This document shows positions 1 through 64,000 of a stretch of 64,000 nucleotides of DNA, in pieces; position 1 is the stretch's first letter, and every line of letters starts with the position of its first letter. The DNA comes from Lachnospiraceae bacterium 3-1 (lineage in GTDB: Bacteria > Bacillota > Clostridia > Lachnospirales > Lachnospiraceae). Both the position numbers and the translations under genes were made by a program. Where the stretch lies: NCBI GenBank assembly GCA_000403255.2, contig KE159594.1, positions 1 through 64,000 on the forward strand, written 5' to 3'. The notes beneath the pieces were generated by a model. It ran no database searches and was not told the origin of the DNA. It saw only the letters and a program-made list of their open reading frames with translations.

Positions 1-101
1 TCCTGCGCCTTTTGCTCCTGCACAAGCTGTCTGCGCCTGTTTTCAAGCTGTCGGATTTCTTCCTCAATGCTCGTGATTTTTTCGGCTTTGGTCTTTGCCA
101 T
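1..101 (-). CDS. DUF3847 family protein (C-terminus outside window)
   Basis: Only the first 33 codons are present. The ATG at 101-99 follows a GAAAGGAGCGATTGACGC leader. The peptide begins MAKTKAEKITSIEEEIRQ and is a charged, Glu/Lys/Arg/Gln-rich helix, as is usual at the start of the small DUF3847 proteins common in Clostridia mobilizable elements. The function is unknown. It is the third gene of the recombinase-TnpW-DUF3847 series, which is a common order next to mobilisation genes. Confidence 0.6.
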   Translation of the reverse strand, partial: MAKTKAEKITSIEEEIRQLENRRRQLVQEQKAQ

Positions 102-179
102 GCGTCAATCGCTCCTTTCGATTTTTGTATGGAATGGATAGGATAGGAATGGATTTTTACAGACAATCGGCTTCCCGTT

Positions 180-356
180 TTATTCCTGCTTATCGGCAAG
201 TATCATTTTCAGCAGCTTGTCGCGGAATGTTTCTGTGCCGCTGTGGTTGAAAAACAACTCCGCAACAATGGTCTGCCCGTCCCTGTGTGTCGTGATGATA
301 CCGTCGGGCTTTCGGGGTGGGGCGGGCGTTTCTTTCTTTTCTGTCAATTCTGTCAA
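180..356 (-). CDS. TnpW-family transposon protein, TTG start
   Basis: A 58-residue protein ending in the TnpW-type segment around IITTHRDGQTIVAELFF and a helix ending KMILADKQE. A long upstream open frame overlaps the recombinase gene, but no ATG there has a ribosome binding site. The TTG at 356-354 lies about 7 nt after AAAGGAG, so I take it as the start. TnpW accompanies TnpX recombinases of the Tn4451 family; its biochemical role is not settled. It lies 79 nt downstream of the recombinase stop. A second TnpW in this window also uses TTG. Confidence 0.7.
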   Translation of the reverse strand: MTELTEKKETPAPPRKPDGIITTHRDGQTIVAELFFNHSGTETFRDKLLKMILADKQE

Positions 357-435
357 TGGGTCGCTCCTTTCTGTGGGTGCAAAAAAGGAATTTCCCGTAT
401 TTGGAAAATCCCTCTCTGCTGTCGGCTGTTCGGTT

Positions 436-2283
436 TTATTGTGCGGACATGGCGGCGGCTTGCGCCTTTTTCCTTGCCCGGTATTCCCGCGCCTTGATAC
501 GGTCATACTCCCGTTGCTTTTCGCGGTTTCTGGCGCGGTAGGCTCTGGAATATTCACGGTGGTAAGCGCGGCTCTTTTCCTTTTTCGCTTCTTCGATTTC
601 CTCCCGCATTTTTTTGATTTCCTGCTCTGTCGGCTCGGCAAGCTGTGTCAGTTCGTTCTCAAATTTGCCGATATGGTTGAAGTATATCCCGATATGCTGT
701 ATGGCGTATCTCGCCCGTTTCTGGTCGCGCTCATGCACTTCAATCCTGCTGATAAACTCGTTGAGAATGGCGGGGGTGAGTTCGGCAAAGTCGGCGTATC
801 GTTCTGTCAGTTTTACAAACCTCTGCGCCCGCCCTCCTGCGTTCTCAAAAGCGGATAACTGCTCTTTGATTTCCGCAAGTTCCTCTTTCAGCATATAATA
901 TTCTTCCGAATACTTCCGCGACATCTGCTCATAACGGTCTTGCTCAATTACTCCCAGTGCGTTGTCCTCGTACAGCTTATCCAGAACCTTTTCGATTTGT
1001 TCAAGCCGCGTTGTGATTTGCGGTACGCGCTTCTGCTGTTTCTTCGTCCGGTCGGTCTGCTGTACGTCAAGGCTCTTTTTCACTAAGGCTTCAAAGTCTG
1101 CCCGGTTGCTGATGGAGTATTCCGCGATTTTTTTCAGCACGTCCGAAACGGTCTGCATGAGTAAATCCGCGTCCATGATGTGCGGGGAATGGCACTTCGG
1201 GTTTCTGGCTTTTCCCTTGTGGTACTCACTGCAATAGGCGATATGCCGCCTGCCGCCGTTCCTGTAATCTATCCGTATGTGCATTTTTGCGCCGCAGTCC
1301 TTACAGAAAAGCAAGCCCGACAAGGGGTGGATTTCCCCGTCCCCGTTTGGTCGCTTGACGGGGGCATTTTCCAAAATCCGCTGTACGTTCTCAAAATCGG
1401 TGCGGTCAACAATCGGCTCATGCACGTTTTCCGTAATATGCCACTGGCTTCGGTCTACATAGTGGTTTCGTTTGTCGCGGAAATGCTTTGTGGTCTTGAA
1501 GTTGACCACATCTCCGCAATACTCCTGCCGTGTGAGGATACGGGTCAGGGTCGCCTTATTCCATTTGTAGCGGTTTTCCTCGTTCAGCGTCTTGTTTTTA
1601 CAAGTTCCCCGCCCCCGGTCTTTCATGTAGAAAGTGGGCGTTGGAATTTGTTCGTTTTTCAGATATACGGCGATTTGGTTTCGGTTCTTCCCGTCCAGAA
1701 ACAGGCGGAAAATCAAACGGACAACTTTCGCGGCTTCTTCGTCAATCAACCAAAAATCCTTGTTGTCGGGGTCTTTTACATATCCGTATGGGGCTTCGGT
1801 AGCGATTGGCTTGCCGCTTGTCCCCTTTGTGCGGATACCCGTTTTTACTTTCTTGCTGATGTCGCGGGCGTACCACTCCGACATGATATTGATGAACGGC
1901 GCAAACTCCAACGTGTCGGGCTTTTCGCTGTCTATCCCGTTGTTTACCGCGATAAAGCGCACGTTGTTCCGTCTGAAAATCTCCATAGCGTTTCCCACTT
2001 GGAGATAGTCGCGCCCCCAGCGGGTCATGTCTTTCATAATGCAGACACCGATTTTTCCGTTTTCCACGTCCTCAATCATGCGGGAGTAAGCGGAGCGGTC
2101 AAAAAACCTGCCGCTTTCGTCATCGTCAATGTAGTGCCGGATATTGGTCAATTTTAGCTGTCTGGCATAGCTTTCCAGAAATTTCTTCTGGTTCTGTATG
2201 GAGTTGCTTTCGCCGCCGTCCCTGTCCTCGTCCCCCACGGATAAGCGGGAGTAAAGGGCTGTGATTTTGCTGTAATCATTCAT
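436..2283 (-). CDS. Large serine recombinase, TnpX/TndX type
   Basis: A 615-residue site-specific recombinase that cuts and rejoins element ends through a serine-DNA intermediate. The N-terminal resolvase domain has the YSRLS motif with catalytic Ser15 and the conserved MTRWGRDYLQVG segment near residue 90. A recombinase domain, a zinc ribbon with CKDCGAKM and a following Cys pair, a coiled coil and a very basic C-terminus follow. The start at 2283 is chosen because AGGAGGG lies 7 nt upstream; a TTG further upstream lacks a site. It sits about 55 bp from the element edge, as expected for an integrase gene beside its att site. Confidence 0.92.
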   Translation of the reverse strand: MNDYSKITALYSRLSVGDEDRDGGESNSIQNQKKFLESYARQLKLTNIRHYIDDDESGRFFDRSAYSRMIEDVENGKIGVCIMKDMTRWGRDYLQVGNAMEIFRRNNVRFIAVNNGIDSEKPDTLEFAPFINIMSEWYARDISKKVKTGIRTKGTSGKPIATEAPYGYVKDPDNKDFWLIDEEAAKVVRLIFRLFLDGKNRNQIAVYLKNEQIPTPTFYMKDRGRGTCKNKTLNEENRYKWNKATLTRILTRQEYCGDVVNFKTTKHFRDKRNHYVDRSQWHITENVHEPIVDRTDFENVQRILENAPVKRPNGDGEIHPLSGLLFCKDCGAKMHIRIDYRNGGRRHIAYCSEYHKGKARNPKCHSPHIMDADLLMQTVSDVLKKIAEYSISNRADFEALVKKSLDVQQTDRTKKQQKRVPQITTRLEQIEKVLDKLYEDNALGVIEQDRYEQMSRKYSEEYYMLKEELAEIKEQLSAFENAGGRAQRFVKLTERYADFAELTPAILNEFISRIEVHERDQKRARYAIQHIGIYFNHIGKFENELTQLAEPTEQEIKKMREEIEEAKKEKSRAYHREYSRAYRARNREKQREYDRIKAREYRARKKAQAAAMSAQ

Positions 2284-2337
2284 GTGCATACCCTCCTGCG
2301 TCAATATAGGTGTTGCTTACAGTTAAGATTATGCACC

Positions 2338-2703
2338 TCACCGGGCGCTGCCGTATTCCGTTCCATGCCGGAACTTCTTGGCGTTCTTGGCTTTAAAATA
2401 TACCAAAAGCCTTAAAGCGATGCCGCAGCACACTCCGATCAACAGGTCTGCTGGATAAAAACTCGGCAGTGGATTAGCAAACAAACCTTCCATCCCCGCC
2501 ATGACCTCCATCATCTTTGCGGAAGCGTCCTGCCCCGGCGATACCCGCCACAGGCACGCTATCTTGTCACAGAAATATCCGGCAAGCGCATAGGGGAGAT
2601 TCATCAGGACAAGTTTCTTTTTATCTATGTTCCCGGTCTTTGCCTTGAGCTTTTCAGGAATGGATTTTAAGTCTTTGGCTATGCCGTTTATGATATTGCT
2701 CAT
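2338..2703 (-). pseudogene. virD4: VirD4/TraG coupling protein, N-terminal fragment
   Basis: This 121-residue piece matches the N-terminal membrane part of Gram-positive VirD4-type type IV coupling ATPases: two hydrophobic segments (KLVLMNLPYALAGYF and ADLLIGVCCGIALRLLVYF) and then the conserved HGTEYGSAR sequence that normally continues into the ATPase domain. It stops at that point because a serine-recombinase element is inserted there. The ATG overlaps the PcfB stop codon as ATGA, so the two were translationally coupled. Without its nucleotide-binding domains the fragment cannot drive transfer, so the conjugative element is disabled unless the insertion excises. Confidence 0.85.
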
Positions 2704-3176
2704 AGGCTCTGCCCCCTGTCCTTGTTTTTCTCCCGGCTCCGTTCCCGGTTCTTGTCCTGCGACACTGCGTCCTTGAAATGGTTCAGCTTCTCCCGCAGGG
2801 AAACCCTGCCTTTCTTTTTCTCATTACCATAAACAAATTCTTTGAATGCCTGTGCCACCGCATCGGCATCCCTGCCCTTAAAAAATACCATGTACTTGGG
2901 CGGAACTGTCGTCTTGTCTTTTTTTATGGCAAAATCAACATTGTACTTTTTTGCCACACGCTCAAAAGACTTGATGTTGCCGTCCGTGACTTCGATAGAC
3001 GATGCCCCCACGCCCTCGCCAATGAGCTTTTTCACAGAAGTTTTTCCATGCGTTCTCTGTGCTTTCTGCTTACGGTGGTTCAGGTACATCTTCATCGCCG
3101 CTTTCAGCACGTTGGCGTCCAGTTTTGCAGTTTTAATCACAAGGGCAATCGTTTTCTGTGTTACTTCCTCCTGCAT
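2700..3176 (-). CDS. PcfB-like conjugation protein (DUF3801)
   Basis: A 158-residue soluble protein of the DUF3801/PcfB family, which acts with the VirD4-like coupling protein in recruiting the relaxosome in Gram-positive conjugation (known from pCF10). The conserved core runs from QKTIALVIKTAKLDANVLKA through IGEGVGASSIEV to KYMVFFKGRDADAVAQAF; the last 30 residues are a charged tail. The start at 3176 has AAGGAGG 8 nt upstream; a longer frame adds 12 residues without a site. Immediately upstream of virD4, with an ATGA overlap, as in intact elements. Confidence 0.85.
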   Translation of the reverse strand: MQEEVTQKTIALVIKTAKLDANVLKAAMKMYLNHRKQKAQRTHGKTSVKKLIGEGVGASSIEVTDGNIKSFERVAKKYNVDFAIKKDKTTVPPKYMVFFKGRDADAVAQAFKEFVYGNEKKKGRVSLREKLNHFKDAVSQDKNRERSREKNKDRGQSL

Positions 3177-3291
3177 GAAGCACCTCCTTGTTATGTTCCT
3201 GAGAAATCCCATGCACTAAGGGGGAATCCCCCGGCAGATAATGTCATAGACAATCTTCACTTTAAAATACGCCATACTTCCCCTTCCCACC

Positions 3292-3310
3292 TCTGGACAT
3301 CGTGTCCAGA
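3292..3310. promoter_or_regulatory. Palindromic site, copy 1 (8-bp arms)
   Basis: TCTGGACA-tcg-TGTCCAGA, a perfect 8-bp inverted repeat around 3 nt, immediately after the stop of the 3316-3978 gene and before the pcfB leader. No T-tract follows on either strand, so it is not a typical terminator. A near-identical 24-bp block recurs at 5285-5308 in the same conjugative element. It is a candidate binding site for a dimeric protein such as the element's ParB or XRE regulator. Confidence 0.5.
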
Positions 3311-3315
3311 AGTTA

Positions 3316-3978
3316 TTATTTTTCATTAAAGCAGTAGATTGTGTGCAGGTTAGCAGACAGCTCATTGCCCGTATACCCCACATCATCAAACAATAATGCC
3401 TGGAACAGCACATCCCCCACACCATCAAGCAGCACAATCCTCTGTTCCGGCTCCGTAAGGTGTCCGTATTCCACCCCATCCGAAACAACGGATTTCCTTG
3501 CCGCTTCACAATGGGTAAACAAGCCAAGAATATATTTGTTTGACATGATAAAGGCGTAGGTTTCCTGCCCGTCATGGGTCATGCGGTATTTCCCCGCCTC
3601 CCCCTCCGGGAGCGTAAAAACACACCGCACCGTTTCCAGGCAAAGCCCGCTTTCATAATCTGGCTGCAGCCGCTTTTTGTACCGCTGCACCCTTGCGTAA
3701 ATTCCCTCCCGGTCTATAACGGAATGGGTACGCTTAAACTGCGGCTTTTTGCAGAGCATATCCAAATCCATATATACATTGTTGATAATGGTTTTCTCTG
3801 CGTACTGCCGGAATGACTTGAGCCTTAACAGCCATGCAAGCACTTCGTCCAGCTTTTCCTCCGATGTGATAAACTGAAAAGGCTTGCCGCCAAACTCCAG
3901 CCTGTCAAACATAAGTGGGCAGCTCCCCTTTTTCGCTTCACGCTCCATTACCCTCCTGACATCCCGTAGTGATTCCAT
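3316..3978 (-). CDS. Conserved protein of conjugative element, unknown function
   Basis: A 220-residue soluble protein, not recognised. The start at 3978 has GGAG 7 nt upstream; an in-frame ATG 42 nt further up lacks a site. The N-terminus is basic and charged, there are no membrane segments, and the C-terminal half contains a folded-looking stretch around MSNKYILGLFTHCEAARKS. It lies between the small unknown genes and pcfB, in the same direction, and is likely part of the transfer or maintenance operon. A terminator-like hairpin (4022-4063) separates it from the next upstream gene. Confidence 0.6.
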   Translation of the reverse strand: MESLRDVRRVMEREAKKGSCPLMFDRLEFGGKPFQFITSEEKLDEVLAWLLRLKSFRQYAEKTIINNVYMDLDMLCKKPQFKRTHSVIDREGIYARVQRYKKRLQPDYESGLCLETVRCVFTLPEGEAGKYRMTHDGQETYAFIMSNKYILGLFTHCEAARKSVVSDGVEYGHLTEPEQRIVLLDGVGDVLFQALLFDDVGYTGNELSANLHTIYCFNEK

Positions 3979-4021
3979 ATCTATCTCCTTCCCGTTTCCT
4001 GGTGCACTGGCCGGAAACAAT

Positions 4022-4063
4022 AAAAAAAGGGCAGCTACAAATCTACTGACTTATAACTGCCCT
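4022..4063 (-). terminator. Rho-independent terminator
   Basis: Read on the minus strand, AGGGCAG and CTGCCCT form a stem (4057-4063 with 4028-4034) followed by a run of seven T. It lies downstream of the 4205-4573 gene and would end the transcript of the two small upstream genes. Confidence 0.7.
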
Positions 4064-4126
4064 CACGCTGTTCTCAATTTATCATTTTTTTAACACAGGG
4101 GTCTTCCACCCCCGTACCCCTGGAAA

Positions 4127-4172
4127 CCTTGCCGGAAATGTGATTGAAAAGATAATCACATTTCCAACAAGG
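4127..4172. other. Long perfect hairpin, 12-bp stem plus outer stem
   Basis: GGAAATGTGATT (4134-4145) pairs perfectly with AATCACATTTCC (4154-4165) around an 8-nt loop. Beyond a 2x2 internal loop, CCTTG (4127-4131) pairs with CAAGG (4168-4172). There is no T-tract. It could be an RNA regulatory element or a DNA hairpin such as a transfer-origin component; its position just downstream of the 4205-4573 gene decides nothing. Confidence 0.45.
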
Positions 4173-4204
4173 CTGAAAACGCCACCCGCCACGCTCTGGC
4201 AGGC

Positions 4205-4573
4205 TCATTTTATTTCTATTCCCGCCGCTTCTGCGAAATGCTGCTTCCTGCCCATAAGCTCATTCTGCTTTTCTCCCGGTAACTGCCTGAAAATATCATC
4301 ATAATCAATATCCTCTATCTTCATTTCCCTCGCAAGCATAATGAGCTGTGTATGCAGCCATTCCTCCCACAAATCTTCAAACAGCGCCCTGCTGTCCGTG
4401 AAAGTAAAATCATTTTCAAAGCCTGTTGGCGGCGTGTAATATTGCAGCTTTACAAAGCCATATCTGCCGGCATCAACCACCACAACGTCCACATCTTCCA
4501 GCTCCGCAAAAGCATCCGCCACTCTCCGGCATTTTTTCCGTTCTTCCTCTGTAATGTATGCCTTTTTATCCAT
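4205..4573 (-). CDS. Conserved small protein of conjugative element, unknown
   Basis: A 122-residue acidic soluble protein, not recognised. The N-terminus (MDKKAYITEEERKKCRRVADAF) looks helical, followed by a beta-rich part with VVVVDAGRYGFVKLQYY and a C-terminal helical part. AAGGAG lies upstream of the ATG, with AAGGG nearer. It follows the 4602-4925 gene by 28 bp in the same direction, so the pair is probably one transcript from the 4981-5009 promoter. Confidence 0.55.
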   Translation of the reverse strand: MDKKAYITEEERKKCRRVADAFAELEDVDVVVVDAGRYGFVKLQYYTPPTGFENDFTFTDSRALFEDLWEEWLHTQLIMLAREMKIEDIDYDDIFRQLPGEKQNELMGRKQHFAEAAGIEIK

Positions 4574-4601
4574 AAGCCCTTCATCTCCTTACACATATTT
4601 T

Positions 4602-4925
4602 CTACGCCCCTGGCAGAATGTCAAGCCTTGCCATCCTCTCCAAAAGGGTTTCATCCGGCTCAAACCCCCGCAAAAGGGAAGTGTCAGCGAAGATAAACCT
4701 TTCTTTATATTGGTTCATAATATCCATCAGCATCAGGAAACATTCATGATGATAGAGGAAACCGGCAAGGCAGAGCAGTTCACTGTCCTTTAATTCCCCT
4801 GCCCTGAAATAATTTTCAAAATCATAACGGTCTGCAAATTTACAGAAAGCCAGTTTTTCCAGCAGCAATGCTTTTCCCATTCCATCCAGTTCCTCATATC
4901 TTTTCCGTAGTTCATTTTTACCCAT
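4602..4925 (-). CDS. Small helical protein of conjugative element, unknown
   Basis: A 107-residue protein, not recognised. It is almost entirely predicted helix, with a hydrophobic stretch around LLCLAGFLYHHECFLMLMDIMNQY. It is the first gene after a sigma-A-like promoter and is divergent from the XRE regulator at 5039, so it may be controlled by that regulator. Similar short unknown genes sit at this place in other Clostridia conjugative elements. Confidence 0.55.
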   Translation of the reverse strand: MGKNELRKRYEELDGMGKALLLEKLAFCKFADRYDFENYFRAGELKDSELLCLAGFLYHHECFLMLMDIMNQYKERFIFADTSLLRGFEPDETLLERMARLDILPGA

Positions 4926-4980
4926 CCTGTTGTACTCCTTTATCCTTTAATCTCCATTTTTGGTAACTATAACCATCTCC

Positions 4981-5009
4981 ATTATAGGAGCATAATAGAA
5001 CATATTCAA
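4981..5009 (-). promoter_or_regulatory. Sigma-A-type promoter
   Basis: On the minus strand TTGAAT (5009-5004) and TATAAT (4986-4981) are separated by 17 bp, about 55 bp upstream of the ATG at 4925. It lies in the 113-bp divergent spacer shared with the XRE gene. Confidence 0.6.
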
Positions 5010-5038
5010 GCAAGGAATGGAGGGAAATATCGCAAATT

Positions 5039-5263
5039 ATGATTAAATTCGACAAACTTTTTCAAACTTTAAAGGAAAATGGGATCAGCCAGTACAGCCT
5101 TTATACCCGCCACGGTGTCAGCCGGTCACAGATCCAGCGGCTGAAAAATAACCAGTCCGTCACCACCCACACACTGAACATGATACTGAATATCTTAGGC
5201 GAGGGCTTTTCCCTGAATGACATCGCTGAATTTACACCGGATACAGAGCAGACGAAAGAATAA
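5039..5263 (+). CDS. Small XRE-family (Cro/CI-type) DNA-binding protein
   Basis: A 74-residue protein that is essentially one helix-turn-helix: GISQYSLYTRHGVSRSQIQRLKNN with the recognition helix in the second half, then a helix ending ILGEGFSL. A GGAGGGAAAT site lies upstream of the ATG. It is divergent from the small minus-strand operon and convergent with repA. Proteins of this size usually repress their own or a neighbouring promoter, and the divergent promoter is the obvious target. Confidence 0.75.
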   Translation: MIKFDKLFQTLKENGISQYSLYTRHGVSRSQIQRLKNNQSVTTHTLNMILNILGEGFSLNDIAEFTPDTEQTKE

Positions 5264-5286
5264 ACTGCTCTGTTTTTTTCGCCGCC

Positions 5287-5305
5287 TCTGGACATTGTGT
5301 CCAGA
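5287..5305. promoter_or_regulatory. Palindromic site, copy 2 (8-bp arms)
   Basis: TCTGGACA-ttg-TGTCCAGA, matching the site at 3292-3310 except for one base in the centre. The identity extends to the flanks (CC before, AGT after). It lies between the XRE stop codon and the repA stop codon. No T-tract follows. Confidence 0.5.
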
Positions 5306-5311
5306 AGTCCG

Positions 5312-6394
5312 CTAAGTGATTCCTTTTTCCGCCCACCCGCCGCCATACATATCGTGCTGAACCTCCTGCTGGTAGTAATGGCTCATGGTTGAGGGCGCAT
5401 TATAAAGGGCGGTGATCAGGTATGCCCTGATGTTGGTAATCTTTGTTGTGGTTTCCTTCATACAGCCCATGACATATTCCACATGGCCGCTGTTCAGCTT
5501 CAGGAAGCGGGATTTCACAAGCTCGTAAGGGTAATCCTCCCCGTTGATGCGGATTGTCCTGCGTTTCACACACACCACATCGCAGACGGTTTCATAGATT
5601 TCCTCGTACATCTCCTTTTCCCCATACTGGCCATACTTTATGTGGTGTTCATATTCCAGATTTTTACGGATCAGCGCCATATATGCGCCTGTTTCATCCA
5701 TCATATCAATCGTATCAGATTTTCCCTGTGTTCCAGCGCTATCCACATTCTCCACGGATTGATTGATGGGATTGGGATAACTCATATCAATATAGTTCTG
5801 GTCAATTTGGTTATAGTCAGTATAATTAGGGTCTGGTTTCCCGACTTCTTGAAGTTGGTTTTCCCGACCTCTTGAAGTCAGCTTTTCCGACCTGCTGAAA
5901 TCGGTTTTTCCGACTTCTTGAAGTCGGCTTTCCTGACTTCTTGAAGTCGGTTTTTCCGACCTCTTGAAGTCGGTTTTCCCGACTTCTGTGGAAACATCAG
6001 CGTTACAAGGCTCTTTTCTGCCCGCATCTATAACAAAATTCTTCACATAAATAATATCCGGTTTGCCAAGCCCCCGGCGTATTTTCTCAACAAGCCCTAT
6101 CCCTTTGGCTGCATCCAGCTCCGCAAGAACCTTTACCGCCTTTTCCTTGCTGCATCCTAAATCTTCCCTGATGTTATCTATTGTGTATATGATATACGCC
6201 CGGTTTTCATCATCCAGCCACCCGTTTTTCATGGAAAGCGACATCCGGTCAAGCATCAATCCATACAGGAGCTTAGCATCGCTGCTAAGCCCCTTGAAAC
6301 GCTCGTCTTTTATCAGCAGGCGGGGAACACGGTAAAAAGAAAACTGCTCTGCTTCAACGCCATAGTAATAATCAAATCTCAATGGCCCGCTCAT
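5312..6394 (-). CDS. repA: RepA-like replication initiator with internal iterons
   Basis: A 360-residue protein of the RepA_N/DUF6017 type found in Tn1549-like conjugative elements. The N-terminal winged-helix part covers roughly residues 10-120 (VPRLLIKDERFKGLSSDAK through CSKEKAVKVLAELDAAKGIG). Residues ~138-190 are a low-complexity linker of 23-residue repeats, followed by the C-terminal domain (YGQYGEKEMYEEIYETVCDV and NIRAYLITALYNAP). The ATG follows AAAGGAGGCGGTAAGA. In this family the origin often lies inside the gene, and the linker DNA here is an iteron array, so the protein probably binds its own coding sequence to start replication of the excised circle. It is 14 nt downstream of parB in the same operon. 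Confidence 0.85.
   Translation of the reverse strand: MSGPLRFDYYYGVEAEQFSFYRVPRLLIKDERFKGLSSDAKLLYGLMLDRMSLSMKNGWLDDENRAYIIYTIDNIREDLGCSKEKAVKVLAELDAAKGIGLVEKIRRGLGKPDIIYVKNFVIDAGRKEPCNADVSTEVGKTDFKRSEKPTSRSQESRLQEVGKTDFSRSEKLTSRGRENQLQEVGKPDPNYTDYNQIDQNYIDMSYPNPINQSVENVDSAGTQGKSDTIDMMDETGAYMALIRKNLEYEHHIKYGQYGEKEMYEEIYETVCDVVCVKRRTIRINGEDYPYELVKSRFLKLNSGHVEYVMGCMKETTTKITNIRAYLITALYNAPSTMSHYYQQEVQHDMYGGGWAEKGIT
5838..5992. repeat. Iteron array, 23-bp period, inside repA
   Basis: Six full units and one partial at a strict 23-bp spacing: the shared G of CCGAC falls at 5843, 5866, 5889, 5912, 5935, 5958 and 5981. Each unit carries the near-palindrome CCGACTTCTTGAAGTCGG. Because 23 is not a multiple of 3 the repeat is read in three frames, which gives the protein a 23-residue repeat (EVGKTDF...). 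This is typical of an initiator-binding origin. Confidence 0.8.
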
Positions 6395-6408
6395 TCTTAC
6401 CGCCTCCT

Positions 6409-7284
6409 TTACTGCTTACTCTGCCATTCCTCCAAAAGCTGGATAATGATACCCTCTATATCGTCATTGGAATAGTCTTCCGAAAAATACCTGCTGATCT
6501 TATCTCCTTTGATCGTTACTTTTCTCTCTTTTGGCTTTTCCTCTGCCAGTATCAGCCTGACCATCGCCAGTGTCAGCTCCCCGTTTTTTCCGTACTCCTT
6601 CAGCTTTGCCGCCTGTGCGCTGGAAACCGATGCGCCCGTTTCCTGAAGAATAACGGTTACATACTGCTGCTGTTCTTCTGAGAGGAAAGAAATGTCAACG
6701 CCCTGCGCTATCCCTATCTTCTTTGTGTCCACCATGCCAAGCAGCTCGTCCGAGAGCCTTGCAAGCCATACATACCTCTGCACAGTCTTTCCGCTCTCCC
6801 CGGCAGCTTCCCCCACTTCGTCAAGGGTACTGCCACCCTTGCTGCCCTGGTGCTTCATCGCTTCGTACTTCATGGCATAAGCCTTTGCCTTCTCACTCGG
6901 TAAAATGTCCTCCCGCTGGATATTGGAATCCACCATGATGATCGTAGCTTCATCGTCCGTATAGTTCCTGACAATGACAGGCATCGTGTCAAGCCCTGCT
7001 TTTTCAGATCCCCGTTTCCTACGGTGTCCGGCTATGATCTCATAGCCGCCTCCCTCCCTCGGCCTTACAATTCCGGGAACAAGCACACCATACTTGCCGA
7101 TACTCTCCGTGGTTTCCTCCATCTTTTCATCATCAAGGACACGGAACGGGTGTCCTCTGAATGTATGTAAATCCGCCAGCTTCGCATGGATAATCTGCTC
7201 CCCCGACGTGTTTTCTGCGCCGCCAAATAAATCATCAAAGCTGTTCAGCCTGACTTTTGATGCGCTCCCTGCCTTACTGCCCAT
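6409..7284 (-). CDS. parB: ParB/Spo0J-family partition protein
   Basis: A 291-residue centromere-binding protein. The ParB N-terminal nuclease-like fold shows HPFRVLDDEKMEE, the GHRRKRGSEKAGLDTMPVIV motif and the NIQREDILPSEKAKAY motif; a helix-turn-helix follows (LDEVGEAAGESGKTVQRYVWLARL). The start at 7284 has GGAGG 9 nt upstream, and the gene overlaps the parA stop by 11 nt. Together with parA it should stabilise the excised or replicating form of the conjugative element. The palindromes at 3292 and 5287 are candidate binding sites. Confidence 0.92.
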   Translation of the reverse strand: MGSKAGSASKVRLNSFDDLFGGAENTSGEQIIHAKLADLHTFRGHPFRVLDDEKMEETTESIGKYGVLVPGIVRPREGGGYEIIAGHRRKRGSEKAGLDTMPVIVRNYTDDEATIIMVDSNIQREDILPSEKAKAYAMKYEAMKHQGSKGGSTLDEVGEAAGESGKTVQRYVWLARLSDELLGMVDTKKIGIAQGVDISFLSEEQQQYVTVILQETGASVSSAQAAKLKEYGKNGELTLAMVRLILAEEKPKERKVTIKGDKISRYFSEDYSNDDIEGIIIQLLEEWQSKQ

Positions 7285-8059
7285 TGCCAAGCACCTCCTT
7301 CGTCAAGGACTGGTACGCCCCGGCAACCTTGCCTTTCGGGTCATGCTCATAAATACTGACACCCTCTGCGGACGTCTCCGCCGCCCTCACCGACATCGGT
7401 ATGCTGTTCTCGAATATCCGCACCCTGCTTCCGTAGGTTTCGATAAGCAGCGCCGTAATATCCCTTGCATAATTGGTGCGGTTATCTACCATCGTCAGCA
7501 GAATGCCTTCAATCTCCAGTTTCGGGTTAATCTGCCGCTTTACCTTGCCTATGGTCTTGATAAGCTGTTCCAAGCCTTTCACGGGCAGGTATGCCGCCTG
7601 AACCGGAATGAGTATGCTGTCGGCACAGGCAAAGGCATTTATGGTAATCATCCCCAAAGAGGGCATACAGTCGATTAAAATGTAATCGTACCCGTCCTTT
7701 AACCTCTCCACATAGGAGCGCAGCATAATCTCCCGGCTCATCACATTCACAAGGGAAACCTCCAGACCGGACAGCTCAATGTTCCCCGGCATCAGGTCAA
7801 TGCCTTCCTCATGCTTCAAGATACCGTAATCCGGCTCCATTTCTTCATCGTTGATAACCTTTTCCAATACGTTCGCAAGGGTGACATCCAGCTTGTCCGG
7901 CTCCGTGAAGCCTAAACTTGCGGTCAGACTCCCCTGTGCGTCCGCATCTATTACCAGGACTCCTTTTCCCTGCTTTGCCAGCCCGATCCCTAAGCTGCTC
8001 GTTGTGGTGGTTTTTCCCACTCCGCCTTTCTGGTTTGCTATTGCTATCACTTTACACAT
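7274..8059 (-). CDS. parA: ParA-family partition ATPase
   Basis: A 261-residue Walker-type ATPase. It has the deviant Walker A KGGVGKTTTTSSLG near residue 11, Walker A' DADAQGSLTASLG, and Walker B YDYILIDCMPSLGMITINA. The start at 8059 (MCKVIAIANQ) has GGAGG 9 nt upstream; a longer frame has no site. It is transcribed ahead of parB. The parA pseudogene at 58.7-59.0 kb is a diverged relative from another element. Confidence 0.93.
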   Translation of the reverse strand: MCKVIAIANQKGGVGKTTTTSSLGIGLAKQGKGVLVIDADAQGSLTASLGFTEPDKLDVTLANVLEKVINDEEMEPDYGILKHEEGIDLMPGNIELSGLEVSLVNVMSREIMLRSYVERLKDGYDYILIDCMPSLGMITINAFACADSILIPVQAAYLPVKGLEQLIKTIGKVKRQINPKLEIEGILLTMVDNRTNYARDITALLIETYGSRVRIFENSIPMSVRAAETSAEGVSIYEHDPKGKVAGAYQSLTKEVLGNGQ

Positions 8060-8075
8060 AGTTTTATTCCTCCGT

Positions 8076-8258
8076 TTAGTTAGATTTTTCTTTGATGTTG
8101 GCTTTCTGCACTTCCACATAAGCCCGGTAATACCTGTTTGTACCCTTGTTCCGATACAGCTCGGAAACTTCCGTCACAGCCACTTTGGGCTGTCTTTGCA
8201 GAATCCTCTCGAACCACTTAATATCATTCTTCGTTCCCATCAGTCGAATTTTCAGCAC
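8076..8258 (-). CDS. DUF3970 family protein, GTG start
   Basis: A 60-residue protein starting KIRLMGTKNDIKWFERIL and containing ELYRNKGTNRYYRAYVEV, typical of DUF3970 proteins found beside partition genes in Clostridia elements. The GTG at 8258 sits just after GGAGAGGAAAC and overlaps the end of the upstream gene by 35 nt. The function is unknown; its size and basic charge would fit a nucleic-acid-binding or accessory role in the par operon. Confidence 0.7.
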   Translation of the reverse strand: MLKIRLMGTKNDIKWFERILQRQPKVAVTEVSELYRNKGTNRYYRAYVEVQKANIKEKSN

Positions 8259-8742
8259 GTTTCCTCTCCATTTCTGCAAGGATTTCCTCAATAGACCTCT
8301 GCTTTTGGCAGTATTCCGGGTAACGGAGTTTAATGCCTTGCCAGAAGTACAGTGCGTAGCCGCAGCAGAAAATATCGCTTACGGAATACCCCCTGCACTC
8401 GCCAATCTGCTCGTCCTTGCGCTTATAGTCATCAACGCTCGGCGTTCCGTCCGTGTAAAGGTTAAAGGCAAGCCTTACCACCTTTACGCTGCCGCTGGTC
8501 TGCCAGCCCTGATGCAGACACTCTGTTTTGACACACCCGGACTTCATATCGTAAATCTGGCTGAAATGGTTCCTCGTGTCCTCAGAAATACCGAGAATGT
8601 AAATCAAAGCCTTGTGATAGCAGTCCTGATACCTCGCCTGTTCCAGTTTTTCATAATAGAATCTCTCATGTTCCTCGTTTGCAAAAACCATGTGTGTGTT
8701 GTTGGCGCTCTGCGCCCCTGCTCTTAACGCTGTGTTGTTCAT
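8224..8742 (-). CDS. DUF6075 family protein
   Basis: A 172-residue protein with FANEEHERFYYEKLEQARYQ, CHKALIYILGISEDTRNHF and SVSDIFCCGYALYFWQGI, the pattern of DUF6075 proteins in conjugative elements of gut Firmicutes. AAGGAGG lies 7 nt before the chosen ATG. There is no signal peptide. It is the first gene of the DUF6075-DUF3970-parA-parB-repA minus-strand series. The function is unknown; association with plasmid-like maintenance genes is the only clue. Confidence 0.7.
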   Translation of the reverse strand: MNNTALRAGAQSANNTHMVFANEEHERFYYEKLEQARYQDCYHKALIYILGISEDTRNHFSQIYDMKSGCVKTECLHQGWQTSGSVKVVRLAFNLYTDGTPSVDDYKRKDEQIGECRGYSVSDIFCCGYALYFWQGIKLRYPEYCQKQRSIEEILAEMERKRAENSTDGNEE

Positions 8743-8781
8743 ACCTGAACCTCCTTCATTAAAGATATTGAATAAAAAAAG

Positions 8782-8848
8782 GGAACAAACCCAGAAATAG
8801 GGTCTATTCCCAAACATCAAACAAGGGAAAGCACTTTGCTTTCCCTTG
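8782..8848. terminator. Tandem hairpins between NTPase gene and DUF6075 gene
   Basis: CAAGGGAAAGC (8822-8832) and GCTTTCCCTTG (8838-8848) form a perfect 11-bp stem with a 5-nt loop just past the NTPase stop codon. A second hairpin (GGGAA...AACCC with GGGT...TTCCC, 8782-8812) lies beside it. T-tracts are short, so termination is likely but not certain. Confidence 0.55.
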
Positions 8849-8854
8849 CAGAAC

Positions 8855-10606
8855 TTATATATAGACTTTTACCACAATATCTTTAAATCTGTTAGCCTTT
8901 GTGTACTCTGGACGTTCAGCCATAAATGCCCTTACATCCTCTCTCGACACCGTTAAGGTACAGAAGTAAATATAGGGTTGTCTAATTCCTCTAGTTGTTA
9001 ATAGCCGCCTGTGTATCCTTATCGTATATAAGGCACGAATCCTATAAATATCAGCCTCTTTTTCCATATTTACAACATTCTTATTAATAGTTTCAAAGTA
9101 CCCCATAACCTGAAAAAAAGTGTCTAACCGCTCTAGTCCATAATTATTGAACGGAGATATATATGCTGGATATTTTTCTCTAAACATCCCAAGCATTATG
9201 TCTTGTACCACCGCATGCATATGAAATGTATCCATATTTCCGATATCCTGTAGTGTCAATCCGACATACGATTTTAAATTATCCCCAACCCATTCCCTTA
9301 CAAAATAATTTTCCATCTTCACAATATTTTCAAAATATATTTTATCTCTCGCCCAGCCTATTGCATCTTCTGGCTTCACCATCTCAGCAACCATTAAAAT
9401 CCAGCTAATCATATCCCGCAAATTATCCGGTAGCATATAACTGCTTCCATCTGTCTCCGGCCAAAAACGCATTCCTGTCCTTTCATAAATTAAATCCAGC
9501 ATGGATAACGTAAATCCCCGCTTCTTATATCCTGTCCCATTTGACTCTGACTGTTCAACTAAATCGTCCTTTTTGTCAAAACCACCAATATTCCAGGAAT
9601 CTATAATATTTTTCTCACTATCAGCTTCCCTATATATAATCTGCACGTCTTCAAACCTTTGCACTTTCGGAAGATAAATTCGTCTTTGTCTGGGAATCAA
9701 TTTCGATACATACCGTTCTGCCATTGTCTGGACTTCCTTGTTTAATTGAGAATATATTTCATTATCCTTGTTCTTGTAAATCTCCTGAAATTCCTTCAGA
9801 TTTTTTTCCCGAATGCATAATTCTAATTGCTCTATTTTTACACTGATCACAATACATACATGTGGAATAATTAAGTATTTTCGAATCTGTTCTGTCATCT
9901 TATATGCATTTGCGCTACATAAATCTAAATCATCAATTGCAATGATTAATTGTTTTTTTCCATCACGTGTTTCCATAAAATTCAAATAATCTTTTATTAA
10001 CTCTGTCAGTTCTTCTTTCAGTTTTGTACTCTCCCCTAGTTTCGTAAGCTTACTGATATTCCCTTCATAATCAAACTCATCATCCAACATCTGCTTTTGG
10101 TTATTGATCAAAGAAACATAGCGGTAAACCTTTTGGAAGCGGTCAAGCAGTTCTTCTCTTGTTCTCTCATCTGCACGTTGGTTATCATTATTATAGCAAT
10201 CATAAAAGTTTCGAAAAATCTTTGCAAGCACAATGTCTAAAACATTATGAACATCATCAAATAATGATGGGTCAATCAAAATCGGTTCCACAAAATATGT
10301 ACTTTCAACATTTTTACAATTCAAAAAAATTTCCTTATTTGAATTATGATATATGGCATTGACAAAAGTCATCATAACACTGCTTTTTCCTTCTCCCCGT
10401 TCCCCACAAAATGCGATAATATTATTCTCATAATCCTGTGATTTCCAGAATTCTTTTTTATCTCTCACTTCTATTGAGGTTCCAACAATTCTGTCTAATA
10501 TATTTGCAGCGCGTTCGTATTGTTCAATAAAAAGATCATCTTTTGTTATTTCATCTTTTACTGCTATCTTAAACTCGTTCCCTTTTGTAATTGTAATTTT
10601 CGCCAT
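8855..10606 (-). CDS. KAP-like P-loop NTPase, candidate defence or signalling ATPase
   Basis: A 583-residue soluble ATPase. Walker A is GERGEGKSS (residues 68-76) and Walker B is LIIAIDDLD (Asp225/Asp226), the spacing and motif style of STAND/KAP-like NTPases. Residues 300-583 are helical with no recognised effector domain and no membrane segments. The gene is clearly AT-richer than the par operon, which suggests a separate transfer. GGAGAAAGC precedes the ATG. Proteins of this kind occur in anti-phage islands, usually with or fused to an effector; none is recognisable here. A partner may be missing, the C-terminal half may be the effector, or the role may be unrelated. Confidence 0.55.
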   Translation of the reverse strand: MAKITITKGNEFKIAVKDEITKDDLFIEQYERAANILDRIVGTSIEVRDKKEFWKSQDYENNIIAFCGERGEGKSSVMMTFVNAIYHNSNKEIFLNCKNVESTYFVEPILIDPSLFDDVHNVLDIVLAKIFRNFYDCYNNDNQRADERTREELLDRFQKVYRYVSLINNQKQMLDDEFDYEGNISKLTKLGESTKLKEELTELIKDYLNFMETRDGKKQLIIAIDDLDLCSANAYKMTEQIRKYLIIPHVCIVISVKIEQLELCIREKNLKEFQEIYKNKDNEIYSQLNKEVQTMAERYVSKLIPRQRRIYLPKVQRFEDVQIIYREADSEKNIIDSWNIGGFDKKDDLVEQSESNGTGYKKRGFTLSMLDLIYERTGMRFWPETDGSSYMLPDNLRDMISWILMVAEMVKPEDAIGWARDKIYFENIVKMENYFVREWVGDNLKSYVGLTLQDIGNMDTFHMHAVVQDIMLGMFREKYPAYISPFNNYGLERLDTFFQVMGYFETINKNVVNMEKEADIYRIRALYTIRIHRRLLTTRGIRQPYIYFCTLTVSREDVRAFMAERPEYTKANRFKDIVVKVYI

Positions 10607-10714
10607 AATGCTTTCTCCTTTTAACTTTTTTTCTGCACCTAAAATATTATTCTTGATTTTACATCTTTTTTATCTTATCCTGTATCTTCCCCACCAACCT
10701 CAATTAAATTGCTT

Positions 10715-11086
10715 TCACCTTATCCCCATAATGAAACAATTTAATTCATCAAGAAACAATGTACCCCCGTGATCCACCAGCACATCTTTTAAGGATGGAT
10801 AGAGTGCAAACATCTTTAGAGTACCACTTGATTCCAGTTTCAATGGAATTAATTCCCTCTCCTGATTGTCTGCCATTTTATGAAAATCATTAATCTTATA
10901 GCTTTTTCCCGCATCCCTTTCATCTTCCTGACAAAATTCTTCAACAGTAAAATCACGAATCGCTTCACCAAAGGATGCGAAATACCGGACTACATTTCCC
11001 AGTACTTCTTTGCTGTCTATAAAATCTTCCGGAAACACTCTTGATCGGAAGTAATTTTCTGCCGGATCACCAAAGTCAAGATATCG
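10715..11086 (-). pseudogene. AAA ATPase fragment (AAA_15/Abi-type), remnant
   Basis: An internal piece of an ABC-like AAA ATPase of the class found in abortive-infection and RloA-like proteins. The ESSGTLKMFALYPSLKDVL segment is followed by GGTLFLDELN, the D-loop/Walker B region. The frame is open only from a stop at 11087 to a stop 5 residues after DELN; the P-loop half and the C-terminus are missing. It lies between two other NTPase genes, so it marks an eroded island. It is certainly non-functional. Confidence 0.65.
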
Positions 11087-11108
11087 TTATTCAGGAACCA
11101 GTCTCTTA

Positions 11109-12362
11109 CTAAAACTCCAAACTATCCGCATTGAGAAGGAAATATTTCATCCCCATAATCACAAATCCCTCATCATTTCTCCACGGCTTTTTTGTACCAT
11201 TCACGATAACAATCTTCTTGAATGAATCTGGAATATTTCGAAGTGAATTAAGCTCTTGTATCTGCTTTTCCTCAGAAGCCATATCATAAGCTACCTGAAT
11301 GTAATATCTCTGACTGCTCTGATTTACTACAAAATCAACCTCCAACTGCTTACGAATGGTTTTTCCTTCGCTACTCTTTGCATACACTTCTACAATACCA
11401 ACATCCACATTATAACCTCGTACAAGTAACTCATTATAAACAATGTTCTCCATAATATGAGTAGGCTCCTGTTGTCTAAAGTTCAATCTGGCATTTCTAA
11501 GTCCTACATCCGTAAAGTAATACTTTAGATTTGCACCCACATATTTTCTACCTTTAATATCGTATCGACTGGCTTTAGAGATCAGAAAACTTTGTGTTAA
11601 ATAATCAATATGGTTGGAAATAGTTTTGTTACTATAATTGATACCACATTCTGATTTGAATGTATGCGATATTTTCGTCGGATTTGTAGGCGCTCCTATG
11701 GCAGAAGCAAGTATATCCACTAAAGTTCCAATCTCATCCACATTCTGAATCTTATTTCGCTCAACTACATCCTTGAGATAAACATTTGCAAAAATATTTT
11801 TCAGATACTCTGCCTTTTGACGTTCCACTGAAAATTGTACCACTTGCGGAAGTCCGCCATATATCATATACTCATTCCACGCATCATCATAATCCCTGTC
11901 AAAAACTGCGTAAAATTCAGCAAAGGACAAAGGATAAATTCTAATTTCATCACCTCTGCCCCTAAACTCAGTTATAATATCGCTGGATAAAAATTTAGAG
12001 TTGCTTCCGGTTACATATACATCAATATTACTTATGCGAAGCAGACTGTTCAGTACTTCTTCAAATCTGGGCATAAACTGCACTTCATCCAAAAACAAAT
12101 AATATTTCCCTTCGTCCTTCATTACATTCTTGATATACTGATAACATCTTTTTGGATCTCTCAACTCCTCATTTTCAATTCCATCTAGCGCTATCTCAAT
12201 GATGTGGTTACTATCCACTCCACTTTCCAATAAATATTTCTTATATAGCACAAATAACAGGAAAGATTTTCCGCATCTTCTGATTCCCGTAATAATTTTG
12301 ATCATTCCGTTATCTTTTCTTATTTTTAACTGTTCAAGATAAAAATCTCTTTTAATCTCCAT
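11109..12362 (-). CDS. AAA_14/DUF4143 ATP-binding protein
   Basis: A 417-residue protein. The N-terminal AAA domain has Walker A GIRRCGKSF (Lys32) and Walker B YYLFLDEVQF followed by VYVTGSNSKFLSSDI. The C-terminal DUF4143 part (EVDFVVNQSSQRYYIQVAYDM) has the E-V-D-F...Q pattern of a PD-(D/E)xK-like nuclease fold. Full length for the family. AAGGAGCGAAAGC precedes the ATG. The physiological role of the family is unsettled. Two near-identical palindromes in its leader suggest a dedicated repressor or autoregulation. Confidence 0.8.
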   Translation of the reverse strand: MEIKRDFYLEQLKIRKDNGMIKIITGIRRCGKSFLLFVLYKKYLLESGVDSNHIIEIALDGIENEELRDPKRCYQYIKNVMKDEGKYYLFLDEVQFMPRFEEVLNSLLRISNIDVYVTGSNSKFLSSDIITEFRGRGDEIRIYPLSFAEFYAVFDRDYDDAWNEYMIYGGLPQVVQFSVERQKAEYLKNIFANVYLKDVVERNKIQNVDEIGTLVDILASAIGAPTNPTKISHTFKSECGINYSNKTISNHIDYLTQSFLISKASRYDIKGRKYVGANLKYYFTDVGLRNARLNFRQQEPTHIMENIVYNELLVRGYNVDVGIVEVYAKSSEGKTIRKQLEVDFVVNQSSQRYYIQVAYDMASEEKQIQELNSLRNIPDSFKKIVIVNGTKKPWRNDEGFVIMGMKYFLLNADSLEF

Positions 12363-12380
12363 GCTTTCGCTCCTTATTTT

Positions 12381-12469
12381 TGTGTATTAACACATTTTCA
12401 AGTAATATTATCGTATCACTAAATAATTTTTAAGTCAACATCAATTGCTATTTTATGTGTATTTACACA
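12381..12469. promoter_or_regulatory. Two operator-like palindromes upstream of DUF4143 gene
   Basis: TGTGTATTAACACA (12381-12394) is a palindrome apart from the centre; TGTGTATTTACACA (12456-12469) is the same with one change. They are 75 bp apart, just upstream of the ATG at 12362, and flank an AT-rich promoter-like stretch. Confidence 0.5.
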
Positions 12470-12495
12470 ATTTTATGTATCAGCAGGCAAACATA

Positions 12496-12543
12496 TGGAA
12501 AAAGGATACCTACACATACCAATTAAAGCGGTACAGGTATCCT
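12496..12543 (-). terminator. Rho-independent terminator of the S8 peptidase gene
   Basis: On the minus strand AGGATACCT (12543-12535) and AGGTATCCT (12511-12503) form a 9-bp stem followed by TTTTT. It is 60 bp past the S8 stop codon, so it marks the original 3' end of that gene. Confidence 0.75.
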
Positions 12544-12602
12544 ATTCTTAATTTTAGCATAGCAGAAATTAACCAATCTTCCCCAAAAAGTCTCCCCTAA
12601 TC

Positions 12603-12725
12603 CTACATAGGCAGACTATTTTCGACACAAATCGCCCCATACCCCACCTGAGGGTTAGGATACACATCAAATCCCGGCAATGGCTTTGCTCCTCTCCTTA
12701 AATAAGCCTTTACTTTTTCGCTGTA
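12603..12725 (-). pseudogene. S8 peptidase, severed C-terminal fragment
   Basis: Read on the minus strand this encodes YSEKVKAYLRRGAKPLPGF and then DVYPNPQVGYGAICVENSLP before the stop at 12605-12603. This is the C-terminal signature of the Csp-like S8 peptidases of Clostridia. The gene at 59048-60670 lacks precisely this part: its last native residues are DPYLY. Joining the pieces across a shared TA gives DPYLYSEKVKAYL in frame. The fragment is followed by its own terminator. It has no start codon and should not be expressed. Confidence 0.85.
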
Positions 12726-12748
12726 TGGTGCTGTCAAGTAAGGACTAA
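12726..12748. repeat. Left terminal inverted repeat of the 46-kb element
   Basis: TGGTGCTGT (12726-12734), 7 unmatched bases, GGACTAA (12742-12748). It is the inverse of 59053-59075. The preceding TA (12724-12725) is the presumed crossover dinucleotide. Confidence 0.75.
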
Positions 12749-12751
12749 CAA

Positions 12752-14362
12752 TTATTTATATTTTTTTAGATTTTTTATTTTTTCTTTATAAACTATATCT
12801 AACTGGGATTTTCCATATACATATATAGCTTCAATCCATTCATCCACCACTTCTTTGGTAAGGCTTTCCATTTTTCCAGTATATTCAGCCTCTTCCTGAT
12901 GTGAACTGCTTTCTTCCTCACGCTGCTCTCTTTCATATTGTATCTTTTGAAGCTGTTCACTTAACCTGCTTTCTTCCTCCCTCAATGCCCCTACTCTATT
13001 TAAGTAAATTCTCCGCTTCATCTGATTCAGTTTGTATTGCTCATAGAGATACTGCTTTTCCCTCTTTAATGAGTCCTGTTTCTGCTCCAACACCATGCAT
13101 ATTTTTTTCATCTCTTTTACCGAAGAGCGTTTCGATGGCCTGTTGTCCATCGTTGAAAAAAAAGCCTCTGATTTCTGATTTTTTTTAACCAGAATCTCTT
13201 GCCCTAATTCCTGATTGATACGTTCCAGAACAGCCGCTTCCAGTTCCGGCTCGCTTAATCGTTCACCGATACATCGGCTTCCCTGCTCATATGCCGACTT
13301 TTTACAGGTAAAGCATGGTGTACTTTTACGTCTGAGCCGAACCAGGCTTCTTTTGCAATTCCCACACCGCAATTTGCCCAACAATACGCTCTCTTCTTTC
13401 CGGTTATGTTTTTTCCCTTTCTGCTGTCCATTGTTCTTTATCACCTCTGATGCCAGCAAAAACTCCTGCTCTGTAATAATCGCCTCATGCATATCCGGGA
13501 CACATATCTGTTCTGCATCCGGCATCTGCCGGAAATGACTGCCCCCGACCTCTGTCACTTTGGTTCTCCCATTTACAACAGTCCCCATATAAACTTTGTT
13601 CTGAAGAACTTTCCGAACCTTCCCACAATTCCAGTACCCTTCTCCGTCCATGATATGGTACTGCTGTTTCTCCCGGTTCTTATACCATCCTGGCGTTGGT
13701 ATTTTTTCCTTATTTAATATTTGTGCTATTTTTCCAGTTCCGTATCCCTCGCAGGCCAGCCCGAAAATCCGCCTGACATACTGCGCCGCCACTTCATCCA
13801 CTGCCAGGACTTTTTTATTCTCAGAAAACTGATAGCCGAACGGCGCTCTGGGGCCGATAAAGTCTCCTCTCTTTCTCCTTACCAGTAACGATGAACGCAT
13901 TTTTTCAGAGAGATCCTTGCTATACATATCATAAAGAAGGCTCTTGAAAGCAATCTCAATCCCCCCGGTCGTCCCTATGTGGTCGTTACTGTCGTATCCA
14001 TCGTTGACCGCAATAAACCGGACTCCCATAAAAGGAAATATCTGCTCCAAGTAATCTCCCACTTCCAGATAATTTCTCCCAAACCTGGAAAGGTCTTTCA
14101 CAATGATACAGCATATCTTCCCTTCCCTGACCAGCGACAACATCTCTTTAACTGCCGGCCGTTCAAAATTTGTTCCACTGTATCCATCGTCCACAAATTC
14201 CAATGGCTGTATGGAGGGATAAAGATGTTTGTCATGAACATACCGTGTGATCAGTTCCCTTTGATGGCTGATGCTGTCACTCTCTGCTTTTGCATTATCC
14301 GATATTACATCCCCATCCTCTACGGAAAGCCTGAAGTATTCAGCCAGAAATTTCTCTGCCAC
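12752..14362 (-). CDS. Large serine recombinase 1 (third of tandem trio)
   Basis: A 536-residue recombinase. The resolvase domain has YFRLS with catalytic Ser13, DDGYSGTNFERPA and DLSRFGRNYLEVGDYLEQIFPF. A recombinase domain, a zinc ribbon (CGNCKRSL and a later Cys pair) and a coiled coil follow, with a shortened basic C-terminus ending KNLKKYK. The start is GTG at 14362, after GAGGATT, and overlaps recombinase 2 by 23 nt. The stop codon lies 4 nt from the terminal repeat. The three differ from each other, so they are not recent duplicates, and may act together as in other multi-recombinase elements. Confidence 0.92.
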   Translation of the reverse strand: MAEKFLAEYFRLSVEDGDVISDNAKAESDSISHQRELITRYVHDKHLYPSIQPLEFVDDGYSGTNFERPAVKEMLSLVREGKICCIIVKDLSRFGRNYLEVGDYLEQIFPFMGVRFIAVNDGYDSNDHIGTTGGIEIAFKSLLYDMYSKDLSEKMRSSLLVRRKRGDFIGPRAPFGYQFSENKKVLAVDEVAAQYVRRIFGLACEGYGTGKIAQILNKEKIPTPGWYKNREKQQYHIMDGEGYWNCGKVRKVLQNKVYMGTVVNGRTKVTEVGGSHFRQMPDAEQICVPDMHEAIITEQEFLLASEVIKNNGQQKGKKHNRKEESVLLGKLRCGNCKRSLVRLRRKSTPCFTCKKSAYEQGSRCIGERLSEPELEAAVLERINQELGQEILVKKNQKSEAFFSTMDNRPSKRSSVKEMKKICMVLEQKQDSLKREKQYLYEQYKLNQMKRRIYLNRVGALREEESRLSEQLQKIQYEREQREEESSSHQEEAEYTGKMESLTKEVVDEWIEAIYVYGKSQLDIVYKEKIKNLKKYK

Positions 14363-16019
14363 AATCCTCGCCCCTTTCCGCTAACTGGTTCATCAGATAC
14401 TCACACTCATTCCGGAAACGGAATCTGATATGGATTCTTTTATCTTCATATACCTCCACCTTTTCCAGCAGGCTTACCGCCATATCCCTTGTAAGCTCTT
14501 TTGCATCCCTGAAATTCAGGAAGACTTTCAGCCAGCGGTTTTCCCCGCTCATACATTGCTTAAAATGATTCAGTTCGTTCTGCTTGCCACTCAATTCCGT
14601 TTCCAATTCAGAAATCTTTCCTGTATATCTTTCTTTCGCGGTTAAATATTCGTCTTTTGTCAAGATTCCCTGTTTCATATCTTCATAAATACTGGTTTTT
14701 AGATATACATATCTTTGCAGTTCATCCCTTGTCTGCTCCGTTTCCTTCTTTTTCATCCTGTAAGCCGCAAGCTGACTGTCCGATTTTTTCATCCGATCCA
14801 ACAGGCTGTCGGCTTCTACGGCCAAATCTATCTGCAGCTTTATCTGCTTCAGTACCATATCAAAAATTCTATGATCCACAATGGACGATGTATTGCACTT
14901 TGCCTGAGAATGTCCATAGGCGGAGCCACAATAAAAATAATACCGCACCTTCCCGTTCTCCACCTCTTTATTCCTCCACATCGCATGATGGCAGATCCCG
15001 CACACCAGAATCCCTTTCAGCACATTCCCATATCCCAGCCTGCCCTGCCTGTCCTTCCATACTTTTCGGTTCTTTTCCCGAATTTCCTGTATTTTCTGGA
15101 ACGAATCCCTGTTAATGATTGCCGGATGTGCATTTTCTATAACTTCCCACGCAGCTTCTTCTTTTTTGCCCCGCCTTTCCCTGGAATAAATGGAACGGTT
15201 ATACTTTCCCTGCACCAAATCCCCGGCATACGCCCTGTTATATAGAATCCGGCTGACTGCTTCCGGCTGCCATAAGATATTACTGCATTCCTTATACTTT
15301 TTCACTCCATGTTCCCCCGCATATCTGCTGGGGGACGGGATTCCCTCCTGGTTCAGTATGCGGGCGATTTTATAAGCGCTTATCCCGTCTGTCTTCATTT
15401 CAAAAATTCGCCGGACAACATCAGCCGCCGGTTCATCTACCACATAATGATTGTTTTCCAAAACATACCCATATGGCGCCTTTCCGCCTATGAATTGTCC
15501 CTGTTCCTTTTTCACCCGGAACGCTGACATGATTTTATTCGATATATCTTTTGAATAATAATCATTTGCCAGGTTTTTAAATTCCGTGATCAATTCCTTT
15601 GGAGGAAAAATCTCTCCTGCGCTGTCAAAATGGTCATTGACTGCAATAAAACGGATTCCTAAAAATGGAAATATTTTCTCCAAATAATCCCCTGCTTCCA
15701 GATAGTTCCTTGCAAACCGGGAAAGGTCTTTCACAATGATGCAGTTAATCCTGCCGCATTTTGCGTCCTCCATCATTCGTTCCCATCCCGGCCTTTCAAA
15801 ATCAGTCCCTGTCTGCCCATTATCCATATAAGTTTCAACGACTTTCATCTTTTCAAATTGTTTTACAAATTCCAATAAATACTCAAGCTGGTTATCTATC
15901 CCGTCTGCACTTCTGCCTCCATTATCTTCATCGGACAGCCGGACATACAGCCCTGCTTCTATGGCAGGCGGCTTAAGTTGGCCTACAGTTTTCTCCTGCT
16001 TTCTACTCGTCCTTGCCAT
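14340..16019 (-). CDS. Large serine recombinase 2 (second of tandem trio)
   Basis: A 559-residue recombinase with YVRLS (catalytic Ser29) after an N-terminal extension of ~20 residues, NGQTGTDFERPGWERMM, DLSRFARNYLEAGDYLEKIFP, a zinc ribbon (CGICHHAM...CNTSS) and a coiled coil with a C-terminal IHIRFRFRNECEYL strand. The start at 16019 has GGAGGG 5 nt upstream; a longer frame lacks a site. It overlaps recombinase 3 by 17 nt and recombinase 1 by 23 nt, so translation is coupled. Its catalytic residues look intact. Confidence 0.92.
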   Translation of the reverse strand: MARTSRKQEKTVGQLKPPAIEAGLYVRLSDEDNGGRSADGIDNQLEYLLEFVKQFEKMKVVETYMDNGQTGTDFERPGWERMMEDAKCGRINCIIVKDLSRFARNYLEAGDYLEKIFPFLGIRFIAVNDHFDSAGEIFPPKELITEFKNLANDYYSKDISNKIMSAFRVKKEQGQFIGGKAPYGYVLENNHYVVDEPAADVVRRIFEMKTDGISAYKIARILNQEGIPSPSRYAGEHGVKKYKECSNILWQPEAVSRILYNRAYAGDLVQGKYNRSIYSRERRGKKEEAAWEVIENAHPAIINRDSFQKIQEIREKNRKVWKDRQGRLGYGNVLKGILVCGICHHAMWRNKEVENGKVRYYFYCGSAYGHSQAKCNTSSIVDHRIFDMVLKQIKLQIDLAVEADSLLDRMKKSDSQLAAYRMKKKETEQTRDELQRYVYLKTSIYEDMKQGILTKDEYLTAKERYTGKISELETELSGKQNELNHFKQCMSGENRWLKVFLNFRDAKELTRDMAVSLLEKVEVYEDKRIHIRFRFRNECEYLMNQLAERGEDCGREISG

Positions 16020-17535
16020 ATGTACCCTCCTTTTTTCCATCGCTAACAGACAGGCTGCCTGTATGCCCTGAGAAAGTTTCCCCGTGAAATTCTTCCAACA
16101 TGTTTACAGATGCGTGAAATTCATCCTCATATTTGAAACGTATTTCTATCCTGGGATAGCGCTCCCCTTCCTTCTTTTCATAAACCAATATCTGCTCAAT
16201 CAGAGAAACCACAACTTCCCTGGACAGGTATTCCAAATATCCATATTTCTTAAACCCATTGATCCAACCGCATGTATCTTTCTCTCCATCGGCAAAAAAC
16301 GCCTTCTCCACTTCCATTGCTTCCAGCGACTGTTCTGCTACCTTGGTACGTTTTTCATAGTTTTCTTTTAACTCCAGATATTCTTCCTTCGTAATCAGCC
16401 CATCTTTGTAATCCTCATATAAATCCAGGCGCAAATGGTTATATTTCTGCGCTTCTTCCTTTTTCTTTGTAATCTGACGATTCCTTTTTTCTATCTTTCC
16501 TTTCTTGATCTGCACATCTTCCAGCTTATCCAGAATCCGTCCTAAATCCGTCACATTCTTAATCTGATAATTGAACAGCTTCAGTACGCTTTCCTCCAAA
16601 GCCTCCGCATTGATGCTGTGGGAACTGCAAATATCCTTATTTCCTTTATGGCTCCCACATACATAATAAATAAATTTCCTTTTTCCAGATGGAACCGTCT
16701 TTCTGACCATGTTTGCGCCGCAATCGCCGCACTTTACAACACCAGACAGATAATATACTTTCTCTTTTGCGGTTCCTGTCCTCGTATCCATCTGTAATTG
16801 CTCCTGTGCATTTTGGAAATCAACGGACGGGATAATCGCTTCATGGGTATTTTCCACCTGGCTCCATTTGCTCCGGTCACGCTTCACTTTCTTCTTCACT
16901 TTATAATTGGGCGTGGTTTCCTTCCCCTGAACCAACGTCCCGGTATAAACGGGATTCCCTAAAATGCGGAGTACATGCATATGTGTCCACTGGCTTTTCA
17001 GTTTCTTCTTAAAGCCGGTATAAAACGCACTGCCATTCTCTTTCTTATAGTCCATTGGCGTAAGGATGCTCTTCTTATTCAGCTTCTCCGCTATTTTATA
17101 CGCATTACTGCCCTGCAGATACATCCAGAAGATAGACCGCACCACTTCTGCAGCCTCTTCATCAATCTCCAGCTTATTTTTATCTTCTTCTGACTTCCGG
17201 TAGCCGTAAGGGGCAAAGGGGCCTACAAAATCCCCCCGTTTCCTTTTCACTTCCAGGTTGCTCCGGATTTTAATGCTGATGTCTCTGCAGTATGCGTCGT
17301 TGATCAGATTTTTGAATGGAATGATAATGTTATTTGTCTGAGCATCATTGGCTATACTGTCATAGTTATCATTGACTGCAATAAAACGGACACCCAAGTA
17401 TGGGAATATTTTTTCAATATATTTCCCTACCTCGATGTGGTTTCTCCCAAAACGCGATAAATCCCTTGTTACCACGCAGTTCACTTTCCTTGCTTTAATA
17501 TCCTCTAACATCTGCTGGAATGCCGGACGTTCGAA
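16003..17535 (-). pseudogene. Large serine recombinase 3, 3' part of split gene
   Basis: This encodes everything after residue 64 of the first recombinase of the trio: from ERPAFQQMLEDIKARKVNC through DLSRFGRNHIEVGKYIEKIFP, the recombinase domain, zinc ribbon (CGDCGANM...CSSHS) and C-terminal IEIRFKYEDEFH. It lacks the catalytic serine, which is on the 5' piece at 26600-26791. The frame runs on into the inserted element up to 17601, but those residues (around QKYRYLTSA) are element-derived. Excision of the 9-kb element would restore a ~570-residue gene in frame. Confidence 0.88.
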
Positions 17536-17538
17536 AGC

Positions 17539-17553
17539 TGACGTTAGATAACG
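17539..17553. repeat. Left terminal inverted repeat of the 9-kb element
   Basis: TGACGTTAGATAACG. It pairs with the right end at 26583-26597 (13 of 15). Confidence 0.7.
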
Positions 17554-17633
17554 ATACTTTTGAAAACACTGGAAAATCAAGGTTTTTTGAGCGACGGACA
17601 AGCAGGGTATTGTACTAAAAACTGAATACGACG

Positions 17634-17688
17634 CAGAAGCGGCGTTTCTTACTCTCTACATGGGAGAACAGGAACGCCGCTTTTTTTA
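17634..17688 (+). terminator. Rho-independent terminator
   Basis: AGCGGCGTT and AACGCCGCT form a stem around a ~25-nt loop followed by seven T, on the plus strand. It sits close to the left end of the 9-kb element and would block read-through from outside. Confidence 0.65.
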
Positions 17689-17693
17689 TGCCC

Positions 17694-17810
17694 TTTGTTA
17701 CGCAGTAGGGGCAGAAAAAGCCTTGCTACAAGCGGTTTTGCGGGTGTGTATCTGGCGCGGCAAGGGATTTATACCTTATCCCCGAAACCGCGCTTCTACT
17801 GCGTAACAAA
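17694..17810. other. Large inverted-repeat structure upstream of Rep-like gene
   Basis: TTTGTTACGCAGTAG (17694-17708) is perfectly complementary to CTACTGCGTAACAAA (17796-17810). Inside, CCTTGC pairs with GCAAGG and a longer imperfect pair (AAGCGGTTTTGCGGG with CCCCGAAACCGCGCTT) can form. It ends 24 bp before the Rep-like start codon. It may be an origin (replication or transfer) or a transcript leader that folds. Confidence 0.5.
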
Positions 17811-17834
17811 TCCAAAGCAAAGGAGCTATGAACT

Positions 17835-18389
17835 ATGGCAGTTTTCAGAGTGGAACGGAACAAGGGCTACACCGTTATGAGCAACCACCACCTACGTAAC
17901 AAGGAGCTAGCTCTAAAGGCCAAGGGGCTTTTATCGCAAATGCTGTCACTCCCCGAAGATTGGGACTACACCTTGAAAGGCTTATCCCTTATCAATCGGG
18001 AGAAGATAGACGCTATCCGCGAAGCCATACGGGAGCTTGAAAAAGCCGGGTATATCGTCCGTTCAAGGGAGCGCGACGAGAAAGGACGCTTGCGGGGCAC
18101 GGACTATGTGATATTCGAGCAGCCGCAGCCGCCTACGCCGGATTTACCTACATTGGAAAATCCAACATTGGATAATCCAACACAGGAAAAACCAACATTG
18201 GATAATCCAACGCAATTAAATAAAGATATACAAAGAACTGACTTACCAAAAAAAGAAAAATCAAATACGGATTTATCAAGTACCCATTCCATTCCATTCC
18301 TATCCTTTCCCCTACCCCCTCACCTTGCGGGGAAGCGGCTGCGCCGCCGGAACGGAAAGGAACGGAAGCGGCAGCACAGAGCGCGGTAG
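17835..18389 (+). pseudogene. Rep-like winged-helix protein, C-terminus lost by frameshift
   Basis: The N-terminal ~95 residues (MAVFRVERNKGYTVMSNHHL, AKGLLSQMLSLPEDWDYTLK, AGYIVRSRERDEKGRLRGTDY) are the winged-helix domain of replication-type proteins of Firmicute conjugative elements, related to DUF6017/RepA_N. A threonine/proline/asparagine-rich repeat follows (TLENPTLDNPTQEKPTLDNPTQ), encoded by imperfect DNA repeats around 18149-18210 that may be iteron remnants. From about residue 165 the frame changes to a basic tail. Another frame continues briefly with AAAQSAVDT, typical of the family, before a new leader at 18400. So the C-terminal domain is gone. Confidence 0.7.
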
Positions 18390-18416
18390 ACACAACCACA
18401 AAAGGAGGATTTTATT

Positions 18417-18551
18417 ATGGCACAGAAAATGACAGGAGCACGCCCCCACTTTCCGGCGCAGTACACAGCGGCAGGAGCCGCACCCCCTACAACTGAATAC
18501 CGCCGCGCGGCAGAAAGGATTTATTTATGGCATTTTTCAATAGCGCAGTAG
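18417..18551 (+). CDS. Small ORF upstream of maff2, doubtful
   Basis: A 44-codon frame beginning MAQKMTGARPHFPAQY with AAAGGAGG 9 nt before the ATG, overlapping the Maff2 start. The good ribosome binding site supports translation; no family is recognised. It may be the start of a gene truncated by the same rearrangement that removed the Rep C-terminus. Confidence 0.3.
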   Translation: MAQKMTGARPHFPAQYTAAGAAPPTTEYRRAAERIYLWHFSIAQ

Positions 18552-18667
18552 GCGTTTTGCAGACCCTTGTTGTAGCTCTGGGAGCCGGGCTTGGTATCTG
18601 GGGCGTTATCAACCTCATGGAGGGCTACGGCAACGACAATCCGGGCGCGAATGCTCATGTACGGTAA
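18527..18667 (+). pseudogene. Maff2-family membrane protein, truncated
   Basis: The start MAFFNSAVGVLQTLVVALGA followed by GLGIWGVINLMEGYGNDNPG is the recognisable N-terminus of Maff2 proteins, small two-helix membrane proteins of conjugation modules. After residue 41 the sequence departs into ANAHVR and stops; the second helix is missing. The junction at about 18650 marks the left limit of the TetR/flavodoxin cassette. Confidence 0.75.
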
Positions 18668-18823
18668 AGAAGCAAGCAACCGAAAACAAGCGATAGACCG
18701 CCAGCACCACACTATTCCGAACCAAAGACCAAAAGATAAGCATTGTGGAAATGTGCATAACTGGCTATGGAATCTCACTCACCCATTCATACATTTTTCA
18801 AAATACTTTTTTCCAGATAGAAG

Positions 18824-18870
18824 TTGACATTGTTTCTTAAAACCACTATAATTAAACTCTAAGTTTAATT
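18824..18870 (+). promoter_or_regulatory. Promoter and operator of TetR/flavodoxin cassette
   Basis: TTGACA (18824-18829), 17 bp, TATAAT (18847-18852). Overlapping the -10 is a palindrome AATTAAACT-cta-AGTTTAATT (18850-18870). The arrangement implies that the TetR protein encoded next represses this promoter. Confidence 0.75.
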
Positions 18871-18885
18871 AAAAGGAGGTAGGCA

Positions 18886-19524
18886 ATGGCACGGAGAAAA
18901 AAAGAGCCGAAAAGCGTACACCGAGAAAAAATTGCTTCCGCTGCATCAGTATTATTCATGGATAAAGGTATTGCAACTACATCTATGGACGATATAGCAA
19001 AGGCAGCCGGATATAGCAAAGCGACTTTATATGTGTATTTTGAGAACAAAGAGGAAATTGTTGGTATCTTAGTGCTGGATAGCATGAAAAAACTTTATCA
19101 TTACATCGTTTCTGCATTAGAGCAACAAGAAACCACAAAAGAACAATACAATTTCATTTGTTGTGGGCTGGTTCAGTATCAGGAAGAATTTCCATTCTAC
19201 TTCAAAATGGTATTGGATAAAATCAACATTGATTTTGAAAACCACGATTATCTCCCTGAAGAAAAAGAAACTTATCAAATAGGGGAAGAAATAAACGAAA
19301 AGATAAAGGAATTTTTAATTTCCGGCATGGATAAAGGCGATTTGCGTGACAATCTGAAAATCAAACCTACTATTTTAAATTTTTGGGGTATGCTGTCCGG
19401 GCTTATTCAGCTTGCAGCAAATAAAGAAGAATATATAAAAAAAACAATGGGATTATCAAAAATACAGTTTTTGGAGTATGGCTTTCATATGCTGTATTGT
19501 TCTATTGCAAACAAGGAGGAATGA
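18886..19524 (+). CDS. TetR/AcrR-family repressor
   Basis: A 212-residue regulator with an N-terminal helix-turn-helix (MDDIAKAAGYSKATLYVYFENKEEIV, residues ~35-60) and a helical ligand-binding C-terminus. AAAGGAGG precedes the ATG. It leads a three-gene run with a flavodoxin-like reductase and an FMN-binding protein; its promoter overlaps a 9-bp-arm palindrome, so autoregulation is likely. The inducer is unknown; a redox-active or electrophilic compound is plausible from the neighbours. Confidence 0.85.
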   Translation: MARRKKEPKSVHREKIASAASVLFMDKGIATTSMDDIAKAAGYSKATLYVYFENKEEIVGILVLDSMKKLYHYIVSALEQQETTKEQYNFICCGLVQYQEEFPFYFKMVLDKINIDFENHDYLPEEKETYQIGEEINEKIKEFLISGMDKGDLRDNLKIKPTILNFWGMLSGLIQLAANKEEYIKKTMGLSKIQFLEYGFHMLYCSIANKEE

Positions 19525-19526
19525 TT

Positions 19527-20096
19527 ATGAATGAAAAAGTTTTACTTGCTATTTTGGGAAGCCCTCATGTAAATGGAACGACCGCAACTATGCTAGATTA
19601 TGCCATTCATAAAGCTGAAAAAATAGGTTATAACGTAACAAGAATTAACCTCTACGAAAAAAATCTTTCATACTGTACGGGCTGTAGGGCTTGTATGAAT
19701 ACACAAACTTGTATTCAAAAGGACGATATACAGGAAATTGTAATGTGGTTACAGAAATGTCAAATGGTTTTGCTTGCAGCTCCCGTCTATTGGGCGAATA
19801 TACCTGCTCCTGTTAAGAATTTATTTGACCGATTATTGGGAACGGCTATGGAGGAAACAAGCACTTTTCCTAAGCCACGTTTAAGGGGCAAGAAATATAT
19901 GCTTTTAACTTCCTGCAATACGCCTTCTCCTCTTTCATGGATATTCGGACAAAGCAGCGGGGCAATACGCAGTATGGACGAGTTTTTTAAGACAGCGGGA
20001 ATGAAGCCGATAGGAAAAATTGTATGTACGGGTGCATCAAATAAAAAAGAGCTGCCAAAACAAACAATCAAAAAAATTGAGAGGTGTATGAAATGA
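19527..20096 (+). CDS. Flavodoxin-family NAD(P)H-dependent oxidoreductase
   Basis: A 189-residue flavoprotein. LLAILGSPHVNGTTATMLDYA is the FMN-phosphate loop, YCTGCRACMNTQTC is the two-Cys-pair motif of the iron-sulfur-flavoprotein-like subgroup, and LAAPVYWANIPAPVKNLFDR is the second FMN loop. Start at 19527, 7 nt after GGAGG. Likely a quinone, nitro or azo-type reductase; the substrate is not deducible. It overlaps the next gene by ATGA. Confidence 0.85.
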   Translation: MNEKVLLAILGSPHVNGTTATMLDYAIHKAEKIGYNVTRINLYEKNLSYCTGCRACMNTQTCIQKDDIQEIVMWLQKCQMVLLAAPVYWANIPAPVKNLFDRLLGTAMEETSTFPKPRLRGKKYMLLTSCNTPSPLSWIFGQSSGAIRSMDEFFKTAGMKPIGKIVCTGASNKKELPKQTIKKIERCMK

Positions 20097-20497
20097 GAAT
20101 ATCCAAAAAGAAAATAATTTTATGTGTTATCATGCTCCTTTTGCTTGTCGGTTTCGTTTGGGGAATAATCTACCTTAAAAGTGTTGCAGATTATAAACAA
20201 GATGTAAAAGAAACCACTTTTGAAGAAATAAATATTTCGGATATTTCCGACGGAGTTTATATTGGTGAATATGATGTGAATTTTATATATGCCAAAGTGG
20301 AAGTTACCGTGCAAAATGGAGAAATCACAAATATTAACATTTTGGAGCATAGGCATGACCGTGGAAAAGCCGCAGAAGCCATAAGTAACAAAATAGTTGA
20401 TGAACAGAAAATAGATGTAGACGCAATATCAGGTGCAACAAATTCAAGCGCCGTTATAAAAAAGGCTGTTGAAAATGCCCTAAAAAATGGGCTATAA
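20093..20497 (+). CDS. Membrane-anchored FMN-binding domain protein
   Basis: A 134-residue protein with one N-terminal membrane helix (IILCVIMLLLLVGFVWGII) and an extracytoplasmic FMN_bind domain: DGVYIGEYDVNFIYAKVEVTV and, near the end, DAISGATNSSAVIKKAV. The SGAT sequence is the signature where FMN is covalently attached to Thr in RnfG/NqrC-like domains. It starts inside the stop of the flavodoxin gene (ATGA), so the pair may form an electron relay to an extracellular acceptor. A separate flavin transferase would be required; none is in the window. Confidence 0.8.
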   Translation: MRISKKKIILCVIMLLLLVGFVWGIIYLKSVADYKQDVKETTFEEINISDISDGVYIGEYDVNFIYAKVEVTVQNGEITNINILEHRHDRGKAAEAISNKIVDEQKIDVDAISGATNSSAVIKKAVENALKNGL

Positions 20498-20557
20498 CAT
20501 TTCAAAAGTAACTGCAAACCATGCACCGCCCTACGTGGGAGAAAGGGGGAATCATTT

Positions 20558-21016
20558 ATGCCTTGTACAGAAGCATACAAAGAACATATCATGTATACGT
20601 TCAATGGCTATTGCAAGACCGTCATACGCTTTGCGGCTATCAACGCATGGCGTGACAGGAGCAGGCGGCGGCAAAAGGAAATATCCCTTGAATACCTCAC
20701 AGAAGAAAAGTTTTACCCTTTAGGCACAACAGATGAATATTTTGAAGCACCCTATGAAGAATACCCCATTACAGTATGCGGTCAGACAGTTATCCTCACC
20801 AATGGAGAGCTTGCCACCGCCCTGCTATATTTGCCGGAGAAGAACCGGGAAATCATTTTCCTTTACTTTTTCGGGCATTACACACAACAGGAAATCGGGA
20901 AAATGTACGGACGCTGCCGGAGTACGACCGGGTATCAAATCCGCAGGACTTTACAGCTTCTGCACAAGGAAATGGAGGTGCTTTCACATGGGGAATCCGA
21001 ACCTTTTGCCCTATGA
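20558..21016 (+). CDS. RNA polymerase sigma factor, ECF/sigma-70-like, element type
   Basis: A 152-residue protein of the kind encoded in Tn916-like and related elements. The region-4 helix-turn-helix is near the C-terminus (LLYLPEKNREIIFLYFFGHY, TQQEIGKMYGRCRSTTGYQI). GAAAGGGGG precedes the ATG. It overlaps a small helix-turn-helix gene, which is a usual pair in these elements. Confidence 0.8.
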   Translation: MPCTEAYKEHIMYTFNGYCKTVIRFAAINAWRDRSRRRQKEISLEYLTEEKFYPLGTTDEYFEAPYEEYPITVCGQTVILTNGELATALLYLPEKNREIIFLYFFGHYTQQEIGKMYGRCRSTTGYQIRRTLQLLHKEMEVLSHGESEPFAL

Positions 21017-21199
21017 AACGATTGTCCGGGCGACCAGCGGCGAGCCGGAAGCCGTGGACGAGGTTTTACGGCATTACAGCAAGCGAATCCGAATCCCCGC
21101 CATTGAAAACGGGCTTATAGACAGGGAACCGAGGACAGCATAAAACAGCGGCTTGTCACTGCCCTGTTTAAGTTCCCCTTTGATGAACAGAAAGTATAA
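20988..21199 (+). pseudogene. Helix-turn-helix domain protein, one-base frameshift
   Basis: MGNPNLLPYETIVRATSGEP...VDEVLRHYSKRIR is the usual start of the small helix-turn-helix protein following the sigma factor. After DRE a single-base loss near 21127-21130 shifts the frame; the original continues as EDSIKQRLVTALFKFPFDEQ and stops at 21197-21199. It overlaps the sigma gene by 29 nt. Confidence 0.75.
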
Positions 21200-21273
21200 G
21201 AAATCGCTTTCATTTTTTGAAAAACGGATATATAATAAAGCAACGACAAATCGGGATTTACAGGAGGAAAGAA

Positions 21274-21816
21274 ATGAAAGAAATATTGGAATTTAACCAC
21301 AAAAAACAATGTGGTTTATGGTTGATTCTTATTGGAATTGTACTAATAGTAGCTGTCATTTGTGGCGGTGAATTTTTTGTTAATCCGTTTGTGTTTCTGA
21401 TAGGTTATTATGCCTGCTTTTTTGGAGTCAACGTAAACAAAAAAGTGAGAGAAAAACTTTCTCAAGGAGATATTTCTAAAAAGCAGATAAAGATGATTTA
21501 TTTTTCGATTGCTACGTTGTTTATATTAATGTTTTGTATTGCTGGCCCGTTTATCCCCGGATGGCATTGGAGGCAGATATGGCTTGGTGTACTGATGGCA
21601 ACATCAATACATTTCTTCTTATGGTTTTTTGTACATGGTTGGAGTATGGTAGTATTGGGGATTGTATGTATGGTTATCGTAACAATGGGCTATATTTTTC
21701 CAGGCATACCAGTTTCAGTTATTTGTATTGCAGATGCGATGGTTAAACTGATATGCGGAATATATTTGTTATTTATTGCAAAACCATCAAAATACATTCC
21801 TAATGTGATAAAGTAG
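21274..21816 (+). CDS. DUF6609-like membrane protein
   Basis: A 180-residue protein with about six hydrophobic segments (WLILIGIVLIVAVICGG, PFVFLIGYYACFFGV, IATLFILMFCIAGPF, VLMATSIHFFLWFFV, VVLGIVCMVIVTMGY, ICGIYLLFIA). AGGAGG lies 7 nt before the ATG. It fits what I know of DUF6609 proteins, which are of unknown function. It stands alone between the sigma/HTH pair and a transposase remnant, followed by a terminator. Confidence 0.6.
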   Translation: MKEILEFNHKKQCGLWLILIGIVLIVAVICGGEFFVNPFVFLIGYYACFFGVNVNKKVREKLSQGDISKKQIKMIYFSIATLFILMFCIAGPFIPGWHWRQIWLGVLMATSIHFFLWFFVHGWSMVVLGIVCMVIVTMGYIFPGIPVSVICIADAMVKLICGIYLLFIAKPSKYIPNVIK

Positions 21817-21878
21817 CGAATTTGCAAAGAAACAACTTCCAGTTTGTGGAATTATAGCCAGCTAAAAACTGAATAACC

Positions 21879-21937
21879 GCCGTTGCATAGAACGGCACAC
21901 CAAGACAGGAAATCAAGAAAAGGTTCCCTGTTTTTTT
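21879..21937 (+). terminator. Hairpin and rho-independent terminator
   Basis: GCCGTT (21879-21884) pairs with AACGGC (21891-21896). A second stem, ACAGGAA (21905-21911) with TTCCCTGT, is followed by seven T (to 21937). Confidence 0.65.
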
Positions 21938-22017
21938 GCGCTCATTTTTGGCATTTTCAAAAAATTTCTGTTCCCCTTTCGTATTTTATTGTTGCTTATT
22001 AGCGAATACTTAAAAAT

Positions 22018-22370
22018 GGTTCTTTTCTGCGGCTTCCTCCCGCAGCTGCTGCCTTTTCCCTTCATCCATGTCCAGGTCCAGAAGCGGCGCTATGATTCGG
22101 TATCTTCTGAGCGCCTCCCGCAATCCTGTGCACTCGTTTCCTGCTGTCCCTGTACTTAAGCGGTCCCCCACAGCATGGACAGATACTTTCTTCTTTACTG
22201 TCGATTAAAAATATCTTCAGTTTCCTTGTATTCCACTTCATATTTTGATATAATGTCCATGGTTTTAGTGATGGTTTCAGGAGACCGCTCTGTGCAAAAG
22301 ATTCGTGTCCTGAAACCTTTTCCTTTCTCTGTTCCCATGTCATTATATCGGTTAATTCTGTGACAGGCAA
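22018..22370 (-). pseudogene. Transposase remnant (DUF6431 zinc protein and HTH start)
   Basis: On the minus strand one frame gives SICPCCGGPLKYRDSRKRVH, the Cys-rich start of DUF6431 proteins that accompany a transposase. An overlapping frame gives LREALRRYRIIAPLLDLDMD...RQQLREEAAEK, the start of a Mu/IS481-like transposase helix-turn-helix region, which stops at 22018. No transposase core is present. Confidence 0.55.
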
Positions 22371-22561
22371 CCACAGTAATTATAGGACAGGAAAAATGGG
22401 TAGCAACCCTATTACATTTTACTGTTCACCTTTCCTCTTGGATATGTCTACACTGTTCTATCAGTTAGCCAAAATAGAGCATGATATTCACGCATTTGTA
22501 ACTTTTCTTTGAAGTATAGATTATGGTCTTCTCAAAAACGGTCAACGGGTTTATAATATCC

Positions 22562-22588
22562 TTGCATTAACCGATTCGGTTAATGCAA
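22562..22588 (+). promoter_or_regulatory. Perfect 27-bp palindrome, TetR operator
   Basis: Two 13-bp arms (TTGCATTAACCGA and its complement) around a single T, ending 10 nt before the ATG of the TetR gene and including its ribosome binding site region. A TATAAT-like stretch (TTTATAATATCC) lies just upstream. Confidence 0.75.
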
Positions 22589-22598
22589 GGAGGACGCT

Positions 22599-23213
22599 AT
22601 GAACGATAAGTTTTTCAATCTGCCGTTAGAGAAACAGCAGAGGATCATCAATGCTGCATATAAAGTATTCTCACAGAGCAGCTACAAAAAAGCACCTATG
22701 TCAGAGATTGCCGATGAAGGCGGCATTTCCAAAGCGTTACTGTTCCATTACTTTACAAACAAAAAGGAACTATATTTGTATCTTTGGAACAGTGCAGTAG
22801 AAATGACAAGGAAAATAAATACAGATTATGCGGTGTTAGGTACGGATGATTTTTTTGAAATGCTGAAAAGAAGTCTGCTTGCAAGGTGTTCTTTAATGCG
22901 TTCATACCCTTATATCTATAAATTCTCATTAAATGCTTATTATGAGCAGCACCCTGATATAGAACAGGTAATCAACGAGAACTATACAGCCGTCAGCCAA
23001 TTAAGCAAAAACAAGGTATTTGATACAATAGACACCTCTGCTTTTCGCGGGGATGTTGATTTGAATATGATGTATTCAGAAATCTTTTACGCAGTTGATG
23101 GCTATATGATGAATAAATACCGCTCTGGTAATATTGTTCCAGATGAAATAGAGCAAGAAATCGCAACGTTAATCAATCATTGGAAGCAAATTTATACAGA
23201 AAGTAGGAAATGA
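22599..23213 (+). CDS. TetR/AcrR-family regulator
   Basis: A 204-residue regulator with the helix-turn-helix in MSEIADEGGISKALLFHYF TNKKELYLY (residues ~35-62) and a helical C-terminal ligand domain. AAGGAGGACGCT precedes the ATG, directly after a perfect palindrome. It overlaps the hydrolase gene by ATGA, so it probably represses the pair and responds to a substrate or product of the hydrolase. Confidence 0.85.
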   Translation: MNDKFFNLPLEKQQRIINAAYKVFSQSSYKKAPMSEIADEGGISKALLFHYFTNKKELYLYLWNSAVEMTRKINTDYAVLGTDDFFEMLKRSLLARCSLMRSYPYIYKFSLNAYYEQHPDIEQVINENYTAVSQLSKNKVFDTIDTSAFRGDVDLNMMYSEIFYAVDGYMMNKYRSGNIVPDEIEQEIATLINHWKQIYTESRK

Positions 23214-23965
23214 CTATGCTATATTTTGATGAGTACGGAAACAAAGATAATCCAACTATCCTATTGCTGCACGGTGCAGGTGCGCTTGATACATTTTGCA
23301 ACCAATACTGCTTTTCTGAGCAATACCATTTAATCGTGCCCCATTTGTATGGAGCAGGAAAATTAGCAGATAAAGTTTATAACCCTGATATGATGAAGCG
23401 GGAACTTTGGGAACTGATTGACAGCTTGCACAAGGAGAGAATCGGAGTAATCGGACATTCCCTCGGCGGGCAGCTTGCGATTATGCTTGTTTGCGAAAGA
23501 CCACATCAATTTAGTTTTGTAGTCTTTTTAAGCGCATGGGTTAATCCAAATCCAAAAACTGTTAAAATGTATTGCTCTCTTGCGGGAATGGCGGCTAAAA
23601 TGCTTCACATAAAATGGCTCGTCCGCTTTCAAGGAAAGTATTGGAATTATACCAAAGAGCAGTCAGATTATATGGCAGATTATTCAAGGCTCATCACTCC
23701 GCAAATTTATAAGTCGTTTTTCACCAATACATTAGATTTACGGAATGTCCCAACATATTCATCTATCAAAGTACCAATGTTGGCAATATGTGGTAGCGAC
23801 GAAGTAAAGGATATGAAAATATCTCTTGATATGCTTGGTAAAAATACCTGTTGCCAAACGATGATACTTCCAAGAGCAGGACATGATTTCCCTATGAGGA
23901 ATAGTAAGCAGCTTAATGCGGTGCTAAATGACTTCCTGTTCGATAAGGTAAAAGAAGATGAATAA
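23210..23965 (+). CDS. Alpha/beta-hydrolase
   Basis: A 251-residue enzyme. LLLHGAGALDTF is the oxyanion-hole strand, GVIGHSLGGQLA is the nucleophile elbow (Ser ~84), and RAGHDFPM near the end contains the catalytic His; MLAICGSDEVKDM supplies the likely Asp. The cap region around residues 120-180 is aromatic-rich. No signal peptide. The substrate is unknown. Start and stop overlap its neighbours (ATGA with TetR, 8 nt with the KTR gene). Confidence 0.85.
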   Translation: MTMLYFDEYGNKDNPTILLLHGAGALDTFCNQYCFSEQYHLIVPHLYGAGKLADKVYNPDMMKRELWELIDSLHKERIGVIGHSLGGQLAIMLVCERPHQFSFVVFLSAWVNPNPKTVKMYCSLAGMAAKMLHIKWLVRFQGKYWNYTKEQSDYMADYSRLITPQIYKSFFTNTLDLRNVPTYSSIKVPMLAICGSDEVKDMKISLDMLGKNTCCQTMILPRAGHDFPMRNSKQLNAVLNDFLFDKVKEDE

Positions 23966-24146
23966 AACAGAGTGGATACGTTGCCCTATCTGCGGAAATA
24001 AAACGAGGCTACGGATACAGGAAGATACAGAACTAAAAAACCTCCTGTTGTTCTGCCCAAAATGTAAACTAGAAACACTCATAAGCGTAAAACAACTGAA
24101 AATCACAATACACAAAGAGCCAGACGCAGAGCCGACAGACTTGTGA
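23958..24146 (+). CDS. Cysteine-rich KTR domain protein
   Basis: A 62-residue zinc-ribbon-like protein: IRCPICGNKTRLRIQ and LLLFCPKCKLETLI supply two CxxC pairs, with the KTR tripeptide after the first. Common cargo of conjugative elements of Firmicutes; function unknown. A degraded relative is at 53933-54018. Confidence 0.85.
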   Translation: MNKTEWIRCPICGNKTRLRIQEDTELKNLLLFCPKCKLETLISVKQLKITIHKEPDAEPTDL

Positions 24147-24249
24147 GAAATCACAGTTTGTCGGCTCTATTTTTTTCTGCTTTCTAATATAAGCCGTTTT
24201 ACACGGCAGGAATAGCAAGCCGCCGTTTCTTTTATCCTCTAAAGGGAAT

Positions 24250-24520
24250 GGCGACTGAACGCTGACAAATCCGGCGGGTGCGCCATGACGCTATCTGGGT
24301 GAGGTTATCCCCGCCTGGACAGCCGAGCGACCAACACCGCGCCGGAAAGCAAGTGTAGCGGCTTGCGGGCGACGACACCCAGAATATACAATGATACTTC
24401 CTTACAGCCACAGTCCGAGCGTTAAGAGCGTCGCAGGCAATGGGTAGGGCTGCATGAGAACCATGCCGGGGTGAAATTCCCATGAGGTTATGCTAATAAC
24501 CGTCCGATGAAAGCCCTTGT
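24250..24520 (+). ncRNA. Structured non-coding segment, possible RNA
   Basis: No protein is convincing here. The GC-rich segment can fold extensively: CTGGGTG (24295-24301) with CACCCAG; and a multibranch in which GGGCT (24447-24451) pairs with AGCCC (24512-24516) and encloses three hairpins: GCATG/CATGC (24452-24466), a GGG/CCC stem, and GGTTAT-gcta-ATAACC (24486-24501). It lies directly upstream of TnpW and the recombinase. It could be a truncated group II intron, an element-encoded regulatory RNA, or the leader of the recombinase operon. Confidence 0.4.
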
Positions 24521-24591
24521 TTTCTTGAATAGTGGACTTGCTGCTATTCATAGACTGTATTATATGTTTGCGAAAGAAAGGGGGATTTTCT

Positions 24592-26536
<1,945 letters not shown>

Positions 26537-26549
26537 CATACATCAAAAA

Positions 26550-26597
26550 GAGGTAAGATAACGCCCTCTGCAAAAAAGGTTACGTTATCTTACCTCA
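26550..26597. repeat. Right end of 9-kb element with 14-bp inverted repeats
   Basis: GAGGTAAGATAACG (26550-26563) and CGTTATCTTACCTC (26583-26596) are perfect inverted repeats around 19 bp. The outer copy also matches the element's left end. Such symmetric motifs are expected binding sites for the recombinase. Confidence 0.75.
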
Positions 26598-26599
26598 AC

Positions 26600-26791
26600 A
26601 AAATTTACCCCGGAATAACCATCATCCACCCTGACCGCATGGATTCTGATGTCCTCCCTGGATTTTAGAAACTCTAAGATAAGCTCTCTTTGATTCATAA
26701 TACTGTCGCTTTCCTCCTTATCCCCATCTTCTTTTGACAGGCGCAGATAAACGTCAGCATCATATACGTCAGTATTCAGATTTGCATTCAT
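26600..26791 (-). pseudogene. Large serine recombinase 3, 5' part of split gene
   Basis: Codons 1-64 of the first recombinase of the trio: MNANLNTDVYDADVYLRLS with catalytic Ser19, SDSIMNQRELILEFLKSRED and DDGYSGVNF. GAGGTGATGAA precedes the ATG. The frame continues only four codons (VEVR) into the 9-kb element. The 3' part is at 16003-17535. Alone it is inactive. Confidence 0.88.
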
Positions 26792-26898
26792 TTCATCACC
26801 TCAAATAGTCTTGTCTGTTGTCAAACCTTTCCTATTTGGTGTTCTGCTTCGTCCGTACTCATTGTACCATTCCAGACCGCAGATGTCCATAGAAAGCC

Positions 26899-27165
26899 CT
26901 AACACAAACCCTGTCCTTCCATACTCAAGCATAGCTGAACCAGTTTGTTTTCAAGGCTCTCTTTTGCTTCGGAGTAGGAAACCTTTACAACCATGCCGTT
27001 ACAGATAAAGCAAAACGGATTCTTAATCTTCTCCGCAAAATCCACCCATCTCTCCCTGACTGAAAGTGAACTGTCAATCTCTATTTTCTCTATATCTTCT
27101 AAAGCGGAAACATCTACTGTGCGGACATCCACCTTTTTGAATTTTTCTAATTCTGCCCGGTTCAT
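26899..27165 (-). CDS. DUF6870-like small protein
   Basis: An 88-residue protein: MNRAELEKFKKVDVRTVDVS, ALEDIEKIEIDSSL, RWVDFAEKIKNPFCFICNGM and VKVSYSEAKESLENKLVQLC. This is the pattern of DUF6870-type proteins often encoded just upstream of serine recombinases in Lachnospiraceae elements. Function unknown. It is about 100 bp upstream of recombinase 3 and in the same direction, so it may belong to the recombination module. Confidence 0.55.
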   Translation of the reverse strand: MNRAELEKFKKVDVRTVDVSALEDIEKIEIDSSLSVRERWVDFAEKIKNPFCFICNGMVVKVSYSEAKESLENKLVQLCLSMEGQGLC

Positions 27166-27734
27166 CCTAAATTCCTCGACTTTCCTTTCTTCACTATATT
27201 ACCCTTTGATTGTCCATTATGTTCCTTTTCTAAATCCTGGAGGCGGCTGCCGGGGAACAGCGCCATTTGCCATAACATGCGGAAAAACTGTATCTAACAG
27301 GTTTTCCGTAGGAATTGCAATCTTTTCAGACCGGGCCAGCTTTTGTCCGAAAGTATCATTGTCAAGAACAGTATCATCGCTGCAAAGTCCCCGTCCCTCT
27401 GCCAGTAATCAAATATCTATCGCCCGTACCTTTACTTCAATGCCAAAGATAACATTCCACCATTTCCAATACCTGGAGCTTTGCGACACGATCAAGCTGT
27501 TGACAAACCTCTTGCCAAAAAGATTTGCATATAAGAAAATATCTGTGTAGATTAATCCTTGAGGTGATACATTATGATGACGAAAAGTGAAAACCGACAA
27601 ATAAAAGTGCATTTATTAACAATTCACCACTTTACAACTTTATAAATGATATCCCTGATGTTGAATCAGTTGTTTTAAAACCTTAATGATAGCTTCGACT
27701 TTTCCTGTCCACACTTATATACTAACACCAATGT
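27166..27734. other. Decayed stretch with no intact gene, IS3-type end at 27694
   Basis: On the minus strand a frame from about 27420 to a stop at 27217 reads DNDTFGQKLARSEKIAIPTE and NLLDTVFPHVMANGAVPRQ, protein-like but not recognised, probably a remnant of an element gene. The rest is AT-rich without features, except 27694-27725. That stretch matches (about 28 of 32) the outer end of the decayed IS3-type element at 53869-53900, in the same orientation, and directly abuts the broken fucO gene. Confidence 0.4.
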
Positions 27735-28245
27735 CCGGAATGTCATTTGTATCCACGCATACGAATTTCCGTTTCTTTTCCACATCCGTAATGACATAAT
27801 TGATTGTTGCCTCCGCTGCCGTTCCCGCTGTGGTCGGCACCGCAATTGTAAACACGGTATGTTTTTTTGTCGGCGCCACACCCTCCAAAGAACGCACATC
27901 CGCAAATTCCGGGTTGTTGATAATAATGTCGATGGCCTTGGTATCCATCGAAGAACCGCCGCCTATCGTGATCATATAATCCGCACCGGACTGCTTATAG
28001 GCCTCCACACCTGACTTTACATTTTCAATCGTCGGGTTTGGCTTAATGTCTGAATACACTTCATATGCCTGCCCGTTTTCATCTAACAGATCCGTAACCC
28101 TTTTTGTAACGCCAAATTTTACCAGATCAGGGTCTGACGCAATAAATGCTTTTTTCAGCCCTTTCCCTTTAATGATTCCCGGGATTTCCTGGATTGCACC
28201 CTTCCCATGATAGGATATTCCATTTAGTACAAAACGGTTAACTAT
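27735..28245 (-). pseudogene. fucO: Lactaldehyde reductase (FucO-like), truncated, start lost
   Basis: An iron-dependent alcohol dehydrogenase that would reduce L-lactaldehyde, the RhaD product, to propanediol. The N-terminal Rossmann half is clear: VNRFVLNGISYHGKGAIQEI, SGADYMITIGGGSSMDTKAI, NNPEFADVRSLEGV, PTTAGTAAEATINYVITD, KFVCVDTNDIP. After residue ~170 it runs into an IS3-type end; the metal-binding half is missing. The codon where the start should be is ATA (28245-28243) after a good GGAGG site, so initiation is also impaired. Last in the rhamnose gene run. Confidence 0.85.
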
Positions 28246-28275
28246 AATTCTTTTCCTCCTTTATTTTATGCAATA

Positions 28276-29103
28276 CTATTTTTCATATAAGAATTTATCT
28301 GGCAGCGTCACTTTAAAATCTTTCGCAAGATCCCTGAAATTCTGCGGGCTGATCGTCTGCAGTTTATCCGGACGCATGGACAGCATCTTTACAAGAATTT
28401 CCGCAGATTTTTCCACTGTATGCATCAGCCCGAACGTCAGGTCAAAATCCTCACCTGAACAAAACATGCCATGATGCGCCCAGACCGCTACATCGTACTG
28501 CTTCATCAGTTCGCTTGTTGCCACGGCAATATCGCGTCCGCCTGGCACCATCCATCCCACAACACCGATACCGGACGGGAATACGACCGGGCATTCCGTA
28601 GCCATTTCCCACAGTTCCCTTGTAAATACCTCGTCTTTCAGTGGAAGCACAAAGGTAAGAGCTATCACATTCGTTGTGTGCGCATGATAAATAACTCTGT
28701 GGGCACCGCCTGAGGCAGCCTTTTTTACCTCATGATTCATCAGATGGCTCGGCAGTTCACTGGTCGGCCTCCCGCCATTCACCATCCCCCAGCAGATGCG
28801 GTAATTTTCGCCTTTTTCATCCAGCTCAATGATACAGGCACTGTCCTGCGGGTCTAAGATGACATTACGGAAATACTTGCCGCTTCCTGTTACCATAAAA
28901 TATTCCCCTGCAAGCTGCGGCACACTGGTTCCGATTTCACGCCATTCACCCGGCTGGCTGAAAAACTGCTTAACTTCTTCCACTTCTTCTGGTTTCATAC
29001 GGTAAGACAAGTTACCGCCATTCCTCTCATGCCATCCCTGTTTCCATCCATCATCACACATACGGATAAATCCCTGTACAAATTTTACGTCCAAGATACT
29101 CAT
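28276..29103 (-). CDS. rhaD: Rhamnulose-1-phosphate aldolase
   Basis: A 275-residue class II aldolase that splits L-rhamnulose-1-phosphate into DHAP and L-lactaldehyde. Zinc ligands His140 and His142 (VIYHAHTTN) and His211 (WAHHG), and the catalytic Glu116 (PTSELPSH), correspond to the E. coli enzyme with a one-residue offset. The start is 2 nt after the HPr-like gene stop, with AAAGGAAA as binding site. Full length. It completes the RhaB-RhaA-RhaD pathway in one minus-strand run. Confidence 0.95.
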   Translation of the reverse strand: MSILDVKFVQGFIRMCDDGWKQGWHERNGGNLSYRMKPEEVEEVKQFFSQPGEWREIGTSVPQLAGEYFMVTGSGKYFRNVILDPQDSACIIELDEKGENYRICWGMVNGGRPTSELPSHLMNHEVKKAASGGAHRVIYHAHTTNVIALTFVLPLKDEVFTRELWEMATECPVVFPSGIGVVGWMVPGGRDIAVATSELMKQYDVAVWAHHGMFCSGEDFDLTFGLMHTVEKSAEILVKMLSMRPDKLQTISPQNFRDLAKDFKVTLPDKFLYEK

Positions 29104-29105
29104 TT

Positions 29106-29348
29106 TTATTTCCTTTCTTTACAATCTGTCATATATTTATGAACCAATACATCATATTCCTCTTTCCAGTTCCCGCTCTCCAGCTCTAACGGTTTTGTCA
29201 AATCCAGTGAAAATACTCCCAAAAGTGATTTTGCATTAATATAATAACGGCCAAAAGATATGACTGCATTCCCCTCAATGCTGCCCATGTCACGAACAAA
29301 ATTGTTCGCTTTTTCTATTGAATTAAGAACAATATTGACTGATTTCAT
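29106..29348 (-). CDS. HPr-fold small protein in rhamnose operon
   Basis: An 80-residue protein with the HPr-like pattern of a surface strand then INAKSLLGVFSLDLTKPLEL (compare the NAKSI/LGV region of HPr). The N-terminal active-site segment with the phosphorylatable His is absent; KANNFVRDMGS stands there. So it resembles HPr but probably cannot carry phosphate in the usual way; a structural or regulatory role, as for Crh-like proteins, is possible. GGAGGG lies upstream of the ATG. It sits directly ahead of rhaD, after a 255-bp gap from rhaA. Confidence 0.65.
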   Translation of the reverse strand: MKSVNIVLNSIEKANNFVRDMGSIEGNAVISFGRYYINAKSLLGVFSLDLTKPLELESGNWKEEYDVLVHKYMTDCKERK

Positions 29349-29603
29349 GACTGACCCTCCAAATTCTTTTCTATACCCGCAGGCACTATGATTTACTACC
29401 CATATATACCCGTAAATGCTGATGTATCTGAAAACTCTCCGCCTGTGTGTATAAATATCTCAAAGATTTTCGGCCGGATGACAAATCGTCTGCAGGTATA
29501 CTCACGAGCGATAAAGTTTACCATATTGTTCATGATAACGACGCTCATGAGCCGGCGTTATTTGGCAAATTTCAGTGTCCGTCAGTATAAATCAGGAATA
29601 CGG

Positions 29604-30863
29604 CTATCTCAGGCCCAGGACTTCCTGTTCATAAGCCTGCACTTTTCCAAGCCATTCCCCGTCTGCAGGCACACCGCACTGACGGCAGTATTCATCCCAG
29701 ATATCGCCGAACGGCATTGTTTTTAACTCTTCCTGGTGTACCATTAGATCTGTAAAATTACTTTCATCCTGAAGCCCTTTCAGTTTTTCATTTGGAGTAA
29801 CCAGCGCAAGCAGAAGCGCTTTCTGCACATTGCGCAGGCCCACAGTCCAGGCTGAAATCCGGTTGATGGATGCATCAAAATAATCCAGCGCAATGTTAAC
29901 AGATCCGTCCAGACCACCGCAGCGGACAATTTCCTTGCAGATTTCTTTCGTTTCATCATCAAACAGGACAACATGGTCAGAATCCCACCGGACCCCTCGG
30001 GTAACATGCAGTGCGATTTCCGGGAAGAAAGCCAGCAGTGCCGGAATCTTATCGGAAACCACTTCCGTAGGATGGTAATGGCCGTTATCCATCAACGGTA
30101 TACACTTATCCTTATTCATGGCAGCATAGGCCAGTGAAAATTCAGAACTTCCCACTGTATAAGCTTCCACGCCAATACCGAATACCTTAGACTCTATGCA
30201 TGGCTTCACAAGACGAAAATCATAACTTTCTGACAGGATCTGGTCAATGGAATCCTTATAGCGTTCACGCGGCCCTTTCCTGTCTGACGGAATGTCCTTA
30301 TAACCATCCCCTGTCCAGATATTCATTACACATGCCTGCCCCAATTCCTCTGCCAGATATTGGGAAATGCGGATGCACGCTTTTCCATGGTCAATCCAGA
30401 ATTTCCGTGTTTCCCCATTCGGGGAAGACAGCGTCAGGGGATCGCATTTCGGATGTGAAAAGAATGTCGGGTTAAAATCACATCCAAGATTCCTCTCTTT
30501 GCAGAATTCCACCCATTTCTTAAAATGTTTCGGCTCAATCTGATCCCTGTCCACCCATCCTCCATTGCTGTCATCAAAAATAGCATAACTGGCATGGATA
30601 TTAATCTTTTTTGTCCCTGGACACAGGCTTAATACTTTGTCAATATCCGCCATTAATTCCTCTGGTGTGCGTGCCCGCCCCGGATAATTGCCTGTCGTCT
30701 GGATGCCTCCCGTCAGGGGCCCATCCGCTTTCTGGTCAAATCCCCGCACGTCGTCCCCCTGCCAGCAGTGCAGCGATACCGGTACTGTCTTCAATTTGCT
30801 GATTGCCGCGTCAATATCCACGCCAAGACTCTCATATTTTGCTTTTGCTTCCTGATAACCCAT
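29604..30863 (-). CDS. rhaA: L-rhamnose isomerase
   Basis: A 419-residue TIM-barrel isomerase converting L-rhamnose to L-rhamnulose. Recognisable segments are VSLHCWQGDDVRGF, GIQTTGNYPGRAR, INIHASYAIFDD, CVMNIWTGDGYKDIPSDR, LMDNGHYHPTEVVSD and WDSDHVVLFDDE, which contribute the metal-binding Glu/Asp/His residues. Full length. The ATG directly follows the rhaB stop codon, and its ribosome binding site AAGGAGG lies within the end of rhaB, so the two are co-translated. Confidence 0.96.
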   Translation of the reverse strand: MGYQEAKAKYESLGVDIDAAISKLKTVPVSLHCWQGDDVRGFDQKADGPLTGGIQTTGNYPGRARTPEELMADIDKVLSLCPGTKKINIHASYAIFDDSNGGWVDRDQIEPKHFKKWVEFCKERNLGCDFNPTFFSHPKCDPLTLSSPNGETRKFWIDHGKACIRISQYLAEELGQACVMNIWTGDGYKDIPSDRKGPRERYKDSIDQILSESYDFRLVKPCIESKVFGIGVEAYTVGSSEFSLAYAAMNKDKCIPLMDNGHYHPTEVVSDKIPALLAFFPEIALHVTRGVRWDSDHVVLFDDETKEICKEIVRCGGLDGSVNIALDYFDASINRISAWTVGLRNVQKALLLALVTPNEKLKGLQDESNFTDLMVHQEELKTMPFGDIWDEYCRQCGVPADGEWLGKVQAYEQEVLGLR

Positions 30864-32309
30864 TTACTGAACCTCCTTAATATCAAAACTTTTTCTTATT
30901 GCTTCCCTTGCCTCTGACAGGGAAACAAATTCCCCTGCAGCAATCATCTGGACAGCCTGATTACCGATGGCCGTCCCTTCCACCGGGCCTGCATAGACCG
31001 GCAACCCGCTGGCTCTTGCGGTCATTTCATTTAAATACTGGTCCTGACAGCCACCGCCTACAATATGGATGCACGCATACTTCTTTCCTGTCAGGCCGGA
31101 CAAACTCTGGATTGCTTCCTGATAGCTTTTAGCAAGGCTTAAATAAATGCACTGCATAATCTGTCCGACCGTTTCCGGCACTTCCTGTCCACTCTCCCTG
31201 CAGTATTCTTTTATGGTGTCAATCATGCTTTGCGGAGCCAGAAAACGCTGGTCATTCACATCCACGACAGAAGTAAATGCCTGTGCTCCCGCGGCTTCAC
31301 TAGATAACTCTGCAAATCCCCAATGCCTGCCGGATGCATGCCTGCTTTCACGCCCGGCCACATAAACTTCACCGCTTAATTCCCGCCGCACAGACTGTAT
31401 CATCCACAGACCCATAATATTTTTCAGATAGCGGTAGCGGAGCCATGCCCCGCCTTCATTCGTAAAGTTTTGTTTACGTGAAGATTCTGTCGTTACCGGT
31501 GCCTTATTTTCCACCCCGATCAGTGACCATGTGCCGCTGGAAAGATATATGGATGCCTCATTCTGCGCAGGAACTGCCAGAAATGCAGAACCCGTATCGT
31601 GTGTTGCTGGCAGAACCACCTTAGAATGAAAGCCCACTTCATCCCGAATCTCAGGCAGAAGTTCTCCCACCGTTGTCCCGGGCATAGACAAAGGTCCAAA
31701 CAGTTTTTCCGGGAATCCAAGCATTCGGATTAGTTCATGGTCCCACTGATTCGTATGCACATTAACCATGCCCGTACTGGTTGCATTCGTATATTCCTGC
31801 ATTTTCACCCCAGTAAGCAGATAATGCAGATAATCCGGAATCATTAATAGGGATTCTGCACTGTCCAGCTGCTGCGGATGTTCCCTTTTCAAAGCCATGA
31901 TTTGATAGATCGTGTTAAAGCTCTGTTTCTGTATGCCAGTGCGTGTATACAGATCATGGGCAGAAATTTTGCACTCCACAATTTCATCCATTCCATCGGT
32001 ACGCTTATCCCGGTATGCTACAGCATTGCCAGTCAGCCTGCCATTTTTATCCAACAGCACAAAATCCACTGCCCATGTGTCAATGCCTATGCTGTATGGA
32101 ATTTTCCCTTCCTGGGTGCATTTTTTCATTCCAGCCAGAATACTATTCCACAAATGCTCCAAGTCCCAGCAGTCATGCCCGTCCCGCCAGATCTGCTTAT
32201 TCTCAAACCGATATATTTCCTCCAATATAATCTGTCCATCCCGGACATGCCCCAATATGTGCCTGCCGCTGGAAGCTCCAATGTCAATTGCAAGATAATA
32301 ATTTTCCAT
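30864..32309 (-). CDS. rhaB: Rhamnulokinase
   Basis: A 481-residue FGGY-family kinase phosphorylating L-rhamnulose at O1. AIDIGASSGRHILGHV is the first phosphate loop, IGIDTWAVDFVLLDKNG follows, LPATHDTGSAFLAVP and YLSSGTWSLIG are the second lobe loops, and HIVGGGCQDQYLNEM the adenosine region. AGGAGAGGCAT precedes the ATG. First intact gene of the rha run; just upstream is a decayed gene. A fragment of a second rhaB lies at 33405-33530. Confidence 0.96.
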   Translation of the reverse strand: MENYYLAIDIGASSGRHILGHVRDGQIILEEIYRFENKQIWRDGHDCWDLEHLWNSILAGMKKCTQEGKIPYSIGIDTWAVDFVLLDKNGRLTGNAVAYRDKRTDGMDEIVECKISAHDLYTRTGIQKQSFNTIYQIMALKREHPQQLDSAESLLMIPDYLHYLLTGVKMQEYTNATSTGMVNVHTNQWDHELIRMLGFPEKLFGPLSMPGTTVGELLPEIRDEVGFHSKVVLPATHDTGSAFLAVPAQNEASIYLSSGTWSLIGVENKAPVTTESSRKQNFTNEGGAWLRYRYLKNIMGLWMIQSVRRELSGEVYVAGRESRHASGRHWGFAELSSEAAGAQAFTSVVDVNDQRFLAPQSMIDTIKEYCRESGQEVPETVGQIMQCIYLSLAKSYQEAIQSLSGLTGKKYACIHIVGGGCQDQYLNEMTARASGLPVYAGPVEGTAIGNQAVQMIAAGEFVSLSEAREAIRKSFDIKEVQ

Positions 32310-32321
32310 ATGCCTCTCCTG

Positions 32322-32759
32322 TCATTTATTCTCATCATTTACTGCTATATGATTTCCATCCCAATGTATATGCACATTTCTTTTCCCAGCTGGCAGCGTG
32401 CAGTCCAGATATTGAAAAGCATCTCTGTACAGATTTAATTTATATTCATCATGAACCAGATCTGTCACTGCAAGCTTTACCCGGATCCTTTTTCACCTTC
32501 TAAATCAATCAGGAACTTATCATCTAGTTCTGTTATCTTGACCTGTCCCTGACTGACAGCATCATGCGGCACTGTTATTCCATTTTCGAGCATGAGTTAA
32601 GGCTTCCTTTATGCAGCACTCCTGCTTGCCAGCTCTCAAATTGAAAGTTATTACTCCGGCGGTCTTTGCTTTAGTGATACACTTGTCATCGGCATCTTTT
32701 ACGATTTCTTTTCCCGTATGTGAAAAGACAGTTCGGATAACATTTCCCCGCATAGCCAC
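32322..32759 (-). pseudogene. C-terminus of a degraded gene, at least two frameshifts
   Basis: Three frames in succession read as one protein tail: GNVIRTVFSHTGKEIVKDAD then AKTAGVITFNLRAGKQ (32620-32759), ENGITVPHDAVSQGQVKITE then DDKFLIDLEGEK (to about 32480), and RVKLAVTDLVHDEYKLNLYR, DAFQYLDCTLPAGKRNVHIH, WDGNHIAVNDENK with a stop at 32322. The style suggests a glycosidase beta-domain, but I do not recognise the family. It ended 12 nt before the rhaB start. Confidence 0.5.
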
Positions 32760-33404
32760 TTCCCTAAAATGAAGAAAACTCCAAAATGTAAAAAGAAAGG
32801 CGAAAAAATGCCACGTGATTCTTCCATAATTACGTCAAAACTGATTTCCATTCTGGAACTTCAGGCCTTAAAATTAAGACTCTTCATCTGTATGGAAAAT
32901 GAGGTACGCAGCTGCTCCTGCAAACGGCATTATTTGTAGCCTTACTGCTGCTAGGGATAGGATTCCCACAGAGAATGTTACTTTTTCGGTTCCACCTGCA
33001 CATGTATGCGGCTTCCGATTCAATAAATGCCATTATCCATAAGTGGCTCTGTTTCTACGAGCGTCCCTGTTCCACCACAAAATTCGGAAGGACAGTACAC
33101 ATTTACCCAAAAAACAATCCAAGGCTTCAATATACCATCGCGTAGCAGTATGGGATGGAGCAAAGAATAAGACACAAGAATTTCTGCGGAACGCTCTAAT
33201 AAACATAAGAAAGAAGACCATAAATAAGAAGACGGCAGACACCGTTCTGCTAAAATGTGATACTGCCATCTCTATGGCATCGCAATGCTGCAACATCAAG
33301 AACATAGGACCAACTACGTCTAGCTTTTTGCGCTCTTTTTCTTCCGTCTTAGCCATCCTGGGTGGAATCTCTTTAATGTACTTTAATTACTCCTCAAGTC
33401 TCCG
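32760..33404. other. Gene-poor decayed stretch
   Basis: No gene with a start site or known motif is seen. A minus-strand frame at 33033-33356 (start MAKTEEKERKKLDVVGPMFL) has no ribosome binding site and is not recognised. The region is flanked by two pseudogene remnants and is probably erosion debris. Confidence 0.4.
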
Positions 33405-33530
33405 AAAAGTTATTCATTCCGTTTTCAAAACGATAGACTTCTTCCAGAAACATCTTTCCATTTTCCGGACGCCAAATATATGACGACCGCCAGATGCGCC
33501 AATAGCTACTGCTGCATAACAATTACGCAT
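33405..33530 (-). pseudogene. Rhamnulokinase N-terminal remnant
   Basis: From the ATG at 33530 one frame gives AVAIGASGGRHIFG, matching the rhaB phosphate loop, and the next frame gives ENGKMFLEEVYRFENGM, matching ILEEIYRFEN of the intact rhaB. A frameshift separates them and the rest of the kinase is missing. Confidence 0.65.
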
Positions 33531-33543
33531 TTAAAATACTCCC

Positions 33544-34371
33544 TTAATTCACAGAATTATTACTTTTTTCTTCCAAAATTTCCGGATGTTTCCAACTTAT
33601 CACATTCTTACTGCCTGCTGAAAGCGCACCATCCACCGGAATTGCTGCACCTGTAATATAACGTGCCAAGTCACTGGCCAGAAAAAGTGCCAGATAAGCA
33701 CATTCCTCAGGATCCCCCATACGCCCTGCCGGACAGTCCTGTGCAAAAAACTCCATCGCCTGCTGCGGTGCATCACCAAAAATACTTGTCTTCGTATATC
33801 CCGGACAGATTGCATTTACCGTGATTCCATACTGGGCATAATCCAAAGCTGCCACACGCGTCATGCCAACTACTCCAAATTTTGTTGCGGTATAAAGCGC
33901 CTGCCCCCGCTGAGGCATCAGCCCCGCAATAGAAGCCACATTGATCAGGAATCCTCCTTTGCTGTGCGATTTTAAAATTGCCTGCGCACCATATTTCATA
34001 CCTGCAAAAACCCCTTTGCTGTTCAAATCAAATATCTTGTCATAATCCTCTGTCTCATATTCATGCAACGGGCTGCCTCCCTGTCCGATCCCGGCATTAC
34101 TAACCACACCATCCAGACAGCCAAACTGCGCTACCGCTCCATCCATTAATGCTCTCACCTGCACAGCATCACTGCAGTCGGTCTGGATAAACACAGCGTC
34201 CCCGCCTTTCCTGCAAATATCATCCGCAACAGCCTGCCCCTGATCCCTGCTCCTTGCCGCACAGACAACTTTCATACCGGATGCTCCATATAATCTGGCA
34301 ATCGCTTCTCCAATACCCCTGCTTGCCCCTGTTACAACAGCCACTTTTCCTTTTACACTTTGAAAATCCAT
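33544..34371 (-). CDS. SDR-family oxidoreductase
   Basis: A 275-residue short-chain dehydrogenase. VAVVTGASRGIGEAIARLYG is the NAD(P)-binding glycine motif, VSNAGIGQGG the NAG motif, INVASIAG carries the catalytic Ser and ALYTATKFGVVG the Tyr-x-x-x-Lys. The start at 34371 has GGAGGAGCAGAAT upstream. It is the last gene of a four-gene run GH2, sugar isomerase-like, GH43, SDR, with 15-22 nt gaps, so a sugar or sugar-acid dehydrogenase role is likely. The exact substrate cannot be deduced. Confidence 0.85.
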   Translation of the reverse strand: MDFQSVKGKVAVVTGASRGIGEAIARLYGASGMKVVCAARSRDQGQAVADDICRKGGDAVFIQTDCSDAVQVRALMDGAVAQFGCLDGVVSNAGIGQGGSPLHEYETEDYDKIFDLNSKGVFAGMKYGAQAILKSHSKGGFLINVASIAGLMPQRGQALYTATKFGVVGMTRVAALDYAQYGITVNAICPGYTKTSIFGDAPQQAMEFFAQDCPAGRMGDPEECAYLALFLASDLARYITGAAIPVDGALSAGSKNVISWKHPEILEEKSNNSVN

Positions 34372-34386
34372 ATTCTGCTCCTCCAT

Positions 34387-35847
34387 TTATACCAGATTCA
34401 TTGTTTCGTGTAGTTCAAACCACAGCCAGTCCATGCTTCCTGTCCCATGATAAGTAAAATAAAGTGCATGGATACCAGGATCTATATGAACTTCTCCTGA
34501 AAACTCCTGCCAGTCAGCCGATGGCTGGATCTGGATAGTTCCCAGAACTTCTCCGTCTCTTAAGCGCTGTACAAGCATCTTTCCTCTTGCGCTTCCCCGC
34601 ACAAAAACCCCGATCCGCCGGCATGTGCGAATATCAAAATATTTAAAACCAGCCCATGCCCCGTCTCTCATATTCGCGATGTGCTGATTGGAATGGTTCT
34701 CCCGGTCTGCGCCATCCTGTGTAAAATACGGATGCTTTTCTTTCTCTGGCATTTTCTCTTTCTGATAGGTATACGTCCCCTCCGCACTCGACAGATTGCA
34801 GGCGATCCTGGCTTCGTACCTTCCATTTCCACGCAGAGGGCCGCCATTTAAGCCGCAGCTGGTAACCTCTGTCTGGACAATCCTGCCATCATCTGTAATC
34901 GTAACAGGTTCTGCACACATCTGCCTGGAATTACGGTGCCCGTTTGTATGGCGGTGATAAAAAATATACCATTGTCCTGCAGCCTGAACCAGGCCTCCAT
35001 GAGTATTGCTCAAATAATTGACAGCCTGGCTCTCTTCCACAAGCCCAATATCTCCAATGCTCACAATTACGCCGCCAAAGCGGAATCCTTCTTTCGGAGA
35101 TTCACTAACCGCATAACACAGGTCATGGCTTTTGACAGACGAATATACCATATAATACCGTCCGTTAATCTTACGCGGGCTGCTTGCTTCAAAAAAGCCA
35201 TGGCCCGCAAACTCTGTTCCTTCTGCCAGCACTTCTCCAGGGACAGACACGACAGGCTCACTATGCACGGTCAGCATATCTTCTTCCAATTCCACACAAT
35301 AGGAACCGTCAATGTGCATTTTTCCTTCCATAAATCTGCGCACAGCGGAATCTTTTGTATAAGAAATCCCTGTATACAGATACAGTTTTCCATCGTCATC
35401 CCGAAGCACACCAGGATCAAAGTTAAAAACATCTCCCGGCCTTTTCCCATATAAAGTCCCATCGGGAAAATGAAGATGCCCGTAAAACTGATATTTTCCT
35501 GCCGGCGTATCACAGACTGCTACTGATACCGTTGAAGAACGGCTGAGGCAGTAAAACAGATAATACCTGCCGTCCAGTCCAGTCTGCACATCCGGCGCAA
35601 ACAGATGCTGTGTTCCGTCTGCATTCAAAGGATCCTGTTTTGCACAATAAATAACGCCTTCTTTTTCCCAGATTCCCAGATCATCCACCGGAGCTGACCA
35701 GCAGACGTAATCATTCAGGCAGAAGTCGTCTCCGTCAAACCTGTCATGGCTGCCATAAATATACAGCCTGTCTCCAAATACATAAGGTTCTGCATCCGGT
35801 ATATATTCATAACCGGCCAGAAAGGGATTCAAAGCCTGTTTTTTCAT
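34387..35847 (-). CDS. Glycoside hydrolase family 43 protein
   Basis: A 486-residue enzyme. The N-terminal five-bladed propeller (~1-300) shows the catalytic Asp18 (YIPDAEPYVFGDRLYIYGSHD), the second Asp (FDPGVLRDDDGKLYLYTG) and the acid Glu (FFEASSPRKINGRYYMVYS). The C-terminal ~130 residues are a CBM6-like beta-sandwich (WAGFKYFDIRTCRRIGVFV, IHALYFTYHGTGSMDWLWFEL). No signal peptide, so it acts inside the cell on imported oligosaccharides. The start at 35847 has AAAGGAG; a longer frame lacks a site. Likely alpha-L-arabinofuranosidase or beta-xylosidase activity. Confidence 0.9.
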   Translation of the reverse strand: MKKQALNPFLAGYEYIPDAEPYVFGDRLYIYGSHDRFDGDDFCLNDYVCWSAPVDDLGIWEKEGVIYCAKQDPLNADGTQHLFAPDVQTGLDGRYYLFYCLSRSSTVSVAVCDTPAGKYQFYGHLHFPDGTLYGKRPGDVFNFDPGVLRDDDGKLYLYTGISYTKDSAVRRFMEGKMHIDGSYCVELEEDMLTVHSEPVVSVPGEVLAEGTEFAGHGFFEASSPRKINGRYYMVYSSVKSHDLCYAVSESPKEGFRFGGVIVSIGDIGLVEESQAVNYLSNTHGGLVQAAGQWYIFYHRHTNGHRNSRQMCAEPVTITDDGRIVQTEVTSCGLNGGPLRGNGRYEARIACNLSSAEGTYTYQKEKMPEKEKHPYFTQDGADRENHSNQHIANMRDGAWAGFKYFDIRTCRRIGVFVRGSARGKMLVQRLRDGEVLGTIQIQPSADWQEFSGEVHIDPGIHALYFTYHGTGSMDWLWFELHETMNLV

Positions 35848-35869
35848 TTTTTCTCCTTTCATCCTGCCA

Positions 35870-36718
35870 TCATACATACTTCTTCATAAATTCTGCAGAA
35901 AGCTGTATAGATCGGACTGGAGATTTCTCCGCCCAGTTTTTATGGCTCTCTAAGATAACCGCATCCACGCCAGCCTCCTTTGCCTGTTCTGTCATAGAAA
36001 CCAGATCCATATTCCCATACCCCAGCTCCATACTGTCTGACTGTAAAATCGGAGTCATGGACGCTCCTGATACGCGGCTGCCCCTGTCATTAATATGATA
36101 CAGCTTCATCCGTTTCCCAAGCCGGTGCATCCATGCCAACGCATCTGCCCCTGCTTCTGTCGGCCAGTAGGAATCAAATTCAAAATTTACAAATTCCGGA
36201 TCAGTCTCTTCCAGCAGCATCTGATATGCTGTTTTTCCTTTCCCGACTTTACGGAATTCACAGTTATGATTATGATACAAAAGACTGATTCCTCCATTCT
36301 TTAACTTTTTTCCTGCCTCATTCAGGTCCTTAATAAGCATCCCGACTGCAGATGCATCAGAATAATCAAAACGGTACATTCCTGTAATGACTACATATTG
36401 TGTCCCGAATTCTTCTGCCTCCTTTATGACTGCGGCTGGATCTCTTTTTATAGAACCAAGATCCTCATGCACGCTGACCACACAAAGCCCTGACTCCTTT
36501 ACCAGTCCTTTCCAGTCCAGCCCGCCTCCCTTTCCTACCGGCATCCCGGCCATTTTTGTCATCATGCGGACCATAAAGGATGTTGGACGGATCATAAATC
36601 CATTTAATTCTATCCCGTCATATCCTGCCTGTTTGATCGCAGACAGCGTTTCTGCTACCTGCCGTTCTTTTGCTGTTACTGTCCCCAGCATGATCTGCTG
36701 TACCGCCCGTATCGGCAT
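35870..36718 (-). CDS. Sugar phosphate isomerase/epimerase-like TIM barrel protein
   Basis: A 282-residue protein of the xylose-isomerase-like AP endonuclease 2 superfamily. AIKQAGYDGIELNGF, GISLLYHNHNCEF, VNFEFDSYWPTEAGADALAW, RMKLYHINDRG and DAVILESH are the metal-binding strands. Start at 36718, 7 nt after GGAGG. It lies between GH2 and GH43 genes with ~22-nt gaps. Probably a sugar or keto-sugar isomerase/epimerase; the substrate is unknown. Confidence 0.85.
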   Translation of the reverse strand: MPIRAVQQIMLGTVTAKERQVAETLSAIKQAGYDGIELNGFMIRPTSFMVRMMTKMAGMPVGKGGGLDWKGLVKESGLCVVSVHEDLGSIKRDPAAVIKEAEEFGTQYVVITGMYRFDYSDASAVGMLIKDLNEAGKKLKNGGISLLYHNHNCEFRKVGKGKTAYQMLLEETDPEFVNFEFDSYWPTEAGADALAWMHRLGKRMKLYHINDRGSRVSGASMTPILQSDSMELGYGNMDLVSMTEQAKEAGVDAVILESHKNWAEKSPVRSIQLSAEFMKKYV

Positions 36719-36739
36719 AGCCACTCCTCCCTTTGTAAT

Positions 36740-38980
36740 CTATTTCGTCTGTTCCGGTTTTTTAATCTGCTGTAATGCATCATTTAATGCCTTTACCTGT
36801 TCCGGCGTCACCATATCACGGACCTGTTTCAGCATCCCTTCCAATGTCATCCCCATCATCATCTTCTGGAGGTTCGGATTATCTTTTACGCTTTGAGCCA
36901 CATCTCCTCTTGCCGCAGATGCGCTTTCCGTCAGCTTTCCGATTAGCGCCCCGGCCTGCGGATGGCTCTGCAGCGCCCCCATCGTATCCTGGATGGAAAA
37001 ATACCCCGGTTTAAAATCATCCTTGTCAAACCAGTTGACCACACCGTCAGCCTGGCCGAATACATAGTCCATATTTTTTTCTTCTGCTTTTCGCACTGTG
37101 ATAAAATCCCTGCATACACCAGTCTGCGCTTCGATCCGATGTGTACCAGAAATCGGAACTTTAAAACGGAATACATGGCTTCCCTGCATTGTTTCTCTTT
37201 TTTTACCGTCTACAAACAGTGTAACTTCCGGCTGGTTGGAGTACATTTTCACTTCCGTCTCTGCTTCTGTACGGTCTGTATAACGCCTCCCGCATAAATG
37301 TACAAAAGGTTCTTTCCGGTTCCAGTATGCTTTATACAGATAAAATGCATCTTTTTTCAATTTCCGGTCCATCGTAACCAGGCCTTTCTGATTCTGTCCG
37401 TTCTTGCCGCCCTCGTCCCTTCCATCTGCGGCAAAATCAAACAGGTTCCAGACATGGGTTGCCCACAGCCACGGCCTCTTTTCAATCATCTGCAATATGT
37501 GTTCATGAAATACCGCCTGATAGCTCTCCGTATAATCCCCTTTATCCGGCTCTGCACTCTGATACTGGGGATTGGCGTCTGCCCCATACTCCGAGAATCC
37601 AATACAGCGGTCTGGATATTTCGCGTGGTATTCGTCAAAAAATGCATCGTTTTGCTCCAGTTCTCCCAGATACCATCCAAAATACAGGTTATAGCTGTTC
37701 ACATCAGGTATTTCAAGAACCGGGCTGTCCATCTCTAACATAAACACATCAGCCATTGTTGTAAATCTGGATGCATCCAGCCTGTGACAAAGGTCATTCA
37801 GCAGTCGGTGGTTCTCCAGCAGATCCTCTGTCACCCCGCCGCTTGCTGTAATCTCATTGGAAAGCCCCCAGCAGACAATAGACGGATGGTTATAGTTTTG
37901 TACCACCAGCTCCTGCATCTGGCTTAATGTATTTTCCCTCCCGTTTGGCATATGCAGCGTAATATATGGAATTTCCGCCCATACGATCAATCCGTTTTCA
38001 TCACACAGATCATAAAATTCCTGTGCATGCTGGTAATGCGCCAAACGGAGAGTATTCGCGCCGATTTCCTTTATAATCTCCATATCCTCCTGGTGCATTG
38101 CAGATGTCAGAGCATTTCCGACTCCTGCACGATCCTGATGGCGGCTGACGCCGCGCAGGGGATAAGCACGCCCGTTTAAGAAAAATCCTTTCTGCGGATC
38201 CACATGGAAACACCTGCATCCAAAGCGTGTCTCTACTACATCCCCGCTTGCAAGTTCTGCCTTTGCCGTATACAGATAAGGATCCTCCACGCCGTCCCAT
38301 AAATGCACATCCGACAGTTCAAACTCTGCTTTTGCATAGCCGTCTGCAACCGCAGCCTGCTTGGTCTGGTCTGCTGCGGTCACTGTAACCCTCTCCGCGC
38401 CGCCGTCCGCCCAGATTTCCACAGTTATTTTTGCCTGTGCATGTTCCCTGTTTCCATCCGCAAGCGTAACTTCCGGTGTTACCCGGATCCCGTCTCCTCC
38501 GTAATAATCCATGGAAAAATGAACTTCTGGAACAATCACCAGCCGCACCATGCGGTAAAGCCCTCCGTAAAAAGTGAAGTCCGCTTTCTGTGGATATACA
38601 TGGTCATTGTCTGCATTATCCACAGAAACTGCCAGTTCGTTTGTCCCCGTTCTTAATTTTTCCGTTACATTCACACGGAATCTGGAATATCCTCCCTCAT
38701 GACGTGCAAGCTTTTCTCCATTCAAATACACGTCCGCCGTCATAGCCGCACCATCAAATTCCAGATACACTTTCTGCCCTGCATTTAACTGCGGGCTTTC
38801 CAGCATTCGTCGGTACCAGCAGGTTCCTCTGTAATAATCGTTTCCCCCGTCCTGTCCGTCTACAGCATTCCATGTATGCGGAAGCGATATTTCTTCTCCC
38901 TGCACTGTAGCTGCTTCTGTCACATTTTCTGCATGTTTTACAAATATCCAGTTCTCATTTAATTCTATGGCCTGTCTCAT
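36740..38980 (-). CDS. Glycoside hydrolase family 2 protein with C-terminal helical tail
   Basis: A 746-residue enzyme, beta-galactosidase/beta-glucuronidase-like. Sugar-binding domain (SLPHTWNAVDGQDGGNDYYR), immunoglobulin-like domain, then the TIM barrel with acid/base Glu376 (CWGLSNEIT) and nucleophile Glu464 (GFSEYGAD). No signal peptide. After a C-terminal beta-domain ends near residue 655 there is an added ~80-residue helical segment (SIQDTMGALQSHPQAGALIG, GKLTESASAARGDVAQSVKD, MMGMTLEGMLKQVRDMVTPE) not usual in the family. First gene of the GH2/isomerase/GH43/SDR operon; a motif shared with the symporter and GH3 promoters lies 80-100 bp upstream. Confidence 0.92.
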   Translation of the reverse strand: MRQAIELNENWIFVKHAENVTEAATVQGEEISLPHTWNAVDGQDGGNDYYRGTCWYRRMLESPQLNAGQKVYLEFDGAAMTADVYLNGEKLARHEGGYSRFRVNVTEKLRTGTNELAVSVDNADNDHVYPQKADFTFYGGLYRMVRLVIVPEVHFSMDYYGGDGIRVTPEVTLADGNREHAQAKITVEIWADGGAERVTVTAADQTKQAAVADGYAKAEFELSDVHLWDGVEDPYLYTAKAELASGDVVETRFGCRCFHVDPQKGFFLNGRAYPLRGVSRHQDRAGVGNALTSAMHQEDMEIIKEIGANTLRLAHYQHAQEFYDLCDENGLIVWAEIPYITLHMPNGRENTLSQMQELVVQNYNHPSIVCWGLSNEITASGGVTEDLLENHRLLNDLCHRLDASRFTTMADVFMLEMDSPVLEIPDVNSYNLYFGWYLGELEQNDAFFDEYHAKYPDRCIGFSEYGADANPQYQSAEPDKGDYTESYQAVFHEHILQMIEKRPWLWATHVWNLFDFAADGRDEGGKNGQNQKGLVTMDRKLKKDAFYLYKAYWNRKEPFVHLCGRRYTDRTEAETEVKMYSNQPEVTLFVDGKKRETMQGSHVFRFKVPISGTHRIEAQTGVCRDFITVRKAEEKNMDYVFGQADGVVNWFDKDDFKPGYFSIQDTMGALQSHPQAGALIGKLTESASAARGDVAQSVKDNPNLQKMMMGMTLEGMLKQVRDMVTPEQVKALNDALQQIKKPEQTK

Positions 38981-39060
38981 AAATCTGCCCCTTTCTGCCT
39001 TATTTTACACTATATTTTACCATTACATCAAAAATCCCATGTTCGTATTTTCCATAATAT

Positions 39061-39079
39061 TTCCTTTCATTCGTGAAAA
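39061..39079 (-). promoter_or_regulatory. Shared promoter motif, GH2 copy
   Basis: On the minus strand, TTTTCACGAATGAAAGGAA, 80-100 bp upstream of the GH2 start. It closely matches the block upstream of GH3 (47403-47421) and resembles one upstream of the symporter gene (42328-42346). Confidence 0.5.
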
Positions 39080-39189
39080 GCAGAAAATAAATCCATAAAC
39101 AGAAACACGATTCTGCGAACATCAAAATCATCCGCATATGATACAATGTCTTTGATCAATCATAAGGAACATAAGGAGGAAGAACCATT

Positions 39190-40524
39190 ATGGACAAATT
39201 TTCACCTGATTTCCTTCTGGGCGCTGCCACCGCAGCACATCAGGTAGAAGGAAACAATACAAACAGCGACTGCTGGGCAATGGAGCATATGGAACATACC
39301 AGCTACACCGAACCGTCTTACGACGCCGTTGACCATTACAACCGCTATCAGGAAGATATCCAGCTTATGGCTGGAGCCGGACTGAATGCGTACCGCTTCT
39401 CCATCGAATGGGCACGCATTGAACCAGAAGAGGGGCATTTTGACGATTCACAGGCTACGCACTATCTGGATGTCATCCGCTGCTGCAAAGAACATGGCTT
39501 AGAACCGGTTGTAACGCTGCATCACTTTTCCAGCCCGAAATGGCTGATCGGAAAAGGCGGCTGGGAGGCAGAATCCACGATCGAATATTTTGCCCGTTAT
39601 GTCCGCTATATCATCGGGAAGCTTGGAAGTGAACTGCATTATGTATGCACGATTAACGAAGCCAATATGGGCATCCAGGTAGCGGCCATTGCAAAACGCT
39701 ATACACAGCAGATGATGGCACAGGCTGCAAAACAGCAAAAATATGACGCAGGGACCGCTTCCGCCGGACATGCAGATGACAAAAACAGCGATGGAACTGT
39801 CCAGGTCGGCATTAACCTTGAAAAAATGATGGAAGGACAGGAAGCCGCAAAAAAAGAGAACCTGAAAGTGTTCGGGGTGGAAAAAGCAGAAAACTTTACA
39901 TCTATGCGCACGCCGCAGGGGGACTGCATCATATGCAGGGCACATGAAGCCGCACGGGCTGTCATCAGAGAACTTTATCCTGACATTCAGGTAGGGCTGA
40001 GCTTAAGCCTTCATGATATTCAGGCAGTAAACGGCGGAGAAGCCCATGCCAAAAAAGAATGGGACGATGAATTTACCCATTACCTTCCTTATATTCAGGA
40101 AGATGATTTCCTCGGCGTTCAGAACTATACCCGTTCTCTGGTCGGCCCGGACGGCATCCTTCCTGCACCGGATCATGCAGAGCTGACACAGATGAATTAT
40201 GAAGTCTACCCGCAGGCGCTTGCCCATGTCATACGAAAGGTCTATGAAGAATTTAAAGGAACCCTGATGGTTACGGAAAACGGAATTGCCACAGGGGATG
40301 ACCAAAAACGTACCGCTTTTATCGAACAGGCGCTTGCCGGCGTGCAGGACTGCATCCGCGATGGGATACCAGTAAAAGGATATTTCCACTGGAGCCTTTT
40401 AGATAATTTCGAATGGCAGAAAGGATATTCCATGACATTCGGACTGATCGCTGTAGACCGTACCACACAAACCAGATACCCGAAAGAAAGCTTATCTTTC
40501 CTTGGCAGCTTCCGCAAACAATAG
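39190..40524 (+). CDS. Glycoside hydrolase family 1 protein
   Basis: A 444-residue TIM-barrel enzyme, beta-glucosidase-like. FLLGAATAAHQVEGNN is the family N-signature, acid/base Glu157 is in YVCTINEANMG, and nucleophile Glu363 in LMVTENGIA; FHWSLLDNFEWQKGY is the aglycone-site segment. Residues ~165-235 form a charged insertion unusual in length (KRYTQQMMAQAAKQQKYDAG). No signal peptide or PTS-type phosphate pocket is obvious. AAGGAGGAAGAACCATT precedes the ATG. It is divergent from the GH2 operon and alone in its transcript, ended by a terminator. Confidence 0.93.
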   Translation: MDKFSPDFLLGAATAAHQVEGNNTNSDCWAMEHMEHTSYTEPSYDAVDHYNRYQEDIQLMAGAGLNAYRFSIEWARIEPEEGHFDDSQATHYLDVIRCCKEHGLEPVVTLHHFSSPKWLIGKGGWEAESTIEYFARYVRYIIGKLGSELHYVCTINEANMGIQVAAIAKRYTQQMMAQAAKQQKYDAGTASAGHADDKNSDGTVQVGINLEKMMEGQEAAKKENLKVFGVEKAENFTSMRTPQGDCIICRAHEAARAVIRELYPDIQVGLSLSLHDIQAVNGGEAHAKKEWDDEFTHYLPYIQEDDFLGVQNYTRSLVGPDGILPAPDHAELTQMNYEVYPQALAHVIRKVYEEFKGTLMVTENGIATGDDQKRTAFIEQALAGVQDCIRDGIPVKGYFHWSLLDNFEWQKGYSMTFGLIAVDRTTQTRYPKESLSFLGSFRKQ

Positions 40525-40604
40525 GAAGCGTTAAAGACTAGAACAAAGTGGCAAGCCCACTTCAGCTCCTCTACTCCGCACTCATGAGGGACTTGGACAC
40601 TTTG

Positions 40605-40646
40605 CTGCGGCGGGTCGCTTTGCGACAGATTTCATACCCGCCGCAG
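40605..40646. other. Perfect 11-bp hairpin downstream of GH1
   Basis: CTGCGGCGGGT (40605-40615) and ACCCGCCGCAG (40636-40646) with a 20-nt loop that itself contains TCGC/GCGA. GC-rich compared with surroundings and not followed by T; possibly a repeat element or an RNA 3' structure. Confidence 0.45.
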
Positions 40647-40673
40647 TGCGATAAGAGCTTTCCTATAGAATAA

Positions 40674-40727
40674 AGAAAAAATACGCAACCAGGCATTTCC
40701 CGTCCCATGCATGGCTGCGTATTTTTA
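40674..40727. terminator. Bidirectional terminator between GH1 and symporter genes
   Basis: AAATACGCAACCAGGCAT pairs with ATGCATGGCTGCGTATTT, with A-rich and T-rich flanks on both sides. It serves the two convergent genes. Confidence 0.75.
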
Positions 40728-40744
40728 TTTCCCTTCTCCTGCAA

Positions 40745-42226
40745 TTACTGACTCTGCATTGCGGCTGCTTTTTTTTCTGCAATCCGTTTCTGCACCTCTG
40801 CCATCTCTTCCTTTTCCAGGTTACAGGTGCGCATTGCAATCAGCGTAATCACCCAGCCAATCAACGGAAGTCCATACATGAGCGCCATTGTCATCCAGAA
40901 AATACCGCCCGTCAGCGTATCCGTAGGCTGCGGCATTGTCTCCGTGTAGCCGATCAGCGCAACTGCACTGGTTGCAATCAACGCACTAACTGAGGATACC
41001 ATCTTGTCAATCAGGCTGTAAACGCCGGATACCACTGCTGGGATGTATTTACCGCCGCGGTCTAACTCATAGTCTATGATATCAGCCATAAATGCAGTAT
41101 TCCCCGTAGTGACGCACATCTTCGTTCCATTCGTCAGCAATGTAAGGATAACGTATATAATCATCAGCGGCATGACAGTCGCAACGCTGTGTGTATTTCC
41201 GCCCATGTGGAGGAATACAAAAAACAGGATCGTTGCAACCGTTACATAAATACACATATAGGTCCATGTAACAATTGTTTTCTTATTTCCATGTTTTCCG
41301 GCATATTTAGCGCCAATAAAAGCAAATAAAATGGATGGAATAATGCCAATCGTCATCAGTTTTGTAGAAATAGACATGTCGCCAATGATAATCCCTCCCA
41401 TCATCGTAGAGATAATAGACTGGCTTGCCACCTGCTGTGCAATTTTATCTGAAGCCCCAGAAGCAATATAACACTGCAGCGGACGGTTGTTTTTCAACAC
41501 ATCCAGCATGTCTTTGATTTTCAGTTTTTCCCTTTTTACAGTAGTACCCATAAAATTTTCCGGCTTATCAAATTCCGAAATGCCAATGCAGGTCATCACA
41601 ATCCCTACCGCAGAAATGCCAGTGCAGATCCAGCATGCCGCAGTCAGAAACCCCTGATTGAAACCCCCGTATTTAGGCATCAGCTTCGTATAAAATATAA
41701 GATTCAGCGCAATTGGAACCACATAATTAAAAATCGTACTGCATACACCCACCATAGGCCGCTGCTTCGGATCATTGGTCATCAGCGCATACAGTGTCTG
41801 TCCAGTCATATTAAATAACGTATAGCCAATGACATAAATAACGTAAAGCAGTATAAACACGAACGCACCATGCCCTTTGCCGGAAACCCAGCTATACATC
41901 ATCAGCACGGAAAAAACCATAATCAGCCAGCCGCCTGCCAGTAAAATACGCACCTTTCCAAAGCGGGTATTGACCTTGTCATAAACAAACGCAAGCAGCG
42001 GATCTGTAACTGCATCAAACACACGGGTAAACGTCAGTATACTGCCTACTGCCACGGTTGCAATCCCATAGCCAATATTCGCACTATAGTTCGCCAGGCC
42101 GATTAGGGAATAAAAACTCATTCCGATAAGTGAATTCATGGAAACAAGGATGATCTGCCAGAATTTTGCACGGCGGTACTGTATATCACCGTTTCCATTC
42201 TGACTCAAATTATTTTGGGACATCAT
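40745..42226 (-). CDS. MFS sugar symporter, GPH family
   Basis: A 493-residue membrane protein with about 12 helices. The GPH (glycoside-pentoside-hexuronide:cation) pattern is visible: ARFWQIILVSMNSL-like start (AKFWQIILVSMNSLIG), FDAVTDPLLAFVYDKVNTRFGK, YTLFNMTGQTLYALMTNDPK and DIIDYELDRGGKYIPAVVSG. Probably imports rhamnosides or glycosides with Na+ or H+. AAGGAGG lies 5 nt before the first ATG. It is the only sugar transporter in the catabolic region, and its promoter carries the motif shared with GH2 and GH3. Confidence 0.9.
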   Translation of the reverse strand: MMSQNNLSQNGNGDIQYRRAKFWQIILVSMNSLIGMSFYSLIGLANYSANIGYGIATVAVGSILTFTRVFDAVTDPLLAFVYDKVNTRFGKVRILLAGGWLIMVFSVLMMYSWVSGKGHGAFVFILLYVIYVIGYTLFNMTGQTLYALMTNDPKQRPMVGVCSTIFNYVVPIALNLIFYTKLMPKYGGFNQGFLTAACWICTGISAVGIVMTCIGISEFDKPENFMGTTVKREKLKIKDMLDVLKNNRPLQCYIASGASDKIAQQVASQSIISTMMGGIIIGDMSISTKLMTIGIIPSILFAFIGAKYAGKHGNKKTIVTWTYMCIYVTVATILFFVFLHMGGNTHSVATVMPLMIIYVILTLLTNGTKMCVTTGNTAFMADIIDYELDRGGKYIPAVVSGVYSLIDKMVSSVSALIATSAVALIGYTETMPQPTDTLTGGIFWMTMALMYGLPLIGWVITLIAMRTCNLEKEEMAEVQKRIAEKKAAAMQSQ

Positions 42227-42327
42227 AAAAACCTCCTTTGTGTAAAATATAATTTCTTATCTTAATTACTTGTTAAAACAATTATACACAGAAAGAAGGT
42301 TATCCTTTTTTCATATTTATGTATTAT

Positions 42328-42346
42328 GTTCAATTATTCATGAACT
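42328..42346 (-). promoter_or_regulatory. Shared promoter motif, symporter copy
   Basis: On the minus strand, AGTTCATGAATAATTGAAC, about 100 bp upstream of the symporter start. It resembles the GH2 and GH3 copies with one base fewer between the halves. Confidence 0.4.
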
Positions 42347-42355
42347 TTTCGCAAA

Positions 42356-43717
42356 TTATTCATAATTTTGCATATTTTTTTCTGTATCAGCAGACAGCCT
42401 CCGATACTGCTTCAGCAGGAACAAAGATGCAATCACAGCAGCAGCCAGGTCTGCCGCTGTATACGCAGCTGCAATCCCTCCCAGTCCCCAAAAACGGTGA
42501 AACAGATACAAAAACGGTATTAGAAGCACCCCCTGCCTTAACACAGACATAACTGTTGCCAGCACTGCATTCCCAGATGCCTGCAAAAAATTCGTACCCA
42601 GATAATAAATACCAATTACCGGGCTTCCAAGCACAAGATAAACAACCATCTGCTCCCCCATTTCCGCAGCCAATGCTTCTTTCAGAAACATTCCAATCAC
42701 TATGCCGCGTCCGAAATAACAGGCTGCCCCCGTGAATACACCCAGGCCAGCTGTCAGAAGCGCAGCCTTTTGCAGAATCTCCTTAAGCCGTGGAAGATCT
42801 CTAGCACCATAATTGTATGCCAGCAGCGGCTGTATTCCCATACAGATTCCCATCTGTATCATTGAAATCAGCATAGCCATTTTGCCTGCCGCAGCCATAG
42901 CCGCTATCGCATCCGTTCCATGATTTCCCAGCAGACGATTAGAAAACGTGGACGCAAAACCGGACAAAATACTGCTGAGCGCGTTTGGCAGCCCTAATGC
43001 AAGAATATCAAGCAGGGCGCCTGGAGACTGAACAGCCAAAGGGATACTGATATTAAGTACAGCTGCCTTTTTTCTTATATAATAAATATAATACAGCGTG
43101 CCCGCAAGATTGCCAAGCACTGTCGCCGCTGCTGCACCGGCAACTCCTAAATCCATAACCAGAATAAACAGCGGATCTAAAACCATATTTAAAAGTGTGG
43201 CCGCCATATTTCCAGCCATCCCTTCTTTTACTGCCCCTTCTGCTCGAATAATGCTCCCAAGTGTAGTAGAAGCCAGCATAAGCGGAACGCCCATAGCGCA
43301 AATCCCCATATATGCTTCTGCAAATTGCAGGACTTCATCGGATGCACCCAATACAGGCAATATCGTTTTTCTTGTCAGCAGCAATCCTATGGCAATCAGG
43401 ATGCCAAATCCAGCCGCTCCCCAAAAGCAGAGGCTGGCATAAATTTTTGCCTGCTTTTTATCATTACTCCCAAGCGCTTTTGCAATCAATGCAGTACCGC
43501 CGCTCCCAAGCATCGTTGCGACTGCCGCTGACAGGGAAAACAGCGGACTGACCACGGATACGGCTGCCACCTGCCTGATATCTCCAAGCTGGCCTACAAA
43601 AAACATGTCTGTCATATTATATAAGATCATGACAAGAATAACGATGACAGAAGGAACTGCCAGTGAAAAAATAGATTTCCAGACTGATTGTGCACGAAAT
43701 AATTTTTCATACTGCAT
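42356..43717 (-). CDS. MATE-family efflux transporter
   Basis: A 453-residue 12-helix exporter (Na+- or H+-driven). MFFVGQLGDIRQVAAVSVVSPLF and GSGGTALIAKALGSNDKKQA are the family's first-bundle motifs; MGICMGIQPLLAYNYGAR and its partner lie in the second half. The start at 43717 has AAAGGAG; the frame is open further up without a site. It is divergent from a TetR-family gene, its probable repressor. The substrate is unknown. Confidence 0.9.
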   Translation of the reverse strand: MQYEKLFRAQSVWKSIFSLAVPSVIVILVMILYNMTDMFFVGQLGDIRQVAAVSVVSPLFSLSAAVATMLGSGGTALIAKALGSNDKKQAKIYASLCFWGAAGFGILIAIGLLLTRKTILPVLGASDEVLQFAEAYMGICAMGVPLMLASTTLGSIIRAEGAVKEGMAGNMAATLLNMVLDPLFILVMDLGVAGAAAATVLGNLAGTLYYIYYIRKKAAVLNISIPLAVQSPGALLDILALGLPNALSSILSGFASTFSNRLLGNHGTDAIAAMAAAGKMAMLISMIQMGICMGIQPLLAYNYGARDLPRLKEILQKAALLTAGLGVFTGAACYFGRGIVIGMFLKEALAAEMGEQMVVYLVLGSPVIGIYYLGTNFLQASGNAVLATVMSVLRQGVLLIPFLYLFHRFWGLGGIAAAYTAADLAAAVIASLFLLKQYRRLSADTEKNMQNYE

Positions 43718-43939
43718 GTTCAATTTCTCCTTTCGTACCGGGATCTTTAATCCTGCTGAACCTGTTTCATACAGTCTTTTATGTATAATGCAAAGAACTA
43801 TCTGAACTGTAACTATTATACAACTGTCCCAGAATTTCTGTCTCATTTAATTACTGCTTATATGTTTGACAACCTTACATAGTGTATGCTATACTAACAC
43901 AACGGCATAATTTGACTGAATAAAGCGAGGAGAAAACTG

Positions 43940-44584
43940 ATGGACAAAAATACAGCATCCTACAAAAGAATGGATAAAACCATTCTGAACGCATTTATTG
44001 AAATATCCCAGCAGATACCATTTGAAAATATTACTGTGCAAAAAATCGCTGACGTGGCTTATATCAGCAGATATACTTTTTATGTACATTTTCATGATAA
44101 ATATGAAGTAGCTGAACGAATACAGGACGAACTTTATCGGGAATTTACACAGTTTATCCAAAAACAGATTCCGGCCATCCATGCCGCAACAGCTACTGCT
44201 GAAGAACACTGGCAAATGATGGATATAGCCATCCTCAGATTTTCACAGAAACACATCGGCTGGACACAGTCCATTTGGAAGATCCATACAGAAACCATTG
44301 ACTTCTCCAAGCGGATCAAAACTTTTTTAGCAGATAATTATAAATCCAGATTTCCAGATCATGAAAATCTGGATTTAGAAGCCATGTTATATGCAAATAT
44401 GGCAATGACACTTACTGAACATTACATCGGAAAGATACATACTCCGAATATGAACCAGACCATCACATCATCTTATATTTATGCCTTTTTATATGCGATC
44501 GGCATACATGAAGAACATCTGCTCAAAAAAGAATATAACCATTTCATGCAGCTGATCTATCCGGAAACAAGCCTTTCTTCCTAA
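43940..44584 (+). CDS. TetR/AcrR-family regulator
   Basis: A 214-residue regulator: the helix-turn-helix spans NITVQKIADVAYISRYTFYV and HFHDKYEVAERI (residues ~30-60), followed by a helical C-terminal domain of the TetR_C type found in DhaS-like regulators. GCGAGGAGAAAACTG precedes the ATG. Divergent from the MATE gene with a 222-bp spacer, so it likely controls that exporter. Confidence 0.85.
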   Translation: MDKNTASYKRMDKTILNAFIEISQQIPFENITVQKIADVAYISRYTFYVHFHDKYEVAERIQDELYREFTQFIQKQIPAIHAATATAEEHWQMMDIAILRFSQKHIGWTQSIWKIHTETIDFSKRIKTFLADNYKSRFPDHENLDLEAMLYANMAMTLTEHYIGKIHTPNMNQTITSSYIYAFLYAIGIHEEHLLKKEYNHFMQLIYPETSLSS

Positions 44585-44598
44585 ACTTTCTGTCATAT

Positions 44599-44656
44599 TT
44601 TACAAAAAAAGAGTGTCTGTGTCTTTTCAACAGACACAAACACTCTTTTTTTGTAA
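44599..44656. terminator. Bidirectional terminator between TetR and GH3 genes
   Basis: ACAAAAAAAGAGTGTCTGTG pairs with its complement in CAGACACAAACACTCTTTTT, giving a long stem with A-rich and T-rich arms. Suits both convergent transcripts. Confidence 0.8.
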
Positions 44657-47272
44657 TTATCTGTAAACTGTACTTTTCATGATAACGGATAATACTCTTT
44701 TTGCACAAGCCGCCAGATCCGCTTTTGCAAGCGGATAACGGACTTCGCCTTCTTTTGCGCCTACACTGCGCAGAATCTCGTCCACATCCTCTTTGCTGCC
44801 AGGCATATTCAGGTCGTTACCTGCCCACACGCATCCTGCTGCATTGGAGTGCCCATAACGGAACTGTTTTCCAGGTTCCATGTCAATACTGCCAGTCGTT
44901 CCCCAGTCTGTCATGATCATCCCTTCAAATCCCCACTCTTCTCTGGCAACAGCCGTTAGCAGGTCATAATTATTTGCTGAATGAATCCCATTGATCAGGT
45001 TGTAGGAAGTCATTATAGATAACGGCTGCGCTTCTTTCACCGCAATTTCAAATCCTTTTAAATAGATTTCACGCAGCGCACGCTCACTGACATGCACATT
45101 CGTATGCATACGGTTGTCTTCCTGATTATTGCAGGCAAAATGCTTGATCGTGGTTCCTGTTCCCGGATGTTTCTGCACTCCTTTCGTCTCGGCAGCCGCA
45201 CACAGTCCGGCTATGAGGGGATCTTCTGAAAAATATTCAAAATTCCTGCCGCAGAGCGGGTTTCTGTGAATGTTCATGCCGGGCGCCAGCCATAACGTAA
45301 CACCGAATTCCTCCATTTCTTCCCCAACAATATCGCCTGCCTCCGCCAGCAGTTCCATATCCCATGTCTGGGCAAGGAGCACGGCAATGGGAATCGCGGT
45401 ACAATACTGGTAATAGGTACGCGCATCTTCTGGTACAGGCGGCTTCGGATTTTGTGCTGTCAGCAGATCCATATCCGGCATCGGTATTTCTGCCATGCCA
45501 GGCAGCAGGTTCTGATCTTTGTCCGTCATAAAACATTTTGCAAGCCTAAGCCCGGCGGGGCCGTCTGATAATGTAATATTGGTCACATCCCGTGTTTCCA
45601 AAAGCTCCGATGTCGTATCACCTGCCGCTCCCGGACAGCTGACAGAAGCTGCTCCTATCACGCTGGAATTTCCAAACCCGCCTCTGGAAGCACCTACACA
45701 TAAAGATGCCAGCTCTTCTGCTGTAAGCTGCCCAACAAATGCATCCAGTGTAATTCTTCCCGTAATGACATCTGTAAGCTTCCATGCCGCACCCTCTGTG
45801 CCCGTTTCAGCTGCAGCAGCCCGCACATCTCTTGTTTGATACTGTACTGTCCTGGATGAAAAATCCTCAGCCTGCAGCAAAATCCGCGGTGCCGATTCCT
45901 TTTCTTTCTGCTCTGTTTCATAAGTATAAGGCACCGCATTTTTTGCTGAAACCTCTTCTATCTCACAATCCGGCACCAGCCGGTTTGACAAAATCTCTGT
46001 CACTGCTTCCCTATCCAGACAAACGGCCGCCGCCACATGCGTGTTTCTGGAATGCGTTCCAACCCGGATATAATAACTGCCCGCTTCCATAACAAATGCT
46101 GCCTGTTTCGTATCATAGGAAGCCATGGAAGCTGTTGGATAACTGAGTGTCAGTACCTCGCTTTCTCCAGGCGCAAGCTCTTTTGTCTTCGCAAAAGCCG
46201 CCAGTTCCTGATATGGTTTTTCAAGCCTGCCTGCCGGTGCGGAATAATAAACCTGCACTACTTCTCTTCCCGAATAAGCAGTTCCTGTATTTGTAACCTT
46301 TACTGTCACTTTTACTGCCTGTACATCCGCTTTCACGTCTTCCACCGCAGTTGCAAACTCTGTATAGGATTTTCCATAGCCAAAAGGATAAGCAGGCGAT
46401 ATGCCAAAGGTGTCAAAATAACGGTATCCTACATAAATCCCTTCTTTGTAATACTCATCATCCAGATTCCCATTTTGGAAGCTAAAGCTGTCTGCCTGCG
46501 GATAATCCTGATAATGTCTGGCCCATGTTGCCGTCAGATGTCCAGACGGCGACACCTTTCCTGTCAGCACGTCCACAAGCGCATGTCCGCCTATATTTCC
46601 AGGCTGGCTCATCAATACAACTGTGCCAATTCCTCTGGTCTCCCGGAAAAATTGTGTGTCAGCCACTCCCCCGGTATTTAATACAAGAATCAATTTTTGA
46701 TAAGCATGTGCCAGTTTTTGGATGATTTCCTTTTCATCTGCTGTCAGTTCATAATCGCCTGGTGCATTCCGCCTGTCGCGCCCCTCACCGGAACTGCGTG
46801 CAAGCACATAAACTGCCGCCTCTGCATCAGGCTCTCTGATTTCTTCGTCTAAGACCGGAACTGTTTCCGATGCATGGAAAGGATTCATCAGAACCTCCAT
46901 AAATACTGCCGGCCCTTTTTCTGCCATTTTCATCCGCATTGCTGCAAAATACGATTCCCTTTCCTGCTGAACAGTCTTATCATACCGGTCCAGCCAATTT
47001 TCTGTGGTAATCTCAAATCCCGCTTCTTTCAGCCCCTGCCAGACATTGACTGTAAAGCGGCTGTTCACGTCACCAGAACCCGTACCGCCTTTAACCGTAT
47101 GCCGTGCTCCGTTTCCGAACAATGCAATCCGCTTCTTATGACTGCAAAGCGGAAGCGTCCCGTCATTTTCCAAAAGAACGATTCCCTGGGCTGCGATCTT
47201 TCTGGACCGTTCCATATTACGCTTTTCCCGCTCACTGATTTCCTTACTGACTGATGCAAATATTTTTGCCAT
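44657..47272 (-). CDS. Glycoside hydrolase family 3, permuted domain order
   Basis: An 871-residue enzyme, beta-glucosidase-like. The usual C-terminal parts come first: the alpha/beta sandwich (RIALFGNGARHTVKGGTGSG, ~45-290) and the FnIII-like domain (VTVKVTNTGTAYSGREVVQV, ~315-420). The TIM barrel follows (~500-871) with TLSDGPAGLRL, APGMNIHRNPLCGRNFEYFS, IKHFACNNQEDNR and nucleophile Asp789 (IMTDWGTTG). This reversed order is known from rumen and gut Clostridia beta-glucosidases such as those of Butyrivibrio fibrisolvens and Ruminococcus albus. No signal peptide. AGGAGGAGAAAT precedes the ATG. The shared promoter motif is ~140 bp upstream. Confidence 0.92.
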   Translation of the reverse strand: MAKIFASVSKEISEREKRNMERSRKIAAQGIVLLENDGTLPLCSHKKRIALFGNGARHTVKGGTGSGDVNSRFTVNVWQGLKEAGFEITTENWLDRYDKTVQQERESYFAAMRMKMAEKGPAVFMEVLMNPFHASETVPVLDEEIREPDAEAAVYVLARSSGEGRDRRNAPGDYELTADEKEIIQKLAHAYQKLILVLNTGGVADTQFFRETRGIGTVVLMSQPGNIGGHALVDVLTGKVSPSGHLTATWARHYQDYPQADSFSFQNGNLDDEYYKEGIYVGYRYFDTFGISPAYPFGYGKSYTEFATAVEDVKADVQAVKVTVKVTNTGTAYSGREVVQVYYSAPAGRLEKPYQELAAFAKTKELAPGESEVLTLSYPTASMASYDTKQAAFVMEAGSYYIRVGTHSRNTHVAAAVCLDREAVTEILSNRLVPDCEIEEVSAKNAVPYTYETEQKEKESAPRILLQAEDFSSRTVQYQTRDVRAAAAETGTEGAAWKLTDVITGRITLDAFVGQLTAEELASLCVGASRGGFGNSSVIGAASVSCPGAAGDTTSELLETRDVTNITLSDGPAGLRLAKCFMTDKDQNLLPGMAEIPMPDMDLLTAQNPKPPVPEDARTYYQYCTAIPIAVLLAQTWDMELLAEAGDIVGEEMEEFGVTLWLAPGMNIHRNPLCGRNFEYFSEDPLIAGLCAAAETKGVQKHPGTGTTIKHFACNNQEDNRMHTNVHVSERALREIYLKGFEIAVKEAQPLSIMTSYNLINGIHSANNYDLLTAVAREEWGFEGMIMTDWGTTGSIDMEPGKQFRYGHSNAAGCVWAGNDLNMPGSKEDVDEILRSVGAKEGEVRYPLAKADLAACAKRVLSVIMKSTVYR

Positions 47273-47402
47273 ATTTCTCCTCCTGACCTTTCATCTTCTA
47301 ATTATCAGATGAAATAATGGTTGCTGTCCACCGAATTATAAAACCGGAATATTTTTATTATAGCATCTTTCTTAAAGATTGTGTCTGCCTATTCCTTTTT
47401 TC

Positions 47403-47421
47403 TTCCATTCATTCGCGAACA
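47403..47421 (-). promoter_or_regulatory. Shared promoter motif, GH3 copy
   Basis: On the minus strand, TGTTCGCGAATGAATGGAA, ~140 bp upstream of GH3. It differs from the GH2 copy at four positions. Confidence 0.5.
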
Positions 47422-47470
47422 TAGGCAAATTCTGCATTTTCTCCGTCATCAAATTCCCGTAATTTTTCAA

Positions 47471-47735
47471 CTATACTTTTCCGTTTTTACGCAGCCATTC
47501 AATTTCATCATGGATGGTTTCCCAATAAGAACGTGATGTATAACCCAGTTCACGCCTAGCTTTTGATGAATCAAAATTGTTGTTCCGTGAAAGATTATAA
47601 ATCTCATACCGGGTCAGCGCAGGTTCCGTCCCTTTCTTTTCTGCAAATTTTTCTAATATTACAGCTGCAAGATTTGCAAGTATACGCGGTAGATAGATCA
47701 AAGGACCCTTATGACCAGCTTGAGAAACTGAAATC
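47471..47735 (-). pseudogene. NAD-dependent epimerase/dehydratase, C-terminal fragment
   Basis: The last ~75 residues of an extended-SDR enzyme: RYEIYNLSRNNNFDSSKARR followed by ELGYTSRSYWETIHDEIEWL. The NAD-binding part is absent; at about 47720 the sequence switches to a TetR fragment on the other strand. Confidence 0.65.
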
Positions 47736-48005
47736 ATCTATCATAGAGGACATGATATGTTCCGAATCCTGCTGCGCAATAACACGGATATCAGCCTGCA
47801 AAAAGATATCCAGACTATTTTTGCAGAGACGCTGATTCCAAAACACTTTAATCCGGCTACAAACAAGACAGCCCTACAGGAACTTATTTTTATCAGTAAT
47901 GGGAGTTTTGGAATCATTTATTACTGGCTGATGATAGATACGCAAATCCCTGCCGAAGAACTGGCTATGCAGATTGCCTGTTATGTAAAAAAATTCCTGC
48001 ATTAA
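47700..48005 (+). pseudogene. TetR-family regulator, C-terminal fragment, frameshifted
   Basis: One frame reads KDPYDQLEKLKSSIIEDM, the next MFRILLRNNTDISLQKDIQT to LIFISNGSFGIIYYWLM and a stop. This is a TetR_C-type C-terminal domain without its DNA-binding half, joined back to back with the epimerase fragment by a deletion. Confidence 0.6.
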
Positions 48006-48165
48006 CCAAAAGAATCTGAAAACATAAAAACGAATTATAGAACACCTTTCTGCGCATTTCCTATATACTGAATATGCACCTCTAAAATGTATTTGGTGGT
48101 GCAGACATACATCATATGATTCCAATAACTGAAAACAACAGATATTAAGATGGGAAGGATAATTT

Positions 48166-48414
48166 ATGCGTATAAAAGCAAATATTAACGTCATAAACTT
48201 TTTAAGGCAGGTTCAGAAATGCAGGGGCGAAGTGCTGTTTGAGACTTCGGAAGGCGACCGGATTGCATTAAAATCCACATTAAGCCAATATATTTTCTGC
48301 ACAATAGCCAGACAGCCAGATCTGCTGCAAAGCTGTACCATCCGCTTTGCACAGAAAAATGATAAAATATTTTTAAAAGATTTTCTCTACAGTGATCCTA
48401 ACAGCAGCAAATAG
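48166..48414 (+). CDS. Small HPr-like protein, unknown function
   Basis: An 82-residue protein: MRIKANINVINFLRQVQKCR, GEVLFETSEGDRIALKSTLS, QYIFCTIARQPDLLQSCTIR. The strand-helix order and the position of ALKSTLSQYIF parallel NAKSLLGVFSL of the HPr-like protein in the rha operon, so an HPr fold is plausible though weakly supported; the active-site His is not present. GGAAGGATAATTT precedes the ATG. It lies 18 bp upstream of the AraC-type regulator in the same direction and is likely co-transcribed with it. Confidence 0.5.
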   Translation: MRIKANINVINFLRQVQKCRGEVLFETSEGDRIALKSTLSQYIFCTIARQPDLLQSCTIRFAQKNDKIFLKDFLYSDPNSSK

Positions 48415-48432
48415 ATATATAAAGAGGTAACC

Positions 48433-49650
48433 ATGAACATACAAGATAAACTAAACTTCTTCCAACAATTAATCCAATGCAGCTATAACCTTTCCCTGCA
48501 CAGTTATGATCCAGAACTGATCCTCGTACCGGACAAGCTGCAGACTGCCTCCGCAAAGGATGATGACGCATTGATCCTTCTAAGCCTGGAAGAATCCATT
48601 CACTGCCATATAAATGCCGGCATCCGGGAGCCATTATTTATAGACAATCATCTGGGACTGATCTGGATCACAGCATTTGAGTACGAGAACCATTCCCTGC
48701 GCGGCATCCATACATTAGGGCCTGCTTATTCTGCCAGAAATTCTTACCAGACAATCAAAAATGAACTGGACCGCCATAACATCTCCGTCAATATACGTAC
48801 AAAAATTTTCCGGCTTTTTGATCAGATCCCCGTCATTCCGATCAGCCAGCTGTTTCAATATGCCGTTATGCTTCATTATTGTATTACTGGAACTAAAATT
48901 ACAACAAATGACCTCCATTTTTCTGAGAAGGCAGGCAAAAATCCGTCTGATTCCCATGAAGGCATACACATAAAAGATCATCCTGGCATATGGCTCGCTG
49001 AACAGGAATTGATGAACATGATGCGTGAAGGAAACCCGGATTACCTGACAGCCCTGGCCCGCTCCGCCAGTTTAAGCTCCGGCCCTCACTTCGAATTCAA
49101 GGATTCTCTCCGCCAGGCAAAATCAACTGCGATTATACTGCTCACCCTCTGCTCAAGAGCCGCCATTGAGGGCGGCGTCAGCCCTTCGGCCGCTTATACG
49201 CTCAATGACTATTATATACAGGCGATCGAAGACAGCAAAAATATTGCGGAAGCGTCAAATGTATGCCGCAACATGATGGAAGATTATGTACAGCGCGTGC
49301 AGCAGGAAAAGACAAAAAAAAGCATATCCGGCCCAATTAGGAGCATCTGTGATTATATCGCGGTACACATCCGTGAAAAATTATCTATTGCACAGCTGGC
49401 CGCACAGGCAGGATATACCGAATATTACTTTTCTCATAAGTTCAAAAAAGAAATCGGCTGCAGCGTGGCAGAATATTTGAAACAGGAAAAAATCAGGCAG
49501 GCAAAAATGATGCTTTCCGGAACCAAAATGAGTATTCAGGAAATCTGTGATGAACTGTCTTTTGGCTCCAGAAGCTACTTTTCCTCCTCTTTCCAGAAAG
49601 AAACCGGTATTTCTCCAAGTGAATACCGGGAAAAAAATACAAAATTTTAG
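48433..49650 (+). CDS. AraC-family transcriptional regulator
   Basis: A 405-residue regulator. The C-terminal ~100 residues are two helix-turn-helix units: KLSIAQLAAQAGYTEYYFSH and MSIQEICDELSFGSRSYFSS, ending FQKETGISPSEYRE. The N-terminal ~300 residues are a large sensor-like domain of unrecognised type without membrane segments. AAAGAGGTAACC precedes the ATG. The 3' end overlaps the GH78 stop by 2-3 nt (convergent). Probable activator of the rhamnoside/glycoside genes, possibly through the motif shared by GH2, GH3 and symporter promoters. Confidence 0.88.
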   Translation: MNIQDKLNFFQQLIQCSYNLSLHSYDPELILVPDKLQTASAKDDDALILLSLEESIHCHINAGIREPLFIDNHLGLIWITAFEYENHSLRGIHTLGPAYSARNSYQTIKNELDRHNISVNIRTKIFRLFDQIPVIPISQLFQYAVMLHYCITGTKITTNDLHFSEKAGKNPSDSHEGIHIKDHPGIWLAEQELMNMMREGNPDYLTALARSASLSSGPHFEFKDSLRQAKSTAIILLTLCSRAAIEGGVSPSAAYTLNDYYIQAIEDSKNIAEASNVCRNMMEDYVQRVQQEKTKKSISGPIRSICDYIAVHIREKLSIAQLAAQAGYTEYYFSHKFKKEIGCSVAEYLKQEKIRQAKMMLSGTKMSIQEICDELSFGSRSYFSSSFQKETGISPSEYREKNTKF

Positions 49651-52190
49651 CATTCATAAATTTGATGCTTTCCGGCATCCAGGAACTCTTTTCTGCCATC
49701 CGGCAGAATCAGTTCCGCTTCCGTATTGGCAGGTATTTCTATTTCATAAACCATCCGGCTGCCTTCATAACTCCATCCGCTTTTAATTTCTCCAAAAGGC
49801 GACTGATAGACTGCCCTTGCATAGGTAAGTGACGGGTCTGGCTGCGGGCTGATCGTTATTTTACCTTCACGCAGCCGGATACCGCATACACCCTCAAACA
49901 GCCATCCACTGATGGCGCCATAAGAATAATGATTGAGGGATGCCTTGACTTCTCCCTTTTCGTTAATACCGTCCCAGTTTTCCCAAATGGTCGTAGCTCC
50001 CTTTTTCACCGCATACAGCCATCCTGGAACCGTATCCTGCAAAAGCAGGCGGTAAGCGGTCTTAACATAGCCGTATGCAGCCAGCACCGGGCATAAAAAC
50101 GGCGTAGATAAAAATCCGGTATTTAAATGATAATCATTCGCTTCTACCAGTCGGTTTAAATCCGCTGCTGCCTGCACCTTTTCCTGATCTGTCAAAAGAT
50201 CAAAAACAATTGCCCTCACATATTCCGCCTGTCTGTCAGAATGAATGCTGCCATGCTCTGTAGCAGTATGGCGGAATGCTTTTTTTGCCATGAACGCAGT
50301 CCTGCTGTAATGACCAGCATCTTCTTTTTTTCCTAAAATTTCTGCAATCTCTGACAGCAGCCTGCCCGAATAAGCAAAATACGCAGTAGCAATCTTTCCC
50401 TGGGGTGTCTGCATAACCTGCATACTCTCTACATCCGGCTCGCACCATTCCCCATAATCCACACCTGTTTCAATTGTAAATTCTGCATACGGATTTTCCG
50501 CCGCTGCATCTTCCGCTCCTTCAGGTTTCTGCTTTGCCCTGGTTTCCAAAAAAGCATACCATTTCTGCATCATTTCATAATTTTCTTCCAGAATACGTTT
50601 ATCCCCATATCTTAAATACAGCACATAGGGTACGATAATACAGGCATCACCCCATCCTACAGACCCTGCAAGCAGCCCTGAGAAAAATGTTGGTACATTG
50701 TTCTTCGGTGCAATATTCGCAATCTTCCCATCTTCATGCTGATTCAGCCTGCACTCCCCCAGCCATTTACGGATTACCGGATAACAGTCCATAAGATAAA
50801 TCCCCGTCTCTGCAAATACACCCATATCTCCGGTCCATGCTGCCCGTTCTCTGGTCGGGCAGTCTGTCGGCACATCGCAGAAATTAGATTTCTGGCTCCA
50901 GATACTGTTCTCTGCCAGACGGTTCACATTTTTGTCAGAGCATTCAAAACTTCCAATCTGCTCCATCTGTGAATATACTGCTATAGAAGTAAAGGATGCC
51001 GAGGACAGGTCAGCATTTGTTTCTACTTTTGCATAACGGAACCCCCAAATTGTAAACCTGGATTTATAATGATTTTCTCCTTCTTTACATGTATAAACTA
51101 CCTGCTGCTTTGTCCCGCCCTCCTTGTGTCTTTTCCTGTCCTGAAAATTTTCTGCAGTAAAATTGCCGTTTTCATCCAGTGCCTCTCCATGCGTCAGAAT
51201 GATCTGCTCCCCTTCATGTGCATTTATTGTAAATTCTATATAGCCTGCCAGGTTTTGTCCATAATCAACAACCGTCTCTCCATTTGGCGTCTGAAATATT
51301 TTTCCTGGAAAACGCTCCATTTCTGCAATAGGGAAACAATTCGAACAGACTAAATTCGCTGTACCAAAATCTTCCACTTTTACTTCATGGAAGCCCTGAA
51401 TCTCTGTAACTCTTGCATCAACGGTCTCACCCTGCTGCATATCGTTTTCACGTATCGGCCCAGATTGGGAAGCCTGCCAGGTTTCATCTGAAATACACAC
51501 TGTTTTCCCGTCAATTTCCAGCTGAAAATAAAGCGCCACGTCTTCCCCATAAAGATTCCTGTCTCCGTCAACACCGGAACAGCTCCGATACCAGCCATCT
51601 CCTAAAATAACCTGAACTTCATTGCTGCCTTCTTTTATCAGGCCGGTCACATCATAAGTCTGGTATGCCAGCTTTTTATCATAGGTATATGTACCCGGGG
51701 CCAGAACAAAATTTCCAACTCTCTCTCCATTTATATAAGCTTCATATAAACCATGGCAGGTAATATAAAGCCTTGCCTTTCCTGTCTGCTCTACAAAAAA
51801 CGAGGTCTGCAGATAACTTGCCGGTTTATGCACATTATAATTACCGCTCAGTTCAGGATTAATCCACTTCGCTACAAACTGGCTTTGATCTATAAGCCCC
51901 ATTTCAAAACGAGCCTCCTCGCTCCACTCACCCGCAATACCCTGTTCATCCCACAGCCGCACTTTCCATGCAACCTGCCGCCTGCTGCCCACAGGCACGC
52001 CAAAAACCTCATTCATTCTGTCTGTTTTTACTTTCCCACTTTCCCAGAATACGTGTCCATCTGATACCGCCCGAATCTCGTAAGCTGTCTGTTTCTTTCC
52101 GCCACAGCAATTCCAGGACAACAACGGTCTTTCAATATCAATTCCGATTGGGTTTTTCATATATTCTGTTTTTAAATGAATCGCTCTCAT
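49647..52190 (-). CDS. Alpha-L-rhamnosidase, GH78
   Basis: An 847-residue enzyme releasing L-rhamnose from rhamnosides. The N-terminal beta-sandwich domains are FNIII-like (NPIGIDIERPLLSWNC, VAWKVRLWDEQGIAGEWSEE), the Bac_rhamnosid N part (YITCHGLYEAYINGERVG, LGDGWYRSCSG), and concanavalin-like. The (alpha/alpha)6 barrel begins near FCDVPTDCPTRERAAWTGDM, with acidic residues of the active site in DVPTDCPTRERAAWTGDM and VDYGEWCEPD. A C-terminal beta-domain ends the protein. No signal peptide, so substrates must be imported. AGGAGGGCATCT precedes the ATG. It supplies the sugar for RhaA/RhaB/RhaD. Confidence 0.94.
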   Translation of the reverse strand: MRAIHLKTEYMKNPIGIDIERPLLSWNCCGGKKQTAYEIRAVSDGHVFWESGKVKTDRMNEVFGVPVGSRRQVAWKVRLWDEQGIAGEWSEEARFEMGLIDQSQFVAKWINPELSGNYNVHKPASYLQTSFFVEQTGKARLYITCHGLYEAYINGERVGNFVLAPGTYTYDKKLAYQTYDVTGLIKEGSNEVQVILGDGWYRSCSGVDGDRNLYGEDVALYFQLEIDGKTVCISDETWQASQSGPIRENDMQQGETVDARVTEIQGFHEVKVEDFGTANLVCSNCFPIAEMERFPGKIFQTPNGETVVDYGQNLAGYIEFTINAHEGEQIILTHGEALDENGNFTAENFQDRKRHKEGGTKQQVVYTCKEGENHYKSRFTIWGFRYAKVETNADLSSASFTSIAVYSQMEQIGSFECSDKNVNRLAENSIWSQKSNFCDVPTDCPTRERAAWTGDMGVFAETGIYLMDCYPVIRKWLGECRLNQHEDGKIANIAPKNNVPTFFSGLLAGSVGWGDACIIVPYVLYLRYGDKRILEENYEMMQKWYAFLETRAKQKPEGAEDAAAENPYAEFTIETGVDYGEWCEPDVESMQVMQTPQGKIATAYFAYSGRLLSEIAEILGKKEDAGHYSRTAFMAKKAFRHTATEHGSIHSDRQAEYVRAIVFDLLTDQEKVQAAADLNRLVEANDYHLNTGFLSTPFLCPVLAAYGYVKTAYRLLLQDTVPGWLYAVKKGATTIWENWDGINEKGEVKASLNHYSYGAISGWLFEGVCGIRLREGKITISPQPDPSLTYARAVYQSPFGEIKSGWSYEGSRMVYEIEIPANTEAELILPDGRKEFLDAGKHQIYEC

Positions 52191-52394
52191 AGATGCCCTC
52201 CTGCACCATTATATTATTATGATGATAATTTATCATAAATAAGAAATTTATGTGTACAATTATTATAGAAAGTGTATTTAAATTCTTGATAATCGCTATT
52301 AAACTACTGACATCTATTCATATCAAACTCATTACTATTCCGTTTCCTATTCTCTTTAAATTCTTGTTTATCTATCAAATCCTCTATAAACCCT

Positions 52395-53110
52395 GTATTT
52401 TCAAGGCGTATCGCCTATCAAATGTTCAAACCTTATGTATTTTCCCTTATTTTTGCCCTTACCAGCCGAAACAAGGGCAAGTTTTTGTTCCCCACCGACT
52501 ACCTTATCCAGCAGCCTTGCGGAAGTACGCTTCGCTTCCCTTGTGGCATGAACGTAAATGTTCATTGTGGTACTTACATCGGCGTGTCCGAGAAACTCCT
52601 GCACATCTTTGGGGACTGCCCCGTTAGATATGCCTTCGATAGGCTGTAAACCTCGTAATAGGTGCGGTCTTTTTCTTGCACCTCCGCATAATAGATGAGA
52701 TTGTAAAGTTCTCCATATCGGAAGCTGTATCACCGTCCTCGTCTGAGAACAGGTCATAATCCGCTTTCTTGCCCCGCCATACCACATACTGCATAGGATT
52801 AAAGGAAATCAACCGCTTCGGAAATACCGCAAATTGGAACGCCCCTTGCAGGACTGCCGAGAATAATCGTAAATACCCTTTACTGAGTGCCTTTGCGATT
52901 GTACCGATTTGTCCCGCCGAAGCCGAGATAATCCATATATGCCTGTAAATGGTCAGCGGTGACGGTTTTCACCTTTCGTTTGCTGATAGGGCGCTGCTTG
53001 ATTCGGTTGACCGTCCCTTGATACGCCATGACCGTACCATTAACTTAGACTGCTGGGCTTTAATTCTTCCTCCACCCACATATCCAGCAGCATTCCTACC
53101 GTCTTTCTGC
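52395..53110 (-). pseudogene. Tyrosine integrase (Tn916 type), frameshifted
   Basis: Pieces of one integrase appear in order on the minus strand: MLLDMWVEEELKPSSLS (near 53040-53100), VKTVTADHLQAYMDYLGFGG (~52920), RFISFNPMQYVVWRGKKADY-like (52700-52812), and VPKDVQEFLGHADVSTTMNI then YVHATREAKRTSARLLDKVV (52420-52620). The last piece carries the conserved His and the catalytic Tyr. At least three frame changes and internal losses separate them, so it is inactive. Its presence shows that a second, tyrosine-recombinase element once lay here. Confidence 0.75.
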
Positions 53111-53906
53111 ACATGGATGTAGGTGATATCTGTACACCACTTTTGGTTATGGTTTCCGTCCCAAAATCACGTTTTATGAGATTCGCTTTATCCTCTGGGA
53201 CACTGCCATGATTGGCATGGTGGTTGTATTTTCTTACCACAACAGAACGTAACCCCTACTCTGCCATATGCCTCTGAATCCGCTTGATACTGCAGGGTGT
53301 CCCGCTGTCATTGAGTATATGGCATATTTTGACAGCTCCATACCTTTTCTTTGAATCCTCATATGCCTGTTTCACTTTCTGACCAAACGTTTCATACTCC
53401 TGCCACCTGTTTGAAGGTACACAAACCAGAGCCTTGTAATAGGTGCTTCTTGGGAATTTCAAGGCATTGCAAAGCTGTGACGCAGAGTAATAGATCAAGT
53501 TATTCTGGATAAAAGCCACAATCTGGGCTGTTGTTCTTTTGCGAATATTGCGGTCGCTTTTTTGTTTCTGCCCGCCTTTGGTGCAATATTTCGTTCGCAA
53601 TCTTAAGGCGCTGGATTTCTTTCTGGAGAGCCTTATACTGCTTAAGGGTGAAAGTCTCATTATCTGATACCTTGATAGGAGAGAGCTGTTTTACCCAACC
53701 CCTTATAGTGCTTCGATTTACGCCATATTCACGTTCCAGTTATGGATACGAGGTTCCTCCGTCATTATACAGATCCACGATCTGCTGTTTAAATTCTGGA
53801 GTGTAAGATTTTTGATTTTTCGCCATGCCCTTCATCTCCTTTTCTCTTTCATTTAATGGTATAGGTTGTTCGACTTTTCTTGTCCATACTTATATATTAC
53901 TCCGGC
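53110..53906 (-). pseudogene. IS3-family (IS150-like) insertion sequence, decayed
   Basis: OrfA starts at 53825 (MAKNQKSYTPEFKQQIVDLY) but has an in-frame TAA where PQLERE is expected. OrfB pieces follow: QIVAFIQNNLIYYSASQLCN, AYEDSKKRYGAVKICHILND, RKYNHHANHGSVPEDKANLI. The DDE core is lost at about 53120, where the sequence joins the integrase remnant. The outer end (53869-53900) matches a lone end at 27694-27725. Confidence 0.75.
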
Positions 53907-53932
53907 GGCTTACATAGTTTGATTAGTCTTCC

Positions 53933-54018
53933 TGCTTTTGGATGACGGTTACCTGCAAATCCTTTGCGCCTATCAGTGTTCCCTGTTCGCACTTTGGGCG
54001 GTAATGGCGCTTTTTCTT
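53933..54018 (-). pseudogene. KTR-domain protein, C-terminal remnant
   Basis: Directly after the histidine kinase stop codon, in the same frame, the sequence reads KKKRHYRPKCEQGTLIGAKD and LQVTVIQKQED before TAA. It parallels FCPKCKLETLISVKQLKITI of the intact KTR protein at 23958, with the first Cys changed to Arg. Confidence 0.5.
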
Positions 54019-55200
54019 TTATTTGAGAAACAGATGGACGGACAATTCCTGTCCCTGTAACGATGCACCGACCTCGCCCCCGTGGAGTTCCACGATGCGT
54101 TTTACAATGGCAAGCCCAAGCCCGGAGCTTTGGGGAGTGCTTCTGGCCCGGTCTCCGCAGTAGAAGCGCTCAAAGATTCGGTCAGGCTCAATGCCGTGAG
54201 CATCCGTCAACCGATTCGTGATACAGATATGGAGCCGATCCGTGTCCTGTGCTGTCACGGTTACCGGAGCGGAACGATTGGCATATCTGCGAGCATTGTC
54301 CAGCAGATTCTGAAACACCCGTACCATCTGCTGCGTATTGATATAGGTGGCATAGCTTTTCGCCCCCAACTGCCATGAAAGCGTCAGTCCCTCTGCCTCC
54401 ATAAGAATTTTATATTCATAAAGGATATGCCGCAGCAGTTCCAGCACATCCCTCTTCTCCATGTCAGAAAACCGATCGGCGGAATTCAGCTTTGTATATT
54501 CAAACAGTTCGTTGATCAACCCGTTAAGCCCCGTCAGACGCCGCTCTACCACTTCAATGTATTCATCAAAGCACTGCCGGTCTTCAGGCCCCGTCTCTTT
54601 CAGCAGCTCAACATAGCCGATGATTGAGGTAAGAGGGCTGCGCAGATCATGGGAGACATTGGTAATCAGCTCATTCTTACTCTGTTGCTGCCTTTTTTCC
54701 CTTTCCTCCTTTTCCCTGAGCTGGACGGACATCTCGTTGATGACGGCGCACAGCAGGGTGATTTCATCGTCACCCTGCAGTTCCATGCTCCTTCCAAAGC
54801 CCTCCTCCCGAATCTTCTGAATTTCCTGGGACAGATACTCCACATACCTGACCCTGCGGTTGACCCTGACGGAAAAGGAAACAACAAAGCATATCATGGG
54901 AAACGCCACTGCCAGCACCGACGGAAGATATTCGGCGACAATGAGGTATCCATAGCCAAGCTCATAAAAAAAATCCCACATCCCTGAATGAAGCAGAAGC
55001 TGCATCATGGCCAGTACCACCACCAGCACCACTAAGCTGATAACAAGGGAAACGCAGGCCGCTTTCAGGAAATATGCCGTGAGGCGTTTTTGGAATGAAG
55101 AGGACAGTTTTCTGTAAACCAGAAAAATCACGAAAACCGTTCCTCCGATGACAATGCCGTTGATTAAAATATAGTTTGGAATTATCTTTAATAGCATCAT
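54019..55200 (-). CDS. Sensor histidine kinase, VanS-like
   Basis: A 393-residue membrane kinase. Two hydrophobic regions (YILINGIVIGGTVFVIFLVY; AACVSLVISLVVLVVVLAMM) and a third near YLPSVLAVAFPMICFVVSFS are followed by a HAMP-like linker, the H-box NVSHDLRSPLTSIIGYVELL, the N-box FQNLLDNARRYAN and the G-box SSGLGLAIVKRIVELHGGEV. Its ATG overlaps the response-regulator stop as ATGA. It phosphorylates the regulator encoded ahead of it; the stimulus may be an envelope-active compound, judging from the neighbours. Confidence 0.92.
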   Translation of the reverse strand: MMLLKIIPNYILINGIVIGGTVFVIFLVYRKLSSSFQKRLTAYFLKAACVSLVISLVVLVVVLAMMQLLLHSGMWDFFYELGYGYLIVAEYLPSVLAVAFPMICFVVSFSVRVNRRVRYVEYLSQEIQKIREEGFGRSMELQGDDEITLLCAVINEMSVQLREKEEREKRQQQSKNELITNVSHDLRSPLTSIIGYVELLKETGPEDRQCFDEYIEVVERRLTGLNGLINELFEYTKLNSADRFSDMEKRDVLELLRHILYEYKILMEAEGLTLSWQLGAKSYATYINTQQMVRVFQNLLDNARRYANRSAPVTVTAQDTDRLHICITNRLTDAHGIEPDRIFERFYCGDRARSTPQSSGLGLAIVKRIVELHGGEVGASLQGQELSVHLFLK

Positions 55201-55880
55201 ATTTGATACCCTCTTCCCCAACAGGTTTTGATAAAATCCGGATGTACATTATCCCAGTTCAGTTTATTGCGGAGATTGGCAATATGCATCATTACCGCAT
55301 TTTCCGAACAGAAAAATTCTTCATGCCACACCGCTTCATAAATCTGCGCCATGGTCAGCACCTGCCCCTTGTTTCGCAGCATATATTCCAGAATATCATA
55401 CTCCTTGCGCGTCAGTTTCACTTCCCTTCCGCTTACCCATACCTGATGGCTTTTCATGTCCACCGTCAGCTCCCCCGTCTGGAGCGTGTGCGTCGGCTTT
55501 TCCGTCTCATTGTACTGTTTATAGCGGCGGAGCTGGGCTTTGACACGGGCGAGAAGCTCAATGGGCTTAAAAGGCTTCGTCACGTAATCATCTCCTCCTA
55601 CCGTGAGACCTTGTATTATGTCTATATCTTCCGTTTTCGCCGACATAAATATAATCGGAATTTTGCTTCTTTCCCTTATTCGCAGGCAGGCACTGATACC
55701 GTCAATTTCCGGCATCATCACATCCATCAGGATCAGATCTACCTGATAGCGCTCCAGAATATCCAGCGCCTGTGCTGCATTTTCACAGGCGAGGTAACGG
55801 TAGCCCTCATTGCCCAGATAGATGCCCAGAAGCCTGCGGATGTCTTTATCATCGTCAACAATCAATATAAATTCCTTCAT
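55197..55880 (-). CDS. OmpR-family response regulator, VanR-like
   Basis: A 227-residue regulator: receiver domain with ILIVDDDKDIRRLL, phospho-acceptor Asp53 (LILMDVMMPEIDG) and Lys in DDYVTKPFKP; C-terminal winged helix (KLTRKEYDILEYMLRNKGQV, NLRNKLNWDNVHPDFIKTCW). The ATG at 55880 lies at the end of the VTT-protein frame. With the kinase it likely controls this four-gene cluster. Confidence 0.92.
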   Translation of the reverse strand: MKEFILIVDDDKDIRRLLGIYLGNEGYRYLACENAAQALDILERYQVDLILMDVMMPEIDGISACLRIRERSKIPIIFMSAKTEDIDIIQGLTVGGDDYVTKPFKPIELLARVKAQLRRYKQYNETEKPTHTLQTGELTVDMKSHQVWVSGREVKLTRKEYDILEYMLRNKGQVLTMAQIYEAVWHEEFFCSENAVMMHIANLRNKLNWDNVHPDFIKTCWGRGYQI

Positions 55881-55974
55881 AATAGCTTCGCTTCTCCCTT
55901 TTTGAAGAAGTACTGCAGAACCGCCGAGGCAAGGAACATGAACAGAAGCTCCACAGCGATCATCTGCCATCGCC

Positions 55975-56427
55975 TCAGACCGCACAAGTCGCCAAGAAAA
56001 CCTGAAAGGCAATCATACCGATGGATATGACTTTAGCAATTATACCAATTTTCAGAAACTGAGGCAATGGTATTTTCAAAAAAGCAGAGCCTGCACAGAG
56101 CACTTCATCAGACACAAGCGGAACGATCAGCAGTACGCCAAGAATCCAAACGCGGTACCGTCCTGTCAGCTGCTTTAACCACGCAAGCTGTCTTTTCTCT
56201 TTTCTCCCTTTTGAAATACGATGTGCAATCAGTGAAGATAAGGAATACATAATCATCAATCCCAGCACGGAGCCTATGACCCCAAAGAAAAAGGCCCCAA
56301 GGCTGCCGATCTGTCTGCTTCCCCACAGTATCACTGCCGTTTCCGGCACCGGAACACATATGGGGCGCAGCATACAGGCAAGAAAATAGACACACCACAT
56401 AACGATATCTCCTAATATTGGGTTCAT
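55975..56427 (-). CDS. VTT/DedA-like membrane protein, probably frameshifted at 3' end
   Basis: A 150-residue polytopic protein (RPICVPVPETAVILWGSRQI, FFFGVIGSVLGLMIMYSLSS, YRVWILGVLLIVPLVSDEVL) of the VTT (SNARE-associated/DedA-like) kind, which act in lipid translocation or envelope homeostasis. It starts inside the methyltransferase stop (ATGA). It stops early at FLATCAV, but another frame continues GDLCGLRRWQMIAVELLFMF then LASAVLQYFFKKGEAKLL and ends at 55877, overlapping the response-regulator ATG just as the other junctions do. A one-base deletion near 56000 explains this. Confidence 0.75.
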   Translation of the reverse strand: MNPILGDIVMWCVYFLACMLRPICVPVPETAVILWGSRQIGSLGAFFFGVIGSVLGLMIMYSLSSLIAHRISKGRKEKRQLAWLKQLTGRYRVWILGVLLIVPLVSDEVLCAGSAFLKIPLPQFLKIGIIAKVISIGMIAFQVFLATCAV

Positions 56428-57017
56428 ACCACACCTTCAGCAGAAATCTGCTTCCCATGGCAACATTTTAATTTCATATCCAGCACATATGCTGGAGGCA
56501 GATTTTGCCAGACCCGTACCATCCTCTGAATATTGAAATAATTTTCAAAAAAGGTTTTCCGCAACAGCGTATACTGAAATGTGGTAAATACGCCTTCGAT
56601 TCCGATGGCCTTTTGGGTTTGTGACAATATTCTGTGGGACACCTGCCGGGGAAGAGATGTAAATGGCAAACCGGAAATGATGTAATCCGCATGCCGAAAC
56701 CCCTGTTCTCTTAAGAAGCCGCATACATTTCCGGCATCTCCATGGATCAGCTCCACTCCTGGCATTCCATGGAACTGTTTCCGCAATATATCGTAAAAAC
56801 AGTCATTCTGTTCAATCACGATATAAGTCGTGTCCCGCCTTTTTCTTGTTGCCACCTCCCTGGTAAATACGCCCGTCCCCGCCCCGTATTCTACAATGCA
56901 ATACGCTTTATCGAAATCAATAGAAGCCGTCATAGACGCCGCAAGGTGTCTGCTGCTAGGAGCAAGCGCCCCGATCGTGTTCGGAGCACTGAGGTATTCT
57001 CTTAAAAACTGCCACAT
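56424..57017 (-). CDS. Class I SAM-dependent methyltransferase
   Basis: A 197-residue enzyme related to rRNA dimethylase-like and phospholipid N-methyltransferases. SAM motif I is IVEYGAGTGVFTREV; YIVIEQNDCFYDIL is motif II; ADYIISGLPFTSLP is the NPPY-like motif IV as in PmtA-type lipid methyltransferases. AGGAGGACTATCCT precedes the ATG. First of the operon methyltransferase, VTT, response regulator, kinase, which fits an envelope-lipid modification system. Substrate unproven. Confidence 0.8.
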   Translation of the reverse strand: MWQFLREYLSAPNTIGALAPSSRHLAASMTASIDFDKAYCIVEYGAGTGVFTREVATRKRRDTTYIVIEQNDCFYDILRKQFHGMPGVELIHGDAGNVCGFLREQGFRHADYIISGLPFTSLPRQVSHRILSQTQKAIGIEGVFTTFQYTLLRKTFFENYFNIQRMVRVWQNLPPAYVLDMKLKCCHGKQISAEGVV

Positions 57018-57359
57018 AGGATAGTCCTCCTCATATGATGAATTCAGTGTGCTATACTGTCATTTGATGATTTCAGTATAAAGAGGAAGTATAAAGAGAA
57101 AACCGTAAGAACTATAAAGATTTCTTTAGATATGGTATGCCGATGCTCTCGCCTGCCATAAGATTTGAACAGATAAACATAATGGCTGCCCCTATAGGAG
57201 GCGGTATATACAAATAAAAATGGTCAAAGAAAAGGACAATCACACATGAAAAATGATAAAAGGAGGTGAAAATCTTTCAATATGCTGCTTTTAATCTTCA
57301 CAGTGGAAAGATTAAAAGTTATAATCTTGTCAGCGATAAGATTGAAGGGAAGTTATTTT
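57018..57359. promoter_or_regulatory. Divergent promoter region with 15-bp phased half-sites
   Basis: No gene. Close to the TetR gene, AAGATT (57308), AATCTT (57323) and AAGATT (57338) alternate in orientation at exactly 15-bp spacing, likely operator half-sites. Promoter-like AT-rich sequence for the methyltransferase operon lies near 57040-57090. Nothing else is recognised. Confidence 0.4.
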
Positions 57360-57971
57360 ATGAAAGAGAGACCATATCATCATGGTGATTTGCGACATGC
57401 TTTAATTGAAACAGGGATAGATTTCATTAAACAGAAAGGGGAAGAAGCGTTATCTTTACGCAAAATAGCTGAAATATGCGGGGTTAGCAATGCAGCGCCT
57501 TATACTCATTTTAAGTCCAAAGATGAATTTATAGTTGCCATTCAGAAATACATTATGGATTTATTTGCCACTGAATTAGAAAAAACAGTCATAGAATATA
57601 AAGATAGACCTTCTTTGCTTCCTATGCTTGGAAAAACATATGTAATGTTCTTTTATCAAAATCCATTTTACTTCGATTTTTTATTTTCACGCAAAAACAT
57701 CAGCATAAAATTATCTCTTGACAATGCTGATACAGATGAAAATTTACCCTTAGCTATTTTGCAAAAAGCGGCGATATCGGTTTTTAGCAAAACAAAACTT
57801 TCAGAAAAAGTAATACAGGATAAAATTATTGCCATGTGGGCTTTGGTGCATGGATTAGCTTCTATTGTTGTGATGCCTAATGGTGAATTTGATGATAATT
57901 GGGAAACAAGGGTAGAAGAAATCATTAAGTCCATTTCCATACCTTATCAAACGCTGGAGGAAAAAGAATGA
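57360..57971 (+). CDS. TetR/AcrR-family regulator
   Basis: A 203-residue regulator: MKERPYHHGDLRHALIETGI is a common TetR start, the helix-turn-helix is LRKIAEICGVSNAAPYTHFK, and the C-terminus is of the TetR_C_33 kind. GAAGGGAAGTTATTTT precedes the ATG; a longer upstream frame is not supported. It overlaps the flavodoxin gene by ATGA and so resembles the TetR/flavodoxin pair at 18.9 kb in design, though the sequences are not close. Confidence 0.85.
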   Translation: MKERPYHHGDLRHALIETGIDFIKQKGEEALSLRKIAEICGVSNAAPYTHFKSKDEFIVAIQKYIMDLFATELEKTVIEYKDRPSLLPMLGKTYVMFFYQNPFYFDFLFSRKNISIKLSLDNADTDENLPLAILQKAAISVFSKTKLSEKVIQDKIIAMWALVHGLASIVVMPNGEFDDNWETRVEEIIKSISIPYQTLEEKE

Positions 57972-58657
57972 ATATTTTAATACATGATTTAAACAATGAA
58001 CAATTTCAATCACTGTTTCCCGAAATAAACAATGATATCTATATTATTTCAGATACAGGAACAATACGGCATTGTATCGGCTGTTTTGGCTGTTGGATAA
58101 AAACTCCCGGCAAATGTGTATTGAAAGATGGATATAACAATATTGGAAAAATTCTCTCAAAGGCTGGAAAAGTAACTATTATCAGCAGATGTTTTTATGG
58201 CTGCTACAGTCCGTTTGTGAAAAACATTTTAGACCAGAGTATTCTTAGAAGAATTATTCAAAAAGGTGAATGCTATATGAAAATTTGCATAATAAACGGA
58301 AGCCCAAAAGCAAGTGAAAGCACATCTGAATTGCTTATTGGATATTTAATACCATTTATCAAAGAAAACGAAGTAATAACATATAATGTTTGTGAAATGG
58401 GTTTTTCCAAAACACAGTTTTCACTGATACAGCACAGTGATGTACTTATATTTGCATTTCCTCTGTATATTGACAGCATCAATTCAGCTTTACTGCGCTT
58501 TCTTATTGAGCTTGAAAAAAGAGGATTTGGAAATAAGAATATTAATGTATATTGCATTATTAACAATGGATTTTATGAGGGGTGGCAAAATCATGTAGCT
58601 GCCGATATTATGCAGAACTGGTGTAAAGCTGCCGGTCTAACCTATGGTCAAACGCTG
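57968..58657 (+). pseudogene. Flavodoxin-like reductases, fused by deletion and truncated
   Basis: Two flavoprotein pieces are joined. Residues 1-~95 (IISDTGTIRHCIGCFGCWIK, ISRCFYGCYSPFVKNILDQS) belong to one flavodoxin-family protein whose second half is missing. From residue ~104 (MKICIINGSPKASESTSELL) a second NADPH-dependent FMN reductase-like protein begins and runs to AAGLTYGQTLG. There it enters a parA remnant on the other strand and soon stops. Both copies probably lack activity. Confidence 0.65.
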
Positions 58658-59037
58658 GGTTCAGCCTCTTGTGAACCCGTCCAATCGTCTTAATCAACTG
58701 CTGAAGCCCTTTGACCGGGAGGATACGCCGCCCTATGGGAATCAGTACGCTATCTGCCGCTACAAGGGCATTTATCGTAATCATTCTAAGCGAGGGCATA
58801 CAATCAATCTCTTCCTCATGGCGGATAATGCCCTCACCAGGCACTACATCTTCATCATTGATGACCTTCTCCATAATATTCACTAATGTTACATCCAACT
58901 CGTTTGGCTCCGCAATCCCTAAATTTACGCACGTCGTTGTTTTTCCAACTCTTCTCCGCTTTCGCTCCGGTCCCCCTTAACATGTGCCACTGGCACATAG
59001 CGACCTTTCTGGTTTGCCCCTGCGATACTCTGTTTTT
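58658..59037 (-). pseudogene. ParA-family ATPase, remnant with deletions and an insertion
   Basis: The minus strand reads SIAGANQKG, then a 51-nt foreign insert, then VGKTTTCVNLGIAEPNELDV with about 25 codons missing between the Walker A part and the switch region, then MEKVINDEDVVPGEGIIRHE, another deletion joining IRHEEEID to CMPSLRMITINALVAADSVL, and finally VKGLQQLIKTIGRVHKRLNP. It is a diverged relative of the intact parA at 7274. It abuts the right end of the 46-kb element. Confidence 0.8.
58952..59002. repeat. 51-nt palindromic insertion in parA Walker A motif
   Basis: Between the codons for NQKG and VGKTT there are 51 extra bases. They contain a perfect palindrome ATGTGCCA-c-TGGCACAT (58982-58998) and CCGGAGCGAAAGCGG, which can form a GAAA-loop hairpin. 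They look like a small mobile palindromic repeat. The net change shifts the frame. Confidence 0.55.
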
Positions 59038-59047
59038 CAAGGTTTTT

Positions 59048-60670
59048 CTAACTTAGTCCAATTATAACAGCACCATACAAATACGGATCATTCCCTTCTA
59101 CAATTCCCCACTGCATCAACAGAGCTGCGCTTCCTGTTACAAAGGGTGTTGCCATAGACGTACCACTGCGCACCGTGTAACCGCCCCCTGGGGCCGCAGA
59201 ACGAATTCCAACACCAGGAGCCGCCAAATCTGGCTTTACCTGATTGGTCTGCCTGGTAAAGCCCCGGCCCGAAAAATCTGCAAGCTGACGATACCTTGCA
59301 TCATATGCTCCCACAGAAATGACTTTTTCCGCAGTGGAGGGAATGGTTAATGTTGTCTCCTCAATTGGATATAAAAATCCTGTCCCCTGATTCAAAACAG
59401 ACTGACCAGGCAGCCAGAGGTCATAATTCCCTTGTACGATTCGCTCTGGCTCTAATAAAATTTTCCAAATTCCACTGTCAATATAATCATAGGCTGGAAG
59501 AAAATCCACATAAATTTCCTGGTAAAGATTATAGGGACTTGGTTCCCCATAATAAATCAACAATTCAGTTCTACCCAACACAAATCTCTGAGGACCTTGA
59601 ATCTGACGGATCGGTCCAACTCTTGTGCCAGAAGGATCTACCAGAACAATATCGTATTGATCCACATAAGATTTCCAAAGCTGAAGATTGATGGATGTTT
59701 CATATTCTCCTACTCCCAACTCAATCTGCCGTTCCTCCCCCTCTACTAAAATACCAGAAGTATGCCCCCTGGCAGCCCCTTCATTTCCAGTTCCGATAGA
59801 AATGCTGGTTTTCCAGTAGTTTGAGATATCATTGATATAGCTTTCCAGCAATGCCGTTCCACTATGGGAACCATAAGTATTGCCAAAGCTGATATTGACT
59901 GCAGCAGGCATCTGATACTCCAATGCTTTGCGCACCACATAATCCAAGCCTCTCATAAGCTGGGTAGTTCTTGGAAAGCCATTGGGTTCCTGGGTGCCAA
60001 GCTTTACAATCAATAAAGGACTCTCATATGCCACGCCTCGGCTCACACCGGAAGAAGCTCTGCCATTCCCTGCCGCAATCCCTGCTACATGGGTGCCGTG
60101 CCCAGAAGAATCCCGGCTTGGAACGATACGGAACCGCTCCTGTTCACTGGAGCTTTCCAATGCCTGATTAATTTCCTCTGAGGTAAATTCCTGGTCCAAG
60201 GTTTCATCATATAGCGCAAGTATTCTTGTACTGCCATCCTCATTGCGAAAATCAGGATGACTATAATCAATGCCAGAATCTAAAATAGCCACAATCACAC
60301 CTTTCCCTGTCAAATGATAACGTGCTCCCTGCAAAGGCGTGATACAGGCCGATTGTCTTCCTTCCTGCACCCCAAAATACAACCGTTTTGGTTTTTCTAC
60401 ATATTCCACTTCCGGTGCAGAAGCCACCTGATCCATAGCATTTTCCGGCACGTACAAGATGGCATACTCATTCACCATTTCCACCACCTGTATCTGAGGA
60501 TTTTCTTCTGCCAGACGCATAATATTTCCAGAATACTTTACAATCAGCTCCCATCTGTCCTCTTCCGGCTCAAACCCTACTCCCAACTGCAAGGACTTTT
60601 CCCTTTCCCGTCCCGTAGCATCCAAGGCAAGATTTAATAAATTTTCAAATTTTTCACTGTTTACTGCCAT
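59048..60670 (-). CDS. S8 family peptidase (Csp-like), 3' end replaced by element
   Basis: A subtilisin-type serine protease of the Clostridia Csp-like group with a jelly-roll insertion between the His and Ser parts. Triad: Asp131 (AILDSGIDYSHPDF), His191 (SGHGTHVAGIAAG), Ser505 (RSGTSMATPFVTG). No signal peptide. The native sequence ends at DPYLY; the next nine codons (GAVIIGLS) come from the inserted 46-kb element. The missing ~40 C-terminal residues are at 12603-12725. The triad is complete, so the truncated protein might still fold, but the lost tail is conserved. TAAAAGACGAGACAGGAAAA precedes the ATG. Confidence 0.9.
   Translation of the reverse strand: MAVNSEKFENLLNLALDATGREREKSLQLGVGFEPEEDRWELIVKYSGNIMRLAEENPQIQVVEMVNEYAILYVPENAMDQVASAPEVEYVEKPKRLYFGVQEGRQSACITPLQGARYHLTGKGVIVAILDSGIDYSHPDFRNEDGSTRILALYDETLDQEFTSEEINQALESSSEQERFRIVPSRDSSGHGTHVAGIAAGNGRASSGVSRGVAYESPLLIVKLGTQEPNGFPRTTQLMRGLDYVVRKALEYQMPAAVNISFGNTYGSHSGTALLESYINDISNYWKTSISIGTGNEGAARGHTSGILVEGEERQIELGVGEYETSINLQLWKSYVDQYDIVLVDPSGTRVGPIRQIQGPQRFVLGRTELLIYYGEPSPYNLYQEIYVDFLPAYDYIDSGIWKILLEPERIVQGNYDLWLPGQSVLNQGTGFLYPIEETTLTIPSTAEKVISVGAYDARYRQLADFSGRGFTRQTNQVKPDLAAPGVGIRSAAPGGGYTVRSGTSMATPFVTGSAALLMQWGIVEGNDPYLYGAVIIGLS
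59053..59075. repeat. Right terminal inverted repeat of the 46-kb element
   Basis: TTAGTCC (59053-59059), 7 bases, ACAGCACCA (59067-59075), the inverse of 12726-12748. TA at 59076-59077 is the presumed crossover dinucleotide. Confidence 0.75.
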
Positions 60671-60727
60671 TTTTCCTGTCTCGTCTTTTACTTTTGTTAT
60701 AGTATATACCTCTGGCTATACAAAAGT

Positions 60728-61771
60728 TCAAAAGTCTTCATCCTGAATAAAACGGCTGATATTATCATCTGTAATTTTAAAATAAGATAAATAAATATAT
60801 TTCTCATTTTCAAATACAAGACTGTCCATTCCCTTTCCTGTAACCAATGCAACCGCCAACTTTGCCATGGCTGCCGCCTGCCCCTCTTTATCATTATATA
60901 CAGTCCCAGACAGCTTGGAATTCATCACTGCTTCCAGCCCAACTTTCGTACCATCAATTCCGAAAAAAACAGGAAAGGCAGATTCTGTATAATTCAATTT
61001 TTCGTAGGCATCAATTGCTCCAAGGGCCATGGCATCATTATTAGCCAAAACCAGCTCAATTTGATTGGGATACTGACCAATCATCTGCTGCATTCGGTTC
61101 TGTGCCTGGGCCCGGTCCCAGTTAGCAATTCCACACTCTAATTTTTCTAGCTCAATTCCACTATTTTTTATCGTATCCACTGCGCTTTCCGTCCGAATAA
61201 TAGTATCCTGATGCCCTGATTCTCCTTCCAAAACTACATATTGAATTTTTCCGTCGTTGTTACGGTCGATCCGGTGGTTTTCTTTGATAAGATCAGCAGC
61301 CATCTCTCCCTGCAGCACGCCAGACTGCTTCGCATCTGCTCCTACATAATATAATTTATCCCACTGCTGCATGTCCTTTGCCACAGGCTCCCGATTAAAA
61401 AAAATGATTGGCACATCATTATCTCTGGCAAGATCAATAATTTCCGACGGATCTGCCCGGTCTACCAGATTTACACAAAGAACATTGCAGCCCATAGTAA
61501 GCAATTCCTCCACCTGATCCTCCTGGGTACGCTGAGAACCAGCCGCATCCCTTACCATCATTGTAACCTCAAAGCTATCATTTTCAAAAGTTCCAAGCTG
61601 CTCCTTCAAGCATCCAATCAATTCATTGAGGAATATATCGCTTTGATTATAGAAGGCCACACCCACCTGAACTTTTTGTGGTATATCTGTCTGCTTCTTT
61701 TCACAGGCACACAAAAACTGCATACATATTCCCATTAACATAACAATCGTCAAATACTTTTTTGCACCCAT
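60728..61771 (-). CDS. Galactose/glucose-binding-type ABC lipoprotein (MglB-like)
   Basis: A 347-residue extracytoplasmic sugar-binding protein of the periplasmic-binding-protein type I family. The signal peptide ends in a lipobox (FLCAC, Cys ~23). QVGVAFYNQSDIFLNELI, NVLCVNLVDR, VPIIFFNREP, YYVGADAKQSGVLQGEMAA and VLANNDAMALGAIDAYEKL are the MglB ligand-loop segments, including a calcium-loop-like DRNNDGKIQYV. It is 15 bp downstream of another binding-protein gene and 57 bp upstream of the S8 gene. Confidence 0.9.
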   Translation of the reverse strand: MGAKKYLTIVMLMGICMQFLCACEKKQTDIPQKVQVGVAFYNQSDIFLNELIGCLKEQLGTFENDSFEVTMMVRDAAGSQRTQEDQVEELLTMGCNVLCVNLVDRADPSEIIDLARDNDVPIIFFNREPVAKDMQQWDKLYYVGADAKQSGVLQGEMAADLIKENHRIDRNNDGKIQYVVLEGESGHQDTIIRTESAVDTIKNSGIELEKLECGIANWDRAQAQNRMQQMIGQYPNQIELVLANNDAMALGAIDAYEKLNYTESAFPVFFGIDGTKVGLEAVMNSKLSGTVYNDKEGQAAAMAKLAVALVTGKGMDSLVFENEKYIYLSYFKITDDNISRFIQDEDF

Positions 61772-61786
61772 AACAATACCTCTTGT

Positions 61787-62761
61787 CTATTGGCTCATGG
61801 TAAAAAGAATTTCCTGGTTTTCTTCCAAGAACAATGTCTCTTTTCGAAGAACTGTATGGGAAACCACTTGCCCTTGCACACTACAAAATAGATGTCCAAG
61901 GCTCTCTGCCATCTCTGTAAAGCTTTGATATCCCATCTGAAATTCATCGGGCGCCACCAGACACCTAACCCTGTCCGTATCCAGGTAATACACCGCTTCC
62001 GTTGAATTGCCAATTCCATATACCAACGCCCCATGCAAATCATTTGCAGCCGTATATTTTCCTGCTGTTTGAAGACTATTATCATCCAGGGCAATCACAA
62101 AATCCACTTTTGCCAAGGTTTCCAGAAAATCTTTTCTATTGTCTGATAATGGTTCAGAAACAGACCAGCAAATTTCTGCCCCTTGCTGTTCCACAACATC
62201 TAAAAAACCTTTTTTCCTACTGGACAAAGCCTCTACATCAGCATATTCCGTGAGTATTCCAAATGTTTTCCCATCTACATTCCCACTATAATCTTTTAGA
62301 AGCTCTTCTGCCAGAGCCGCTCCCATCCCATAGTTATCTGGCTCTGTAACTGGAAATATAGAACTCTCTTTATCCTGGGACGCCGCACTTTCCACAAGCA
62401 TCACTGGAACTTTTTTCTTAATGTCCTCCAATACTTTTTCTGTATCATTTCCTGGGGCTGGCTGCACAATCACCCCATCCGCTCCATTTTCAATTTCATA
62501 TTCCAACAGTTTCTTCTCTTCTTCTGGAGTCAACGGCCCACCTGTATTTACTATGAATAATTCCATCTCCTGATCTTCTGCCGCCATTTTCAGACCATAC
62601 TTCAAGGCAGACCACTGATTGTCATCTGAATCTTGAATTACCACAGAAATCCGGTATGGAGATTTCCCATTTTTTTCCCAAAACATAGTAAAAACCAATA
62701 GAATAATCGCAAAAGCTAACACTGTCTCTGTCAAAACAAACATTTTTTTATGATTCTTCAT
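61787..62761 (-). CDS. Membrane-anchored sugar-binding domain protein (RbsB-like)
   Basis: A 324-residue protein with one N-terminal anchor (FVLTETVLAFAIILLVFTMF) and a PBP type I domain: ISVVIQDSDDNQWSALKYGL, GADGVIVQPAPGND, VMLVESAASQDK, FVIALDDNSLQTAGKYTAAN. It lies 8 bp after the sensor kinase gene. The same genetic group (kinase, two binding proteins) in Lachnospiraceae feeds ligand information to the kinase, so it may be a co-receptor rather than a transporter part. Confidence 0.85.
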   Translation of the reverse strand: MKNHKKMFVLTETVLAFAIILLVFTMFWEKNGKSPYRISVVIQDSDDNQWSALKYGLKMAAEDQEMELFIVNTGGPLTPEEEKKLLEYEIENGADGVIVQPAPGNDTEKVLEDIKKKVPVMLVESAASQDKESSIFPVTEPDNYGMGAALAEELLKDYSGNVDGKTFGILTEYADVEALSSRKKGFLDVVEQQGAEICWSVSEPLSDNRKDFLETLAKVDFVIALDDNSLQTAGKYTAANDLHGALVYGIGNSTEAVYYLDTDRVRCLVAPDEFQMGYQSFTEMAESLGHLFCSVQGQVVSHTVLRKETLFLEENQEILFTMSQ

Positions 62762-62769
62762 ATTTTTTC

Positions 62770-64000
62770 CTAAATTTCTTTCTCCGTCATCCCTTCCCTG
62801 GTAAATGCAGAACCCTTCTCAAGAATTTTTCTGTTTTCTTCAGTATAAGGAACAGCCGGAATACAAATAGAAACTTCTGTCCCTTCGTCCAGCTCACTTT
62901 TCACTATAAGACCATATTCTTTTCCAAAGAGTACCTGAATACGCTTATTGACATTGAGCATCCCAACTCCAGATCCACGTTTTGGAATCCTGCTATCATC
63001 GGTCAATAGCAAACTGGCTTCCTCCTCAGGCATTCCCATGCCATTATCAATCACAGAAAGAATCACTTTTCCATTCTCCTGCTTTCCAACCACTTTTATC
63101 TCTCCACAGCCATCCAGATCTACCATTCCATAATTAATGGCATTTTCAAGGATGGGCTGCAAAATTAATTTTACGGTACAACAGCCATAGACAGCCGGAT
63201 CTATTTCAAAAACAACCGAAAAAGAATTTTTATACCGTATTTTTTGTATATTCATATAGCTTTTTGCATGCTGCAGCTCATCCCTAATACTGATGACCGT
63301 CCTTCCTTTTGATAGACTGACACGGAAAAACTTCGCCAATTCTGAAATCATAAAGGCTGCGTCGTCATTCCGCTTACTTTCCACCATCCAAATAATAGAG
63401 TCTAATGCATTATACAAAAAATGAGGATTAATCTGGCTCTGTAAAGCATCCAACTCACTTTTTCTTCTTTCATTTTGTTCCAGGACAATCTTTTTCATAA
63501 GCTTGTCAATCTGTTCATAAGAACTCTGTACCGAAAGGCCAAGATACCTGATTTCCTCAGAACCGCCAATATAAATTTCCGGTGTCTTCCCTGCTTCATA
63601 TTCCAAAATAGAATGACTCAGCTTTAAGATCGGACTGGAAATTCTCACAGAAACCACCCGATTTACAAATACCAGCATCATTGCCATCAGCAACAGGAAA
63701 ATAACACTAAAATACCGGATGTTAAACATTCCATAAGTAAATGCCGAATAGGGAATCACTCCCACCAGCTTCCATCCAGTATAACTGATGGTATTCACAA
63801 TCACTTTTCGGCGTTCCCCGTGAAATACCTCATCGTAAACCCCATCCTTATATGCAGCAGCCTGCAAACTGTTTTCTTCTGCAATGCCATTGCTGATTTG
63901 TATCTGGCGTGTATGGTAGATAATCTTTCCATCACCATCACAAAGATAAAAATACTGTCCGCTGTTTGAGGTATTAATTTGTTTCATCATCCTCTCAATG
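62770..64000 (-). CDS. Sensor histidine kinase, LytS/YesM type (N-terminus outside window)
   Basis: At least 406 residues are present and the frame is open to the window edge, so the true start lies beyond 64000. Visible parts are an extracytoplasmic sensor end (YFYLCDGDGKIIYHTRQIQI), one membrane helix (FSVIFLLLMAMMLVFVNRVV), HAMP region, His_kinase domain with QSQINPHFLYNALDSIIWMV (phospho-accepting His in NPHFLYN) and ATPase motifs LQPILENAINYGM, VIDNGMGM, GSGVGMLNVNKRI. Likely pairs with an AraC-type response regulator upstream (outside) and senses sugars with the two binding proteins that follow. Confidence 0.92.
   Translation of the reverse strand, partial: IERMMKQINTSNSGQYFYLCDGDGKIIYHTRQIQISNGIAEENSLQAAAYKDGVYDEVFHGERRKVIVNTISYTGWKLVGVIPYSAFTYGMFNIRYFSVIFLLLMAMMLVFVNRVVSVRISSPILKLSHSILEYEAGKTPEIYIGGSEEIRYLGLSVQSSYEQIDKLMKKIVLEQNERRKSELDALQSQINPHFLYNALDSIIWMVESKRNDDAAFMISELAKFFRVSLSKGRTVISIRDELQHAKSYMNIQKIRYKNSFSVVFEIDPAVYGCCTVKLILQPILENAINYGMVDLDGCGEIKVVGKQENGKVILSVIDNGMGMPEEEASLLLTDDSRIPKRGSGVGMLNVNKRIQVLFGKEYGLIVKSELDEGTEVSICIPAVPYTEENRKILEKGSAFTREGMTEKEI

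Follow-up and report, generated by a model that had tools for sequence, protein, structure and literature searches.

Why should a protein-coding gene carry a DNA repeat whose period is not divisible by three? The question is raised by a repA gene in DNA of Lachnospiraceae bacterium 3-1 (GCA_000403255.2, contig KE159594.1, positions 1–64,000, forward strand; this whole stretch of 64,000 nt is called the window below), in which 23-bp units recur between the two domains of the encoded protein. An earlier note on this DNA had read the repeat as one kept by selection in spite of its cost to the protein, and as support for a replication origin used by the circular form of the element.

The repA array and its carrier

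The gene, its domains and the partition genes beside it are as follows.

5312..6394, minus strand: repA, 360 aa, with a RepA_N domain, a repeat-encoded linker and a DUF6017 C-terminal domain (Pfam)
6116..6340, minus strand: RepA_N winged-helix DNA-binding domain, residues 19–93 (Pfam; PDB by sequence and fold)
6137..6151, minus strand: residues 82–86 (SKEKA), the start of predicted recognition helix 83–93 and the top five-residue predictor of the arms
5339..5701, minus strand: DUF6017 C-terminal domain, residues 232–352 (Pfam)
6409..7290, minus strand: parB (PF02195, 4.6e-19)
7274..8119, minus strand: parA (PF13614, 2e-55)

The Pfam matches of repA are PF06970 (1.8e-28, above the cut-off) and PF19481 (5e-38); a Rep_3 domain is absent, RepA_N and DUF6017 being the sole Pfam domains at E ≤ 0.001. 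The RepA_N domain matches RepA_N chains in the PDB by sequence (E 6e-21), and entries 4pt7, 4pql, 5kbj and 4pta match it in both sequence and fold. All eight Foldseek matches at E ≤ 0.001 were RepA initiator entries also recovered by sequence, one of them a Rep–DNA complex. An AlphaFold2 model of modest confidence (mean pLDDT 52; about 60–83 in ten-residue blocks of the DNA-binding domain), used solely for placing helix 83–93, has helices at 72–79 and 83–93 followed by two strands, and as this order is winged-helix-like we infer that 83–93 is the recognition helix.

The repeat itself lies between the two domains of repA, a central position that is also a trait of pSK41-type rep genes.

5826..5986, minus strand: seven 23-bp units GAAGTCGG-N5-CCGACTTC-NN, candidate RepA boxes of an in-gene origin (repeat finding, nulls, relatives)
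5964..5986, minus strand: unit 1, reading phase 0
5941..5963, minus strand: unit 2, phase 2
5918..5940, minus strand: unit 3, phase 1
5895..5917, minus strand: unit 4, phase 0
5872..5894, minus strand: unit 5, phase 2
5849..5871, minus strand: unit 6, phase 1
5826..5848, minus strand: unit 7, phase 0, right arm degenerate
5746..5827, minus strand: AT-rich stretch immediately past the array, a candidate unwinding region by its position and composition

Tandem Repeats Finder reported 5837–5987 with period 23, 6.6 copies and 82% matches. The seven CCGAC boxes of the earlier note correspond to seven units, but only six are exact (5841, 5864, 5887, 5910, 5956 and 5979), the other being CTGAC at 5933. 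On the plus strand of the window there are four exact pairs of CCGAC spaced by 23 bp in total, all from the repA array, and none of 20,000 mononucleotide shuffles of repA held three or more such pairs (maximum 1). Read in the sense of repA (minus strand), a unit consists of GAAGTCGG, five A-rich bases, CCGACTTC and two further bases, and each is an inverted repeat, a feature absent from the earlier note, with two 8-bp arms converging on an A-tract, so that the array shows the semi-palindromic direct repeats converging on an A-tract that are a trait of RepA_N iterons. Successive units fall in phases 0, 2 and 1, and the protein therefore repeats only after 69 nt; the resulting 23-residue repeat, with its shifting frames, is as the earlier note had deduced (VGKTDFKRSEKPTSRSQESRLQE / VGKTDFSRSEKLTSRGRENQLQE, 17 of 23 residues identical). 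Past the array the AT content is 66%, against 54% for the whole gene. This AT-rich stretch is present across relatives, and in the 83 loci defined below the share of 80-nt segments of the gene that are as AT-rich as the post-array stretch has a median of 1.5% and a maximum of 24%.

From its neighbouring genes the carrier of the array is most likely an integrative conjugative element (ICE). The window holds a DUF3801 (PcfB-like) gene, parAB and serine recombinases, the contig beginning inside the region, and the DNA within about 27 kb of repA in one relative (G028) encodes DUF3801, a serine recombinase and a TraG-type P-loop protein. It is reported that RepA_N genes are linked to serine and tyrosine recombinases (PMC7145576) and that many ICEs carry RepA_N and ParA genes (PMC4701971). 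Several other features of this DNA were recorded. A second contig of the same genome starts with positions 1–9011 of the window at 100% identity, the break falling inside the ORF at 8855–10606, and its next 31 kb, which were compared, hold no further match to the window; the element may be present twice, or the shared 9,011 bases may be an assembly repeat. That ORF encodes a large ATPase whose NCBIfam match to RdrA, a protein of RADAR defence, is weak (7.1e-20; 71 bits, where the cut-off is 600). At 436–2703 the PcfB-like gene is followed by an ORF of 121 aa with no Pfam match and then by a serine recombinase, whereas two other loci have a VirD4-like gene after PcfB; possibly a coupling-protein gene has been split here by an inserted element. 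Three large serine recombinases in tandem (12752–17601) resemble the ‘Serine (Triplet)’ integration module that PMC4701971 describes for some ICEs. The start of the gene at 17835–18388 resembles DUF6017 proteins of Tn1549-type elements (compare L144 and L145), and this gene contains 15/30-bp repeats encoding ENPTLDNPT, a period that is divisible by three. A related element in another genome has a reverse transcriptase gene near its repA (L149, 2422–4299).

Constraint on the DNA of the array

Relatives were compared in two sets. The close set comprises 83 loci, namely the best 80 of 220 relatives from a scan of genome contigs, two viral contigs and the window. Units of 23 bp with a like design were also noted in the viral contigs L122 and L125, where they lie within open frames of 371 and 317 aa, respectively. 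The wider sample comprises 111 RepA_N genes (part of a larger match set together with loci from other searches), of which ten are the same DNA as close loci and four duplicate each other, leaving 97 distinct new genes. Every one of the 83 close loci scored four or more units of the 23-bp array, so that a conserved linker protein without DNA periodicity, which the earlier note had named as the outcome that would count against it, was found in none of them; the DNA period is kept among these loci while the encoded linker changes, as that note had anticipated. A pattern of two units with the arm bases left free, to which the window's own units do not give an exact match, was found in 8 of 392 genomes of the order, and the reversed control gave no match in any row.

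Whether the repeat is under selection as DNA was assessed with a synonymous null in which the protein was fixed and codons were redrawn from local usage (5,000 draws). Lag-23 identity in the window's array was 107/136 (null 56.8 ± 5.8, maximum 85) and complementary arm pairs numbered 40/48 (null 23.0 ± 2.9, maximum 33). Lag-23 identity was likewise beyond all 5,000 draws in nine relatives of several arm classes, and arm complementarity was above all draws in the window and these relatives, with the exception of L078, whose value was reached by 0.02% of draws. Third codon positions were compared where the encoded residue is shared: in 500 same-class pairs from 78 loci with arrays no more than 95% identical (the pairs share loci and are thus non-independent) these positions differed in 10.5% of cases in the arms, 22.9% in the spacers, 41.3% in the N-terminal domain and 42.1% in the C-terminal domain, the arms being lower than both domains in 486 of the 500 pairs. 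The DNA repeat in repA thus goes beyond what the protein requires and is constrained at the DNA level, which bears out that part of the earlier claim. The supposed cost to the protein was not borne out, PMC5703833 describing the corresponding linker of pSK41 as dispensable.

Units were also compared within and between loci in 29 non-redundant arrays. Units of the same index in different loci were more alike than units within a locus in the AAA class (nine loci, 0.836 versus 0.727), the TCA class (seven loci, 0.793 versus 0.689) and the TCG class (two loci only, 0.899 versus 0.823), so that recent duplication is no explanation in these three, and in the CGG class similarity was about equal within loci (0.807) and between them (0.800).

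The number of units in close relatives shifts mostly by steps that keep the frame: seven units are present in 74 of the 83 loci, six plus a half in four, ten in two and four in one, and L067 and L085 hold the frame by means of one 31-bp step. The best local lag was 23 or 46 in 80 of the 97 distinct new wider genes. Fifteen of the 97 failed array criteria that had been set after arrays had been seen, and genes failing them include ones with 17-, 22- or 24-bp repeats or none clear (L017, L021, L226 and L025 have linker repeats of 17, 24, 24 and 22 bp, respectively). Among the 82 distinct wider arrays 55 have 4, 7 or 10 units and 27 have 3, 5, 6 or 9; these 27, together with the half-unit counts and the 31-bp step, led us to drop a strict 3n + 1 rule. 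Tn1549-type DUF6017 genes were rejected as members of the same system, having repeats of 15 or 30 bp and a different N-terminus. With these and the relatives at 17, 22 and 24 bp, a period indivisible by three is not a general property.

Arm sequence and the DNA-binding domain of RepA

The arm bases beside the A-tract vary between loci but are largely uniform within them (CGG, AAA, TCA, TCG and a few others), and in the close loci the linker protein varies along with them. In a nearest-neighbour test over the 83 close loci, with neighbours of less than 97% identity, the arm class was that of the nearest neighbour in 76/83 cases for the N-terminal domain, 40/83 for the C-terminal domain and 28/83 for ParB; of the seven misses for the N-terminal domain, six confused CGG with a variant of it (AGG, GGG or CAG) and one confused CCA with TCA. 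Two loci illustrate this. L054 (TCA) and L057 (AAA) have ParB proteins 96% identical and C-terminal domains 94–96% identical to those of the window (CGG), but N-terminal domains only 84–86% identical, which indicates transfer of the DNA-binding domain and array together. As the unit sequence tracks the N-terminal domain, and not ParB or the C-terminus, domain and array appear to move as a cassette. Linkage alone is insufficient to account for this because the C-terminal side also adjoins the array and yet does not track the arms. Elements resident in one genome showed no avoidance of the same class: 3 of 12 co-resident pairs were same-class (2.7 expected), as were 1 of 17 in a second sample (1.4 expected), with one pair present in both samples (L084/L086, the same DNA as L156/L183) and the two identical copies in the window's genome uncounted. 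Without enrichment for different classes among co-resident elements, there is no sign of incompatibility acting here.

Within the domain, residues 82–86 gave the highest partial correlation with arm sequence of all five-residue segments, given the rest of the domain (0.50; permutations sd 0.027, maximum 0.111, 0/2,000 as high), segments starting outside 76–100 reaching up to 0.225. This Mantel test used 86 non-redundant domains (23 close and 63 wider) less than 95% identical to each other, and it should be noted that it controls for pairwise distance only, related sequences being non-independent. Where the rest of the domain was less than 60% identical, arm identity was 0.661 if residues 84–85 agreed (97 pairs) and 0.409 if they did not (1,091 pairs). 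Among the 83 close loci the terminal arm base is G wherever residue 85 is K (39/39) and A wherever it is T (44/44). Considering residues 84–85 as a pair across the non-redundant cases, DK occurs with CGG in eight of nine, including pWBG749 of Staphylococcus aureus, and with AGG/CGG in the ninth; TTT-type arms accompany NK in ten of 13, pSE48-1 of S. epidermidis being among the ten; and of 18 cases with QK, 17 have arms that end in TG. KK is less regular, with GTC-type arms in two of five (the ATGTC arms of pSK41 and of the gut relative L206) and GTGAA/ATGTA in the three others; L239, which fails the array criteria, has KK with GTGTC. Four triplet rules derived from the close set were applicable to 19 distinct new loci and predicted the triplet exactly for 15 of these; the score was 10 of 13 for loci with domains less than 95% identical to any close locus, and 4 of 7 for those less than 85% identical. 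The association of helix and arm recurs in distant genes, yet as no clean code. The comparison of relatives suggests that the choice between versions of the site is made by a short helix of RepA.

A broader proposition, to which we would give even chances, is that about five residues at the start of the recognition helix set the iteron sequence across Firmicutes plasmids and ICEs, that specificity changes by swapping a cassette of DNA-binding domain and in-gene origin while the partition genes and C-terminal domain are retained, and that the reading frame restricts iteron numbers to discrete steps (4, 7 or 10 for the most part). A literature search of listings and the openings of abstracts, covering few subscription journals, found no helix-to-iteron code for RepA_N proteins. 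Were the sequence of the origin largely fixed by a handful of helix residues, binding specificity would be readable from sequence, and a modular swap such as that described for pPR9 (below) would be a general habit.

Function of the array and comparison with known systems

We consider it highly probable that the array is the RepA box set of a RepA_N-type replicon with its origin inside repA, carried by a likely ICE. Written into repA between the DNA-binding and C-terminal domains, the boxes would each offer 21 bp in which RepA's winged helix reads the two inverted arms, residues 82–86 of the helix largely setting the sequence read beside the A-tract; boxes every 23 bp would then be followed by the AT-rich stretch where opening is expected. 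Binding of RepA, melting, loading of the replisome and use of the origin in the excised phase are the steps that we envisage. The linker protein would be a by-product of the array, which repA may tolerate because the units are open in all three sense frames and copy number in close relatives mostly changes by three.

RepA would still bind the array if, on the integrated element, the site now served regulation or transfer in place of independent replication, a possibility for which there is precedent in earlier speculation, related in PMC7145576, that functions in transfer were acquired by chromosomal RepA_N proteins of conjugative transposons. We regard this as unlikely: the post-array AT-rich stretch is kept across relatives, parAB is present, and according to PMC4701971 replication has a part in maintaining TnGBS1 and TnGBS2, both with RepA_N and ParA-related proteins. 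A role for the units as hairpins, whether in the mRNA of repA or in single-stranded DNA, is very improbable: although arms of 8 bp around a 5-nt loop form Watson–Crick pairs at 74–83% of positions, depending on class, pairing is incomplete in all four classes examined and the arm sequence tracks RepA's helix. Centromeres are often palindromic arrays and parB lies immediately upstream of repA; a centromere (parS) for the adjacent ParB was nevertheless rejected, and has hardly any likelihood in our view, as the site fails to covary with ParB, arm class agreeing with the nearest ParB neighbour in so few cases and differing in L054 and L057 despite their close ParB proteins. A minisatellite from recent tandem duplication, without function at the DNA level, is compatible with the CGG class but not with AAA, TCA or TCG (the last represented by two loci), and with synonymous sites in the arms conserved it is scarcely credible.

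Replication from an origin within repA has close parallels in plasmids. RepA_N proteins are described as the commonest theta initiators among staphylococcal plasmids (PMC5703833), and according to PMC7145576 most of the RepA_N iterons that have been characterised are direct repeats of semi-palindromic form, in which inverted repeats meet at a poly-A tract. The origin of pSK41 of S. aureus has been located experimentally in the centre of rep, where its N-terminal domain binds four Rep boxes, and pPR9 and pSK41 differ over about 500 bp spanning the N-terminal domain and the origin (PMC5703833). Like the window's repA, pSK41 rep has a RepA_N domain, an A-rich spacer between the arms and AT-rich repeats past the array, and its 23-bp units begin at offset 408 from the annotated start, in phase 0, as do those of the window. 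It differs in having four units rather than seven, arms ATGTC/GTGTC rather than GTCGG and a Bac_RepA_C (PF18008) rather than a DUF6017 C-terminal domain, and pSK41 is an autonomous plasmid with an annotated ParM gene. RepA of pWBG749 shares the RepA_N domain and the arm class GTCGG (its helix is KKDKV), but belongs to a plasmid and has four units, a Bac_RepA_C C-terminus and an N-terminal domain about 30% identical. Semi-palindromic iterons that run together at a poly-A tract are also described for another RepA_N initiator, the PLE RepA of Vibrio cholerae, but these lie in a non-coding region whereas those of the window are inside repA. Streptococcus ICEs of the Tn5252, Tn1549 and TnGBS families, compared here by their description in PMC4701971, resemble the window's element in carrying RepA_N, often with ParA, in an integrated state, and episomal replication has been proposed for them; that description leaves an in-gene array unmentioned. 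Since the pSK41 units share gene nucleotide and frame with those of the window, the in-gene origin layout is not a new kind, and by sequence comparison the window array represents one already known from staphylococcal plasmids such as pSK41. What the comparison appears to add is that the arms track the N-terminal domain, with residues 82–86 as the best segment, and that unit number in close relatives moves mostly in frame-keeping steps. The repA array also offers a clear case of a DNA-level function within coding sequence, read in all three frames.
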